Part shown: one piece after another, positions 1 through 64,000 of the stretch
Layout of the letters: each line of letters starts with the position of its first letter
How positions within the stretch are numbered: the first letter of the stretch is position 1
Assembly: GCA_019055375.1 (NCBI GenBank)
Contig: JAHQIW010000964.1
Location: 21,491-85,490, forward strand
From: Parelaphostrongylus tenuis
Lineage: Eukaryota > Nematoda > Chromadorea > Rhabditida > Metastrongylidae
DNA length: 64,000 bases
Direction: 5' to 3'
Notes under the pieces: generated by a model
Databases searched by the model: none
What the model was told of the DNA's origin: nothing
What the model saw: the letters and a program-made list of their open reading frames with translations, nothing else
Program-made: the position numbers and the translations under genes

Positions 1-19
1 CGGCACGGGATCAAGCACC

Positions 20-651
20 GATCTCTTTTGCTGGACAAGAACTATACATAAGATGAAAATAACATCAAATTCACATCCGTGAGCATGGCTTTTGGCCAAT
101 TTACGCGCTGCGGGTTGGGGCTGCAAGAGTAGGGAAGGAGCAGGGAAAGGGTGATGCGATCACTTATCGTTGGCACGTAATTGAAGCGCGATTTTCGTCA
201 GCTGGAATTCAAATCCACATTTCACTCATTTCGGGAGCGCGTACTGAACCATTGCACTACTGACGCCCGTTTTACACCACTCTTTCTACGGTATAACCCG
301 TTATCTGTCAACAGCTAGCCGTCTACAGTCTATCAAAAGGCGGTGGAATAAAATAAAATCGAAGTGCGATTTTTGTCATTCGATTAGGGATTGGTTCCCC
401 TCTTTGGAAAAAGCTCCAGATCAAACGTCTGACTATATACCAAAAAATTTTCCCAAAACGTTCATGTGCTTTTCGTGCTTCTAGCGAAATAATAGTAGAA
501 TTGAGTGCTCGATGTGTAACATAATTTTATTTTGAATTTTACGGCGTTGCGGTGTTTAAGAGAGGCGGACAGGTACGGCGCTATCCAGAGATTTAAGCTT
601 TCGCGTGGATACTAACACTCTACGAAATGTATTTATTCAACAAAAGGGATC
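20..651. repeat. MITE-like element with terminal inverted repeats, family R1
   Basis: The left end (GATCTCTTTTGCTGGACAAG at 20-39) and the right end (...CAACAAAAGGGATC to 651) are diverged inverted copies. The same termini bound the copies at 3813-4461 and 40109-40778, so this is one interspersed family of about 650 bp. No transposase reading frame is visible. A tRNA-like segment (196-312) sits inside. A short open frame at 605-799 lies in the right arm and recurs in the other copies as repeat sequence, so it is not a gene. Confidence 0.6.
196..312 (-). repeat. tRNA-like (SINE-type) segment
   Basis: Read on the minus strand it has an A-box-like stretch (TAGTGCAATGGTTCAGTACG) and a B-box-like GGATTTGAATTCC about 35 bases later, followed by AGCTGACG. 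The layout matches the better preserved tRNA-like copy at 31085-31225. It cannot fold into a full cloverleaf, so it is a SINE or MITE module and not a tRNA gene. Confidence 0.5.
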
Positions 652-1710
652 AGTTTTGGACGCCGTGCCGTCTAACGGAAAAGAACCGAAGGTTCTAATC
701 AAAACAGATGCGCACACAACTATTCAAAAACAGGAACATACAGGAGAGCTTGATGCAAGCATCTCGGTTGTTTACGTAAATCTAGAAGGATTTCGATAAT
801 CGAAGAAGCTCGAAAAGTGGTTGCCATACGTAGCGTGCGACCAGATGTTTCTATTCTACGAATCTTCGCCTCATATATCAAGCTCACCAAAGCAAGTCTT
901 CCTACTACTACTCTTCCAGTCATCTCAACAACCTTCTGCTCAAGAATTCTTCCAAAAGCTTTCCCGAGACAGAAATTTCTACCAATGACTTCATCACCTC
1001 CAAAATTCTGATTTTGTAATTGGTCGGCACATGCAAACTTCCTTTTTCTATTGAAAATAAGTGTAGATTGTAAAGGTTTTTTTTTGTTTAGTGAAGTTGA
1101 ATCCGAGTTGAGATGCGCCAGTATAAAGTCACATGTCTGAGTACACAATTTGCTAACAACTTATTATAACACATCGTTGTCAAAAGCGCTACAGCCGCCA
1201 TGGTTTTTTTGTAATCTCTAAAATTGATTGAAGTAGAATGTATATTATGTTCTGACTCTAACTTCTTCTATTATCTAGTCGATAAAACCTATCTATCGAA
1301 AAATAGAGTATGAAGAAAGTTTAATTTCAAATAGCGGGGTGCGATATGACTCATAACCATAAGAATGCTGAATAACTACCGAAATTTGGAATGCAATGCT
1401 TTTGTGTCATGAACTCCAACCGTTACAATGTCACTATTATCTCAAAAAGGCATAGTAGCGTCTGAAATCCATGACACAAAAACATCGCGTCATAGACTTT
1501 CCTCGTATCTCAGAATTCCGGTGATTATAATGTTTTACTTGTTATGCAAGTGTAGAACATTTTCTAAGACGTAGACATCTCTTTCCTACGATTTTCTTCG
1601 GCCTAGCATTTTAGTCGATGACACTAATGTTTAGTTTTTAGTTCATTCTTCATATCTTCAATGGAATCTTTGAAGGGATATAAAGAACTTATTGTATCAG
1701 ATCACTACAG

Positions 1711-1904
1711 ATTAACGAGGATGTGGTGTCTATCGGTCACGTACCATCGTCTTCGATGTCAATGGCGACATACGATGTCGTCGTGTTTTCCGTAGAGGGT
1801 CATTCGCGTGCACTTGTGGTCAGAATCAAGCCTCTAGATTTGGCTCTGGAAAACCACACAGTTATCGAATATCCACAAGGAAAGACCTATGTGGTATTAA
1901 ATAG
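1711..1904 (+). CDS. CSPG-like gene, exon a
   Basis: It follows the acceptor ...CACTACAG and ends at AATAG|GTAAAC. The peptide runs from INEDVVSIGHVPSSS to EYPQGKTYVVLNR and corresponds to the start of a CSPG repeat (x-G-x-x-Y-x-x-L). It joins in frame to 1975: the split codon AG+G keeps NRTHLSAYS open. Confidence 0.65.
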
Positions 1905-4900
1905 GTAAACATTATTCAAGTTTCTGTTGAATTCTTTACACCACATGTCTCAATAGTGAAACGATTGGTTACAGGACTCATTTAAGCGCTTACTCGAATG
2001 GCGATCGATCCACCATAACTTATAAGGTCACTGGTAGACGTCTCTATTAGCATTTTTTTAATGAAGAACCAACAAAAAATTTGATATGAGGGCATTACAG
2101 ATCACGAGTGGTCCTGAGAATGGCACATTCTATTGGGTGGCTGGTGAGAAAGAAGCAAAACACTTCACACAAAAAGATATCGACGAGGGAAAAATCCTTT
2201 ATGCTCAACTCAACATGAACTCTTACAAGGTCGCTAATGAACTATCCATATGCTTCTCGAATTGCCTACATTCTTAGAAGAGACTTTTTCGACCATGTTT
2301 TCGTTTCTTTTTCGGACGATTGATACAAAAAACCGTGAGATGTTGGTATGAGATGTATATGCCACATGTTATATCCCTATCTCATTTCTTCGCAAAAAAA
2401 GACAAAAATAACGTATCTCTGCGTGTTTTTTATAACTACGTGGAAATCATGTTTCTGCCATTTCAGGATAGCTTTGAATTTTTATTGGCGAATACCGAGA
2501 AAGGTGTAGTACGTAACCGATCAGAGATCGCGGTGCGACCACTAGTGACTGCTCAACCGGTGATCGTCGAGACAAACAGTTCTGTCCCATTGACTGCCAG
2601 CCAGCTGAACGCCAGTGCCTTACAGGTTTGCAAGCTCTTAATGAGTATTCAGTATATAAGTGAAGGTAGGTTACTGCAGAACACTGATTTCTATCCGGAA
2701 AACATAAGGCGGGATATAGCAGCTTGATGTCTGTGAAGTGATTAGTATCCGTTTGCATCAAAGAATTGGTGAAACTTTCCTTCTTTTTTCTTCTAACAAC
2801 TTTGATTCTATTGCACGTTCTAGACAGTTGAATGCTCTGCAGCTTTCTCTCAATTTTGTGCAAGCAGACGCTAAATACTTAAACCATAGTTCGCTTGTAC
2901 CAAGGTTATTTCATGAAAAAAATAGTGATTTGGCCCACTGCATTGTCCTCTACCTGGCCGATTAATGTGGCGCAGGAATCACTGTCGTCACAGGTATTTG
3001 TGCCTTTCCGAAAAAGCATCACATCGTGGAAATCCTCTTGAAACCACGCTCAAAACCTCCACATATGAATGAGAAAAGAAGGCAACGGATTCTCAAACTT
3101 TAGCCAAATCCATGCACGATCCACTTTTACCTCATGGACGACGATTGCAAGATTTCGGTGCCAATAAAAGACAAGTGTGGCTTCACACGAGACGTGAATG
3201 CCAGTCATTTGTGTTTCTATGTATATGAAATGTTATGATATCTTTCTTTTGTGTCATTTCACAGCGTTGCATATTTTAATATGATCTTTGATGATCAAGT
3301 AGAAAAATCTGTGTTATTACGAGTTAGCGACGAATGACGGTCTTTTTTGTGTAACCTCCTCGGGAAGTAAATTTAGTGAGATTTACACAAAAAATAAGAG
3401 GAGTTCAAAAAAACATTCTAAAACGTTGAAATTCTCAACCTTCAACAAACGATGAACTAGTGGTTCAAATAAGCAATGGAAATCTGTCAGCCTCAACTTT
3501 CATCCCTAATCAAGTGCTTTAAGCTGCGTTCAACACAAGAACAACGAGAGATATTTCCGGTCTAAATGCTTTATTTAATATTCAAAACTCTATTGTGGTT
3601 TCTCTTAGGGATCTACACCTCGTTTCCTTATCACATCAACTTTGAAATACGGGAGAATTTCACTTGATCTGCTTTCGAATCATGTTCACTTCTTCACATT
3701 TCCTGATATTCTACGTGGTCGGGTGTACTATCAGGCGTTTACTACAGACAAGGAGGTGAGTGGTTCTGTACTTTTTTGGCACTTTCTGTCAGACGGCGCG
3801 GAATCAAAAACCAATCCCTTTCGCCGGAGAAGATTTCATAAAAGTGCTAGTAATTATTCGAAAGCTTAAATCTCTGGCTAGCGCGGTACGTAGCCGGTTT
3901 TCGAAAAAGTCTCTATAATAACGCTTCAATGAAATGATGATATTTCTTTTCACACATTTTCTTGAAACTATTAGTAATCATTTGATAGCATAATATTTAG
4001 GAGCACCAACATTGTGCTCATTTTCTGGAAAGACCGTTTCTGCGCAGTGTGATAGGGAAAGTAATTGGTTCACATACGCGAACAAACGTACTTTGGAATA
4101 CTCAAGGGCTGCGAGCTGGGGCGGCAGGAGAAGTCGACGCGATTATCGATCGATGGCGTCTGAATGAAGTGCGATTTTCGTCACCTGATCAAAGACTGTT
4201 TCCCCACTTTCGTGAAACTCCAGCTCAAATGTTTGACTATGAGTTTAAAAGATTTTCTCTACACGTCCATGTGCTTTCCGTGCTTTCCGCGAAATAATAG
4301 TTAAATTACGCGGTCGACGTCAAATGTAATTATATTTTGAATTATACAGCGTTATAAAAAGCCTTTCTGAAGAAACCGGCCACGTATGGCGCCAGCCAGA
4401 AATTTTAGCTTTCGATTGGTTACTAACACTCTTATCAAAATTCTTGTCCAGCGAAAGGATCGTCTTTGATCCCATGCTGTCTAACGGAAAAGTAATTATT
4501 TTAATACTGAAGGACAAAATTTAGTAGTGAATTCAATAAGATGCGCGGACTTTTTCCACTCTTTCACATTGTAATTTGCAAACGTGCAAAGTCTACGTAA
4601 TGATCAAACCGCTTCATCAAGCTAGTCCTTTTTGGCTTTACCTAACATCTTTCTACTGTTTATCTAGTGAAAATTATTTGGCAATATGAGATTCTTTCTA
4701 AGAATCAAAATAACTTTATGAGTCTTTGTGGTTTACATATTAGGTAGGTGGAGGAGACACTACGGTTGGTGTTTCGAGTTGTCTCTGCTGCTCTTCGACC
4801 CATTTTGAAGTCAAGTTCTGGAGCCGCAACAACTTTTGCATGAACCAGCATTCCTTCCAAAACAAATATAAAATAAGTAGCTAGTAATACGTCGTTGACA

Positions 4901-6715
4901 AGAAAGCATAAGGCGAGGAACTTGGATCAGAATAATTTATGACAAAACGATATTTGTTGAAGAATCCATTCCAATATCAAACGGCGCATTTCAGCTACGC
5001 AAAAACCGCATTTACTTATATACTAACCTGACATAGATTGTCGACATCGCAACGTGACTGCTTAACGTACGCAAAATGTCTAGAAGGGATAAACCTGCTT
5101 CCTATTGATTCCTTCTAGATGATCATCTTAGAATTCTGGGTAGTAAGCAAACTCCACCTTGAATAAAGTTAAACCCACATTCACCCTTATCGAGGGCATG
5201 CTTCCACTACACCACCGAGGCCACCGCTTTACTACCTTTCTTTCTTCGATGTAAACTATCATAGCTGCCAGCAACCAACCTCTGACGGATTTGATTCGGG
5301 AAGCACAAATCAGTGTTAAACTCCGGTAAACTGACAGCTATTGAGTATGTTTAATCTATATAAATTCTATAATTCACTGCTATTTTACTTTTATATGCTT
5401 ACTGTCTACTTTGTTTCTACAGTGGCATTACAGGTTACCGAAAATATTGAGTTAGAAGTACGTGCCGACAGTGTACAACCTGCTCGTCTTGTGCTACCGA
5501 TTACCATCATACCGAGTGACAACGAAGCACATGAGCCAACCCGTAGGGATAAGATGGACAAGGACGAAGTCGAAGAGACTCATTATGAAAAAACCGCGCT
5601 TTTCTCGAATTCGGGATCAGATACCTGTGGGTTTTTGGCGATATCTTGTCGTTCAAATTCATAAGAACTATTTTCTACTAATTCTCTTCTACGTTTATCA
5701 TTCACATCACGTATTTCTTGGTAATTACTGATACTTTTTTCTGGTCGTTACTCGAATTTTGGACTTATTGAAGTGATTTCATTATGCTACCTTTGTAGAT
5801 AAAATTTCGCACTTTTAGGTGATCATTGTGCTGCTGTTATTGTTTATTATCGTGTTTCTACTGATGTATCGTCATCGAACGAAATGCAAATCTAGTACAC
5901 CATCTTCTCTGGCACCACAGACGCCATCACCGAATACGTCACTTTTGGAAAAACCCGATTTGCTTGGTAGAGCTTCCGATCTCATTGTGATAAGTAGAGT
6001 TTCCAAAAAGCATAAAATTTGTTCAAGTCGCTTGAGTGCAGAATTACTGCGCCACCCACGTTGGAGGTCATCCTTCTTCAAGTTCAACAACTCTCTTTTC
6101 TTCAAACTTTTCTCTTACTCTCATTTGCTCCTGATTTCGCAAAATCCAGACCCAACTCGGAGTTACTGCACATATTTCATCACCATTTATCCCAGATTTT
6201 CTGCTCAAACACATATTTTTACTCTATTTCTTGTATATTATCAGGAAATTCGTACAAAACAAAACTAGCAAGCTTTTTGACACTTACAAACATCGAAAAA
6301 ATCTCTACAAATTTGATGCTTCACTCAGTAAAACTCTTCCTGCACATTTTTTTTGCTTTATATCCGATCTTAGTATTCTGGCGACAGCGATTCATGGTAT
6401 GAGTTTTCTGCGACTTTGTACGGCTTGACTTATTGACAATGTCAACTTCCTAAGAATATTTGAATTCTCTCCTAAATTCATTAATCTATTCTCTGTTGCT
6501 TCAACCCTAGAAGTGATTGTAGGGATCGACAGAAATCGTGACCTTTGGATCTGAATAAAAGCACAACATTTTCAATAATTTGTGAATGTATGCGCTCCAA
6601 CGTTTCTTTTGTTATATTTAGGTTCAACGGTTTTCGCATCTGTCGGCAAAACCGACCTCCCACGACAGCCAATGAAGACATTCGAACGGAAAGTAATTAC
6701 ACCACTCAACAAACG
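1711..6715 (+). CDS. CSPG4/NG2-like transmembrane proteoglycan (multi-exon, 5' part probably outside the window)
   Basis: Exons that can be supported: 1711-1904, 1975-2026, 2101-2229, 2467-2625, 3609-3755, 5434 to about 5630, 5819-5966 and 6622-6715. From 1975 to 3755 every join I could check is in frame. The extracellular part shows CSPG repeats: phrases such as FTQKDIDEGKILYAQ and FTFPDILRGRVYYQ match the repeat signature F-T-x-x-D-I-x-x-G-x-(I/V)-x-Y, and DSFEF matches the D-x-F-x-F strand near the repeat end. A single membrane segment (VIIVLLLLFIIVFLLMY) and a basic stop-transfer RHRTKCK follow, as in vertebrate CSPG4, which is a cell-surface proteoglycan that binds matrix and signals through a short tail. 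At least one exon is probably missing between 2625 and 3609 and another between 5630 and 5819. The family call is strong; the gene ends are not resolved. Confidence 0.72.
1975..2026 (+). CDS. CSPG-like gene, exon b (52 bp)
   Basis: Acceptor GGTTACAG, donor AAG|GTCACT. It encodes THLSAYSNGDRSTITYK, the middle of a CSPG repeat that ends in the typical I-x-Y strand. GTC is an uncommon donor continuation, but exon c uses the same form (AAG|GTCGCT). Confidence 0.6.
2101..2229 (+). CDS. CSPG-like gene, exon c
   Basis: Acceptor GCATTACAG. It encodes ITSGPENGTFYWVAG then HFTQKDIDEGKILYAQ, the best CSPG-repeat match in the window: G-x-F, then F-T-Q-x-D-I-D-x-G-x-I-x-Y. It ends in phase 0 at TACAAG|GTCGCT and continues in exon d as YK-DSFEF, the expected order of the repeat. 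Confidence 0.7.
2467..2625 (+). CDS. CSPG-like gene, exon d
   Basis: Acceptor CATTTCAG, donor TTACAG|GTTTGC, phase 0 at both ends. It encodes DSFEFLLANTEKGVVRNRSE, then a linker with IAVRPLV and the start of the next repeat (SSVPLTASQLNASALQ). D-x-F-x-F followed by a short polar turn and a V-x-P strand is characteristic of CSPG/FRAS repeats. Confidence 0.65.
3118..3222 (+). other. possible decayed or unresolved CSPG-like exon
   Basis: One frame reads ...KCGFTRDVNASHLCFYV, with F-T-x-D-V-N and a later Y as in CSPG repeats, in the interval where an exon is expected. No convincing splice borders were found and the rest of the peptide is weak. Treat it as a lead only. Confidence 0.2.
3609..3755 (+). 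CDS. CSPG-like gene, exon e
   Basis: Acceptor TTTCTCTTAG, canonical donor GAG|GTGAGT. It encodes GSTPRFLITSTLKYGRISL, then HFFTFPDILRGRVYYQAFTT. The pattern P-x-(F/L)-x-I-T-x-T-x-x-x-G-x-I followed by F-T-x-x-D-I-x-x-G-x-V-x-Y is a nearly complete CSPG repeat. Phase 0 at both ends. Confidence 0.7.
3813..4461. repeat. MITE-like element R1 inserted in an intron of the CSPG-like gene
   Basis: The left arm (3813-3905) and right arm (4368-4461) are inverted copies of about 93 bp: ATCCCTTTCGCCGGAGAAGA on the left matches the reverse complement of the right end GTCCAGCGAAAGGAT. The inner sequence resembles the copies at 340-650 and 40480-40780. No transposase frame. It lies between coding exons at 3755 and 5434, so it is intronic. 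Confidence 0.65.
4741..4870 (-). mobile_element. mariner transposase N-terminal fragment
   Basis: The minus strand reads ELDFKMGRRAAETTRNTNRS, matching the first helix-turn-helix of mariner transposases (consensus around E-F-K-x-G-R-K-A-A-E-T-T-R-N-I-N). Frames close on both sides and no terminal repeats are recognisable. It is a short remnant within the same large intron as the MITE. Confidence 0.5.
5434..5630 (+). CDS. CSPG-like gene, juxtamembrane exon (3' end approximate)
   Basis: Acceptor GCATTACAG at 5433; phase 0 follows from the 3609-3755 exon. It encodes VTENIELEVRADSVQPARLV, then a charged stretch (EPTRRDKMDKDEVEETHYEK). The donor is uncertain: GT-containing sites near 5626-5632 do not join in frame to the membrane exon at 5819, so either an earlier donor is used or a small exon is missing. 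Confidence 0.5.
5819..5966 (+). CDS. CSPG-like gene, transmembrane and cytoplasmic exon
   Basis: Acceptor GCACTTTTAG, donor GCTTG|GTAGAG. It starts with about 17 hydrophobic residues (VIIVLLLLFIIVFLLMY), then the basic RHRTKCK and a Ser/Thr/Pro-rich tail. The arrangement equals the membrane segment and start of the cytoplasmic tail of CSPG4. Confidence 0.6.
6622..6715 (+). CDS. CSPG-like gene, cytoplasmic exon
   Basis: Acceptor TATATTTAG, donor ACG|GTTAGT. With the phase-1 donor at 5966 it reads GSTVFASVGKTDLPRQPMKT then FERKVITPLNKR and stays open to the donor. An alternative frame reads GFRICRQNRPPTTANED and stops at 6724, and would make this the last exon. The sequence alone does not decide; the splice phase favours the first reading. 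Confidence 0.45.
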
Positions 6716-6724
6716 GTTAGTTAA

Positions 6725-9360
6725 CTAATTTTGAAGTTATCTGAAAAGTGTACATACCCAACTACTGATAGGGACTTTTCTTGGGATATCATCTTAGATT
6801 TATGATACAGTTTAGCTTCAATTGAGTTCTTGCAAATTAGTTTTTTGCAAATTGTCGAAAAAAAATTCTACTCTTCTGGAAAATGGAATTCAAGATCTGG
6901 AGAATTTATAAGTTAGTCGACGCAATCTTAGACTCACCATTATTGAGAAGTGATTGTGACAGTCACGCCTTATCAAAATGCAAACCTTTTCAATATGAAA
7001 CATCGATAAACTTCTGGAAGAACAATCGTGGTCGTTCTTATCTTAGGAGAGCAAAATATGAAGTTGAATAGCGTTCATCATAATTTGGCGCTCGAAGATT
7101 TTTCTCTACCCCAAAGCGGTGAACAGTATGAAGATACAAAAATTTAACACGTTGACAACGACGTTGAAATTCTGCGCGGCGAACGCGGCGGCTACAATGG
7201 CGTTGTGGTAGTTTTCTAATGAAATGTGAATTTTTATCGTCACTAAAGGGAATTTCGCCGCCAGTAAATGATAATTTCACTAAAAAAAGCCACATAGATA
7301 CAAAAACTTGGACTCTGCTTGCAAAACGTTTTCTGTTTGTTTAGTAGAGCGTACCAAAGAAGTCTTTTTATAAAGCAAACTTAGTGCAAGAATGGGTTCA
7401 CAAGCCCGCAGACGCGGCGTGCGGTCTGAACTAATAACAGCGCAGATCGTTGTCAACGTGTTAAGAAGAAACTATCGAAATGGTAGAAGAATGAATAGAA
7501 AATAATTTGGCATTTTTGTATAAATAACGAGAATGGTAGTTATTCATCATCCGCACCCTGTTCCGACCTCCTGAAAAAAACTCATTTTTCTCCTTTTTAA
7601 AATTTTGAAAGTCATTTGATAGCTCGCCTCTCAAAACTTCATTTTCCAAAAAGAACTTTTCTATGAGCTGTAGCAGTGAAAATGAATTATGTTTAACATT
7701 CGAGCATTTTTTTGCTGGACAGAGCTCTTCCCTTGATTTTTATTGATCAATCAATAGCAAAAAATCCCAATGAAACCATCAAATGACTGCTGAGACTCTA
7801 ATAGAAAATAATAAAAGCGTTCTTTTCAAAGAAGTATGCAATTTCCAGGGGTGCTTGGGACGCGAATATCGTAAATGATCCCAAAGATTTATATTTTTTT
7901 CGAAACTGTATCATAACTTAGTTGAGACTGTTGAGACCGAAACTGTATCTTAACTTTGTTGAACTGAGAGTTATTACTTCAAAGAATTTGAATGAATGGA
8001 CAGACCATTGAAATTCAAAGAAGATATTTAGTTTTTAGACGGCACCAACCCACACTCGATTACGCTGGTTTGGCAACCGACACGCCTCCACCGATGCCTC
8101 TCTTCAAGCAAGTGGGCGCTCAGCGGTCAGATGCTCAGCACTGGGTGTAGATGTTGCTCTAGGAGTGTTGAATGGCTTCTTACTTTCGTTCTATTCAAGA
8201 CTTCTACTTTATGTCTTATCAGCTGGCTCGCGCCAATTTACGCTTGGAACTGGTAAACCACGAAAACATCGCGCACTTCTGATAAAAATACTAATCAGTG
8301 CCTTTAGGCCTTCTTTTGTGATTAGTATCAGCCTCTTTTGTTTCAGTTTCTCGTATACGAGAAGCTTTTTGCAAACGTGGCGCGTAAAGAAGGGACCAGC
8401 GTTGGTTTTGTGTTTATGGATATCATTGATGATGTGATAAAACCCGTTTATCCACAATTTGGACGGGACTCGCCGTTAATATTTCGAAGCGAAGCATTCC
8501 TCTAATTTCTCTTTCATTTGCATCATTCTGTACAATTATGCTTGTATGCTAGTGGATTTCTTTCCGAAAAAGTTTAGGTGATTACGAAACTTCATAAAGA
8601 TGCGATATCAACCGTGTTGTTTCATGCTGACTGTTGATGTTCCCCCTCATCAAACTTATCAGGCTTTTGACAGCCAAGAATTAGAGTTTATAATGGCAAA
8701 GTAGAGTAGTGTACGGTAGTTGAGCAATCAAAGAACTACAGCGAATGATGCTCAGGCACTGACAGCAATCGAGTTTCTCAGCACATCGTCAAACTGGAGA
8801 CGTCAAGGTGATCAACGTAATCAGTCTTACCTAATGAAGCTAATTTATCACTTACGTACGATGGGTTGTCAAAAGAAATTATGCTTCGATAGCCTTTGTG
8901 TGCAAGTGAAACGACAACAACTAATTGTTGTACATTTATTAATAACAATTTGCATAACATTAAAGTGTCGATGTCCATTACTGGATACCTGACGGCGAAG
9001 ATCATAAAGCTGTAAGCGATTTGAAAATAATTTAGCACTACTCGTGAAGAATGTGGGATAACCTACGGAGAATAGCCGTACGTTGCTTGAGTGGTCGAAA
9101 TCGGCGCAAAGGGTGATCAGCTTCCTCTGATGGTGGGGAGTGCTGGAAATCGAACCGTCAACGATTTAGTTGACTCTGAAATTCGGCTACATACGGACAT
9201 TGATATTGCCATTTTTGATCAGTTGTTTATGATTCAAATTGTACATCGATCAAGAGATGAGAAATAGAACAATTCTTGAACGAGTAATCGGAAAATGAAA
9301 AACATCGCTGATGAAGCTTAATGTGTCTCTTAAATCGACAAGTATATTGATTAAATAACA
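6725..9360. other. gene-poor AT-rich interval
   Basis: No exon with convincing borders was seen. It contains diverged interspersed repeat pieces (for example 7480-7700, similar to the R2 elements). The open frames present lack splice context and recognisable motifs. Confidence 0.4.
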
Positions 9361-9401
9361 TAGTTATTTATAACTATTCCGTATTTTATTATATCCAATA
9401 T

Positions 9402-9700
9402 TTATACATATCGCCGTTTCCCAAGGATGTAGCCAGAAGCGAGAGTAAGTCGGTATTCTAAATTTGATAATCGACCTCCAATCGTCCTGTTCCCGGGACG
9501 TCGCCAATGGTGAACGAAAGCCAACACCCAGCGATACCCAGCGGTCTCGTTCACATATCGTTTTTTTCGACTCCACAGTATATAATCTGTAATATTTACC
9601 AGCGGACCATTTGAATTTCGTCGTTCATTTGGGAAGCGCCCGCTTCCACGAACAGGGTGCTCACGCATCGCATCAATATCTACGGTACCACCGAGTCATC
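9402..9700 (-). other. unassigned open frame, possible exon
   Basis: A minus-strand frame of nearly 100 codons runs from GGTVDIDAMREHPVRG to GYILGKRRYV. It has three N-glycosylation sequons (NIT, NET, NRT) but no domain I recognise. A potential donor (CCGCTG|GTAAAT near 9600) would cut it in half. It lies just downstream of the thrombospondin-repeat gene on the same strand and could be an unrelated exon or repeat. Confidence 0.2.
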
Positions 9701-10151
9701 ACCGCGCGTCGTGATAAATATTTCGCGTCACTGCCATCATTTCTCATGTCATCACATACTGATTATTCAGTGTAGCCACCTCATCACCTCTTATTTCTCG
9801 TTGTTCTGGCAGTGCTGGATGTCTAATTACCGAAATTTGAGGCACCGCTCAAAGAGACCTGCGTGGTAAATTACATTCTCGATGTTTGCAATCCACTGAA
9901 ATGTTGCAACATAAGGCTGATGCAAATAATCCATCAGGCTCGCAGAGGTCTAGACACATAACAATAAGTATTTCACAGCAGAAGTTATTATCTTCGCAGG
10001 TAAACATAAAACCTCAGTGCTCAAGAATATAGAAGCATTTTGGATAAAAGCTATAAATCAAAGCATGTGCTGCAGGAGGAAAGCCTACAACTAGATGTGA
10101 TATGACACATATATAAAGCTGCTATTTTGATGTGGTAAGTGAATTAACAGT

Positions 10152-10280
10152 TCACGTGATCTCTATACGTTTGGCTGCGTCGGAAAGTTGTTTTGCGTTT
10201 GATGCAACTGTATGTATGTTGACTATGGTTATTTTTCCCTTGAGAAATGAAGGTAATTGGCTGAGTGACTTGCGGAAAAC
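10152..10280 (-). CDS. TSP1-repeat gene, terminal exon
   Basis: Acceptor AAAAAAATCAG, phase 0, 42 codons then TGA. It encodes VFRKSLSQLPSFLKGKITIV and ends SDAAKRIEIT. Its domain content is unknown. The exon is supported by the phase and the acceptor only. Confidence 0.45.
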   Translation of the reverse strand, partial: VFRKSLSQLPSFLKGKITIVNIHTVASNAKQLSDAAKRIEIT

Positions 10281-11006
10281 CTGATTTTTTTGAGTTGTGG
10301 AAAACGCAAACCACCAGAACATTAGCTTATCGCATAAATAATATTGTAACAACCTCATTTTGATTACAAAGGAAAATGCGGAGGTTTTGGGGATTTGCAA
10401 GAAAAAGTTAGTTAGCTTTGTAGTGACGTAGAAAGGTATGAGAGCTGAAATATGCTTCAGATGATCACAATGTGTCCGCAATTAGCCGAATTTTCAAACC
10501 ATGCATGTTTCTAAGATGATCGTACCTGTGACCGATTTGATTCAATGAATTCTCTTTTTTGTGGAGGCGATGAAGTGGGACACCATCCACCTGTACAGTT
10601 CCGAGACTCATAGGAATTCCCTAAAATAATCTAAATCAGAGAAAGAAAACGAAACTTTTTGCTTGTCAATGAACATTTCTATTGAAGGAGCTGCCTTGAT
10701 GGCCGATTTACTGCATTCAAAATTGTCACCCGCAGGTTTGGCCCTCTTTTGTAGAACAATGAGCGTGTTCAACCCTAGGAAACTAATGATGAGTGGGGAT
10801 TAAGATGATCGTCAATTTATCCTGCGCAGTACTCTTCATAAACATATAACGAGCATGTAAAGGAAAAATTCTTTTCAAGCAATCTACCCATACCTTCGCA
10901 TCCTTGACTCAGTGAGCTTGAAAAGATGCATCGTCTCGTGCGAAGCTGCTTATTGCAGAAGCACTTGCCCCACTCACTCCAATCTGACCATCGAGATACT
11001 GAAATT
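10152..11006 (-). CDS. thrombospondin type 1 repeat protein, three 3' exons
   Basis: Exons in transcription order: 11006-10894, 10620-10526 and 10280-10152 (stop at 10152-10154). Both joins keep the frame (phase 1, then phase 0). The first two exons give one complete TSP1 repeat: RWSDWSEWGKCFCNK, then QLRTRRC, then SQGCEGNSYESRNCTGGWCP. The W-x-x-W-x-x-W layout, the R-x-R-x-C strand and six cysteines fit the family, which is extracellular and used in adhesion and guidance. The last exon adds a tail without a membrane segment (VFRKSLSQLPSFLKGK...), so a secreted product is likely. Upstream exons, including any signal peptide, were not found. The specific orthologue is unknown. Confidence 0.6.
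10526..10620 (-). CDS. TSP1-repeat gene, second exon
   Basis: Acceptor GATTATTTTAG, donor TCACAG|GTACGA. The phase matches the exon before it. It encodes GNSYESRNCTGGWCP, the C-terminal cysteines of the repeat, then a Ser/Pro/Lys-rich linker. Confidence 0.6.
10894..11006 (-). CDS. TSP1-repeat gene, exon with W-W-W core
   Basis: Acceptor TTGTACTGCAG, donor GCGAAG|GTATGG (written on the minus strand). It enters in phase 2 and ends in phase 1. It encodes ISVSRWSDWSEWGKC, FCNKQLRTRRC and SSLSQGCE. Confidence 0.62.
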
Positions 11007-11439
11007 CTGCAGTACAAGGATCATGAAATCAAAAAGCACTTAGGGGACAGTCTCCACGATGTTCTCCGTCGTTTACTTTGAGAGAATTTTCCTGTGAGGC
11101 TGTTATTTTACTCGATTAACCTATTTCTAAGCAGAAAATTAATGTTATCATAATATCATTATTCTATCACCGAATATAGACTATAAGTTCGACTATCGAT
11201 AAACTGTCGTTTTGTTTATCAAGTCAAGGCCTCCAGCATAGTTGCACCTAATAACACTCTGATGTAAACGTAATTGCGTTTCTTGCAATGTTTAAATGCG
11301 TCGTTTGATACTTGAACAAATGTTGAAATAAATGTGATTATTTTGCATCATCTGAGTACGCATTTCCCGATTTCGCTTTACGTCTTTTCTGCTAATGATT
11401 TATCACTTACTGTTTATTTTATGAAAATGTTTTTTAGGC

Positions 11440-12081
11440 TATAGAAAGGATGTCGGACAGAAAGCAGATTTGACCATTCTTATTCGAGTTCAAATATGTC
11501 GAAAAGCAGCAGCGGTAACTCGCAGCATCAATCAGGCAATTGACCCAAGAACTGCTAAGGGATTGTAAGCAGGAATGGTAGTTCAAAAATTTCATAAAGG
11601 AGACATGAGCCTTCGGACAGGGAACGTGGTGGCCGGCCATGGGAGGTTGACAATGACCAAATGAGTGAAGTGATCGAGCTGACCTTTTGAGACTTTAGGA
11701 GATATTGCAGAAGAACTCAACATCAGCCGTTCAACGGTTGTTTGCCATTTAAGCAAATTGCGAAGATGAAAAAAGCTGGTGCAAAAGTATTCACGGTTTG
11801 GTTACAGCAAGCCGACGGCCAGACGTGGCGCAACGACCGCTTCAAAAGTAGATCAAATTGCGCTACAAAGTTTTGCCTCCTCCTCCATATTACTCGGACC
11901 TTCGTCCACCAACCAGCACTTATTTAAGCATCTCGACATCTTCTTTCATGGAAAACGCTTCCGCAGCCATTAAGCCGCCAAAAGTGCTCTCCGAGGGTTC
12001 GTCGGATCCTGAAGCACCGATTTCTAGGTTACTGGAATAAAGAAACAAAGCACCCGGTGGTTCAAGTGTAATGACTTCTAG
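11440..12081 (+). mobile_element. mariner remnant with internal deletion
   Basis: The 5' part (from ATG 11450) reads MSDRKQI, stop, then RKAAAVTRSINQA, matching the mariner N-terminus. 11690-11790 gives DIAEELNISRSTVVCHL, the second helix-turn-helix. Immediately after that the sequence jumps to the 3' end: a P-P-x-Y-S-D-L piece and HLFKHLDIFFHGKRF (about 11870-11960), then FKCNDF and a stop at 12081. The catalytic core between them is missing, and frameshifts and stops are present, so it is dead. Confidence 0.65.
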
Positions 12082-12395
12082 TTTGACTAGCAAAGATGTG
12101 TTTGAGCCCTGTTACGATTATTTGTAAATTCACAGTCTGAAAATGTAATTACTTTTGCACTAGGCTCGTATCACAGAGCTAGGAATGTTCAACAAGAATA
12201 AATTCAGCCAAACATCACGCATATTAATTCTTTTCTCGAAGCAAAAAGGTTGGAAACATTCTAATTTAATAATTAATTTTTGGGAAATGGGTATGATTTT
12301 TCGTGTGAAAGCTCATTTTTTGTTAGTTCATTTCATTTATCAAACTGAACTGCTAGAAATATCACGTTGCACGACGCCAGCTAGGCACGCTTATT

Positions 12396-12452
12396 ATGGT
12401 CGTTGCCATGCTGCTCCACCTACCACATGGAGCCGCACCACCAACTAAGGAA
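12396..12452 (+). CDS. possible first coding exon with signal-peptide-like start
   Basis: ATG at 12396, 19 codons (MVVAMLLHLPHGAAPPTKE), then a canonical donor GAA|GTGAGT in phase 0. The hydrophobic stretch followed by G-A-A resembles a short signal peptide. No family can be named. The exon at 13025 is on the same strand, but its phase needs at least one exon in between. Confidence 0.3.
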
Positions 12453-12494
12453 GTGAGTAAAATCTATATATTGTCCTATATAAAGATCAGGAGC

Positions 12495-12600
12495 GTCGCT
12501 AGTGTATTAGGTTAGCACGCGTCCCGGAAAGAATAAAATCCGGGTTCAATTCTAGCTTTCCTGTGTGTTGCTCAAAGTTTTGTATTTCACTCAACATTGT
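12495..12600 (+). repeat. tRNA-like (SINE-type) segment
   Basis: The A-box-like TAGTGTATTAGGTTAGCACG is followed by the B-box-like GGGTTCAATTCTA and a tail GTGTGTTGCTCAAAGTTTTG similar to other copies in the window (for example 31085-31225). It is decayed and has no cloverleaf. Confidence 0.5.
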
Positions 12601-13024
12601 TGGATAAATTTTTTAACGTTATCTTACCGTAAATTTTTTAACGTTACTTACCGATAAAACGAGAAAGTTCTCTTGTTGACTATTTGTATATATTACTTAT
12701 CAACAATGTCCTTCGCCTTTTACCGATATCATCGCTTCATTCTACAAACACTCTATTTCATTCATCATGAAGATGTGAAGGCAACGTTATGTCTCACGTC
12801 GTTAGCTGCAGCGCCCTTATTGTTCCTGACTGTAACGCAGCGGTAACTATTTGATTTCTGTCATATGCGACCTTTTCCCTCTACCGGTCATAAATGTATA
12901 GCAGTAGATCTGAATGACATCCGAACCACGGAAGTTACACACCCTCGATGGCGATGGCAGTGTCGGTGATGAAATGTATCGGCTGTTGATGAAATTCTTT
13001 TTGCAATCTGTTTGCTATCGGTAG

Positions 13025-13113
13025 AAAGCCGCTTTGAGGGCGCACCAATGGCATGTCCAGTGGAGATTGTTGATCTTTCTGAAAAAGAGCATATGGTAAA
13101 AGTCGTTGTAAAG
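13025..13113 (+). CDS. possible exon of an unassigned gene
   Basis: Acceptor GCTATCGGTAG, donor GTAAAG|GTCAGG. Open in one frame: SRFEGAPMACPVEIVDL then EKEHMVKVVVK. The peptide is well composed (no low complexity) but matches no family I recognise. It enters in phase 1 and ends in phase 0. Confidence 0.35.
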
Positions 13114-13649
13114 GTCAGGAATTGACATGAACAACATCTGTTGTATTATTGATTGTTCATTTTTACAATCGAATGACTCAAAATTGAAGATCGAATAAAA
13201 AACTGTTCAATAGATCTTCTGCCTTTCAACCCTTTTTTTTCGGAATGTACTTCCTTCAATTTATGCTTGATTTTTTTCTATTTGAATTCGTTGTTATCGT
13301 TTGAAGGTTTTGTTCACTTTTACTTTAACTTTATGAACAAAATTATTTAGCAAAATTGTTTGGTAGCATGATTCATCGAGGCACCAGCCGTGTAAGTGCG
13401 AGCGCAAATTCTAATGCAGACGAGCAATCACCTCTTAATCTCCTTTTCTAGTTGAGGAACAGTTGTCTTGATTTTATCCAGTTTGATGCTCCAAACTGCA
13501 CGAAACATCATGCAAAGTATCTAAGTAAGGTTCTTTCTGATTAAGAGGGAACAAATGAAGAACCGACAGCATTCGCTAGAGAGGAACTTCTCATACGATT
13601 GTTGGTAACCATTCGAAATCTGCGATTTTCCGTCACAGTCCCACGTCAC

Positions 13650-14310
13650 CAAGTCACCGGCTTTCAAAACGCGGTTTTATAACGCTCTGATCTCCACATA
13701 GTACTAGAGTATATTTCTCCCCGAACAGAGATCTTTTTCGGACTATTAGTAATCGTAAATTAGCGCAGTGCTTCTTGATGCCAATGATCTGCTTATATTT
13801 TGAAAAGACCGTTTCTCTGCAGCGCAGCAGGTAAAAATAGATGAAATCGATGTGCGAGAATAGACGATTTAAAGCCAGTTCACGTGACGGTGGGTGTGAC
13901 GCCCACGTGATTGCTGATGCAGTGCTTCCATACACGTTCACAGGACCGTTCACTAGTCGCTGCAGCCAGCGCACACGTGATTCGCGCGGGACGCCGTTGC
14001 TTCGCTATTTTAAGCTGCACTGCTACTTATTTTCCTGCTGGGTTTCAGAGTAACGATCTTTGGAAATTTAAGCACAGAGTTGGGATCAAATATGATTACG
14101 CTATCGAATGAACACCAACAGTCCAAATAAAGAGCTTTGTCCAGCGAGAAATATGCGCGTCTGAAGCCAAGATATAGTCTCCTGTAGCAACGTCAAAAAA
14201 CCTTTTTCGAAAACCGGCGACATGGGGCTGTAGCCCCAAGCTTTAGCTTTCGAATGTTCACTAACGCTCCTATGGAAAAGTTTCTCTCGAGCAAATGAGA
14301 TCGGTTTTCC
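13650..14310. repeat. R1-family MITE copy, diverged
   Basis: The right part (14190-14310) contains AAACCGGCGACAT, GCTTTAGCTTTCGAATG and ACTAACGCTCCTATGGAAAAG, as at the right ends of the copies at 3813-4461 and 40109-40778. The left part has ACTATTAGTAATCGTA and AAGACCGTTTCTCTGCAGCG in the corresponding inverted position. The exact ends are unclear. Confidence 0.4.
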
Positions 14311-14602
14311 GTTTGTTTCCTCCTAATCAGAAAGAAGCAAATGATGTAATATATGAAATGTGGTGAAATTCATTGATGCTGGCCGGAATTTTATTTTTGG
14401 TGCAACAGTAACTGCGGTTAATGCTATCGAAACTTGCCGTTAGATATTGGAAGATGTTCATTGCCGAATGTGGTTGTGTTATACATCATTCTGATGTGGA
14501 TATCTCGCTTTATGTTTTTTGTACTAATAAGGTAGGAGTTGCTGCTAATTTCGTAATTATTTTAGAGCATGTAAAGAATTTCTGTAAGGAAGAGAGCGCA
14601 CG

Positions 14603-14690
14603 TGGCGCAGTGTTTTGAGGTGTTCAGCGTTGCAAACAATCGATGGTTCGATCTCGCGCTCATGGCCCGAGGTTTTAGCCTCTTTTCTTT
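14603..14690 (+). repeat. tRNA-like SINE head, same type as at 20699
   Basis: GTGGCGCAGTG (A box) and GGTTCGATCTCGC (B box) followed by GCTCATGGC are shared with the longer copy at 20699-21000. Here only the tRNA-like head is recognisable. Confidence 0.5.
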
Positions 14691-14841
14691 ATGGAATGAA
14701 TGGTAGTTGATGTAAATTTATTTGCGAATTCAGATTGTTGATGGGCAGTAGCAACAACTAGTGGGATCAACATCGCATAGGGACCAGTTTCAACAATGCA
14801 TGAACCGCAGTTGCTTTTGCACCAAAATTACCAGAAGTCAT

Positions 14842-14955
14842 GCTATAAAAGCAGTCATTGAAGCTGATTTTCTTGAGACTACACGAGATCCTGCGAAAGA
14901 ACACAGCGTCGACGAATCTTCCATTCTCGCCATTGGAAGCAGATTACAAAGGTGA
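14842..14955 (+). mobile_element. mariner transposase fragment
   Basis: It reads AIKAVIEADFLETTRD, then AKEHSVDESSILAIG, matching the linker and second helix-turn-helix of mariner (L-K-A-x-I-E-A-D-P-x-x-T-T-R-E-x-A-x-E-L-x-V-x-x-S-T). Frames close around it. A short remnant. Confidence 0.5.
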
Positions 14956-14959
14956 CTGC

Positions 14960-16480
14960 GATTTGAGCATGGTCTGGAGACCATGTCATCTTAACGTGGT
15001 TAGAGTTCTATATCAAGTAGGACGCTGGTTCACGCTACGGCATTCACGTGTTGCGCCATTTATTAGGTTGAAAAGAGGGTTGTGGGGCACTTGTTAGAAA
15101 TTGAAACCCACGTATGAATTTTGAACGAAAATAATGGTTATTATTCAAATTAGAAGCCCTCGTTTTCTACAATTTTCTGCCATCGGTCCGCCAAGTATCG
15201 GATCTGGTCGAATTATCATTCGTTGATTTCATCGACTGCACATCGCTATGAAAGACTCCTTCTCCAATAATGACGCAGCAAAACGCAATCTTCGATTGTA
15301 TCGCTAAACATGACGGAGGCTTGTAACAAAGTGGAAATAAAAACGAATAATATCTAGGCCTTCAGTAAAATCCCACACAAGAAACTCTGATGTTAGCATG
15401 GGGTTACCTCATGCTTAATAAAGTGCTCCAGAACTGTCTTTCCAACCGTGGCATTTTATTCGATTTTTAGCGAAGACGCCAAAGACCTACACTACAAAAG
15501 AAGCAATTGCTGTGAGCATTTGACTCGAATAGCCATTCTCTGATGAAACTGGAGCTGCCAAAATTTTAGCCATGAAAATCCATATTACCGTGTGTAAGTT
15601 AACAAATAAAGCAGAACACTATCCAGTGTGTTTTATGAATACGAAAAAGCTGATATGAAGGAGGAAAAGCGTAGAGGGAAAACACCAGGAACCTACTTCG
15701 GTTGCCTCGAAGAAGACATAACTAAATAGTTGACTGGAAACTGCGCGTTCATCTTCTGAATCATGAATCAATACAGCGCCATTAAGCATATTATCAATAG
15801 CAGCAGCTTGAGAAAAAAGCGAATGGAAGATGTCTATGGTCTGCCCTTTCTATGATCACGCCATCAAAAAGCTAATAACAGTTGATAGGCTTACTCCAAA
15901 TGTTAGTTGACAACTATATCACGGAAAAGATGACAGGATTCAGACGCCGTCGACAAACCGCTCGGCGTCTTCTGAGCTAATGAAGACATGTCCGGTACAA
16001 GATAAGTGAGGTATAACATCATTACTAATAGTCTTCTTTTGTAATATGATTACATGTTTGATGAATAAACAGTTAACAAATATAAATAACCAATAGATGT
16101 CAAGTAATGAAATAAATCTAGGTGGTTGAGCACACAATTATACACCATAATACTTGTTCAGCAGGAACGCTCCTTTAGTAAGGAAAACTCATTCTATGGG
16201 AATAACTAACCACAATAGGAAAACTTTCTGGTATTTTTTCTTTGTGAAGAAACTGCTCTCGTGTGCATTCAGACTGTTGTACACACTCTGATCGATTTTC
16301 TAAAATGGATTCAATCAAGCGTTAACAAATTTATGAATTTTTTTCTCAATGTGAAGGGTCTGATTAAAAAGGTGACGAGAAATGACTATATGATTAAGAA
16401 ATAAAAGGATTAATTACTTGTACAATGCAAGAAAGGTAGACACACAGTACTTTTTATGAGCAAAACAAAAATTTCTGCAT
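14960..16480. other. interval without a supported gene
   Basis: AT-rich DNA. A minus-strand frame near 15930-16000 has an acceptor-like TTAGCTCAG followed by KTPSGLSTASES and could be a downstream exon of the 16.5-38.8 kb gene, but no matching phase evidence is available. Confidence 0.3.
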
Positions 16481-16484
16481 TAAC

Positions 16485-16583
16485 CTGGGTAGATAAGTCT
16501 GTCGTAGATGGTGTTGTCCCCTCACCGTGTATCGTTCCATTGTAAGCCTCTTTCACCTTCTGCTCCAAGTTCGTCATCATAGT
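16485..16583 (-). CDS. long minus gene, most downstream exon seen
   Basis: Acceptor TACTTCTAG, donor ACCCAG|GTTAAT, 33 codons in phase 0: TMMTNLEQKVKEAYNGTIHG, then EGTTPSTTDLSTQ. It continues the coiled coil and then becomes Thr/Ser-rich. The donor shows the gene continues past 16485. Confidence 0.58.
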
Positions 16584-19500
16584 CTAGAAGTAAGAAGTAC
16601 TGTAGATAAAATTCCAGCGTTGCCACGAATATAGAGTTTCTAGACAGGGACACTATCAAATGCCAATTGTTTGTCATTTCCTTACACAAAAGAACCAAAA
16701 AAGAACAACCTCTGAACCTTTTTTCAACGAGAAAAATCCACTTAAAAGATCATGGTTTTTTCTTCTAATCAAAAAGCCTAGTAATAAAAAATAATCGTTA
16801 CCTCCAATGCTACGATTTCTTCTAAAAGTTGAGTAGATTTCAGATCGCTTTCTTTACTAGAATCGGCTGTTGGCTTCTAAAATAATGTCCCACAGTGGTA
16901 TAATTGAGTATATCGTCTGTATCGATTTGCAAGAGCATTTCAAGAACTTCATTCCCCATGCCTCTACTGAATACCAAAGAATGATGTTTCTAATGCACAT
17001 AGATAAATCCACATAGATATTGCAATCCAATAGCATAGGGTAGGATCGCTCATGAAGGAGCTGAGGGAGAACTCAAAACGCAAATTTTTTCTACGAAGCA
17101 ACCCCTTTTTTCAGTATACAGTCGCTTTTGTTCTGTGACGAATCAAACGGAGGCTTGTGGTATTGCATTACTACCGTTTTTACTAGTGATGAGTTGAAAA
17201 TGTTATAAGAATCGATTTTGGTTCTATGTGAACCCTTAATAGACTAGTTTGCGCCTATAGTAAGCTGTTATGATTGTATAAATGTGAACAGACGACCTAG
17301 CGTGGTAGACGTACACTTCATCCTAATAAGGAGGCCACTGACCAGCAAGCATGTTTTACACTCTGAGTTGCCCTCACCATATTAAACCAGAATTTTGGCA
17401 AGAAGAAGAAGATGCACTTAAAGATTGGGAAATTTTTTTTCAAAGGCCAACTACTCTTTGAAGCTTTGTTATCATCACTTTTTTCTCAAAATATCGTTTA
17501 TATAAGAAACTGTGGGGCAGCTACCTGTTGAGAGTCCTCTGAAGTCGGCAGCTCATTCCAATCAAACTTGTCATTATCACCGTTTAGAGTTCGAAGATCA
17601 ATTGACAGGAGTTGACTCCCTTCTCTGCTTCGTCTTCGAAATTTAGGAAACTAAACGTTATGATCATCTCCAAAATCTGGACACGATAGAACATCAATGC
17701 ATGATATTGCAGCAATTGTAGTCATGGTCAGAATATTAGTTAGGTCATTATATAAGTTTCGGTAAAACAGCATTAAATACCAACTTATTAGCACGTATTA
17801 GATGGAACTGCAAGATTTTGGCATCGTTCAATTGCACATTTTCTTGCGAACATTTTGGTATTCAACACACCTATAGCTCTTCATTCAAATGTGTTTATAA
17901 GCCTCGCTCAAAAGCAACAGTAATCTGATTAAATGATAACATATTTTGAGCCTTTTATTAGGACTGATATAGCACTTATACAATGGGAGACAGGCCTGTT
18001 TCGCCTCATCAGTAGAACGGCGCCTTTCCGTTAAGCCGAATCCTTACAGGTACATACATATAGTCGTGTAATAAATCGAGGTCTATAAAAGTAGTACGAA
18101 TGAAGAGGTATGATTCATTCTACCAGCCGCGAGCTCGAATGTTGGTCCCATAATGTCGAGGAGATTCATCACCTAATTTGCGGTGTATTGTTATTTGGCG
18201 TCAATTCCTTTATAAGGAATGGTATATCCCCCTGCAAAGGATCGGCTGAACCAAAGGCACCGTCCTACTGCTGAGCCTGGAAAGGTGAAACAGGCCTGTC
18301 TAGGGCTGTACAAGTGTCACACCAGATCTCAAAAAGGCTCAAAACATGTTGTCATATTGTCAACTTTCTTATACTTACTATAAAATAGAGTTGCAGTAAA
18401 AAGAAATCCGCTTGTTATTCATGCACAAAAAGTGCTTAGGGAAAAATGCTAGTGAAGAGGCGCACAAGCAGCATAATCGATATCGCCACTGGCGCAAAAG
18501 TTTCTTTCTCTAACAAAAAAAGATTTTTTCAGGAAGTACTTATGGATCTTTGTAGCTCTCTGATAGATTGTGATTTTCTCTACAAGTTTATATACTTCTT
18601 GGGCATATGTAGCTGCTATGTGCCAAGGAAACCCTCATATGAATGCAATTTTATTTTCCCTCTCATAGTGCGCCATGAAGACCTTTTTGAGAATCTGGTT
18701 AATCTTTGAATTCGCCGAGATTTAGACTATTGAAATAGTCTAGTTTAGTTCAACAAAATGCTACGGACTTTAGCCGAACAAATAAGGCAAACAGAGTGCG
18801 AAACACAATTTTATTTTTGCTGCCACAGCGTACTACAAAGACCTTTTTAAAACTAAGCAAAGCTTTGGATTTTCCAAGATTTGAGCTTTCAAATAGTTAT
18901 TTAAATCCTACATAATTATATTCGGCGAAGAAAACCTTTGAAAATTTGGGGGTAAAAATGATGCTCATCGCCCGCAAGGTATTAACTGAGCTTGCTGTAG
19001 ACGGCTCGAGCGCGACTGATCTCTGTCCAGAATGTTCTCTCCTGCTTCGAACTTCGCGAAACACTTCCTAGTCGTCCTTTCTGCAACCGTATCATCTCCC
19101 CCATCTTCACTGACTTTGCACGTCGTTTCACTAGCATTTTCCACTACGTGCCATTCGTGCATGAGTAGCAAGCGAATTTGTCCCCACGACAGCTCTATCT
19201 TGAAGCAAATATAAGCCAGTTGTATACCAAAATGTTCACAAGGTTGAATGGTACCAAAACTTTACAGTTTCAATCACTTTTAGTTAATGAATTTGATGTT
19301 CATTGCTATAGTGTCAAAACTTATGGAACGACCCAAAAACAACACAAATATCACAAATGAAGGTTGATGTCGTAAAGGATATGAAAACTGATTGTGAATC
19401 TCCTGAAAGAACAGACCGAACAGCTGTTCCAAAATCAACCCTAAAAAATTATCTGAAGAAATGCTAGTGCTGAAGGATAGGCCTAATGTCACCCTTACAT

Positions 19501-22500
19501 TTTAATAAAGGTGCTTAGAAAAAAGGCTACAGAAGAAGACAGTCCAATACTACAAGCGCAAGTCCACTGTCTGAAATTTTGCAATAGAATCTCACTATTT
19601 TCATATTGTCGACGATGTGATGAGGCTTGTATTCACCGAAGTGGAGTCGGGTATCGGAACTCTTGGACTGGTTTTTCCACCTATTCGACAGTCCCTTGCG
19701 TCGCGACTTCTCTGTCTGAAGCTAATTTTTATCAAGGGAGCATCTAAAAAGAAGGTAAGCGTTCATGACACTTTAATATTTCACCACACTTAACTCTAAT
19801 TTACTTTAATGTTCCCTTATGGATGTATAGCCCATTTAAGATAAGGCCATAATTACTAGACATAAAGTGGTCATCTTTTAAAGAAGTTCATTTTCCTGTA
19901 GATAGTTAATAAAATTATGCGTAATTATTGCAACATTATTTCGATATTTAAACGTCCCGTTTTGCGGAGCCTGAGAAACTTAAATATATATTGACCCTAT
20001 TGTGACACTTACGCTTGTACTTACTTAGATACTGGTCCGTCTTCACTAATTGTGCGGAGCCCACCACATTTTCCAAATGGTATACTGCTTGTCAATACCA
20101 ACAATCTTTATCACGAGGAAATAGATTCCAGTCGGCTGGAACTCGTTGAGCTGGATTCCACGAGGATAATGATACGGAATTTAGGTCATCAACTGCACTT
20201 CTCTTTGTTCGTAGTGTCACCAAACCGGAGACATTTCTAACCATCATCGGATGAGGCTCAGGTTCTGAGAACACTATGGAACCATGGGAGTTCTTACAAG
20301 AATAATTCTGAGCTTTCGACTTGTAATATATGACTTTGTCGTAGTCATAAGTGTCCGGCATATGATCCAAATCATCAAAATAAAACGTTAGTAACTTTCG
20401 CAGATTTTCAGCTCTCCTAGCGTCGAAGAATTCCTTGTCACAAGGTGATGAACGTAGGACATATTGTACCTGGAAAGTCATGTCGCTATCGTAGTCCGAA
20501 CACGACAATCGGATCTCAATTTCCGTTTGATTCAAAGCTGACTGGGCAAAGCCGATCATCTGATAATTTTTCGGTCGCAGTGGGATGGTTTCCGTCAAGA
20601 TTCCACCACTTAACAAATTACTCGACACGGAGGTCGACGTTAGAATAATTACCCACCAAATGAATATTATGTCTCCCAAACTTGGGTAACTAAACGCATA
20701 TGGCGCAGTGGTTAGAGGTGCCCTGCGTCGCACACGAGGTCAATGGTTCGATCTCGCGCTCATGGCTCACCAAGCCATCCATCCCTCCGGGGTCGGTAGA
20801 TTGGTACCAGACAGGTCTCAAGCTTGTCTGGGAGGATAAGCAGCACTGACTCGGTTCAGCGGGAGGCCACCGCGAGTCATTGTAAAGGCCAGATGTGCAT
20901 TCAAACACCTCAAACGAAGTTAAAAATTGAAGTCGAATGCATGGCGCATCCCTCAGGGATTGATCGACGCCGAGAGCTTTATCCTTTATCCTTTTATACT
21001 GCTTGTCGTGCATATAATATTCCTTGGTTTCCTGACGTGACTGTGCAAGGGCTTTTCCAGGTCTTCATGTTGTCATTTCCTAGGAATGGATTCCGGCGAC
21101 GGATCCTCGGCCGGGCTTCCTACTGATTGATTCGGAAATGGTGTTAGGCCGAAATCAAAAGCAGAGATAGTGAAGAAAATCAACCGACAGCTCACAGATG
21201 TTGTAGAACCCAAAATCCCTTATGCTTGTAACATCGCCACGCCAAACAATTTCTAATAGAACTGAAATCTTACTCGATGTCCTTTCTAGCACAGACGTTT
21301 GGCTTGTAATACGCCGTGTTTTTGTAAGAGCACGATGGCTTCTTTTTTAGCGGTTGGTGAAGCAAAAATGCTCATGATTAGGTGAACTCGATGAGAAGCA
21401 GAAGACGTCGCAAGGCAGTTGACTTGCAATGAATTGCTCAACGTGGTAAATGTTGAGATGACTCGTTGGCCTGGTGCCTATGTTGCGAAATCCCACCCAC
21501 ATACCGGCAATGCGTGGTGGCCTGGTGTTATTATTGCAATGCGCGACACCTAATTTTTTTCTGGCTGTTACGGCTCTCTATGAAGACGTTTTAGAAAACC
21601 AAATAAATCTCTGGAATCGGCAGAATTCGCACTATCGAATGGCTTCTGAAAATCCATAGGAAATGCTCTGCTTAGCGAAAAACACGTCGAAACGCGACGA
21701 GCGTGAAACATAATTTTATTTTGGCTGTTACAGCGCATTGAAGGGTTTTCTTTAGAACTCAAGTATATGTCTCAAGTCGCTAGATCTGAGCTATTGATTA
21801 AGCTATAGAGTCGTTTAAAAAGTCAGGAAAACGACTTGATATCAAAAGGATGCCGATAACAGCAATAACTCGTATTTGTGAAACACAATATTATTTTGAG
21901 CGTACAGAGCTGTGAAAAGTTTCTACTAGAAGCCAGGCATACCGCTGAAATTGGTAGGATCTGCTCTATTTAATGATCAAAATCTGATTATAAAAAAATC
22001 TTTCTAACGAGGAATGCTTAAATGTAAAACATTTTTTTCGAATGTTAAAGTCATTTGAGAAATAAAGTATGCCATTTGAATTTATGTGATTTAAGCTATC
22101 GAGCGACAACCAAAAAGTTTTACGAAAGCATAAAATTCGCTTTTAACAAAAGCTTGAATAGCGGTCGAGATAACGGAAAAACGGTATATTTCTAGGTGTG
22201 CACAGATTATGGATAGTGAAAGTCAGCGTGGCTCAGTAATCGAGTTACACAGGATGGGAAAAGCGGTCAACATTATAAAAATCGACTGGCTTCAAATCAG
22301 TAAATACCAAAAGAGCCATAAAACGTTCCAGAAAGACTAAAGAGATCAAAGATCGTCTTCGAAAAAGTCGTCCAACCACCTCATCTCCAGTCCCGAAAAC
22401 ATTCAAAAGACCCCTGCCAGATTTAACAAAATCCGAGCGTTCGATGGGCAAACATAGCTCGGGAAGTTTGGGATCAGTGAGTGGGGCGTCTAAAACCTTG

Positions 22501-25500
22501 TCAAAAATAAACTGAAGCTGTGCAGCCACTAACTTTCTCATTTTCATTTTCTTGGCGAAAAAAGGAAAAAAATGGCTTTTAAAGGCTCGCCGGATAGTTT
22601 ATTTGATAGCAACTCCTGGTTTGCCAAGAGGCTTTTTTTACAGATCATGAAAAAAAACACGTGAACCACTCCACAATTGTCGAAATCGACGTCGACTTCT
22701 GAAGAAGGGTGAACAGAAGTCTACAATAGCAAAAACCATTGGCCGCAGTTATTTCTCGGCCTCTGTGATGGTTTGGACGGCATTTGTCCCGTCGGATAGA
22801 CGCTCTACATCTTCATTAACAGAAACGTCAAAATCGTTGCTGTCAGTTATCAGTAGTAAATTTTACGGTGCGTATTGAATCCTTAAAGCACTCTACACTC
22901 TGGTACCGACGAATTTACGCTTCAGCAAGTCTGAGGCTCACTTAGTGATTGCCATCTATCAAGAACTGTTTCCAGACTTTTGAAACAAAAACATTGGCTG
23001 TCAAACTCGCCAGTTCTGAACCCATTGGACTAGCCCATGGTCCATACTGGAGGAGAAGGTCTCGACTACGTGCCACAACAGCCTAGATGCGCTCAAAACG
23101 GTTTGATACTCGCCTGAGACGAAATCACGGCGGAAACGGGTGCGAGGATCGTTATAAATTTTTGCAGGCGACTTCATAGATATATAGAGGCTTGAGAAGG
23201 CAACTTTGAGAAGTGTTTCAAAACTTTTTGTTTGTTATTGCAATTGTTGATCTAGTAAACATATTTACTCTTTCAACTGAATGGATATATCCGTTTATGT
23301 ATGATTTTTTCAATGTTGAAATATGAAAAAATAATCAAAACTTCTGGCGCACTTTGTAATCATTAGTTAAAACAACGTTCGATTTTTAACAGTACACAAT
23401 AATGTCATTTGAATAACGCTAAAAAATCGAATGGCATTGATAAGTCATCACTCACTTTCTTCAATTTTCGGGATTTCCCAATCCTTGGCCGTTTAGTGGT
23501 CAATACCGGCACCACGATCTCGGCTGGTTCTGTTGTGCTGATTACGTTCATCACTGGCACTACGATCGCGGGGATTTCTGTTGTAGTGACTGCCTAAAGA
23601 AGCTAAACTTCGAACAGCAATACCCAAAGAAAGTTGCTACAAAAAAAAACATAAAAACATGATAAATCTTGGGTACTACGCATCACAGTGGCTGCCAATT
23701 TGGGTTTGCTCATGCGATATTGCCTAACCTATAAAACCTGTTAGAGGTTGGTGGCTAATAGCTATGATAGAGGCATTTCAGAATGAGTGGTAGTGATACG
23801 TTGCCTCGGTCGCGTAGTGGTAGCACGCTCCCTCTGTATGGGTGAAACGCGGGTCAACTCTCATCTGAGATTGAGTTTTTTGCACACCACTCAGTTTTCT
23901 TAGATATATTTGGAACTTCATAACACTGCTAAAAATGCAGTAACAACATAAGAAATTTTCATATTACAAACAAAGTTAGATTGGAAATAGAAGAGATCAA
24001 ACCTGGTCAACGAGTGGTTTCTTCCTACCAACACCAAGTTCGATGTTGCTCAATGTCCTAAACTTCTCATAGTCTACAACTGCTTATTAAATTCATTGAT
24101 ACGTTGAATTCTTCCCTATATATCTTGTTTCTGTCTTATGGCATCGGCTTTTTAAGAGAAATTAAAGCTCTGTTGAAAGAGCGATGATAACTTGCTACAC
24201 GCATACCTCAGAGCTGCCTCATTTCCGTGTTCGGAGGTGTTGGTGAAGTTCTGCAACATCCAGTCGAGTGTGTTCAACGCTCCAAGCGACATCTCCTGTA
24301 ATTGCTTCTCATTCCGCTGCTAGTAAAGTCTTCTGGTTGCAAAAAGATTTATACTTATTATAGACTGTTATAATGTTTCAAGTCATCAGAGCTCCGGCAC
24401 GCTAGTGTCATACGTACGTTTCGGCGTTCTCACGCGCCTCATTTGTGCCACATGCCTTGCGTCTCACCTCTACTGTCAAGAGCAGCGGTGCCGCAGATGT
24501 ATCAGTCAAGACAAAGTGAAATGTCACTCGATATTACGGTCTAGATCAATTTTTGATAGATGGCTTACTGCTGTTACCAAAGCTGGCAATATGTTTTGAG
24601 CCTCTTATGAGATCTAGTATGACGCTTACACAGATTAAATCAAAAGATCGACTGTTTTTGAAACCCCGAAAAAAAAACATTCAATATAATTCCAAAAAAG
24701 AATGATTTAAGCTCAAAAACGATACGCCAGGGTCATACACCGGTGTTTCGGAGGTTCGTCCTCCTCGCCAGTGACCCCCGCCCAACATTCAGCCCTGCAT
24801 TGAAGCAAAGAGGGAGGCGTATGTGGTGATGGAACAGTGTACAATGACACTGGTCCATCACCACCCCTCAGTCGATGGATTTCAGGGTTCACTTCGGGGT
24901 TTCAAAAACAGTCGATCTTTTGAATTAGTTTTGATCTAACAGCAAAAAATCCATCGACTGAGGGGTGGTGATGGACCAGTGTCATTGTACACTGTTCCAT
25001 CACCACATACGCCTCCCTCCTTGCTTCAATGCAGGGCTGAATGAGGGGCGGGGGTCACTGACGAGGAGGACGAACCTCCGAAACACCGGTGTATGACCCA
25101 GGCGTAACAACTCTGCTTACACAGATTATTGTCGTTTTTTGAGCGAGGTCTATGCAAATAGTCGAAAGTAAAGGTACAGTTTATTCTAGCAGCCATATGT
25201 GCACGACAGTGCTCATTGCAATATCTGGAGACTTTGTCACTCGACATTCGTTGATCTAAATAAATCGGCGTCGACTCTCTTATAAGTAGGGGTTAGATAC
25301 TCCTACAAGGAATCGGCTAAATCAAAAGGCACCGTGTTGCTGATAAACCTTTGAGGGCGATAACGCTGTTTAGTACTGTGTTAGTAATATACAAGACCAC
25401 ATGAAAGGCTCATAACATGCTATCAGAATATTGGAGTATTGTCTTGTTGAGTGAGATAGATATAAACAGCCTTAAGTAAATGTATGTTACCAAAGCATAT

Positions 25501-28500
25501 AGCAACACCCTTCATTCACCTGTGGTTGAGACCTAGCTTGAAAATCATTTAGTCTGATATAATGTATTCTATATCTGCATCTATTTATTTCCATTTATAA
25601 TCATTCTCGTTGTATTCGTATACCCAAACTATCAAACGTATACTAAAAGTGTACCGGCGAAAACTCATTGTCGTGCAGGTTCGACGTAGGTTTTTCAGCT
25701 ACCTCGCCAGAATGTAGATGGCGCTTTTTCCACAAACTGTGAAACATTGCGAACCTTGAAGCCGGTGAATCCGAAACCTAAACCTTAAGAAAAAAAAATT
25801 ATATTATTGATAGACTATTGAGCACATACGTTCTGTATACTCAATCTTAATTCAAAGAAAAGTGGTGCCTGTTTTTAGGACATCAAATGATGTCTTCAAT
25901 GCAACTGTAAGAATGCCGAAATAGGAGCAAAACATTAAATTTCAGCAACATTCTTGCCACTAATCTTCTCCGGAACCCACGATTTGAGGCTGAAATATGG
26001 CCGAAATAAACGCAAATAGTGGATAACAAACACTTAGGCTCGAAAAAATAATTACGGGCGCAAAGTTCGAACTGCGTTCCGAGTTTTTGCTCTTTTCTCA
26101 GCATTCGTGTAGATGAATACTATGTCGTAGCCTGCGATGAAAGAAAAATAGGCAATGAATAAAAGATGGAAGAGGTTTTCAGTAGCTTATTGTAAGTTAT
26201 TGCTTTCGCATTCGAAAAGTGAAATTAGCGTATTCCACACTTAAGTCTGACAAACTACCTGTAGCTATCAAAAGCATGGATTTAGAAAAATTCACTAAAT
26301 CTTACCACCGTAATGAGCATCATTTCTAATTTAAAAGATAAATGAACTCGAAAGACCGTCTCAATACTTTCATTATTACCCATTACAGTAGCTTTAGACC
26401 AAAAATTTGTAATTGTAGTGAATCATTCACAACTTTCAAAGCATCATCCATTCAGAATCACCGAGGCGTAGAACTATGCATCATCGCCTGACCTATTTAT
26501 CAGCACATCATTAGATCTCAGTTATTGTTCAAAAAATACCGCTCACCTTTTGTTTTCTTCTTTGCTGTTGAAGAAATCGATGGCGACTTTTTGCTGAATC
26601 CGCGCCAGCTCTTTTTCCTACTAACTCTGTGCTTGATCTTTCCTTCCATAGACGACAGAAGTTCGCTTAAAACAATTTATTATCCACGTCATTAATTTAT
26701 TGTTACTTAATGTTTAAAAAATTTGTACAACGCATGCTTCCACGCCTTTCGCAGTTCGCATGGAAACACAATAGCCCTGCGTTCTTTGATTTCCTATAAT
26801 CGCAAGTAAGAATCAACTCGACGAGCATATCTTGACATTCATGAATAGGATAAATTCTCAAGCAGTAGATAAAGCAGCACGTTTATTGTTTGAAGAAATT
26901 CATGGAGGATGGAAGGGAGGAAACGAATCTACAGCAGCAAGTATTCGAATCAAAAAAATAGTTTATATTTGGATCTCGAATTTCCAGCTCCGCTACGATA
27001 ATAAAATGCTGCTGTTCAAAAAACTGCGTTTTATTCATACTTTCGAGATCTTCCGGACAAAAAACCCTCATAATACAATAGTAACGGTCACTTCCATAGG
27101 CTTTTTCCATTACTATCGCCTGTAGTGCCGCCAACTACCTAGTAAGGTCTAATGGTTTACCGCTAAACGCGACTACGGGTGTTCCTGGATGTTGGACTAC
27201 AAGTACAGCAGAGATTTATCTCCCCAGGAGGGCCTCCCAATTTAAGGTAGAGTTCGACATTTCTATCAGCAAAGCCTCGCTGACAGTAAACCCCACCGAG
27301 AATTACCGTTGCCTTGGTAGCTACTAGTCGCAAAGTGTTAATCTCTTTCGACTACAAGAGCCGGAGACTGCTTGATGTGGCAACTACCTGAGGAAAGCTG
27401 TGGCTAGTCAAACTTCGAGTTTCCGGAACAAAAACAACCAACCAGGATCAAAATTTTGGTACTTTTCCGTTATCTCTACCCTGTTGAGACTTTCGGTATA
27501 AACGAATGTTCTCCATTTCTTCAAAGTTCAGCAAGTTCGTTCGATAGCCATAATCAAGTGAATTTGAATTGTATCTTATCTCTCAAATGGCTTATATATG
27601 ACGCTGTAATATTCAAAATAAATTTTTATTAAAAATCCAAGTATTTCTCGCCAGATAGAATTTTGTTCATGATCAGATTTTGTCTAGTCGCTAGATCGCT
27701 AGATAGAGGAAATCTTAACAATTTCAACGATGCATTTGATTTTTGAAACGGACTTTTGAGAGTAGTGTAACACTCAAAGAAGATTAGCTTTCACACACTC
27801 AGATTATTTCTGTTATCCGCTCCTTTGAAAGCAAGGCATTTTCTTAACCTTTCAAGTCGTTTTGTAGCCTATTCGATGGCTCAAATCTAGACAAGCTTGA
27901 CGATGTACTTGGCTTCCGAAAAAAACCTTTTAGTTCGCTGCAACAGCTGAAATAAAATTATGTGCCACATTCGCCGCTCTTCGGCGCATCTTTCGCTAAG
28001 CAGAACATTTCCCTTAGCCTTTAGTAACCAATGGAATAGTCTGAGTTTCGCCAATTTCAGTAATATATTTGATTTTTTCTTGGGACTTCTTATTGGGCTG
28101 TAAAGATGGATGTTGTAGGGTGCAAAAATAGCACCAGGCCACAACGCATTGCCCGAATGTGGATGGGATTTTGCAGCACTGTCGCAAAGCCAACTAGCCA
28201 TCTCAACATTCGTCACATTGAACTAGTCACTGCACGTCGTCTGCTTATCAACTGTCTTCTGCTTCTTATCGAGTTCACTTAATCATGAGCAATTTTGCTT
28301 CGCTAACCGCCGAAAAAGAAGCATTCGTGCTCCTACAGAAAGACGGTGTATTACAATCCAAACCTCTGGGCAAGAAAGGATTTTGAGTAAAGCTTCAGTT
28401 CTGCTCACAAATTTTCTGGTGATGTTACAAGCGCAGGTGTCGCGGTAGGGTCAACATTAGAGTCGCAAATTGATTCGATAACACTCGTCTTCCCTTCGTT

Positions 28501-31500
28501 ACTGCTCTTCGTTTCTTCCACAATCAGACTAACGAGTGAACGTCGGTTAAATGGTGCAAGTAAAAATTTGGCATGAATCCCAACACAGTCGTGGACCGGA
28601 ATAACTATTTTTTCAGATCACTTTTGGATGTAACCGAAGTTTTTCTAGTTTGCTGAAGAAGGGTCTCTATTTCATTGTAATTTGTCTATCTTTGAAAGAT
28701 AGTTCGATTTCCTTCACAAAAGGCACAGAGGGAAGATATGATGCTCAACGAATCTCTAGAGCGACGAGGACCCACTGGGCTACTCTTGCACGCGATAGGG
28801 TAAAGTGGAAGTGTTGCTGGTGCCCGCTCGAGTCACTCAACGTTGAACGAGACGACAGGTGATACAGGTGATCAGACCTGTAGTCGAGGGGTTGATGCAA
28901 TGAGTAACCGTATCTCGCAAATTAGCAAATGGATCTGAAGTCCTAAGCTAGGTAACGACCGAAAATTAGAGACGCCGTTCTATACGCCAAGCTATAGAAG
29001 ATGAGGGAGGCTTGGCATGCTATAAAATTCCACAAAAAGCTGTGGAAGAGGGCCGTTACCGATTGGCTGCCTCGAGATGCTGCATTCTGGCAAAAACGAA
29101 GATGACAGACGATCCTTAAGGAATTCCTAGAACGAGGAAAACACGCAGGGTCTAGCACGGATAAGGAGAATAGGAGTTTTACTGGTGCCCGTTCTAGTCA
29201 CAAGACAATGCACGGGACGGCAGGTGATATCGAAGTTCAATAAAAAATCGTAAAGAAGTAAACTTACGTCTTCTGCTGTCCAGCCTTTTCAGAAAATTTC
29301 TTATGTGGTTTCATAACAATAACTGGCAACATCAGTGTATTATTTGACCAGCGACTGGTGGTAGTGGCTGCTACTGTGGTGGTGATGATAGTAATTGAAG
29401 TGGTGGTGGCCGCTGTGATTTGTGGGTGGCGTTGTGATTTTGGTGGTGGCCGCTGATTGTGGGCAGACGTTTGCTTCATTTTAGAAACAACTGGAGAAAC
29501 CAGCATCGCAGTCGGACTGTTGTTGATTATTACAGTGTTGCCAATCTGAAAGTTTCCAGAGTCATATGAGTCATAATAGAGTTGTTTTATGTAGTTGTCT
29601 TCAGATTAGGTTATATATAAATTAGAAATTTTGTGCAATGTAGAGAATAACCTCTCATAGACGACGTTTGGCCCAGAATTTCTGTGGGTTAGCTATCTAT
29701 TAAATACAAAATGAGCGGCAAAAGAAGCATGGTGAAGAAATGAGTCACTAAACATGCATTGAGATCAATACACGTTGACCATCTTTACACTCACGCCTAC
29801 ACTGAGCATTCCTTATAGTCACTTTTGTATCAATAAAGTATGCTGCACAAATCTCACATAACTAGACTTTTTCCTACAGAGTCATACCACTAGATAGATG
29901 AATGATCAGTAAAGGAGCGTTAGCCGTCACCTTCAGTGGAATGGGTTGCGCCATGGTGCTGAGTTTTTCGGAACTAATTTCCAGCATCAAAGTTAACGTT
30001 TTTTTTCTTGCTGATCTGAACATTCGTCTTCAATTTCTGGTAATTTTTTGTATTACAAAAACATGTAGGCACATTTGACAAAGCGCAAGAAAATAGTAGC
30101 AAATTCGGTAAAGGTTATCGTATGCTTAAGAGATACTATACGATTCACCGTTCTTTCCCCGCCACATTCATCGATTCCTTATCGTGTGGTTGCTTTTGAC
30201 TACCCGCAGCTCCAGTCTGAAATGGAGACGAGATCCTTGATAAGAAATAAAGCCGATTTTTTCGACAGAGTCATACCACTCACACTTTCGTTGCCGTACA
30301 GGAATTTTGGATTAGTTATATCCAGATTAACGTTCCATCCAGAAAAATTACCATATTTTTTCTAAAATACCCAGATTTCCTGAAATTTCGAAAGGCGGAA
30401 GTTCTCAGTTGTTTTTCAGGTCTAAAGCTCGTCTTCTTGTCTATTTTTGTGCCCTTCAGATATCTAAATCAATACGACATTTCCAAATACAACAATTTTC
30501 ATTGGATTGACTAATTTGAAATAAATTTCCTAAGGCTTCTTAATGAGCTCATATATGTCAACTAGTTGATTTAGCACTTTTAGCACTTCATTTGATCCGT
30601 CTCACAGACTTTTTCGTATTTTTCACTGTGCGGATCTCAGTACTTCAGGCATTGTGCAGTCTCGAGGATAGCCTGGCCAGCGTTCGTTGCTGATGCCCAA
30701 GAATGTTGGGGTTGCGGATTAGGCCCGACGCCGCGCCGCAACGAGTGTCATTAGCACTCGGCTAGGGTCCCCCTTTCTTCTCTTCGGGCTCCCAGCCAAT
30801 CAGTCGTATGACCAAACAGAATTCGTTCTTATTCAACCGCTTCTAGCGATGCTATGATGCCTTATATATACTCACTGATGTAGAGTGATCTGCAAAAGTT
30901 TCGCGTCAGGTAACACTCGAACTCACATTTCACTCTATCCGGGGGTGCGCACTTGAAACGTTGCACTACCGACGCCTGTTTGATCATCCGATACCCATTA
31001 TCTGTCAGCGTGACTGGGTTTCATGTCGATGGCGAATGCCCGTGCCATATCGTTGACGGTTTTTTGCTGATAAATAAATGCGTTGCAGCGTAGAAAGAGT
31101 GATGTCAAAACAGGCGTCGGTAATGCAACGGTTTAAACACGCGACTCCGGATAGAGTGAAGTGTGGGTTCGAGTCCCAGCTGACACAAAAGTTTTGCACA
31201 TCACTCTACTACAGTGGGTCGTATTTATAATGAAATTCTAGTTGTTAAATGAAAATTTGTTAGGAAAGGCTTCTAGGGCCTATGATTAATGATAATAAAA
31301 AGAATCACGTCCATATTACAGATGCATGATCGTTCAAATACTCTAATAAATCAACAAATCGATAAGCAACCATTTCATTGGTGCTGGTGTTCACCAGCAC
31401 TATTGGTATAGGAATCGACTCCTCACTCAGCTGCTGCTTGCCAATTTCGCCACTTTTTCCTTCACCACGTAGCCGTATTAAGCTTAGCCTAAACACTGTA

Positions 31501-34500
31501 TCTACCTTCGTTTTTTTTTTCTTCATTGCATAGAGTGATATTCTGTGCTTTACGATCCGTTTGAACAGAGGAAAGAAGAAGAGAAAAAAAAAAGCGAGCC
31601 ATGTGACTAAAATGTCCCACTTACGCTTCATCCACTTCTTTGCTTTGTAGATGAAGTAGCTCGGCAGTGACAGTCGGTTGCAAACGTTTTCCCTAATGAG
31701 AATATAAGAAAATTCTCTATGATAATTCTTATCAAACTCACTACAATAACAATTTCTAAAACGCCCACTACTACTCACTGGATTTAACTCACCTATACAT
31801 GAGAAGTTTTGGCGAGATCTGTCTTGTCTTAGAGGACGATTTTCAATGATTAACTTATTGTTATCTAAAAAAGATTTATCATCTAAATCGTGGTGATGGG
31901 TGATACTATTATGGTGACCGTTTCGAACAATTTAATGACCTCTGAGGTTTGCATCTCTCCAGTAGCGCGACATGCTCTGAATAAAAGACATAGTGTGCGG
32001 CATTTGATCCAGGAAGAATACGTCATGCAGTTGACGATATTCGTAGCACCGTAAACGTAATTTCGATGCAAAGTTGGGCCAATACATCACCTTCAGTCAC
32101 CTCCAAAAGCTTACTTCATGTTCTAAGTTAGTGTTCATATCCTATAAGAAAAGTCTCATACCCCAGATGAATAAGAATAATGAATAATGTACAAGGTTAC
32201 CCTCCGCGAGTGGTGGCAGAGCAATAAACATGTGCATATCAAGACGCCTTTCAATTTCTGTGCTACACGCGCCAAATTTCGAAAATTGGAAAAGCCTCAA
32301 CTCTATGGCGACCACCTTTACTTTTCAGTCACACGCAGTCATAGTCATGTACATGCGTGTTAGTTTCGCTCATATATGAACTCTATCCTTGGCGATACAC
32401 CTGTAAGAAATCCCTTTTCCAAGATCATAACTTGGCTACTTACTCTGTAGTAAATTTCAAGAAGAATAATAAAGTGTAATGCTGCTCGTCCATATCGGGT
32501 TTGACCACTAACAGTCATGATGTGGTAACGGTGCTGGAGGTGCTGACCCACGTAATTGAGTTACTCAACGATTAGTGGCATCTACAGGTGCTAGGTTCAT
32601 GACTGTTTTAGGGGCAAAATATAATACTAATACATTGTCACTCTAAAGAGGCCTAAATTTTTATTGGAAAGCAAACTTTCAAAATCGTGTTAATCAAGTT
32701 AAGTAGGCAGAAAAGATTTTGACAGACAACCTTGGGAGTTAATTTCCAGAGATTTCTTGACGTGAGGAGCAACGTCGGATTGATTAAGTTCCATCGGTTT
32801 TCCTCTTCCTAAACGTTACTTTCATAAATAAAATTGTAAGGTGTTAAGAAAACAGATTCATTAGCCAAAGTCTCAGCATGGTTGAAATGAGTGAAAGTCA
32901 AATAAATTGCTTTTCTTCGTTACCATATCAAATAAAACGAAGTCAAGCAGGACCGCATTTCATTCTGTAATCGTATTATAGACACGATATGAGCTATTCC
33001 TATCTTCCTATATTTTACCGCACACAATGCATGATTCGCAGCACTCACTTTTGACATTCAAGCAAGTCTAGACAAGAATTTTATATCTCAACAAGACTGT
33101 TCCTAAACGTCGGACAGCGAAACATCTAATGTTTCGTACCCCAAATGGGTAACCTGATCCGCAAAGCATGACACTCCATTCGCTGTCTGCTAAAGGCAAA
33201 CCGGTACCATAAATTGTTAACGCCTTCGAAAAAACTAGATCAAAGAAGTTAGAACAATGTATAGATGCCTGCGGATGACTGTGGTAGCGAATTCAGTGCG
33301 CTGGCATTTCCCAGCATTCTAATAAAATGTGTATCCACCCAGAACCAACTTTATGTTTGATTAGGCACTAATCGAATTCACTGCTTTCATCAAATTAGGA
33401 CACATAAGGCATTCGTACAGATGCTGTTAACAAAACTCATGCCAAAAACGTTCTATCGAATTATATCAAAATTTTTAAATGAGATTTTAGGAAAAAATCG
33501 ATTAAAATGGTATTGTCACATATACCGTCGCAACATCCGTACGTCATCCAATCACAATCGGTCAATGAATGAGGGTCATATCAAGTGATCTTTCCACTTG
33601 GCGTACATCTTCGGCTACGATTCTTGATATAGTAGGGACGACCAGATCGGCCTAGTGACATGTGCTACTGATGAGGCTTGCGAGAAGGTCGAAACGTATG
33701 TTTAGCATTAGTGGTGCCATTTCAGACCTCATGAAAAACTGAAACTTACTATCACCTGGATTAAATTTGGCTGCTAAGTGGGCATACAAACGTTGCAGTT
33801 GACTATTTTGAGACCTCGTACAGGAATAGTATAGATTGACAATGTATTTTGAGCCTTTCATGAGGTCTGCTTTGAGCACCCATAGAGTGCAAAACAGTGT
33901 CTTGCACTGTAATGGAAGTGCCCATTAGAGACTCATGAAAGGCTGAGGATACACTGTCAGATTTCAAAGTTCTTGAGCGAGGTCTCTATACTGTCGATTG
34001 CAATGTTTGTTACATATGCCCACGTAATCCAGTCCGCCGTGAAGTCGGCAATCAGTCACACTCAACACTTTGAAGGAACGCGACGGTGGTTGTTTCACCG
34101 TACGTCGAGTGTGATAAGTTCGCCCTCGATTTTTTCATGTGGAGGTGGGTTTCCGAGAAACTAATTGAACGAAAAGGTACCGTGCAACTGACGAGGCCAC
34201 AACGCCAAACACGTGCCTTGCACTGTATAAAGCCCATAACAGGCCTCATAAAAGGCTTGACTGTCAGATTGTATTGAAATTTATCCAATAATACCGACTT
34301 CGGCGCTTTCGTCTTCTCCGAAGCGTGAAGTTACTCAATCCAACACGTTTATAACCCCAGCAGAAAAACTTAGCCTACAAATTTTTGATTCGTAAACTAA
34401 ACGGTTTTTTCCAAATATTCACTTTTTTATTTTTCTTAAGTTTTCCCACAATTCCTTGAAAATTAGTCGGACGGAGTCTATATAGGTTAAGAATGTACAA

Positions 34501-37500
34501 GGATAAGGACAAAAAAGATAAGCTGTTTGAAGTGAGATCACACATGACTTCAAGACACTCTTCCTTATTGTTCAATTTTGCATGTTGAGATTCATTCTAA
34601 GCACACAAGAATTTTTCACGCCATTTCAGATTGCTGTGGAAGTACAATGACGTTCACTTTTGAATTATCTCAGTTATTTCCTTGTGGACGCGATGAATAC
34701 AGTTCGACTTTGAATTTCTCAAGTGGATGCTCTTTTACACGAAGATAGAGTGGTTTAGACGTTTTCCATCTATGTATTCGAAGCCAAATGATAAAAACAC
34801 GGTTCACTACCTCGCCATCTCTCCTCACCTTTCAAACATAAAACGTGCGCCATCAAGAAACTTTTTCCAAAGAACCATCATTGCTTCCACAGAAAGAGAG
34901 TTGGGGTTGAAATCCTCGCATCTGGTATGTAAAATAGCAATTTCAATGGCTACGATAAAGTGACAGTTTCTCCGGTCTAGTTTAGAGAAACAGTGATGCT
35001 CTCAAATGATGAGTTTCGCAAGACTGTGGTCCCGCTCATTCCGTCCATTGTTTCTAACGGAATAAGCACAGCTATTGAACGGAGCTCAAAACGGGTCAGT
35101 TCAGAGAACTGGATAGCTGTGAATAAAATACCACCGAGTACTCTAAGACGTCAGTTAGATCGTCACCGTTTGTTTGGCCATCTATGCGAAACGCAAAACT
35201 GCATACCCTGATGTTAGAGATGGCGATTCCACAAAGTTGGGTACGGTATAGTACCGTATAGGACGAATATATTGGTGTGGTGGTGCGAAGAGATCACTCT
35301 TCGTCTGTAAAAGAAACCTCGCAGTTAAGAAGCTCAAAGTTAGATAATACATTCCCTCAACTAAGCATAGCTCAGGAATATATAACGAGAAAGTGTTTAG
35401 AGCAAAAGCTGCTGCCGTCGCATGGAAATTCACAATATCTGCGCGAAAAACTCTTGTAGCGCCTTGGATAAAGTCCAAAAATCCAGTATGCTTCAACCAT
35501 GAGTGTCTTATGATCATGCGTGACCTCGTCTAATAGTTCACGTTAACGTATTCTAATTTGAGCTCTATACATTCCTACTATAACGACCTGTGCAGATGGT
35601 CTCCAATAATAATTGGAACACCTAGAAAGGACGAAACAAAAAGGTGATATTTCAAAAAAAAACAGCGGGTACTTTTTCTCTATCTGAACACATTTCCAAC
35701 CTATTGAAAACAACGCGTTTCCGCTTCTTTTTCTGAGCAATTCGATAGCTTGAATCTCAACAACTTTGATGCTTCACTTCAACTTAGAAAAAAAATTTTG
35801 AATGCTCTGTAGCAATAACAATACTGTTAATTTTCACACTCGACTCATTTCGGCGCATTTTTGCTGAGTAGAGCTTCTCCTCAGACTTTTGGAAACTATT
35901 CGATAGCTCGATTCTCGAAATCTTCAGCAGTGTATTTGATTTTTCCAAGAATATTTTTTTGGTGCGCTGTAGTAGCCGAAAGAAAACTGGGTGTTGCACT
36001 CGCTTGCGCTCTTTATGTCGGCTAGGGTTTGTGAGTGGTTGTGTATCAATCGCGCAGCACGTTTCACAAGAGGAGTGCTATTCTCCGCTTTGGCAAAAAA
36101 AATTCTAATTACATAGACTCTATACAGGGAGATGTCCTCTACACGTTCAGATGCATTTCGTGGGTGGGCTTAGGCTGCTTAGGCTTGAGCTTATTAATGG
36201 CTTTATTTGGCAATGTGAGGTCAGGTGAAAATGAAAAGCCTAACCTTACAACACGATAGAACAAAGTTATGTTCTAGGAGTTCACTACAAAACCTACGAT
36301 TCTCCACCAAACGGTGAAAAAATCCTTCAAATGAATAATAGATATAAGCGCGTAAAACGCGCCGAATGTGTAAAATAGTTTTTTTTTACTACTACAGCGC
36401 ACTGAAATAGAGTGATCAAAATCAAAGACAGTATCAGAATTGTCAAGTATAAATCTATTGAACATTTACTGAGTTTAGGAAAAAAATGAAAATTCGTTGT
36501 CGCAAAGATTTGAAAATGTGTACACGAAACGAAAAAGTATCAGAAATTGATATCTGTACAAATCAACATTTGCTATCAGGTTTTTTCAGCGGTTTTGAAG
36601 GTTTGACTATGCAATTTGTGCTTTTATTCGGTTTTGTCAAGTCCTAGAAGGGACAAAACCGTCCATTGCCAGCGACTATCGTATTGGAATATATTCGGGT
36701 GCGTAAAAAGTTTCTGGTAATGTTTTCAGATATTTCAACAGTTGAAAAATACTGCAAACAAATAAATTCATTCAACTGAATCACGTTTATTGAGTCTACA
36801 GTTATAACAATAAGAAAGAAGGTTTACAACAAACTCTCTATACATTCACGAAGCCCCTGGAGAATTTCCAGCATTGCTCGCCTCCTTTGGCCTCTATACA
36901 TTCACGAGGTCACTTGCGTGCTCGCACACTTTTCGGTAACAGTTTCGTTCTAAGCGTGTGTCAGAGCCGTTTTACGCGCGCCACGGTAGTGTACGAATAG
37001 CTGAGACTATTTTCTCTAGTATGGAACACGGAGTAATCTACCGGGTTGAGATTTGGCGACGACTTTGACGGTAAAATGTTCCCTACCACGAACATGCCTG
37101 AAAAGAGCTCTTGGCAAATGGCAATCGTTGGGCGAGTTGGATGTGCAGGAGCCCAGTCCTACTGAAGCGCAAATCCATCGGCGTCAAAGTGTTGAGTGCT
37201 TCAAAGGCTCCAGTACGCCGTTTAAAACCCGATGCTGATAGCTGGCAGCGTTAATTTTTGTTTCCGTTTATAAAAACCATCGGCGTCCTTCCGGTGGCGC
37301 AGATGTTGGCCTAGACTGTCAAAGAAGCCGGAAAATGACTGCGGTCTATAGTTTTTGTTATGCAAACTCCTGCTAACGTTTCGTAAGAAGTTAGCGTCGA
37401 TTGTAGTGATTATGGAAGTGGTTCGACCGAGAATATCTTCGCATCCGTAGAATGTATCTTCTACAAACGAGCAACAGCTATTTAAATAAACCATTCGGCG

Positions 37501-38764
37501 AGCCTTTTGAAAGCTGTTTTTCTTCCATTTTTTCGTCCAGGAAATGAACACGAAAAGTCCTGTAGTTGCGCAGTTTCAGCTTATTTTTGACAATGTTTCG
37601 AAGGCTGCACTGTCTAATCCTGAGCTTCCCGAACCATTTTGCGCATCGAGCGCTCCAGAACGTTATCCGCAGTAGACGAGGTGATTGGACGACCTTTCTG
37701 AGGAGTAGTCTTCAATTTCTACAATCATTTTGGAATGTTTAACGGCTCTGTATACTCTTTCTGGTTTGAAAGCAGTCGATTTTATCTATGTCGGCCATTC
37801 TCAGTCCCGCCTAGTGCTACTGAATTGCAGCGATAGGTTTCTCTGGATAATCCATAACCTAAGCAAAAATTGAAAATTGACAATTAAACAAAACAGATTC
37901 TAGACCAAGGCTGAACAAAGAATCCAGTATAATTGTCAGCATTGATGGAAAATTATACCTGCGCCAAATTAACAAAAAAAAATTGTCAGAACTTTTTACG
38001 CGCCCCGTATTGTTATTAACAATCTCGTGTTGTTCATCAAGGAAATAGTGTCGCAAGCAACCATTAATAAAAATATATCCAAGTGAGAACTTTCTAGCTA
38101 TTTATGGACCATTTATATGATTCTATTAAACCAAGGAAAATAAATTACATTGTGGATTTTTAACATTCTACATGAAAAATTCAAGGCAAAGCTTTTGTCA
38201 TGATCTACATTCGGCAATTTAGCTTAACATTCCTATGATTTATTACCTTAGCAAAATCAAGATCCATCTGCAATGATTCTATTGAAAAGCGAATCTTATA
38301 AAAGCTATTCAGTAGATAATAGGTCATGTAAGCGGGCCGGTCATAAACTTCTTTTAGGTCATTCTTGACCCTACCTAGTCTCTATTTGTTGTTGCTGAGC
38401 ACTTGGAAAGAACATACTCTTTTGAACACTACAAAAATAGTCTAAACTACAACCGACGCTATTCCAAAAACTCAAAGAGCTTTCGGGCAGCTTCATCACT
38501 ACTTTTCCTTACGTTGATGTTAAGCTATTGAGACTCACCGATTATTTGTGCCTGATGAACTTTGAAGTCATTTCCATCTTTCCTTGGACTCTTTCGAAAG
38601 TCTGACATCGGCTTGGATTTCGTATAAATGGCAAACTCGTCCGGATAAAGTTGCTTCATCGCTTCACGGCGATCTGTCTCATACGGATCTACTACATCGT
38701 AGTCGGATGGCAAAGAAGGTGCTATAGTGGGCGATGGAATATTTTCATCGCATGGATGAACTTC
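16485..38764 (-). CDS. long minus-strand gene, Thr/Pro-rich and coiled-coil product of unknown function
   Basis: Eleven exons in transcription order: 38764-38539, 31495-31395, 29545-29268, 26665-26547, 25777-25703, 24319-24207, 24057-24003, 23593-23456, 17650-17525, 16876-16802 and 16583-16485. Every join except 25703 to 24319 (phase 1 to phase 0, so an exon is missing there) is phase-compatible, and all have GT-AG borders. The predicted product lacks a recognisable domain. It has an acidic N-terminal part (DVVDPYETDRREAMKQL), a Thr-rich segment, basic Lys/Arg patches (RKKSWRGFSKKS) and C-terminal heptad-like stretches (LLEEIVALE, TNLEQKVKEAY). It may be a nematode-specific scaffold or secreted protein. 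Both gene ends are unknown. That all the exons belong to one gene is an inference from phase and strand. Confidence 0.55.
16802..16876 (-). CDS. long minus gene, coiled-coil exon
   Basis: Acceptor CATTATTTTAG, donor TTGGAG|GTAACG, 25 codons in phase 0: KPTADSSKESDLKSTQ, then LLEEIVALE with heptad spacing of Leu/Ile. Confidence 0.58.
17525..17650 (-). CDS. long minus gene, 126-bp exon
   Basis: Acceptor AACGTTTAG, donor CAACAG|GTAGCT, phase 0 at both ends. It encodes FPKFRRRSREGSQLLSIDLR, then TLNGDNDKFDWNELPTSEDS. The intron before it is about 5.8 kb and contains a SINE, a mariner remnant and the exon at 20099-20689. Confidence 0.58.
17983..18018 (-). ncRNA. hammerhead ribozyme relic without stem II
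   Basis: On the minus strand: CTGATGA, then only GGC before GAAACAGGCCTGTC. Stem II has been lost, and the flanking strands no longer pair as stem I. A relic. Confidence 0.4.
18262..18306 (+). ncRNA. hammerhead ribozyme, degenerate core
   Basis: Stem I GTCCTA/TAGGGC, stem II GCCT/AGGT, GAA, self-complementary stem III ACAGGCCTGT and H17 = C are all present. The core reads CUGCUGA instead of CUGANGA: A6, an invariant base, is C. Probably inactive. Confidence 0.5.
18440..18930. repeat. interspersed repeat R2
   Basis: It contains GCGAAACACAATTTTATTTT, then GCTGCCACAGCGTACTACAA and a T-rich motif CCTTTTT. Diverged copies occur at 21530-22100, 27830-28010, 35750-36010 and 36340-36480. No coding capacity is evident. 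Confidence 0.4.
18960..19333 (-). mobile_element. mariner 5' end with terminal repeat
   Basis: The minus strand reads IRLLLMHEWHVVENASETTC, then EDGGDDTVAERTTRKCFAKF and NILDRDQSRSSR, a clear mariner transposase N-terminus (first helix-turn-helix and start of the linker). A terminal repeat (minus strand GTCGTTCCATAAGTTTTGAC, ending near 19333) closely matches the terminal repeats of the 59.2-59.8 kb element. The 3' part of the gene is absent. Confidence 0.6.
19588..19754 (+). CDS. possible plus-strand exon of unknown gene
   Basis: Acceptor ATTTTGCAATAG, canonical donor AAGAAG|GTAAGC, 167 bp. It encodes SHYFHIVDDVMRLVFTEVES, GIGTLGLVFPPIRQSLASRL and LCLKLIFIKGASKKK. It is open throughout in this phase. 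The opposite strand is also nearly open (IPDSTSVNTSLITSS), so the strand is not certain. It lies inside an intron of the long minus-strand gene. Confidence 0.4.
20099..20689 (-). CDS. large ectodomain-like exon, secreted or membrane protein
   Basis: 197 codons, by far the longest clean exon here. Acceptor ATATGCGTTTAG, donor GATTGTTG|GTATTG. It begins with a hydrophobic signal- or anchor-like stretch (DIIFIWWVIILTSTSVSS), then continues TETIPLRPKNYQMIGFAQ and SCSDYDSDMTFQVQYVLRSS. It has sequons NQT, NYS and NVS and several Cys, all typical of an extracellular domain. I do not recognise the family. It ends in phase 2 and does not fit the phases of the surrounding long minus gene (23456 to 17650 joins in phase 0), so it probably belongs to a nested gene. 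A SINE starts about 10 bp upstream of its acceptor. Confidence 0.6.
20699..21000 (+). repeat. tRNA-derived SINE
   Basis: A-box ATGGCGCAGTGGTTAGAGG and B-box GGTTCGATCTCGCG at normal tRNA spacing, then a GC-rich body (TCCCTCCGGGGTCGGTAG...). The head recurs at 14603. It lies antisense to the ectodomain exon and directly upstream of its acceptor, so it forms the 3' end of that intron. Confidence 0.65.
21530..22100. repeat. R2 repeat cluster
   Basis: Two or three diverged units with GCGTGAAACATAATTTTATT and TGGCTGTTACAGCGCATTGA, like those at 18.44-18.93 kb. Non-coding. Confidence 0.4.
22250..23360 (+). mobile_element. Tc1/maT-type transposase pseudogene
   Basis: Scattered frames on the plus strand recover transposase segments in order: the region around NKIRAFDGQ (N-terminal), SVMVWTAF (about 22760), LVIAIYQELFPDF (about 22945), a W-x-S-I-L-E-E-K-V piece (about 23040) and CHNSLDALKTV (about 23075), then KSRRKRVRGSL. 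Many stops and frameshifts. The right end has GCGCACTTTGTAATCATTAG; no matching left terminus was found. Confidence 0.55.
23456..23593 (-). CDS. long minus gene, exon with internal peptide repeat
   Basis: Acceptor GCTTCTTTAG, donor AAGAAA|GTGAGT, phase 0 at both ends. It encodes AVTTTEIPAIVVPVMNVIST, then TEPAEIVVPVLTTKRPRIGK. Two related units (T-T-E-x-P-A-I-V-V-P-V and T-T-E-P-A-E-I-V-V-P-V) suggest a short tandem duplication. Confidence 0.6.
23806..23900 (+). repeat. tRNA-like (SINE-type) segment
   Basis: TCGCGTAGTGGTAGCACGC (A box) and GCGGGTCAACTCTCATC (B-box region) followed by TTTTTTGCACACCACTCA, the tail shared with the 31.1 and 58.0 kb copies. Confidence 0.5.
24003..24057 (-). CDS. 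long minus gene, 55-bp exon
   Basis: Acceptor AAGTTTAG, donor GACCAG|GTTTGA. It completes the split Arg codon and reads TLSNIELGVGRKKPLVDQ. Phase 0 at its end, which matches 23593. Confidence 0.55.
24207..24319 (-). CDS. long minus gene, helical exon
   Basis: Acceptor GACTTTACTAG, donor CTCTGAG|GTATGC. It encodes QRNEKQLQEMSLGALNTLDW, then MLQNFTNTSEHGNEAAL: amphipathic helix-like with one NFT sequon. It ends in phase 2 and joins exactly to 24057. Confidence 0.58.
24624..24637 (+). repeat. target-site duplication, left copy
   Basis: GCTTACACAGATTA, repeated exactly at 25115-25128 on the far side of the inverted-pair element. Confidence 0.7.
24730..24777 (-). ncRNA. hammerhead ribozyme, left arm of element B, one core change
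   Basis: Stem I GGGTCA/TGACCC, stem II GGAGG/CCTCC, GAA, stem III ACACCGGTGT and H17 = A are all intact. The core is CUGGCGA, so invariant A6 is G. Probably inactive. Confidence 0.65.
25052..25099 (+). ncRNA. hammerhead ribozyme, right arm of element B
   Basis: Order: stem I GGGTCA, core CUGACGA (position 7 is variable in the hammerhead consensus CUGANGA), stem II GGAGG-ACGAA-CCTCC, GAA, self-complementary stem III ACACCGGTGT, H17 = A, stem I TGACCC. All helices pair perfectly. Predicted cleavage is after 25093. Type I topology (open at stem I). Confidence 0.82.
25115..25128 (+). repeat. target-site duplication, right copy
   Basis: GCTTACACAGATTA, identical to 24624-24637. Confidence 0.7.
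25240..25440 (+). mobile_element. old hammerhead-bearing monomer
   Basis: It shares with the array monomer the order GGCGTCG...GGAATCGG...GGCACC, then a broken core CTGATAAACC...GCGATAAC (25344-25378, invariant G8 lost), then AAGGCTCATAACATG in place of GGCTCAAAATATG. A decayed relative. Confidence 0.45.
25703..25777 (-). CDS. long minus gene, 75-bp exon
   Basis: Acceptor AAGGTTTAG, donor GGCGAG|GTAGCT. It enters in phase 1 as required and reads FGFTGFKVRNVSQFVEKAPS then TFWR. It leaves in phase 1, which does not match the next exon found (phase 0), so at least one exon is missing in 24.3-25.7 kb. Confidence 0.42.
26547..26665 (-). CDS. long minus gene, basic exon
   Basis: The donor ACAAAAG|GTGAGC is canonical; the acceptor GTTTTAAG is slightly unusual. 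The phase fits the exon before it. It encodes ELLSSMEGKIKHRVSRKKSW, then RGFSKKSPSISSTAKKKTK: strongly basic, probably disordered. Confidence 0.52.
28718..28862 (+). mobile_element. RTE-type LINE, reverse-transcriptase C-terminal end
   Basis: The last codons read ATRTHWATLARDRVKWKCCW, then CPLESLNVERDDR and a stop at 28862. The R-T-H-W-x-x-L-A-R-D-R-x-x-W-K motif ending in W-x-P-L is the typical 3' end of RTE-like ORFs. Everything upstream is missing (5' truncation is normal for LINEs). Confidence 0.6.
28961..29245 (+). mobile_element. second, more decayed RTE 3' fragment
   Basis: The plus strand has KLWKRAVTDWLPRDAAFW, matching the R-A-V-T-D-W-I-P-R-D segment that precedes the RTE C-terminus, and the closing sequence ...GGTGCCCGTTCTAGTCA...GACGGCAGGTGATAT parallels 28816-28868. 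Stops are present. It lies about 100 bp downstream of the first fragment in the same orientation. Confidence 0.5.
29268..29545 (-). CDS. long minus gene, Thr-rich exon
   Basis: Acceptor AACTTTCAG, donor GAAGAC|GTAAGT, 278 bp ending in phase 2. It encodes IGNTVIINNSPTAMLVSPVV, a His/Pro/Gln section, then a run rich in Thr and Ala (AATTTSITIITTTVAATTTS) and a basic end. The Thr-rich run would be a target for O-glycosylation if the protein is secreted. Confidence 0.6.
29640..30810. other. intronic interval with no supported exon
   Basis: AT-rich apart from a GC-richer block at 30640-30790 (CCCGACGCCGCGCCGCAACG) that looks like repeat sequence. No exon with matching phase was seen. Confidence 0.3.
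30818..31250. repeat. composite MITE carrying an inverted pair of tRNA-like segments
   Basis: The ends (CAGAATTCGTTCTTATTCAA at 30818; ...CACATCACTCTACTACAGTG near 31195-31215) match the arms of the 57891-58172 element. Inside, 30885-31010 is a tRNA-like segment on the minus strand and 31085-31225 one on the plus strand (GGCGTCGGTAATGCAACGG...GGTTCGAGTCCCAGCTG). Confidence 0.55.
31085..31225 (+). repeat. best-preserved tRNA-like segment
   Basis: A-box TCGGTAATGCAACGGTTTAA, B-box GGGTTCGAGTCCCAGC, then TGACACAAAAGTTTTGCACA. The acceptor stem does not close, so it is a SINE or MITE module with a probable pol III promoter and not a tRNA gene. Confidence 0.55.
31395..31495 (-). CDS. long minus gene, exon 2
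   Basis: Acceptor GTAGATACAG, donor GTGCTG|GTGAAC, entering in phase 1 as exon 1 requires and leaving in phase 0. It encodes FRLSLIRLRGEGKSGEIGKQ, then SEESIPIPIVL. The frame is also open past the donor to 31305, so a longer exon is possible. Confidence 0.4.
33662..33708 (+). ncRNA. hammerhead ribozyme, isolated copy with intact core
   Basis: Stem I GTGCTA/TAGCAT (one G-U), core CUGAUGA, stem II GGCTT...AAGGTC with wobble pairs, GAA, stem III ACGTATGT, H17 = U. Predicted cleavage is after 33702. The stem I 5' strand is the same as in the tandem array, and the downstream motif CAGACCTCATGAAAAACTG resembles the array's AGACCTATGGCTCAAAATA. Confidence 0.65.
33840..34290. mobile_element. decayed hammerhead-type monomers
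   Basis: The motif TTTGAGCCTTTCATGAGGTC (33850) and its inverted form AGACTCATGAAAGGCTGAG (33930), plus CAGGCCTCATAAAAGGCTTG (34240), are the body sequence that follows the ribozyme in better copies. Fragments of both orientations. Confidence 0.4.
34182..34223 (+). ncRNA. hammerhead ribozyme relic
   Basis: Stem I GTGCAA/TTGCAC pairs perfectly, core CUGACGA, stem II GGC/GCC. The GAA strand reads AAA, and the U16.1 position is C. Two defects at required positions make activity unlikely. Confidence 0.45.
35750..36010. repeat. R2 repeat unit
   Basis: It contains TTCGATAGCTCGATTCTCGA and GTGCGCTGTAGTAGCCGAAA, related to 27830-28010 and, in the opposite sense, to 18440-18930. Confidence 0.35.
36696..38007 (-). 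mobile_element. maT/Tc1-type transposon with both terminal repeats, transposase broken
   Basis: Termini GGGTGCGTAAAAAGTTTCTG (36697-36716) and CAGAACTTTTTACGCGCCCC (37987-38006) are inverted copies. TATT flanks both ends, consistent with a TA-type target. The minus strand holds scattered transposase pieces in order: SFQKARRMVYLNSC..., an E-K-I-F-S-V-E-like stretch (about 37440), GNILPSKSSPNLNPVD (about 37050) and the region after it. Frameshifts and stops throughout. It lies in the first intron of the long minus gene. Confidence 0.65.
38539..38764 (-). CDS. long minus gene, most upstream exon seen
   Basis: Acceptor TACTTTGCAG, donor AATCG|GTGAGT, 226 bp ending in phase 1. It encodes EVHPCDENIPSPTIAPSLPS, DYDVVDPYETDRREAMKQL and YPDEFAIYTKSKP. 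The composition is acidic, then basic, with Pro. Open through its whole length, a strong exon candidate. Confidence 0.62.
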
Positions 38765-38869
38765 CTGCAAAGTAGAATAATTTGCCGTTTACACTGAGAT
38801 ACTGCAAGGAATATGAATAAATTAGGTAACTATATCATTCACAAAAAAATAGGTCAATCGCTAAGGGAA

Positions 38870-38945
38870 CGTTTAGACTGGCTAAACGCAGATGGACGAT
38901 GTCTGAACCAATTGAGCTACACGTGATTTGGGAAATCATAACCCC
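38870..38945 (-). repeat. tRNA-like relic
   Basis: The minus strand reads CACGTGTAGCTCAATTGGTT, a good A-box context (tRNA D-arm), but the B box is not convincing. Relic or SINE head. Confidence 0.35.
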
Positions 38946-39635
38946 TAAAAAATTCCGATGAATTGAAAATGGACATAAGGAACCGAAATTTGTGGATTCC
39001 CAGTCAATCAATATCGTATTCATACTTAATTTCTTTGAGATATATGCTACAATGGGTGGTGTTCTTCAATGGTATTAAGTTGATTTTCTCTTGCACAAAA
39101 CATATATCGTGTGCTGAAAAGAGTGAAATCACTAAAGACGGCTTAAGCAACAGATGTTTTACTCATAATTTCTCAAACAATCGATATTTTAAAAGCTATA
39201 TTTGTTAGATAAAAGTAATACGTGATATGTTCCAATGCGGAACAAATCAACTCTCCCTCCCTCTCCCTCAATTGTACGAATTATTACATTCAACAACTCT
39301 TTTGTTAGAGTATAAGCTGAAACGGTGCTACTATCTTAGTAGTTATTAATTTTATTCTCAAAAAAAATTTAGTTCTGAGAAACCTTGTTTGGTCCTACAC
39401 AGCTGAATCCTCGCACAGTATTGCAGGCTCTTACGCGAATTTGTACTCCGTTCCTGCAGAACGACCACGCTGACCATCCAGCCCAAACCGAAACATACAC
39501 TGAATTATAATTACTCATTGACATAAACCAAATCGGCGGACTCATTTGTCTTCCGAATTTTTCGTTATGAAATTCGAATTTACTCTACTTGATCACTTGA
39601 AAAACTTAATTTTGCATACGTTTGAACGCAGGTTG

Positions 39636-39830
39636 TGGTATTAGCGCAGTGGTGAGTGGTACATGTAGCAGGAAGCAGGGTGATCAGCAAGGCGCTGTTT
39701 CGACTCCCTCTCCAAGACTCCCCGGCAATCGATCAACTGAACGCCTAGGAACGCCTTCGCTCGTCTAGTTTTAGGATTGCCAGAAAAACCTCGTCGACCA
39801 GCACTTCATGACACCCATAAAGAATAGGAA
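39636..39830 (+). repeat. tRNA-like SINE
   Basis: TATTAGCGCAGTGGTGAGTGG (A-box region) and GCTGTTTCGACTCCC (B-box region), followed by a body of about 120 bp (CTCCAAGACTCCCCGGCAAT...). Confidence 0.45.
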
Positions 39831-40108
39831 ATTTTCAAGTGGCAGCCGAAAGCAGCATGTGAAATGTTTGAGGACGCTTGTAGAAAGCGAATGTGGGGAA
39901 ACGAATAGAATTCAAAAAAAGTGGGATCCGCACAGTTTATTATGATGATGAGCCGTGTAAACATTCGTATAATCCTGGCTCATCAGTTGTGGTGTTGTAA
40001 CTCTTTCCGGACGGCAGCATAATCAATATCGCACAGCGCGCGAATATCATTATTTAATAAGAAATTTTATAACTTGTCCATTATAAGACGACAGATGAAT
40101 ATTGAATT

Positions 40109-40778
40109 CCATTCGCTGGACAAGTATTTTTCATAAGAGTGTTAGTAATCATTCAAATGGCTGGTTCTTTGAGAACCTTTTAGTGAAGTTGTCACAGAAG
40201 AAAACCTTTGTGTTTACACGCATTTTTGTCGCATGACAGAGCTCTTTTCTGCTTTTCTGTTTCAAACTATTAGTATTCATTCAATAGCGTAAGAATCGAG
40301 GATCCCAACTGACATGCTTATTTTCTGGAAGAACGTTTCTCTGCAGTGTAGCAGGGAAGATAACATCGAGTTTCACACACTCGGCTCGCCTGTTTACAGG
40401 CTAATTTGCGATGCGGAGGAGGTTCTGGTAGGCGCAGATCTGATCTGAAAACAGGCCACGAGCGATCGAATAGCGCCTCGGAGAAGTGTGATTTCTTGTC
40501 ATTCAATTAGAAATTTTTCCCCGCCTTGGAAGAAATATTAGGTTAAACGTATGAGCTTGACACTAAAATATTTTCTTCACAAGTTCATATGCTTTTCGTG
40601 CTTCCAGTGAAGTAATGGGTGACTTACGCAGCCGATCTGGAACATAATTTTATCTTCAATTTCATAGCGTCATAAAAGTATGTTTTGAAAAAAACCGGTC
40701 ACACACCGCGCTAGCGAGAGATTTCAGTTTTCCCAATTATTGTTAACACTCCTATGAAAAGTTTTTGTTGGTCGCCTT
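40109..40778. repeat. MITE-like element R1
   Basis: The left arm (CGCTGGACAAGTATTTTTCA, then AGAGTGTTAGTAATCATTCA) and the right arm (reverse complement of ...AACACTCCTATGAAAAGTTT, then TTGTTGGTCG) are inverted. The inside matches 340-650 and 4150-4460. No protein. Confidence 0.6.
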
Positions 40779-41573
40779 ATAATGGACAATAATCAACTTT
40801 TTCGTTCAATAATGAAATTCGAGATTTGAGCTTCGGAATAACTAGTAGAATTGTAGCAAAGAAAAATTCTGTCATAAAAATGCCCTTGAAATGATAGGGT
40901 CAAGATAACTCTCGTCGTCCGAAAAGGGTTAGGCTAACACAGTGGTATGCGATTGAATATGATATCATTGACGTTACTATTATGCCTAATATGCTCTTAT
41001 CAATTCAAAAAAGGATGGAACGTTTGGCATTGATCAATCTTAAAGTAATACGGCGTTCATTCGGCTTTAGTCGTAGCATCATGAGGCAGGGAAGCTCAGT
41101 GAAGATTATTCGATGCATACAATGACTTGCGAGTGCGATCTCGATATATCAAGTTACTGTTCTCATGTGCTCTCATAAGAATTGGCATATTTCGCCTACG
41201 GCTCGGAATCAAACCAGTAATCTCCAAGCTTATTGTACGGTATCTCAAACTATTGTAACACGCTATACGCGGACATGCATGACCGCACTTTTGTAAATAT
41301 TCCATGATTTCAAGCCTCTCAAACAAAATGAACCCGATTTTTCTCAATGCTTCATTGCTTTCTCTGGATATTACGAATAATCGAGTCAACGCAATTTCAC
41401 GGAGTAGGTCGTTTTCACGTATATTCCCCTGCTGGTGTTCATCAGTGGTGGTTCGATAATGAGAAACGTGAGATCGGTTTCCGTAAGAGTTTCACACCGC
41501 TTCCGATGATCGAAATGATTGGTGTTCAAATGTGTTGTCGATTTCGAATTCTCGTTTTATGGGTCATTCCCTA

Positions 41574-41705
41574 TCACTTGTGACATTGTCTCGCCACTGT
41601 CTCCGTCTTCCGGAGTTCTCTTCGCGAACAATGGAAATTAAATGATCTTCCACGAACACTCGAGAAGTTTATCACCGAGAGAATAAAAAGAACGGAAAGA
41701 AGCAT
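41574..41705 (-). CDS. possible small secreted peptide
   Basis: ATG at 41705, 43 codons to TGA at 41574. The first 19 residues form a good signal peptide (MLLSVLFILSVINFSSVRG), followed by RSFNFHCSRRELRKTETVAR and QCHK with two cysteines. The frame may instead continue by splicing near the stop (CACAA|GTGATA). The cysteine spacing (14 between) does not match the insulin B chain. No family assigned. Confidence 0.3.
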   Translation of the reverse strand: MLLSVLFILSVINFSSVRGRSFNFHCSRRELRKTETVARQCHK

Positions 41706-42564
41706 GAAATGACTTCCTTCGAATAACATTCGATTGGTGATTATGATTACATACCACATCTTTGCTTTCCGTTACATTTACGACGCTAAAAGTCTTGAAA
41801 AGCAATCAATATTAAGGGGAAAGTCATTGAAACTGAGTTGCTATTTTCGTAATGAGTTTCCAAGAGGAATTGCGTTTGAACTGAACTATCTACTTATGAG
41901 CGATAAATTCAAGTTAGTACATATTCAGCTTCCTTGGTTTCTAAATTTCACTGAATAATAGGTGATAAATTGACGCATTTTTTAACATACGGAAAATTTT
42001 GAACCAAACCGTGTGAGACAGCGTGCAACAGAGTTCCCAGGCTGTGAAGAGGAGATAAAGGGCTTGGGACATTACCTTGGTAGCAAATTAATTCAGTGAA
42101 TGGGTACCCTCTCATTCTGAATCAGAATGACCTATGCTCTCCTGAACACTAAAATCCAGCCCGTCTGTTGATTTAGGGGAGCGTTTATGTGTATGCGAAT
42201 TGAAATTTCATCCGTCAAAGTCAACGAACTCAATTGATTGGAAAATACACTGACGGCAACAATTTCCTTGTCATCATTAGCGAAAAAATCCTTATGTCTA
42301 TCATAGGTGGGAAAGTCCGAGTATTCCAAATAGGTGGAATGCATGGAGATTTTGGTGATGGCTACTCACGAGATCTGAGAGTTAAAGAATTACAGGCGAT
42401 GTAGGCAAATAGATTGCGCCGTATATCCTATGAATATCAGCGTGTATGACATAAGGTGCCCACTCTTACAAAAATGAATACTTCTGTTATCGACTGCTTT
42501 TTTACAGACCGCTCAAAATGATTTAATCTGATAAGGATATGACATATTTTGAGCCATAGGTCTA

Positions 42565-42612
42565 GTGCTATATAGGCGCCTATTTCGTCCTATTGGGACT
42601 CATCAGTAGCAC
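42565..42612 (-). ncRNA. hammerhead ribozyme, inverted first monomer
   Basis: Identical to the plus copies: stem I GTGCTA/TAGCAC, CUGAUGA, stem II GTCC-CAATA-GGAC, GAA, stem III ATAGGCGCCTAT, H17 = A. It points away from the array. Confidence 0.85.
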
Positions 42613-42935
42613 CCTCCCTCGGTTCCGTCGATCCCTTGAGGTGAAATAATCCTCTAAAGGAACCGACGCCGAGTAAAATTAAGCACCCAAAGTAGGATGA
42701 TGGTTTACCTGACTTTGTGGTGACCGGCAGTCGAGCTATCCTTATCAATTAAATCATTGAGCGGTCTGTAAAAACATTCGATACAGAACATGTTCATTTT
42801 AAGAGCCGTCGCTCGACTGCCGGTCACCACAAAGTCAGGTAAAACCATCATCCTACTTTGGGTGCTTAATTTTACTCGGCGTCGGTTCCTTTAGAGGATT
42901 ATTTCACCTCAAGGGATCGACGGAACCGAGGGAGG

Positions 42936-42983
42936 GTGCTACTGATGAGTCCCAATAGGACGAAATAGGCGCCTATATAGCAC
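42936..42983 (+). ncRNA. hammerhead ribozyme, unit 1
   Basis: Stem I GTGCTA/TAGCAC (6 bp), core CUGAUGA, stem II GTCC/GGAC with loop CAATA, GAA, self-complementary stem III ATAGGC/GCCTAT without a loop, H17 = A. Predicted cleavage is after 42977. Because stem III is a bare palindrome, activity may need a dimeric RNA fold, as known for short-stem-III hammerheads. Confidence 0.88.
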
Positions 42984-43217
42984 TAGACCTATGGCTCAAA
43001 ATATGTCATATCCTTATCAGATTAAATCATTTTGAGCGGGTCTGTAAAAAAGCAGTCGATAACAGAAGTATAGTTCATTTTAAGAGCCGTACGCTCGACT
43101 GCCGGTCACCACAAAGTCAGGTAAAACCATCATCCTACTTTGGGTGCTTAATTTTACTCGGCGTCGGTTCCTTTAGAGGATTATTTCACCTCAAGGGATC
43201 GACGGAACCGAGGGAGG

Positions 43218-43265
43218 GTGCTACTGATGAGTCCCAATAGGACGAAATAGGCGCCTATATAGCAC
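43218..43265 (+). ncRNA. hammerhead ribozyme, unit 2
   Basis: Same 48 bases as unit 1. Cleavage is predicted after 43259, 282 bases after the unit 1 site. Confidence 0.88.
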
Positions 43266-43500
43266 TAGACCTATGGCTCAAAATATGTCATATCCTTATC
43301 AGATTAAATCATTTTGAGCGGGTCTGTAAAAAAGCAGTCGATAACAGAAGTATAGTTCATTTTAAGAAGCCGTAAGCTCGACTGCCGGTCACCACAAAGT
43401 CAGGTAAAACCATCATCCTACTTTGGGTGCTTAATTTTACTCGGCGTCGGTTCCTTTAGAGGATTATTTCACCTCAAGGGATCGACGGAACCGAGGGAGG

Positions 43501-43548
43501 GTGCTACTGATGAGTCCCAATAGGACGAAATAGGCGCCTATATAGCAC
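43501..43548 (+). ncRNA. hammerhead ribozyme, unit 3
   Basis: Same 48 bases as unit 1. Cleavage is predicted after 43542. Confidence 0.88.
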
Positions 43549-43782
43549 TAGACCTATGGCTCAAAATATGTCATATCCTTATCAGATTAAATCATTTTGA
43601 GCGGGTCTGTAAAAAAGCAGTCGATAACAGAAGTATAGTTCATTTTAAGAGCCGTACGCTCGACTGCCGGTCACCACAAAGTCAGGTAAAACCATCATCC
43701 TACTTTGGGTGCTTAATTTTACTCGGCGTCGGTTCCTTTAGAGGATTATTTCACCTCAAGGGATCGACGGAACCGAGGGAGG

Positions 43783-43830
43783 GTGCTACTGATGAGTCCC
43801 AATAGGACGAAATAGGCGCCTATATAGCAC
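43783..43830 (+). ncRNA. hammerhead ribozyme, unit 4
   Basis: Same 48 bases as unit 1. Cleavage is predicted after 43824. Confidence 0.88.
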
Positions 43831-44065
43831 TAGACCTATGGCTCAAAATATGTCATATCCTTATCAGATTAAATCATTTTGAGCGGGTCTGTAAAAAAGC
43901 AGTCGATAGACAGAAGTATAGTTCATTTTAAGAGCCGTAAGCTCGACTGCCGGTCACCACAAAGTCAGGTAAAACCATCATCCTACTTTGGGTGCTTAAT
44001 TTTACTCGGCGTCGGTTCCTTTAGAGGATTATTTCACCTCAAGGGATCGACGGAACCGAGGGAGG

Positions 44066-44113
44066 GTGCTACTGATGAGTCCCAATAGGACGAAATAGGC
44101 GCCTATATAGCAC
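44066..44113 (+). ncRNA. hammerhead ribozyme, unit 5
   Basis: Same 48 bases as unit 1. Cleavage is predicted after 44107. Confidence 0.88.
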
Positions 44114-44347
44114 TAGACCTATGGCTCAAAATATGTCATATCCTTATCAGATTAAATCATTTTGAGCGGGTCTGTAAAAAAGCAGTCGATAGCAGAAGTA
44201 TAGTTCATTTTAAGAGCCGTAAGCTCGACTGCCGGTCACCACAAAGTCAGGTAAAACCATCATCCTACTTTGGGTGCTTAATTTTACTCGGCGTCGGTTC
44301 CTTTAGAGGATTATTTCACCTCAAGGGATCGACGGAACCGAGGGAGG

Positions 44348-44395
44348 GTGCTACTGATGAGTCCCAATAGGACGAAATAGGCGCCTATATAGCAC
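44348..44395 (+). ncRNA. hammerhead ribozyme, unit 6
   Basis: Same 48 bases as unit 1. Cleavage is predicted after 44389. Confidence 0.88.
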
Positions 44396-44629
44396 TAGAC
44401 CTATGGCTCAAAATATGTCATATCCTTATCAGATTAAATCATTTTGAGCGGGTCTGTAAAAAAGCAGTCGATAACAGAAGTATAGTTCATTTTAAGAGCC
44501 GTACGCTCGACTGCCGGTCACCACAAAGTCAGGTAAAACCATCATCCTACTTTGGGTGCTTAATTTTACTCGGCGTCGGTTCCTTTAGAGGATTATTTCA
44601 CCTCAAGGGATCGACGGAACCGAGGGAGG

Positions 44630-44677
44630 GTGCTACTGATGAGTCCCAATAGGACGAAATAGGCGCCTATATAGCAC
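44630..44677 (+). ncRNA. hammerhead ribozyme, unit 7
   Basis: Same 48 bases as unit 1. Cleavage is predicted after 44671. The array ends about 35 bases further on, within the monomer. Confidence 0.88.
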
Positions 44678-45269
44678 TAGACCTATGGCTCAAAATATGT
44701 CATATCCTTATCAAATGAATACTTTTTGAAAAAAAAAACCGATTGAATTGTCGATAAACGAAACCGAATTGAGCATTAGGAGGGAGTGGCCGTGGTGTGA
44801 CGAAACCACGAAATTGACTCAGCTTGCCGGTCGGAGCCCATGATGGCTCTACGGTTTGTTGTAACGCTGAAAATGTGGAGTTCTTGAAATTACTTCCAGA
44901 ACATTTCACCGTTTATGCTGTTTTCATGCTAATAAAATCGTTCTTACTAGGTTTACTTTCTTCTACGTTTTCATAATCAGAATCTAGCAATTCGTTTCGG
45001 AAACTATTCGTCATTACTTCATTTCATTTCGAAAAATCTGTTACAAATTTAGACCCTATCTCAAAAATTGACGAGAATATGATGAAGACGTAATGAATTC
45101 AGTCATACTATCATGCAATAACAATAAAGCATGGTTTTTTACTGATAAACCTCGGAATGGCTCACTTCCAGTTAACACTTCTTAATTGATGTTCAAATTA
45201 TATTAAATAAGAAACTCAGACTACTTCAAATTTTTTATAGCGAGGCCTGAAAAATACTCGACTGAATAG

Positions 45270-45560
45270 CAATATCTACATCCTCAAAAATAGCCGTAAG
45301 CCAACGACTGAAAAAATTAGGTGAAACTACATCTTCATGTGTCATGTTTCTCCGTTCCTACTATTAGTAGAGGTGACTAATACTAGGACTAGTGGACTAA
45401 TGGGTGCTGGCTCTGATGAGACGGGCGAAACCGCCGAAAACTACGTGTACCACTGACATATCAACCTCGAAAAGGCCTAAATTATTTTCTCAGACTATAT
45501 TGAATGCTCATAGGAGGGTCCAAAAAACAGTCGAAAGGTTCAGCTACGATTTGATTAAAT
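45270..45560 (+). mobile_element. ancient relative of the array monomer
   Basis: It keeps the order ATAGCCGTAAGCCAACGACTG, then ATTAGGTGAAACTACATC (array: GTCAGGTAAAACCATCATC), then GGTGCTGGCTCTGATGAG...GAAA at 45402-45455, then CAGTCGAAAGG. The ribozyme keeps CUGAUGA and GAAA, but stem I no longer pairs. Confidence 0.45.
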
Positions 45561-47320
45561 GCAAAGTCCAATTAATGTAACATATTGATCATCTTTCTAG
45601 CCGTTTTCGACACAATCAAAAGAACGATGAGAGTTTTACTTCGCTTTAATTCAAATCATCCAAAGTCGTTAAGGGAAGTGAACAAACATACATTGCTACA
45701 GTCACACTTTGGTTGGCAGTCTTCGATGAAAACGACTTTCATTAGGCCTTAAAAACTGTCCACAGAAAACATTATCCATTATTTTGTGCAAATTTCCTAC
45801 TTTGCAGCAATAATTGCAACTTTGGCAAAACTCGAGCTTATCGATTGTCAACGGGCTTGGTTTGAATTTTTAAGTAATAATCTCAAATAAAATAAAATTG
45901 ACAAATGCAATGCAGCAGAATCCTCACGAGGCGAAGTAAGGCTAGTAGCTTGCTCTGCGAATTTCAGTTCAGTATTATGGTACCTTTGAATCTGTTGCTA
46001 TAATGAAATGATCACAATGCTGGTCACAGCTCTGACCAGCCTGAACCGTCTGCTGTGTCAGGATAACAAGAAAGAAAGAAACGATAATTCAGCAACGAAA
46101 ACTTGCGCCAATTAACCGCTGTTTAGGCATTCAATGTTTGTGAAAGATTTTTCAACTTTACAGAACGTCAGCCGATTGCTAGATTCGATTTCGTTGATTA
46201 TTGGATTTGATAGACTCTTATCCGATTCTATCAGTAGTAGAACTTTGCTTTGATTGCTGGCAGAAAACGGATGTCAAATAAGACGAGTACAAAATTCTTC
46301 AAAGCAATAGATTTCCAGAAATAAAAAGCTGGATTGACTAATTATGCCGATGAGTCTTTGCGTGTGAAGAGCTAGGAACACCGCAGTGCGACAATATCAC
46401 ATTTATCCAAGCAGACTTAATCTCGTCAACGCAGATAAATGACCACAGACCCTCAGAAGTCAGTCCATTGGTAAAATCTAAATCACCACCTTTACATCTT
46501 TGGAGATAACGGATCACAGCGAAACAACTAAATATTTAGGACTTTATCTTATTTTTGGACCAACCACTATATGAGTATATACCGTAATCACATCACAGCT
46601 AATTGAATTAGATCCAATCTGTAATTTTCTGTATGAGATTGTTCAATTAAATACATGATTTTCAAGAACGACTATCTATTACTCGGCATTCTTTAGTAAT
46701 TCTATTTTCTTCAGTACGGTACGTCAGCTTCCAGAATAACTTGTTTCATAGAACTCGTGTTTAGCCTAATAAGATAATACTGAATGCACGATTGATTGCT
46801 ACTTAGTTTGAGATACATGAATCGTTCGAATCTAATTTGAATATATCATAGTATGCGTTACTTCACAATAAAGGTGCAGACTCACAACACAACTCTTCTA
46901 ATCTAATCCAGCATGCAAGGCTAGCTCAAATCTGAGCGGTGGTGGAAGCTGTAACTATCAGCGAAGAACTATCTCAAGCAAGTAGCAATCACTTGGGTGA
47001 ATGTTAAGAAAAGGCAACTATTTTGACGTGCAGAATTCATAAAACAGTAGGAAAATAAGAAAGAAAACTTCTATAGATCGTACTGGGAATGATAAACTTG
47101 TACTGAAACAGATGGTGATTCAAACCTCCGACAATGGACCTACGACAAAGGAGACGAAGCGCCCCCCTCACTCAAAGGAATTTTGATAAAGATGACACAT
47201 TGTGGACCAACTTCAATAATTTTCCGTACCACATGACGCTAATATCTCTTTCTAAAACTCAGAAGACGTGAGACATGCCTGATAATCATTTTTTGAGTCA
47301 TGCATGTAGTCTGATTCAGG
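45560..47320. other. interval without a supported gene
   Basis: AT-rich unique-looking DNA. No splice-bounded frame, tRNA or repeat structure was recognised. Confidence 0.35.
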
Positions 47321-47332
47321 GCAACTTATAGA

Positions 47333-47376
47333 GCCCGATACAAAGGTTTCGGCCCTGAGAGCCTCGTCACTCGGGC
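47333..47376 (-). ncRNA. hammerhead ribozyme relic
   Basis: Stem I GCCCGA/TCGGGC pairs perfectly, stem II GGC/GCC, GAA, H17 = A. The core is GUGACGA, so C3 is lost. Single copy on the minus strand, with monomer-like GAGTTGGCGTCGAC nearby (47430). Confidence 0.5.
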
Positions 47377-48914
47377 AGTATCTTTCGCCTTTAGCCAATC
47401 CTCACCGGATAACCCGACCCCTCTTTGGAGTTGGCGTCGACAGACATGTTATACGTGGGATATCTAGAGTAATGTCATTCTATCATCGCTGATACCCTCA
47501 GTGAGCCAACAGAGGTCGAGTTCATGTGATGAGTTGAGAGTGGTGACCTGACTAACTCGAGCTGTTCAGCAATAGCAGGTTGATAAAATGACTCAGACAT
47601 CGTTAAACTGGCCTCAATAGCCCGAAAAAACTAGCTTGCTGTTGACCTAAGTTGCACATGCGAGATATTGTAACGTTCGGTTGATGGTGATGGGATCTTT
47701 CAATCGTATACTTTGAGCAAAATTTTGCTTAATCAAAGATCTTAAAACTCGCCCGTGGCTGAAATGCACCGATACTGGCTTTTTCGATTAGTTTAGCTAA
47801 GTCGATAGTGCTGCTTCACGTCTAACGGTAGCACAGAATATAAGATGGTTTCAAGAAACCGTGCCACCTAGTCTTATCAAATCATTCGATTAGAAAGCGT
47901 CTATGAATCAAGTTGGGTCCATACACAGCGTGATTTCTAAGATGTAACGAGCTCATACGCATTGTAAATGAGCGCATAATGCTGTCGTTTTGAACCAGCC
48001 CGACTTGCAAATGAAACCGAAGGATTTTATGATCTGTTTTCAGCGACAAGTAGGTGACTGATTCAAGATCATTCATTATCAGTAGGTGATATGATGAAAT
48101 GAAACGAGTTCGATCACTATTTTCTCTTGAAGTGACCACCACGATCCTGACCCACAAGCCAACAAAACCAAAGTGTAAAACCCTCGAAAAGTTTTTCATG
48201 AATTTCAGAAATCCAAAATGAACAGTAAAGACGAATGCACCGCTATCACACATAGCCTAGCTCCTTTCTTTTAGGGTTTATTTTTCATCTGGGTGGTTTC
48301 ACTCGTTGTACGACGAAAGCAACTTATGTAGTCTTCCAGCTTGAAAAACGTTGAGCAACTTCCTACAAAGTGTCGTTAATTTTTATGATAGCTCTCCATT
48401 AGCGGGATGATGGTATTATAATTATTTACTTGTAATACAATAAGTGCAGTGTCTCAGAAGACAAAATGATAAGCAAGAAGCCGGTTCGATGGCCTCTCAA
48501 AACATTCTTGTAAATCAGTCAACTAAACGCAGGAAACTCGTCTTGATGAGCATTCTACGACAGTCATAAGAAACAGAAATTGTCAAGCAAGAGTCGAATA
48601 AACACGTGTAATGTCCAAGGACCTGTGTGGAGAATGAATGTAACAAACCAATAGACTGCAAGAGGTGACAGGATCCGCTCAGAAATCGTGATGGCGAATC
48701 GGATACAGTAAAAAAAAAAGTGATTCAAAACGATAAAACAATATAGCTTTTCATCACTACTATGGACAGCGTTATAAAATATGTTCAGGCTCAAAGGAAT
48801 GTGATGCCGGTGAGATATTAGCTCTTGATCACGACAACAGCAGCAACTGAGAGCAGTCTCGAGTCAGTTTAGCAAGGGCATTTCGCAACAGCATAACGTC
48901 TACATATAGGAATA

Positions 48915-49136
48915 GTGCCAAGACGAAAGGTCAACAAACGCAGTAACAAAGCCGTAGAAGGAAAAAGAGAGTTAGCAGGAAATTTGGTAAGGAAGAGGAG
49001 GAAGGAAAAGAGGAATCGCTTTGAAGCGTTGAAAGAAAGGTGTCGCCCTCATGGGACGAACGAGTTACGAAAACTTCTCAAAAGAGAAGTGGTTTCACGA
49101 ATGAGAAATTTGCTTCAGCTAGAGATGAATAGGTAG
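48915..49136 (+). other. unassigned very basic open frame
   Basis: About 73 codons rich in Lys and Arg (VNKRSNKAVEGKRELAGN..., LRKLLKREVVSRMRNLLQ). It lacks an ATG at its start and clear splice borders. It could be an exon of a nuclear protein or chance. Confidence 0.2.
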
Positions 49137-49389
49137 TACGATGGAGAAAGATATTCCTCGGAAGTTTCATAGGAAAATCAATTTAGCAACTCTTCAAGAG
49201 AATCTGTAATCTCATTTGCATGTATGTTCAGGAAGGCGAATGGCTACAATCAGTTTGCACACCTTTGTTTGGATTCAATGAGTTTAACGGCGATTTGTGT
49301 TTCTCGGATGATTCCCGTTGACGAATTATTGATGATAGCATCGATAAGGTTTGGATAAGGTTTGAATATGGCTGAGAGGAATTAGATTA

Positions 49390-49510
49390 GAGTGCCTCCG
49401 TGGCTTAGTAGATAACATGTAAACTGCCGGAAGGGGCAAGAGCGAAATTGGAGCCCGCTGACTGAATATAGCTCGTACCTTATGTGCGCATCCCACATCG
49501 CACTCTACTA
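49390..49510 (+). repeat. tRNA-like (SINE-type) segment
   Basis: CCTCCGTGGCTTAGTAGATAA gives an A-box context, and GCGAAATTGGAGCCCGC sits at the B-box position but is degraded. The tail CGCATCCCACATCGCACTCTA parallels the tails of other copies. Confidence 0.4.
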
Positions 49511-49831
49511 TGAAGAAGAAACTACTAATAGATAGAAGTTAGAGCATTGTGATCTTCACTAGGTATATATGTTTGTTGTTTTTGGTCGGATAAGATATTG
49601 ACTCTACGTTGATAGCGGAAAAGTTAAACGTAAAACGGTTGTATATGAAAAGTTTTCATGTAAATTGCAACGATCGCACTTACAATTTATCGGTTCAAGC
49701 AGCTTATATCATATCTCGTCAAACCGTTCGTTACGAGTGTTTTCTTAAAACCGCGCTCAAATTTCAATATCCTTGACAATTTTTTTTTTGCCCAACTTAT
49801 CATATGGCCCCTTTTATGGGCAACTTATAGA

Positions 49832-49933
49832 GCCCAATGCACTTGTTTCGCCCTCGACAGCCTCGTGTAAAGCTAAAACGATGGATACAGCCCAAGTTAA
49901 GAGGCTGTCAAGGCCGAAACACGTGTATTGGGC
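49832..49933. mobile_element. small decayed inverted pair of hammerhead segments
   Basis: Minus copy 49832-49865 (AGCCCAATGC...TTTCGCCC, core lost) and plus copy 49890-49933: stem I GCCCAA/TTGGGC is perfect, stem II GGCT/AGGCC, GAA, stem III ACACGTGT, H17 = A, but the core is GUUAAGA. The same minus-then-plus order as the intact elements. Confidence 0.5.
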
Positions 49934-49939
49934 TCTATG

Positions 49940-51840
49940 AATCCATAATAAATTGACTTAAATAAAAATGGATTTTAGTTCATCAGTCAAGACTTCCTTT
50001 TCAAGTCAACAAAAGTTTTGTTTTTCTTCTCTTCTTGAAGGATTCTGTGGCAAAACTAAGACATTTGAAGCTTAAATGGGAGCGATTTATGCTACAGCAG
50101 TAGAATACCGTTGAGAATCGCCTTCTAATTTCGATTACTGTCAGCGAGAAGAAGAAAACGAATGAAAAAAGTGCTGGGGCCTGCACCACTCGTGATAACG
50201 GACCGTCAAAGTATCCAAATAAGTAGGTATCCTTTACAGAGATGATTAGACGTAGATGGGGATAACTACTAAAGAAGACTTTCCATACGATTCGTGTAAA
50301 GTTCAATAGTTGTTCCATTCGCTATCAGAATATCATCAATTATTGCAATAACTGATGCCGAATCTTGAGGATCTACATGAGATACATAACATTCCGTTTT
50401 GTATCGTATGTGTGCAATAAAGGGGGTCTTTTTCTCAAATGTATGACACGACATTTCTCTATCAAAGTCGTCCGTGCCAATTAGCGAAAACAACATTGCA
50501 AGCTATCGAAATCAGAACGGCTGTGGATCAAACACAATGGTAGGAGAAAAAAGTGATATCAGATTTCATCTAGGATCGTAGGAACTGCAGAAATCCTTCA
50601 GTAAACGAGAACTTTTCGTTTCAAAATAGAAGATGAATAGCTGAAAATCGTGACTACTGTAAAAGGAGTGGTGACGGCTCGGGCAAGTATGAATATGTTC
50701 CTATCAAATTAGTAAAGGAACTCAATTCGATTATGCAGTTGTTTAAAGTATGGGTATTGATGATTATGGAAAATAGTAGAATTACATGACAAGCGAATTC
50801 TACAGAGGATTAACCAGTATTTGAGTCGATAACTAAAAGTTTTCGCGGCAAGTGAGATGTAGGAAAGTAAAGTATTAGACGATGTACGGGCTGAATCCGA
50901 GTTAGTACACTTCCTAAAAAGTTCAAAAAGAAAAGAGAATAAATTCTGCAATCAACGATAGAGAAGTGGAGCACAATCTGCCACTAAACTCTTAGATTCA
51001 ATAGGACTGATAATAACTATGAGTGGACTACTGTAGGCCTTGCTTCCATAAGTTCTACTTCTTTTATATTTTCTTTATGATTGGTTTGCGTGATCATCTC
51101 TTGATAGTCCATCTATCCCGTCATCGTAACAGTGTAATAGAAATAAACTACGTCTCACAGATAATCACCTCCCAGCACGATCATCAGAGAAAGAAGAAAT
51201 TTTTGTACCATCAAAAGATTTCATTAAAAATAAGTTATTTGTAGTGGGGATTTGTACAGCTAAAATTATGTTCTTAGTGGGAAGATGTGAAATGGGATTC
51301 TAGTAGACAATATGCGCAATGACCTCCTCGGAAAATGACAAGAGATTCTTTCTAACCGACCTTAGATCTTTCAATTTCTGATTATATTCCTAGGAGACCT
51401 AAAAATTAAGTCATTGCCGAATTTGTAGATCGTTGAGAAATCATTAAAATAATGTTTCAATGATTTTTTGAGATGATCAATCCAAGAAACGCAGTATCGT
51501 GCTCTGACATTCAAAACATAGTGACCAGATAGTCTAGAAAAGCAAACATAAAATGTGAAACATCGTACCCTCAAATCCAGATTTCCAATAAAATGCCTCC
51601 TGAGACTAATCTCCAAACAAGGTGATAAAAGAAAGAAAGAGTGACGTGATTGTGCATCAGAGACGTAATTTGTTCAAAAGAGTTTTAACGTGCTTTAAAA
51701 AAATATGAAAAAGCGAAGGAGTTTGAACGGCCTATGAGAAAACATTGGCTATTTGAACTGATATGGATTTAGTAGTTATGAAGTGGTGAGATGTTGTAAA
51801 AAAACTTACTTTTTAACGGATTTAGTAAACCTACTAGTAG
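49940..51840. other. interval without a supported gene
   Basis: AT-rich. Several short frames on both strands without splice borders or motifs. Nothing supported. Confidence 0.35.
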
Positions 51841-51849
51841 AACATAATA

Positions 51850-52080
51850 GTGGGGCGTTAACCGTCCCATGGGGGATTAGGTTAAGGTGGCGTATCTGTG
51901 TGTGGGTGTCTGTCAGAAGTGGTTGACGGGGAATGGTGGGTGGGGGTGATGATGAGGCTAAAAGAGATCGGCCGTATGGAGCAGTGCGTTTTGCGCGCTA
52001 AAGGCGAATAGGGTCAGTGGACAACAGTGTCATTGCCCCGCCCGAGGGCTTGTTCACTGTCATTGATGCGATACTCCTAC
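51850..52080. other. G-rich block
   Basis: Compositionally different from its surroundings: runs such as GGGGAATGGTGGGTGGGGGT (51930) and later CCCCGCCCGAGGG. No coding frame. Possibly part of a repeat; the G runs could form quadruplexes. Confidence 0.3.
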
Positions 52081-52089
52081 TCGTTTCTC

Positions 52090-53680
52090 CAGAAGAACAT
52101 CACTACGATGTGTATGCTGTGCTATGTTATTCGGCGCACTTTTCCCTCAACGATATAAATATCATTGAAGCTCTTTTTTAGAGTCTCGGAGGCACTCAAG
52201 GTGGTTTATACATACTAGAATCTCTCACGGTGCTTTGCAAAAATAAGAAAACATATCAACACTGGTCTTTTTTGGCCTCTTCAAACATGTTCTGATTTTT
52301 GAAAAGCTAGCTTCAGATGGAGGATCTGGAGTTAATGTGGCCTACACATAACTCAGAAACGGCAACAACACTTATCTCGAGGTTCAAGCAATGAACTCCG
52401 TGTCTTTGTTGCTTTGGAACCACTTCAACAATTTCTGTACTAGCAACTTTCTCCTTTACACTGATAGTACTACTGACAATCATTCCATGGCTAGGTAAAT
52501 TACGATAAATCTGGATCGATCAATAGTCGTTGGTAGTTTATCCGATCAAAAGTAATACAAACGGTCACAGATACTTATCAAAATATTAGCCTTTTGCCTT
52601 TCACATTTATTTGTTTTCCTGCCACTGCTGCCTAAGCGATTACACATCGTTTTATTGCTTAATTCGGCTTATCTGTGAGCTCATGAACTAATTTCAGTGC
52701 ATTTGTGTGGCAGAAAATGATACAGCTTTTTAGCCTCAAACAGAATAATCTAGCACAAATCACAAATTATAGATTGGTAATGAATTGATTAGAAGCTATC
52801 AATAATTGCTAATCAGGTCAAACTTTTCTATGAGACTCTCTAACTCAGAATATTACAAATTACTTACGTTTTTCCGCACATTTCGTCTTATATGACACAG
52901 CAGCGATTAGCGGTTGAAAAGGTGGACTTTTGTTCAGATGGACGAGGCAAGTGCACGACGTCTACGACGCCCGTTCATCCGTTAAACATTCACAAATTCA
53001 TCTTTTCCTTTAATATCTTAATATCCTTGAAAATTTGAATTCTAGGCAAATTTAAAAATGGAATTACTGCTTGAAGTAGTTATGTTAGGTCTTTCCTTCA
53101 AACCATTCAAGCCCATAAGACCACAAGTATTTCAATTATCGAGTAATCATCGCTAGTTAATGGAATCCCAATGGAGTCGCGATTAGGTCAAGATTCATAA
53201 CATTTGTCTTTTTCAATCAATACAGATTATGTTGGATAGCTTTTTCGTTGGCGGATTTACAAAGTATTCACGATCCTCTCAATAATATTGTCAGCCTCCG
53301 TTCCCAGTAGATTCAACTCTTTCTTAGCTCTTCAGCTAATTGCTTCAAGTACACTTCACAATCGTATGAAGAAATCTTATCGTGAAGTGGAATCGTGCTT
53401 CTTAACCATTACGATTTCATGCCGAAACTTTCGCTTTCATCACAGTGAAAAAGAAAAATGAATTCGAACGAAGTTCAAAACTTTTTCAGGTGATGTAATT
53501 TTACATACAATCCAGATTATTGTCCAACCCTTGTGATTTTTTTCGAGAAGCAGAAGTGCTTGAATTGCAATTCGAAACCCGTTTAGCTACTTCCACTCAA
53601 TACTGATGGCGGTGTAACCCACGCATGGATCGCAGGTGTTGTAGCATGAAAACTTGCTCAATAACGCTTGCACCTACTTC
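52090..53680. other. interval without a supported gene
   Basis: AT-rich. No exon, repeat pair or RNA gene recognised. Confidence 0.3.
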
Positions 53681-53687
53681 ATGATTA

Positions 53688-53812
53688 TATAAATATATAT
53701 GTATACGTGCATATATACATACATATATGCATGCATATACATGTACGTATATATACATATGTGCATATGTAAATGTATGTATATACATACATATGTATGT
53801 ATATATGTAAAA
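53688..53812. repeat. TA/CA-type microsatellite
   Basis: About 125 bp of imperfect ATAC/ATGT repeats (TATATGTATACGTGCATATA...). It produces long apparent frames rich in Tyr, Ile and His on both strands, which are not genes. Confidence 0.85.
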
Positions 53813-54972
53813 ACAATAGTACTGATTAATTTCTTCCTTATTAGGTTTTGAAATAAAAAACTGGAAGTACTCAAGGGTGACATTTTTTTGAAGAAAAAAA
53901 CAAAAAGAAAAGCAGAAACAAATTTAGCTTAGTCGTTTATAAATGCCTTGACGACCAACCAATCACAGCGTGCCTGGTTATCGCATGAAACCAGTATTGA
54001 TAACGGAAATTCTTTTTATTTTATGAGCCACGTCATTACAATTTACCTCACGGATCTCAGCGCTTCTTGCATTTGATTCGTTTCCTCGTATTCATCCTCC
54101 ACGAACGTTCGAGTATTACAAGTTATGTTTTTGCAGATGCATGAGGGTTTCGTCTAAACTATGCTTGTAGAATGACGAAATGGTTGAGACGATTCTCCTT
54201 GCAATCTCGAAGGTAGCCCAGCTACGACGTTACCTCCTGGCGTCGCTGATTGATTGCAAGTGTTGAGGGAGGTGATTGAACTATCAGCTTATCAATCACC
54301 TGCTTCTTGATACACCGCATCACTAATTACCCTCACACCGCTCTCTGTATGCTTTAATAATCAACAGTCAGTTTCGACGAGATCAACTGATTTGTTGAGG
54401 ATAACGCTCTATTCTTCCGTTTATATAATGGGGACAATGTTTGAAAAGACGCGAGACGCTGTGAGTAGATGAGCTCGTAGAGCAATTTAAAGAACTGCTT
54501 GCAGATGAAAGTGCTCGCACCTCCATTTAGGGTTTCTATCTTTTTTTTTCTCTTAACAACTATCCACTTGGGTTATTTCTGTGTGAAATTCCATCATTCA
54601 CCACTGACAATTTACTGATTAAGTTCGAATTTTGAAATAACTAGAAAAACAACGAAGCTTGCCAGAACCATAGATCATGAATATAGAGAAATAATCGCCT
54701 GAAGTATGCTATGCACACTGGATATATAATGTTGGCTTTTCAATAATTTTCAAAGTACGAAAAATCTTTACCGCATGACAACGACCTATAATCGAACCAT
54801 GACACTTCTCACATCTATATCAGCTGCAACTTCATCTTACCCGTATACGCTACGATACGGCGTTTTTCAGAGAAATCAGTCGATGCAGCTGTTTAATGGA
54901 TTGCAAAAGGTTATATCTATCGTGAACGCATTCTGAATATTCGGTAATACCACAGCGTCTTGTCGGAACCCT

Positions 54973-55200
54973 ATGCAGGAGAAGAGCAAACAATTATCAC
55001 TGGAGTGCTCTACGAGAAAGAAACCTCTTTATAAGTCGTTAGAGTCTGAACTGGCGGATCTCTTCTCATCTGTACAACTACTCGATATCAGTCAAACTAT
55101 GCCTGAACTCATACAGTCCTCCTCTCTTCCGTTAGAACATATTATACAGTTTTCTGAATTGCACAATAAATCTTGGAGGCGGTTGCGGACTAGTTACTGA
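54973..55200 (+). other. unassigned open frame, possible 3' exon
   Basis: The frame after CCTATGCAG reads EKSKQLSLECSTRKKPLYKS, then LESELADLFSSVQLLDISQT and ends RRLRTSY at 55200. The composition is protein-like (amphipathic Leu/Ser), and ATGCAG could be an acceptor. No family recognised. Confidence 0.3.
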
Positions 55201-55639
55201 CGTAGTGTGTGAGGAGGGAGTTCAATAACTGCCACGAACTCAAAATTCCACTTCTTTTTAGGCACTCTGATAGCGCTATAATTGGTTTGATATGAAGGGC
55301 AGCTCAAGAATTTTATTTAGGTGTGGGATACTGTTTAACGCGTCGACAGCGATATGAGCTGTTTTTAGCTCGAGCCGCATGCTAGACGTGCGGCCGCGCT
55401 ACGGGGAGTTTTATTATCGGGCGCTTTAATGAAAATATGGGAATTTATTTGATAGTCTGAGGATCTAAGAGGATATTATCGTGGTTTTATAATGAAATAT
55501 TACAAAAGGGACTTCTGTAAAAAGTTTTATGGTTAAGAGAGCGCCCATGTATCAAAAAAAATCATCTATGTTTCAACAAGGAAACCACATTGCTGTGATA
55601 GGTAACGTAGCTGTCATATAACTTTTGCGTCTTTCGTTT

Positions 55640-56110
55640 TCATCTATGTTCTTGTAGCCATTCGATAGCTTGAGAAATACCGATTTTCTCACCAAGTTTG
55701 CTTTGTGAAGAAACTCCAGAGTACGTTCTATTAAGGAAAAGAGCAGAACTTTTTGCAATCAATGTTTGTTTTCTTTATCTTCTCAAGGTGTTTCTTGAAT
55801 TACACAGTAACATGTTCACTCCAAGAAAAGTATCACTACAAATAATTACTGTGATACAAAAGGCTGGGATGTTACAGAAAGACTTCTATAAAGGGTTCTA
55901 TAGTATAGAGACGCCCGCTTATTGAAAAATCTAGTTTCAACGAGAAAACCGCATTTTACGAGAGCATTTCTTCACCTGCCATATCACATTTTTGCTTCTA
56001 ATTTATGGATGCTTTGTAGTTATTTCTTAGCCTGAGAAAATTTCGTTTTGGGAGCAAGCTTGATTTCTAGAAGAACCTTCATATTATGTTAGACTATTAA
56101 AAAAATTTAA
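55640..56110. repeat. R2-like repeat traces
   Basis: TAGCCATTCGATAGCTTGAGAA and similar phrases (ATTTCTTAGCCTGAGAAAATTTCG at 56020) recur from other R2 copies. Strongly diverged. Confidence 0.3.
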
Positions 56111-56992
56111 CGTTTCACTGTCAGAGTTTTTGGTTCAACTTTGCAATGAACTCTTTACTATGATCTAGGCGAACTTTGATTGTAAGCCAATTTTATTGAT
56201 ACGGAAAGATAGTTTGATATCAGAGAAATTTATATAAACGCCTTTTCAAGAGCAACAAGACCTAGTTGGCATGAAAATCTTCACCTTTCATCACAAATTG
56301 AGTGGAGTGCAAACTCATTGTGTGAATTGTACTCCTGTTTCTTTGGCTTCTTTACTAGTACAACTTTCTACTGAGGTTTCAATAATCATTGAATATCTAG
56401 AGAAACAGAGATTCTAGTACTGTGATTGATTTTCAAAAGTACGGCGTATTTACTAGAAAGAAAATTACGTTCGACCCTAACCCATCATATTTGTTTCTCA
56501 AAATAATTAGCCAACATTCTTAGATATCTAGTTATAACATCATAACACGAAAACCAGCTTTTTGTTCACAAAATATTTGACATACCTCTTTCCACAATTC
56601 GTACAACTAACAGCTTGATCGAGAAAAAGTTGGTCCGTGAACTGTACCTACCCATGCGTACACTACTGTTCTTGGTGTTCAGTTGTAAGAAAGGTCATGA
56701 ATGTTTGTAAAACTCTATTGGCCTGTTGCACGTGAGTATTCCGTCACATTCATCACCTGCCCGTCGTTCATCATGGGTTTGAACTCTCAGCGACAGCATT
56801 TCCTTCAGCACACGAACATTAACACCCACCTCCCAAACTACATTGTACGTCGTCTAGACAGCATCTGCGAAGAGTCTATGTTTTTGATAGTGTTACTAGC
56901 TAAGTCACCGATTTCCTCATAGCGCTGCTAGCTTATGAGCGATCGAGCAGAACATTCAAGTCTTCATCCGCAGGCAAAGAAAACTTCTTGCT

Positions 56993-57034
<42 letters not shown>

Positions 57035-57151
57035 TTATTTATTTGTCTATTTATTTATTTATGTAGATATATATATATTAGATATAAATTATAGATATAC
57101 ATATTTATGCAGATATATATATATATATACATGTATACATATGTTTATACA
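56993..57151. repeat. AT microsatellite
   Basis: Pure (TA)n at 56993-57032, followed by ATTT and ATAT-type imperfect repeats to about 57151. Confidence 0.9.
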
Positions 57152-57699
57152 AAAATGCACTCTTTCTACGGCTTTTACAATCAGCAGTTTACAACAGTCT
57201 GCAAAAATTGACCCTCCCTGCATACTGTTTCTAAGAGGAGGTGGAGGAAAATAACCATGGGGTTTAGTTCAGCTGTTCAGGAAGTCTCTAATGCACTATT
57301 AATCCTCTACTGTTATCTAACGTGGTCACATTGAAGCAATTTGAAACAGTGGGGACTGGAGGAGGTGCAGGAAATAGAGCCTAAAAAATTAGTGGACACA
57401 ACTAGTAGTACAGCTTGCAACGATGAGCAATCTCAGTGGTCAAGTATTGATGGCCAATAATGTGATCACCCTTATAACAACAGAACAAAAGTCCTACAAC
57501 TTTATTAACGGATGAACTAATGGATTAGACAGCTAACGACTAAATAATAGAGAGTTATCGATGAATGGACATCGCATGCGATAGCGGCGTCATTTTTTTC
57601 CACACTACTTCTTGTCGTGCAATTTTCAATCACTATGATGCCTTTTTTGCGTTATATGGAATGATATTATTCGAAAACAGAAAGAATGGTTGATGCAAG

Positions 57700-57840
57700 T
57701 GCAAGAATTTTGCATCAGTTGGAACTCGCACCCACAATTCAATCTACTCAGAGGCGCGTGCTCGAACCGCTCCACTGCCGACGCGTGTTTCGACACCATT
57801 CTTCTACGCTACAACGCATCAATCTGTTAGCTAGTCGCTA
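57700..57840 (-). repeat. tRNA-like (SINE-type) segment
   Basis: The minus strand has CGTCGGCAGTGGAGCGGTTC (A-box context) and GAATTGTGGGTGCGAGTTCC (B-box context), matching 31085-31225 in layout. It lies just left of the 57891-58172 element. Confidence 0.5.
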
Positions 57841-57890
57841 CTGACGCTGAATATCGTCACTTTGACAGAAATTGGGTATTACATAATCTA

Positions 57891-58172
57891 ACAGAATTCC
57901 TCTTTATTTAACTGCCTTCTAGCAGTGGCTTGATGTTATACTATAGCAAGTGATGTAGAGTGATGTGAAATCCTTTGTTTCAAGTGGTACTCGAAGTAGT
58001 GGTGTCATAATAGGCGACGGTGGTGCAACGGTTCGAGCACGCACCCCGGGTAGGGTGAAATGTTTTTCCGAGTCCCAGCTGAGGCAATAATTGTGCACAT
58101 CACTCTACATCAATGGGTATATTTATAACATCAAACCACCGTTAGAAGCGATTAACTGAGAAGGAATTCTGA
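57891..58172. repeat. MITE with a tRNA-like core
   Basis: Inverted arms of about 80 bp (CAGAATTCCTCTTTATTTAA...TGATGTAGAGTGATGTG and the reverse complement of GTGCACATCACTCTACATCA...GAAGGAATTCTG) enclose a plus-strand tRNA-like segment (GGCGACGGTGGTGCAACGGT, then TTTTCCGAGTCCCAGCTG). The structure joins MITE-style ends to a SINE-style promoter. Confidence 0.6.
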
Positions 58173-59203
58173 AAGATATAGTTCCAAAAGCACAGACTGA
58201 TAATGTGATTGATTACTCGACTATTCATTTATTCGTGGTAGTGCACAGTGGTAAATTGTTGTTGGTGTAAATGACGAATAAATATAACTGAAATATGGAT
58301 GAATATGTATATGATAACATATAAACATTCAGTAATTAGAAGAAAGAAAAAAATGAATGAAAGGAAGAAATACCACGTTTCTGTGCGTATCTGCCTTTTC
58401 CTTAGGACTAGGAATCTCAAAGAAAGCATCGCCATTTCCCCTACTACATATAGCCTCATTAAAGACTCAGCTATCGTATTTTACCATCTACTGGCGATGA
58501 AATTCTATGATGGCAATCAAAATCCAAATTTCATTAGAAAACTACCACATCATTGTAGCGGCCTTGCTCACCGCACATGATTTCAACGTTGTTGTCAAGT
58601 GGTTCAGGGCCTAATCTTACATTTGAGCAATCCCGAGTGGCTACTGTTTTGTAGCCTTTGAAAAGACCTTTTTATTGTCACACTTAACGATTCCTTCTCC
58701 TTTTAAGTATATATATTCAGCTTTCCGATGCTTTCAAAGCATCTATTAATTTATTACCAGCTTCGCGTCGTTTTTGGATTAAGTCTCTAAGATTCAAATA
58801 CATCAATAAATAATCTCGAGATTTACAGAAAGTCGATCTCTCGTAGCCAGTGTAGTTCGCATATGGTGTTCTTCGATATACCAATTCTTACTCAGTTTTT
58901 GGAGCGTTGGGCGCGTGGTTACTGATGCGCTCCATCGAAGAACAAAGCGCTGGTTCCACCCCATCCTTGGCGTTCTCTTGCAATCACGTGAAGGCGTCTT
59001 AGCTCGGCTATCTCCAAGACTGCAACGAAAATCGACTTTACCGGCATTATAATACAATCATAAAGAACAAGATGTTCGAGCAACAGTTCAAGCAATACGA
59101 GAAGTATTTAAGGATCTCTGAGACAATAAATGCCAGTAAAGGAATCGAATGAGAGAAATGCTGCGATCCGCACATTATGTGACAATTAATCATGTCCATA
59201 TAT

Positions 59204-59778
59204 TAGGTCAACTCATAAGTTTTGGTACTAGAGCAATGATTACCATATTTAGTAACCAGAAATAATTAGAATTACTGAACAACACTAATCAAAGTATGGG
59301 CCACTAGCCTGAACACATTTCTGCCATGTCGCAGAAAACAATTCAATGCCGCGCTCATAGTACTCATCATTCTTGGATTCAGAGAAAGTTGTCAATCCTC
59401 GCAGCTAGTCCTTCAAGCCGTTGTTGCCGGTGCGAGATTCAGCAAAGAACCGAAACGATGTTCGTCTGGAGCCCTAGGCACGGATGATGCTCTAGAAAGC
59501 GGTCTGTGCATTGCGACTCAATTCGTCCTTGTAAAGCAGCAATTTGCGATTAAAGCTTCTTTGTGCGACCATGATTAGGCAAGCATGGACAAATTTTGCA
59601 TTAAAAAAAGCTCAGAAAATCACGCAAACGGTATTGATTTGTTGCCTAAGAGATGGCAGAAATGCATTCAGGCTAATGACACGTGCTTTGAATAGTGTTG
59701 GTAAACAATTTCGATAATTATTGATTAATAAATTCAGTGCTTATTATCTAGTGCCAAAACTTATGAGAAGACGTCATA
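59204..59778. mobile_element. mariner derivative made of two inverted 3' ends
   Basis: Terminal repeats CTCATAAGTTTTGGTACTAG (left) and the reverse complement reading CTCATAAGTTTTGGCACTAG (right). The left half, on the minus strand, encodes FSESKNDEYYERGIEL, then SATWQKCVQASGPYFD and a stop (59285-59287). The right half, on the plus strand, encodes ANGIDLLPKRWQKCIQANDT then CFE and a stop (59693-59695). Both are the C-terminus of a mariner transposase, so the element has two 3' ends and no 5' end. It is non-coding for an active enzyme. Confidence 0.7.
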
Positions 59779-60380
59779 ATAATGATAATTAAGAGCGCTT
59801 TAGACAGCTTCAAAGACGTACTATGGGAAGCGGGACAAACAAGCAGAAATTTGTCATCCATTGGCTATCAGTGGTTATCAAGTTTGAAAATCGGACTATC
59901 CCACCAAGAACACTTGGTGAATCTAAATAGGAAAAGCCATAACAGCTCAGGATTTTTGCAGCCATTTTTCTGCCTAGACGCTGAACGTATTGACATAGTT
60001 GCTGTTGTTAGCATTATCACGAAAACATGTCAATTTGGCTTTATCATACTTTGAGAAAAAATTGCGCCGCACCATGATTAGGAATCTGGGCGTTTTAAGC
60101 TTTAATTTACTGCTAGAAGAACGACAAATCGTAGATTATTTTCATTTTAAATTACATGTTTTTAACACATTTTCTATTCGAGCACTATGTGACTAGTTCG
60201 ATTAGGTTCCCTTTTTTCTTTTACTTCTGTCATTCGGACATGTCAACTTAGTTAAGGGTGTTTCAAAATGGTGGGAAAATCATTTGTTTCCTGCATGAAA
60301 AAAGGCACACTTACTCCGTCGCAACTAGTTTTCTACCGCAGCATTAGCACTCTAAGGCATTGATTGTGCCTTAGGCTAAC

Positions 60381-60392
60381 TAAGCCATTATC
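60381..60392 (+). repeat. target-site duplication, left copy
   Basis: TAAGCCATTATC, repeated exactly at 60945-60956. Confidence 0.65.
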
Positions 60393-60447
60393 CTTTCATT
60401 ATTATTTGAGCCAACATGTCATGTGGCCTGGTAAAGGCTCTTGTACA

Positions 60448-60490
60448 GTCCGAGACACGTGTTTCGTCCTTACAGACTCATCAGCCGGGC
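60448..60490 (-). ncRNA. hammerhead ribozyme, left arm of element C
   Basis: Core CUGAUGA, stem II GTCT-GTAA-GGAC, GAA, stem III ACACGTGT, H17 = C. Stem I GCCCGG/TCGGAC has one C-A mismatch compared with the right arm. Confidence 0.7.
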
Positions 60491-60792
60491 AGAACCCGTC
60501 GTCTGTCGATCTTTTCATAGTCAGTTCTCTCGGGAGCATCACACTCCTTATATATAGTTATCGACGACCTACGCTTTACACTCTTTGTCAGGTGAAACAT
60601 TCACCTAACCTGAGTGTTTTCGCACTCGATTGCTAGCTGGCTGGTATTTTTGGTAAAGCTGGTAAACACTCAGGTTAGGTGAATGTTTCACCTGACAAAG
60701 AGTGTAAAGCGTAGGTCGTCGATAACTATATATAAGGAGTGTGATGCTCCCGAGAGAACTGACTATGAAAAGATCGACAGACGACGGGTTCT

Positions 60793-60835
60793 GCCCGGCT
60801 GATGAGTCTGTAAAGACGAAACACGTGTCTCGGGC
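60793..60835 (+). ncRNA. hammerhead ribozyme, right arm of element C
   Basis: Stem I GCCCGG/TCGGGC, core CUGAUGA, stem II GTCT-GTAA-AGAC, GAA, stem III ACACGTGT, H17 = C. All invariant positions are present. Predicted cleavage is after 60829. Confidence 0.82.
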
Positions 60836-60944
60836 TGTACAAGAGCCTTTACCAGACCACAAGACATGTTGGCTCAAATAATAATGAAAGGATCTATTGA
60901 AATTTGAGCGTGGTCTTAATAAAGCACTCGAAGGAAAGGTATAA

Positions 60945-60956
60945 TAAGCCATTATC
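60945..60956 (+). repeat. target-site duplication, right copy
   Basis: TAAGCCATTATC, identical to 60381-60392. Confidence 0.65.
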
Positions 60957-61067
60957 GTTTGGAGGTTTGCGATGAGACAGCGAACACGTGGAAAGGTTTA
61001 ATACTCCGACTTAATATGAGATTATTTGAAACCTGGCGCTTTGCCCTTTGAAAGCTCAATGCGAGGT

Positions 61068-61082
61068 GGGGGGGGGGGGGGG
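61068..61082. repeat. 15-base G homopolymer
   Basis: An uninterrupted run of G in otherwise AT-rich DNA. Length errors are likely at this site. Confidence 0.85.
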
Positions 61083-62332
61083 AGGGAGTCTCATTCTTGA
61101 CTGGAGCAAACGAACACTTCACTTTTTTTTTGTCCAATACCACTCATTTGTTTACAAGTACACAAGCCATAAGTGATTTATATCAACTTCGAATAGTAAG
61201 CACTAACAGAAGGCTATTTTATAACGTAAATTCCATACTATTCATTGAGGAAAAATCAGCTGACTTCCTCAGAATAAAAATGCTCAGTTTTTTACAAAAA
61301 ACACGATTACACCCCATCAATGGTAAGGGCAAACAGGAAGGTGATAAAGTGCGCGATGAAATCGTTGGCGGATCAACTGTAAGAGAGGGACAACCTCGTG
61401 GTCACCCCCAATGCCGAAAGGCGTATATGAACGAAATTCATTCAGACCGTATCACATAGTGAATGAGCATGTCACATGTCTCTGTAAGACAAAGATTATC
61501 GTCACAGATGGACTTATTTAGATGTGGAACTCTCAGAACCGCCCGTACCACTGCACTATAAAACATCCAAAATTTCTTGAAATTTCCCAATAGTGGGGTC
61601 AGATTGTCAAAAAATGAGCGTATCAACATCGAATGTGTTAGAAACGTGAATTGAGCGCTAGAGGATACCAAATATAATTGGTAATCAACCATTATGCGGA
61701 AGTACAGCGTGTCATGGGCGCGACGATTAGTTGCGCTAGAGGTGGCAAATAGCAGGTTAGACAAATCAACGACAACTATGTAACTTCCTATCCCATATAA
61801 ATCCTTAAGAATGGATTACCATACTATTCCGCGTAGGATTATATATCAATTATTCCACTATAAGATTGGAGATTTTGGTAGGGCGAGCATCACTGTAAGT
61901 GTGCATGAGCTGTACTCTATCTTCTATGTCAAATTAGATGGTAGCGGTAACAAGGTTGGCTGGATTATACTCGGTGCAGTCTCAGTCAACATAATTACGT
62001 AAGCCTGCATCTACTCAACGTTTACTCATATACACATTCATAGCCCGCACGATTTAGCTTGAGGAGCTATCTATAAATTGCCTTTTGCTAGCGAAAGTAA
62101 AGCGCCTCATACGATATTGAGACCATCCTTATGTCTCTCACACAAGCTGGACGCGCTGGACATCTCTGTCGCATTACAAGAAAGTATGTAGTTTATTGGT
62201 GTCTGATCGATCATTTGATGATTAATGAGATTCCGCGTGATAAAGATGATATTGTCATCTGTCGTCTTGCGTGATTTTTTCAACGAACCGTCAAGACTAT
62301 TTCTACATGCGATTTCCGTGACAATACCTACT

Positions 62333-62677
62333 TCACTGCTGACGAGACTTATAATCCCAATTTATTAAGCACTTTCGCAGTTTTTGGGTGTCAGATATCT
62401 GCCTCATATTATTTCTACAACTTATATAATGATCTTGCCGTCTTAGAGGCTCTATTTGCTTCTTTTCCATAAACGAAAGTGTTTGTCTCAAATCATTTGT
62501 CATCTCATTTGACGAGACGTCAACACGGAACTTGACAGTTATGCTCCAGCACTTTCGATGATATCGAAATGAGAGGTTACATCGATTCACGTCTCCTATC
62601 GTGTGTAGTTTCGTGACAAGAGATTTTAGACGAACGCACGAATTCCAAACGAACTTGGCTGTCACGTATCCCTTCAA
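62333..62677 (-). other. unassigned open frame of 114 codons
   Basis: It contains KSLVTKLHTIGDVNRCNLSF, RYHRKCWSITVKFRVDV and NDLRQTLSFMEKKQIEPLRR. The composition is protein-like, but it is preceded by a stop with no ATG, and no splice borders were recognised. It could be a transposon remnant or an exon. Confidence 0.22.
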
Positions 62678-62874
62678 TTACGCGACCTATTTAGCACATT
62701 ATAATTTGAATTCTATCTTCCTCATGCCGCTTCCAGCCGTCATGCTATGAATACTGCACACTTTATGCACATATGACAGGACCTAAAACAGTAGTGAGAT
62801 GATAATTTCATGGATTTGATAGAAAAAATATCAAAGAAATTCAAGAATTCTAAAGAGCGAATGAAACTTGAAAC

Positions 62875-62955
62875 TCTCTCTGGCTTTGATCCCGCATTTG
62901 CACTTTCCGATGACTCACACGTTGTCCACTAAGCCATCGAGACCTTTACTCTGCT
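62875..62955 (-). repeat. tRNA-like (SINE-type) segment
   Basis: The minus strand reads CTCGATGGCTTAGTGGACAA (A-box context) and AATGCGGGATCAAAGCCAGA (B-box position). No complete cloverleaf. Confidence 0.45.
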
Positions 62956-63964
62956 TTTTCTACTGTACTTTATACCGAGTATACTTTCGAGAGTATAGCG
63001 AACTCAAATCCGAAATTCCTTCTAGATATCTGTAATAAATCAACAAATAGGGCGGTGCTCTTATATGATCCGATGCCTCATTGAAAGTTCCTTCACAGGT
63101 TAAAAACAAAAGTCAAGACCATGCCGCTCCATGACCAGCATAAGATAATGTATTCACCATTTGCAAGCTAGAAGACACTAGTCTATAGAGCAGCCCTTCT
63201 AGGTTTCGAAAATGTACTTTACCTAGACCTATAAAAGCCTAGGTTAATCATAGCAAGTGTTATGCAGGCAAACAATTCAGTACATGATGTAAACACATAT
63301 TGGACCGTATCTATTCTTGAGAAGAATGGCTGACTTAGCACAGTATTCAGATTAGCAGGGGATTACAATAATAAATTCGAAAAAAACCTTATCTGATGTC
63401 ATCTGCTGGTGAAATATTTGAATTTTTCTGACCATGTTTCTAGCATGATAAATAAATTCTAAGTTCATGAACGTTTTTTGATGCATCCTGTTTGAGACAA
63501 GTCACATTGATGATCAATCACCATTTCATGATTTCCTATAAGGTGATAGATGAGGTGGGTGAGTCCACACAAAGTCACGGAAGACAATAACGTAGAAAGT
63601 CCGGGGTCTAATCCTAATTCCAATTGTTCTTCTCAACGACCTTGTGGGAAGTCTACGTGGCTTGGTGATTTTAATTCGATTTTGCATTTACATCGGTCTC
63701 ATCAATCAATAATATTTTCTTCGATAATAGGCTAATACCATGAGGCCGCACAGAAAACTATGTAATTTGGGAAAAATATATTTCAAGAAAGCCCCTACAT
63801 TTCATGAATTGTTGTCTTCTCTACTGTGACCTCAAGAGAGGGCACGAAAGAAAACATGCAGTCAACTGTTAGATATCATCAATAGAAGATGGGTCTCTGT
63901 CTTATAGCTCTAAAATACAATTATTTGTGGCATCAAATGGTAAAACTTAAAGTCCGATTAATCT

Positions 63965-64000
63965 GTTGCTTGAACGGGAATTGAACCCACATTCCACCCT
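63965..64000 (-). repeat. tRNA-like segment cut by the window edge
   Basis: The minus strand reads AGGGTGGAATGTGGGTTCAA, then TTCCCGTTCAAGC, a B-box and tail like the other copies. The A-box part is outside the window. Confidence 0.4.

What the first reader, a model, noticed from the sequence alone, without database searches (positions are those of the whole stretch)
42482..44712. Tandem array of hammerhead-ribozyme monomers: a retrozyme-like element
Seven plus-strand repeats of 282/283 bp, nearly identical, each contain the full type I hammerhead: GTGCTA - CUGAUGA - GTCC/GGAC hairpin - GAA - ATAGGCGCCTAT - A - TAGCAC. A transcript through the array would cut itself into unit-length RNAs able to be re-ligated into circles. 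This architecture is known for retrozymes in plants and animals (work of Cervera and de la Peña). I am not aware of this family in this type of nematode. The near identity suggests recent amplification or homogenisation.
Basis: partly seen in the sequence, partly recalled or inferred. Interest (0 to 1): 0.95.

Follow-up and report, generated by a model that had tools for sequence, protein, structure and literature searches.

The report
Ribozyme-bearing jumping repeats in a worm
A parasitic worm's genome is strewn with short repeats that carry a self-cutting RNA motif, and their insertions bear a two-ended signature pointing to the enzyme of another jumping gene, which would help explain how such repeats spread if bench tests confirm it.

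Summary
The array is real: seven plus-strand and one minus-strand type I hammerhead motifs, with six complete 282/283-nt units at 42978-44671. But it is one arm of a larger insert (42484-44712): a 254-bp minus arm joined head-to-head to a 1975-bp plus arm, bounded by a perfect 12-bp target duplication. Six other loci of the superfamily lie in the window. The contig is Parelaphostrongylus tenuis, a strongylid nematode. In a genome search listing 150 of 209 matches, 29 of 40 clusters are head-to-head, none tail-to-tail, 11 show one orientation. In all 15 family-A inserts where I resolved both ends and a 10-16-bp duplication, one end lies at unit position 84-93 ('tail'), the other further 5' (33-43 in 13 of 15, 'loop'). 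Head-to-head arms, a tail at one end and short duplications are published features of Penelope-like elements (PLEs); PLE coding fragments occur in the same genome. Best reading: a metazoan non-LTR retrozyme, for which I found no nematode report, mobilised by PLE machinery through two-ended target-primed reverse transcription. Self-cleavage, circles and PLE dependence are untested; variants shared among units argue against one monomer circle as sole template.

The parts
42472..42483 (.). left target-site duplication AAATGAATACTT
   Evidence: 12/12 match to 44713-44724; the best of 300 random 40x40 comparisons scored 9
42484..42737 (-). minus-strand arm; outer end at the tail site (unit position 88)
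42565..42612 (-). type I hammerhead, minus strand
   Evidence: RF00163 29.5 bits, E 0.0034
42737..42738 (.). inner head-to-head junction
   Evidence: sequence and alignment
42738..44712 (+). plus-strand arm, about seven unit lengths; outer end at the loop site (unit position 41)
42738..42977 (+). partial, indel-rich innermost plus unit
   Evidence: 95% identical to unit 1
42978..43259 (+). unit 1 (282 nt, from predicted cleavage site)
43260..43542 (+). unit 2 (283 nt)
43543..43824 (+). unit 3 (282 nt, identical to unit 1)
43825..44107 (+). unit 4 (283 nt)
44108..44389 (+). unit 5 (282 nt)
44390..44671 (+). unit 6 (282 nt, identical to unit 1)
44672..44712 (+). terminal 41 nt, ending at the loop site
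42936..42983 (+). first of seven plus-strand hammerheads (others at 43218-43265, 43501-43548, 43783-43830, 44066-44113, 44348-44395, 44630-44677)
   Evidence: RF00163 29.5 bits each
44713..44724 (.). right target-site duplication
60393..60944 (.). second family, head-to-head pair; duplication TAAGCCATTATC at 60381-60392 and 60945-60956; loop end left, tail end right
   Evidence: hammerheads 36.9 and 34.3 bits; arms 98% complementary; duplication; ends
24584..25484 (.). older head-to-head element; 12-bp repeat TGTTACCAAAGC at 24572-24583 and 25485-25496 read as its target duplication; a younger inverted element with strong hammerheads (e.g. core at 25058) nested inside
   Evidence: the 12-bp repeat came from a wider search without its own control, where a 14-bp internal repeat scored higher
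17877..18372 (.). older head-to-head element, degenerate hammerheads, approximate ends, no duplication found
   Evidence: nhmmer to unit A E 1.4e-18; ends by eye
33640..34290 (.). older complex element with a hammerhead core at 33668, approximate ends, no duplication found
47273..47454 (-). older fragment of the superfamily
49718..49971 (.). older head-to-head element, degenerate hammerheads, no duplication found at the ends

Best explanation
The array is one arm of a non-coding, hammerhead-bearing retroelement (a metazoan non-LTR retrozyme) of the nematode P. tenuis. Proposed cycle: (1) repeated RNA is transcribed and wholly or partly self-cut by the type I hammerhead (inferred). (2) A PLE-encoded reverse transcriptase/GIY-YIG endonuclease binds two adjacent hairpins 3' of the ribozyme (inferred). 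(3) It cuts both target strands about 12 bp apart, leaving 3' overhangs; each 3' end primes cDNA synthesis on retrozyme RNA, one starting in the loop of hairpin 1 and the other within hairpin 2, about 50 nt further 3' (end positions and duplications are shown; cutting and priming are inferred). (4) Each cDNA copies from a fraction of a unit to six or seven units, by circling an RNA circle or by copying multimeric RNA (open). (5) The two cDNAs are joined head to head. In the window the loop-primed cDNA ran about seven units and the tail-primed one 254 nt.
For: Eight hammerheads with intact core. Perfect 12-bp duplication. 15 family-A inserts with duplications of 10-16 bp: tail end at unit position 84-93 in 15 of 15, other end at 33-43 in 13 of 15. 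40 clusters in the 150 listed of 209 genome matches: 29 head-to-head, 0 tail-to-tail, 11 one orientation; 27 show a tail-length end match on one side, 0 on both. In a second family the other end falls at query 227-230 in 8 places. In the predicted circular fold both sites fall inside adjacent hairpins. In L023 an array with a 12-bp duplication interrupts a degenerate PLE coding region; with the flanks joined, one frame matches across the junction for 15 of 15 PLE proteins of 430 aa or more. PLE coding fragments and two PLE-type minimal hammerheads are in the same genome. Published PLE features: two adjacent internal initiation sites, both strands cut and extended (PMC11167929); inverted pLTRs, optional 31-bp tail, 8-10-bp duplications (PMC3846280 passages).
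Against: No RNA or activity data. No sequence shared between a PLE and the retrozyme was found (only L043 was tested), so the partner PLE is unidentified. The loop/tail distance (about 50 nt) exceeds the 30-40 nt given for PLE tails. A variant shared among non-adjacent units (C A C A A C) and a divergent unit in L023 do not fit one monomer circle as sole template. Covariation for the hairpins is weak within family A. Exceptions: C3876 has no duplication; L020 (16) and C3434 (52) have displaced loop ends; C292 has a longer tail; L022 is one-armed; L026 has an ambiguous duplication and a right end that seems to fall short of the tail range; L023 has an unclear right end; 10 of 18 stretches gave no duplication at their ends.
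Confidence: 0.75

Rival explanations
1. Same retrozyme, but mobilised by a LINE-type reverse transcriptase; the inversion arises by twin priming.
For: Reverse transcriptase (RVT_1) ORFs occur in fetched stretches (L021, L038, L041), lineage not determined; LINE insertions can carry a 5' inversion (recalled).
Against: Twin priming predicts one fixed 3' end and a variable outer end of the inverted part (recalled); here both outer ends cluster at two sites. No poly(A) at the insert ends read.
Confidence: 0.12
2. Satellite DNA expanded by unequal exchange, the ribozyme being incidental.
For: Tandem arrays exist; a hammerhead-derived 78-bp satellite fills the 4 kb of L039; shared unit variants could reflect conversion.
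Against: Dispersed short arrays with target duplications, recurrent ends and head-to-head arms; empty-site test in L023.
Confidence: 0.05
3. A fold-back DNA transposon that happens to carry the ribozyme.
For: Long inverted repeats and a target duplication of fairly constant length.
Against: The two termini of one insert are different sequences (loop end and tail end), and the arms differ in length and unit number.
Confidence: 0.03
4. Assembly artefact of inverted or tandem reads.
For: Palindromic junctions are error-prone (recalled); the innermost plus unit (42738-42810) is rich in small indels.
Against: Different target sites with different duplications at many loci; the same architecture in two sequence families.
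Confidence: 0.03

Closest known systems
Metazoan non-LTR retrozymes (Cervera and de la Pena 2020, PMC7229834; parts 1-4 of 6 read)
   Same: Type I hammerhead in roughly 170-400-nt tandem repeats, GC below 50%, duplications longer than 4 bp when present, PLEs in the same genome
   Different: Described there as tandem repeats, with the mobilising enzyme only proposed; the word 'inverted' is counted 0 times in that text. Here inserts are mostly head-to-head with two unlike ends. Nematodes are not named among its phyla in the parts read ('among others').
Penelope-like elements (PMC11167929, parts 1-2 of 4 read; PMC3846280, passages)
   Same: Head-to-head terminal copies, tail extension at one end, short target duplications, tandem copies, hammerhead near the terminus
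   Different: These repeats encode no protein; their hammerhead has stem III, unlike the minimal PLE form; units are 282-320 nt; the tail step is about 50 nt.
Plant LTR retrozymes (PMC4918200 seen in listing only; features from PMC7229834 and passages of PMC7761336)
   Same: Non-coding retroelement with hammerheads
   Different: Type III hammerhead, LTRs, PBS and PPT, 4-bp duplications; here type I and 12 bp, LTR motifs not searched for.
Newt and axolotl repeats with hammerheads (PMC7229834)
   Same: Tandem units of about 330-350 bp; type I hammerhead with a short stem III
   Different: In family A stem III is 4 bp over GCGC, and the inserts here are short, dispersed and inverted.

Membership tests
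Metazoan non-LTR retrozyme | Type I hammerhead with complete core | tested here: met
   Eight motifs; RF00163 29.5 bits each, below gathering 34; relatives over the cut-off
Metazoan non-LTR retrozyme | Tandem repeats of roughly 170-400 nt, GC below 50% | tested here: met
   282/283 nt, 44% GC; second family period 319-320 nt
Metazoan non-LTR retrozyme | No protein, no LTR/PBS/PPT | tested here: inconclusive
   No stop-to-stop frame of 110 aa or more overlaps 42484-44712; LTR motifs were not searched for
Metazoan non-LTR retrozyme | Dispersed mobile copies with target duplications | tested here: met
Metazoan non-LTR retrozyme | Loop 1-loop 2 tertiary contact | tested here: inconclusive
   Loop CAATA and a possible stem I bulge read by eye only
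Metazoan non-LTR retrozyme | Self-cleavage and unit-length linear and circular RNA in vivo | not testable with these tools
   No reads or bench data
Metazoan non-LTR retrozyme | PLEs in the same genome | tested here: met
   L043 ORF and other fragments
PLE-type integration product | Head-to-head terminal copies | tested here: met
   29 of 40 clusters, 0 tail-to-tail, 11 one orientation in the 150 of 209 matches listed
PLE-type integration product | Tail extension at one end from a second adjacent initiation site | tested here: met
   15 of 15 inserts with both ends and a duplication resolved; L026 not resolved
PLE-type integration product | Short target duplications | tested here: met
   10-16 bp
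Penelope-like element (autonomous) | ORF with RT and, in canonical PLEs, GIY-YIG endonuclease | tested here: not met
   Unit is 282 nt with no long frame
Plant-type LTR retrozyme | Type III hammerhead and 4-bp duplication | tested here: not met
   Type I topology; 12-bp duplication

The most novel reading that the evidence does not exclude
Animal retrozymes are obligate parasites of PLE machinery: their RNA carries a two-hairpin docking module, and each integration uses two unlike initiation sites, one for each cut target strand, so that every two-ended insertion bears exactly one tail and one loop end. This would be a fixed asymmetric mechanism, read out in a large number of genomic fossils.
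Probability: 0.55. Interest if true: 0.82.

Novelty: new variant of a known kind. Interest (0 to 1): 0.72.

Why it matters
Which enzyme moves animal retrozymes is open: PLEs were proposed as a strong candidate from shared hammerheads, tandem arrangement and coexistence (PMC7229834). Here the insertions themselves carry ends of the kind that PLE initiation leaves, at base-level resolution and with target duplications, so the proposal becomes directly testable in vitro. It also suggests that such integration is asymmetric (one start site per cut strand), extends retrozymes to a nematode, and explains palindromic repeats in which Rfam sees nothing at default thresholds or, at loose ones, microRNA precursors.

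Tried and rejected
Rejected or disfavoured: satellite by unequal exchange, LINE twin priming, fold-back DNA transposon, assembly artefact (see rivals). Rfam microRNA matches at 24844-24985 and 60576-60707 fall on the arms of the palindromes and are below gathering; taken as artefacts. The Rfam model does not report the hammerhead-like cores at 25058 and 33668 that my pattern finds, even at E up to 10.

Led nowhere: a variable-gap motif search (syntax error). A first scan of L001-L008 stopped with a script error at L006. Covariation of the hairpins on 22 related sequences: paired cells 83.6% against 82.2% in shuffles (4 of 500 as high), 12 double-change cells (11 of 500), covariation score not exceptional (151 of 500); so the structure rests mainly on folding energy and one cross-family compensation (GCAGTCGA/TCGACTGC in family A; GCACTCGA/TCGAGTGC in the second family, contiguous in L066, but with one mismatch in L064). 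Pfam on ten window ORFs gave only a TMEM87-type domain below its cut-off. No match of the retrozyme models to the PLE stretch L043. P0008 matched no solved structure. Three of five second-family loci were cut so that one end was not covered (C3194, C81, C4204). Paper searches touching hammerheads, retrozymes, PLEs or nematodes: I recognised no listed paper as reporting a native nematode retrozyme; listings were capped, subscription papers and supplements were not searched, and the terms were poorly chosen.
Full report
WHAT IS THERE. The finding's array is real. Six complete units of 282 or 283 nt run from 42978 to 44671; units 1, 3 and 6 are identical and the other three differ from them by two changes each. 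Each carries the stated type I hammerhead. Rfam's Hammerhead_1 model gives 29.5 bits and E = 0.0034 to each of seven plus-strand copies and to one minus-strand copy, below its gathering score of 34, so a default scan misses them. In 40 simulated sequences a strict motif pattern occurs 0.125 times per 64 kb.

THE REAL BOUNDARIES. The array is one arm of a head-to-head insert. A minus-strand arm (42484-42737) meets the plus-strand arm (42738-44712) at an inverted junction; a 198-nt stretch of the minus arm is identical to six plus copies. Immediately outside lie two perfect copies of AAATGAATACTT, 42472-42483 and 44713-44724; the best of 300 random comparisons of the same size scored 9, against 12.

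THE NEIGHBOURS. Nhmmer places six other loci of the window in the same superfamily: 17.9-18.4, 24.6-25.5, 33.6-34.3, 47.3-47.5, 49.7-50.0 and 60.4-60.9 kb. The one at 60.4 kb belongs to a second family, passes Rfam's threshold twice (36.9 and 34.3 bits), and has 98% complementary arms and a 12-bp duplication TAAGCCATTATC. An older one at 24.6 kb has TGTTACCAAAGC at both ends; this came from a wider search without its own control, in which a 14-bp repeat inside the locus scored higher. A younger inverted element is nested in it. For the loci at 18, 34, 47 and 50 kb no duplication was found at the ends.

THE ORGANISM. A window exon matches Parelaphostrongylus tenuis proteins (97% over 61% of the query). 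The window lies on a contig of 85,490 bases, the length given for the contig of P. tenuis KIN20_006827, one of the matches. The assembly has 481.5 Mb in 5,105 contigs. Of 16 stretches taken from every 300th contig (54,192 bases), 5 hold superfamily sequence (L033, L037, L038, L039, L042), one of them a 78-bp satellite derived from it. So the superfamily is common, perhaps one locus per 10 kb; that is an extrapolation from a small sample.

THE ARCHITECTURE. Searching the genome with unit 1 gave 209 matches, with 40 of 1,585 candidates scored; 150 matches are listed. Grouping the listed rows gives 40 clusters: 29 with a minus block left and a plus block right, none the other way round, and 11 with one orientation in the listed part. 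Four of the 29 (C4926, C1553 and two on C3537) share the same internal geometry and may be one event. Arms hold from a fraction of a unit to six or more (C1695 has six minus and four plus units). In 27 of the 40 a match of tail length is listed on one side, in 0 on both.

THE ENDS. I fetched both ends of 10 clusters, chosen because the listing showed both arms, and examined 18 further stretches brought by the Rfam search. With the window array, 15 inserts have both ends and a duplication: 9 of the 10 (C3876 has none) and 5 of the 18. In the order window, C363, C44, C934, C2081, C3434, C757, C4757, C2705, C2112, L013, L020, L021, L024, L027 the duplications are 12, 11, 13, 16, 12, 10, 13, 12, 12, 12, 12, 12, 14, 13 and 11 bp; those of C4757 and C2705 carry one mismatch and that of C363 is A and T only. 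For C4757, C2705 and C2112 I took the match adjoining the ends rather than the top-scoring one. Counting from the predicted cleavage site, one end lies at 84-93 in 15 of 15 and the other at 41, 38, 39, 38, 36, 52, 36, 39, 41, 42, 42, 16, 33, 43 and 38. None of these 15 has two tails or two loops. Of the other 13 of the 18 stretches, L022 is one-armed with a 12-bp duplication, L023 has a 12-bp duplication and an unclear right end, L026 has an ambiguous duplication and a right end that seems to fall short of the tail range, and 10 gave no duplication at their ends. In the second family the non-tail end falls at query position 227-230 in 8 places (61 matches; 40 of 2,143 candidates scored), and tandem copies have a period of 319-320. 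Of five of its loci fetched, C519 has the expected ends with an 11-bp duplication, C292 has a 13-bp duplication and a tail about 20 nt longer than usual, and three were cut so that one end was not covered.

EMPTY SITE. In L023 an array sits in a degenerate PLE coding region. With its two flanks joined at the 12-bp repeat, a single reading frame matches across the junction for 15 of 15 PLE proteins of 430 residues or more. This is independent support for insertion with target duplication.

STRUCTURE. Folded as a circle, unit 1 gives -89.4 kcal/mol, 5 standard deviations below 100 mononucleotide shuffles; most loop-site ends fall in the apical loop of a long hairpin 3' of the ribozyme and the tail ends inside the next hairpin. 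Covariation within family A is weak, but the second family shows a compensated G-C to C-G change in hairpin 2 (L066; one mismatch in L064).

HOW IT MOST LIKELY WORKS. The published PLE from the anole lizard cuts and extends both target strands and starts cDNA at two adjacent internal sites, which its authors tie to the genomic 'tail' (PMC11167929, parts 1-2 of 4 read). PLEs in rotifers carry inverted pLTRs, an optional 31-bp tail at one inverted copy, and 8-10-bp duplications (PMC3846280, passages). The nematode inserts show features of each kind. With 3' overhangs of about 12 nt, each cut end could prime its own cDNA; the orientation then follows, since both arms have the RNA's 3' side outward, as observed. 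P. tenuis has PLE sequences: L043:851-1759 has a GIY-YIG match just below the curated cut-off (21.5 bits, cut-off 22.6); the search with it found 197 proteins (120 listed), many from strongylids with RVT_1, HTH (PF26215) and GIY-YIG domains, and P. tenuis KIN20_038414 at 88%. That this domain set marks a PLE rests on PMC11167929 (RT plus GIY-YIG) and on recalled sequence features. PLE fragments occur in 3 of the 16 spaced stretches (L028, L042, L043) and in the window at 34775-35527, 48126-48283, 55065-55335 and 9957-10067. PLE-type minimal hammerheads occur twice in 306 kb, in L043 and L028, and 0 times in one simulation.

WHAT DOES NOT FIT. One site reads C, A, C, A, A, C along six units, and L023 has a divergent unit. 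A single monomer circle copied round and round would not give shared variants; multimeric RNA, template switching or later conversion would. So 'circle' is not established as the template. All variation among the six window units falls at about unit positions 85-115, inside hairpin 2, unexplained. No sequence link between the retrozyme and a particular PLE was found (one PLE stretch tested). No transcript or activity was examined.

COMPARISON. Cervera and de la Pena (PMC7229834, parts 1-4 of 6 read) describe metazoan non-LTR retrozymes by type I hammerheads in short tandem repeats, low GC and circular RNA, and propose PLEs as a strong candidate helper; they name rotifers, platyhelminths, annelids, crustaceans and insects 'among others'. 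The present elements meet the sequence criteria I tested; loop-loop contact and absence of LTR motifs are inconclusive, activity and circles could not be tested. My paper searches showed me no report of a native nematode retrozyme or of loop/tail ends on retrozymes, within an open-access library and capped listings. 'Nematis' as a PLE clade is named in PMC3846280; that it is a nematode clade is recalled.

Noticed in passing
L039:1-3995 (G000 C3400:10001-14000): A 78-bp satellite, about 51 copies filling the fetched 4 kb, derived from the 3' half of the hammerhead and the loop-site hairpin.
   Followed up: partly
window 34775-35527, 55065-55335, 48126-48283, 9957-10067: Degenerate PLE coding fragments in the window itself; the first lies just downstream of the 34-kb hammerhead element.
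   Followed up: partly
L043:1967 (+) and L028:2858 (-): PLE-type minimal hammerheads (GGCTCTGAAGA...GAAACGT) in stretches that hold PLE fragments; in L043 about 208 nt after the ORF.
   Followed up: partly
L015:4448-5835: Probably a second case of a (degenerate) hammerhead element lying inside a PLE coding region.
   Followed up: partly
window 42738-42810: The innermost plus unit next to the inverted junction is full of small deletions relative to other units; sequencing error or a trace of cDNA joining.
   Followed up: no
window units 1-6, unit positions about 85-115: All variants among the six units fall inside one hairpin around the tail site.
   Followed up: no
window 20092-20739 (-): Exon of a probable TMEM87/GOLD-type membrane protein gene (below Pfam cut-off) with two P. 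tenuis matches (KIN20_017258, KIN20_006827).
   Followed up: partly
window 57753-57798 and 58000-58045: Inverted repeat pair, 78% complementary, that looks tRNA-related by eye; possible SINE.
   Followed up: no
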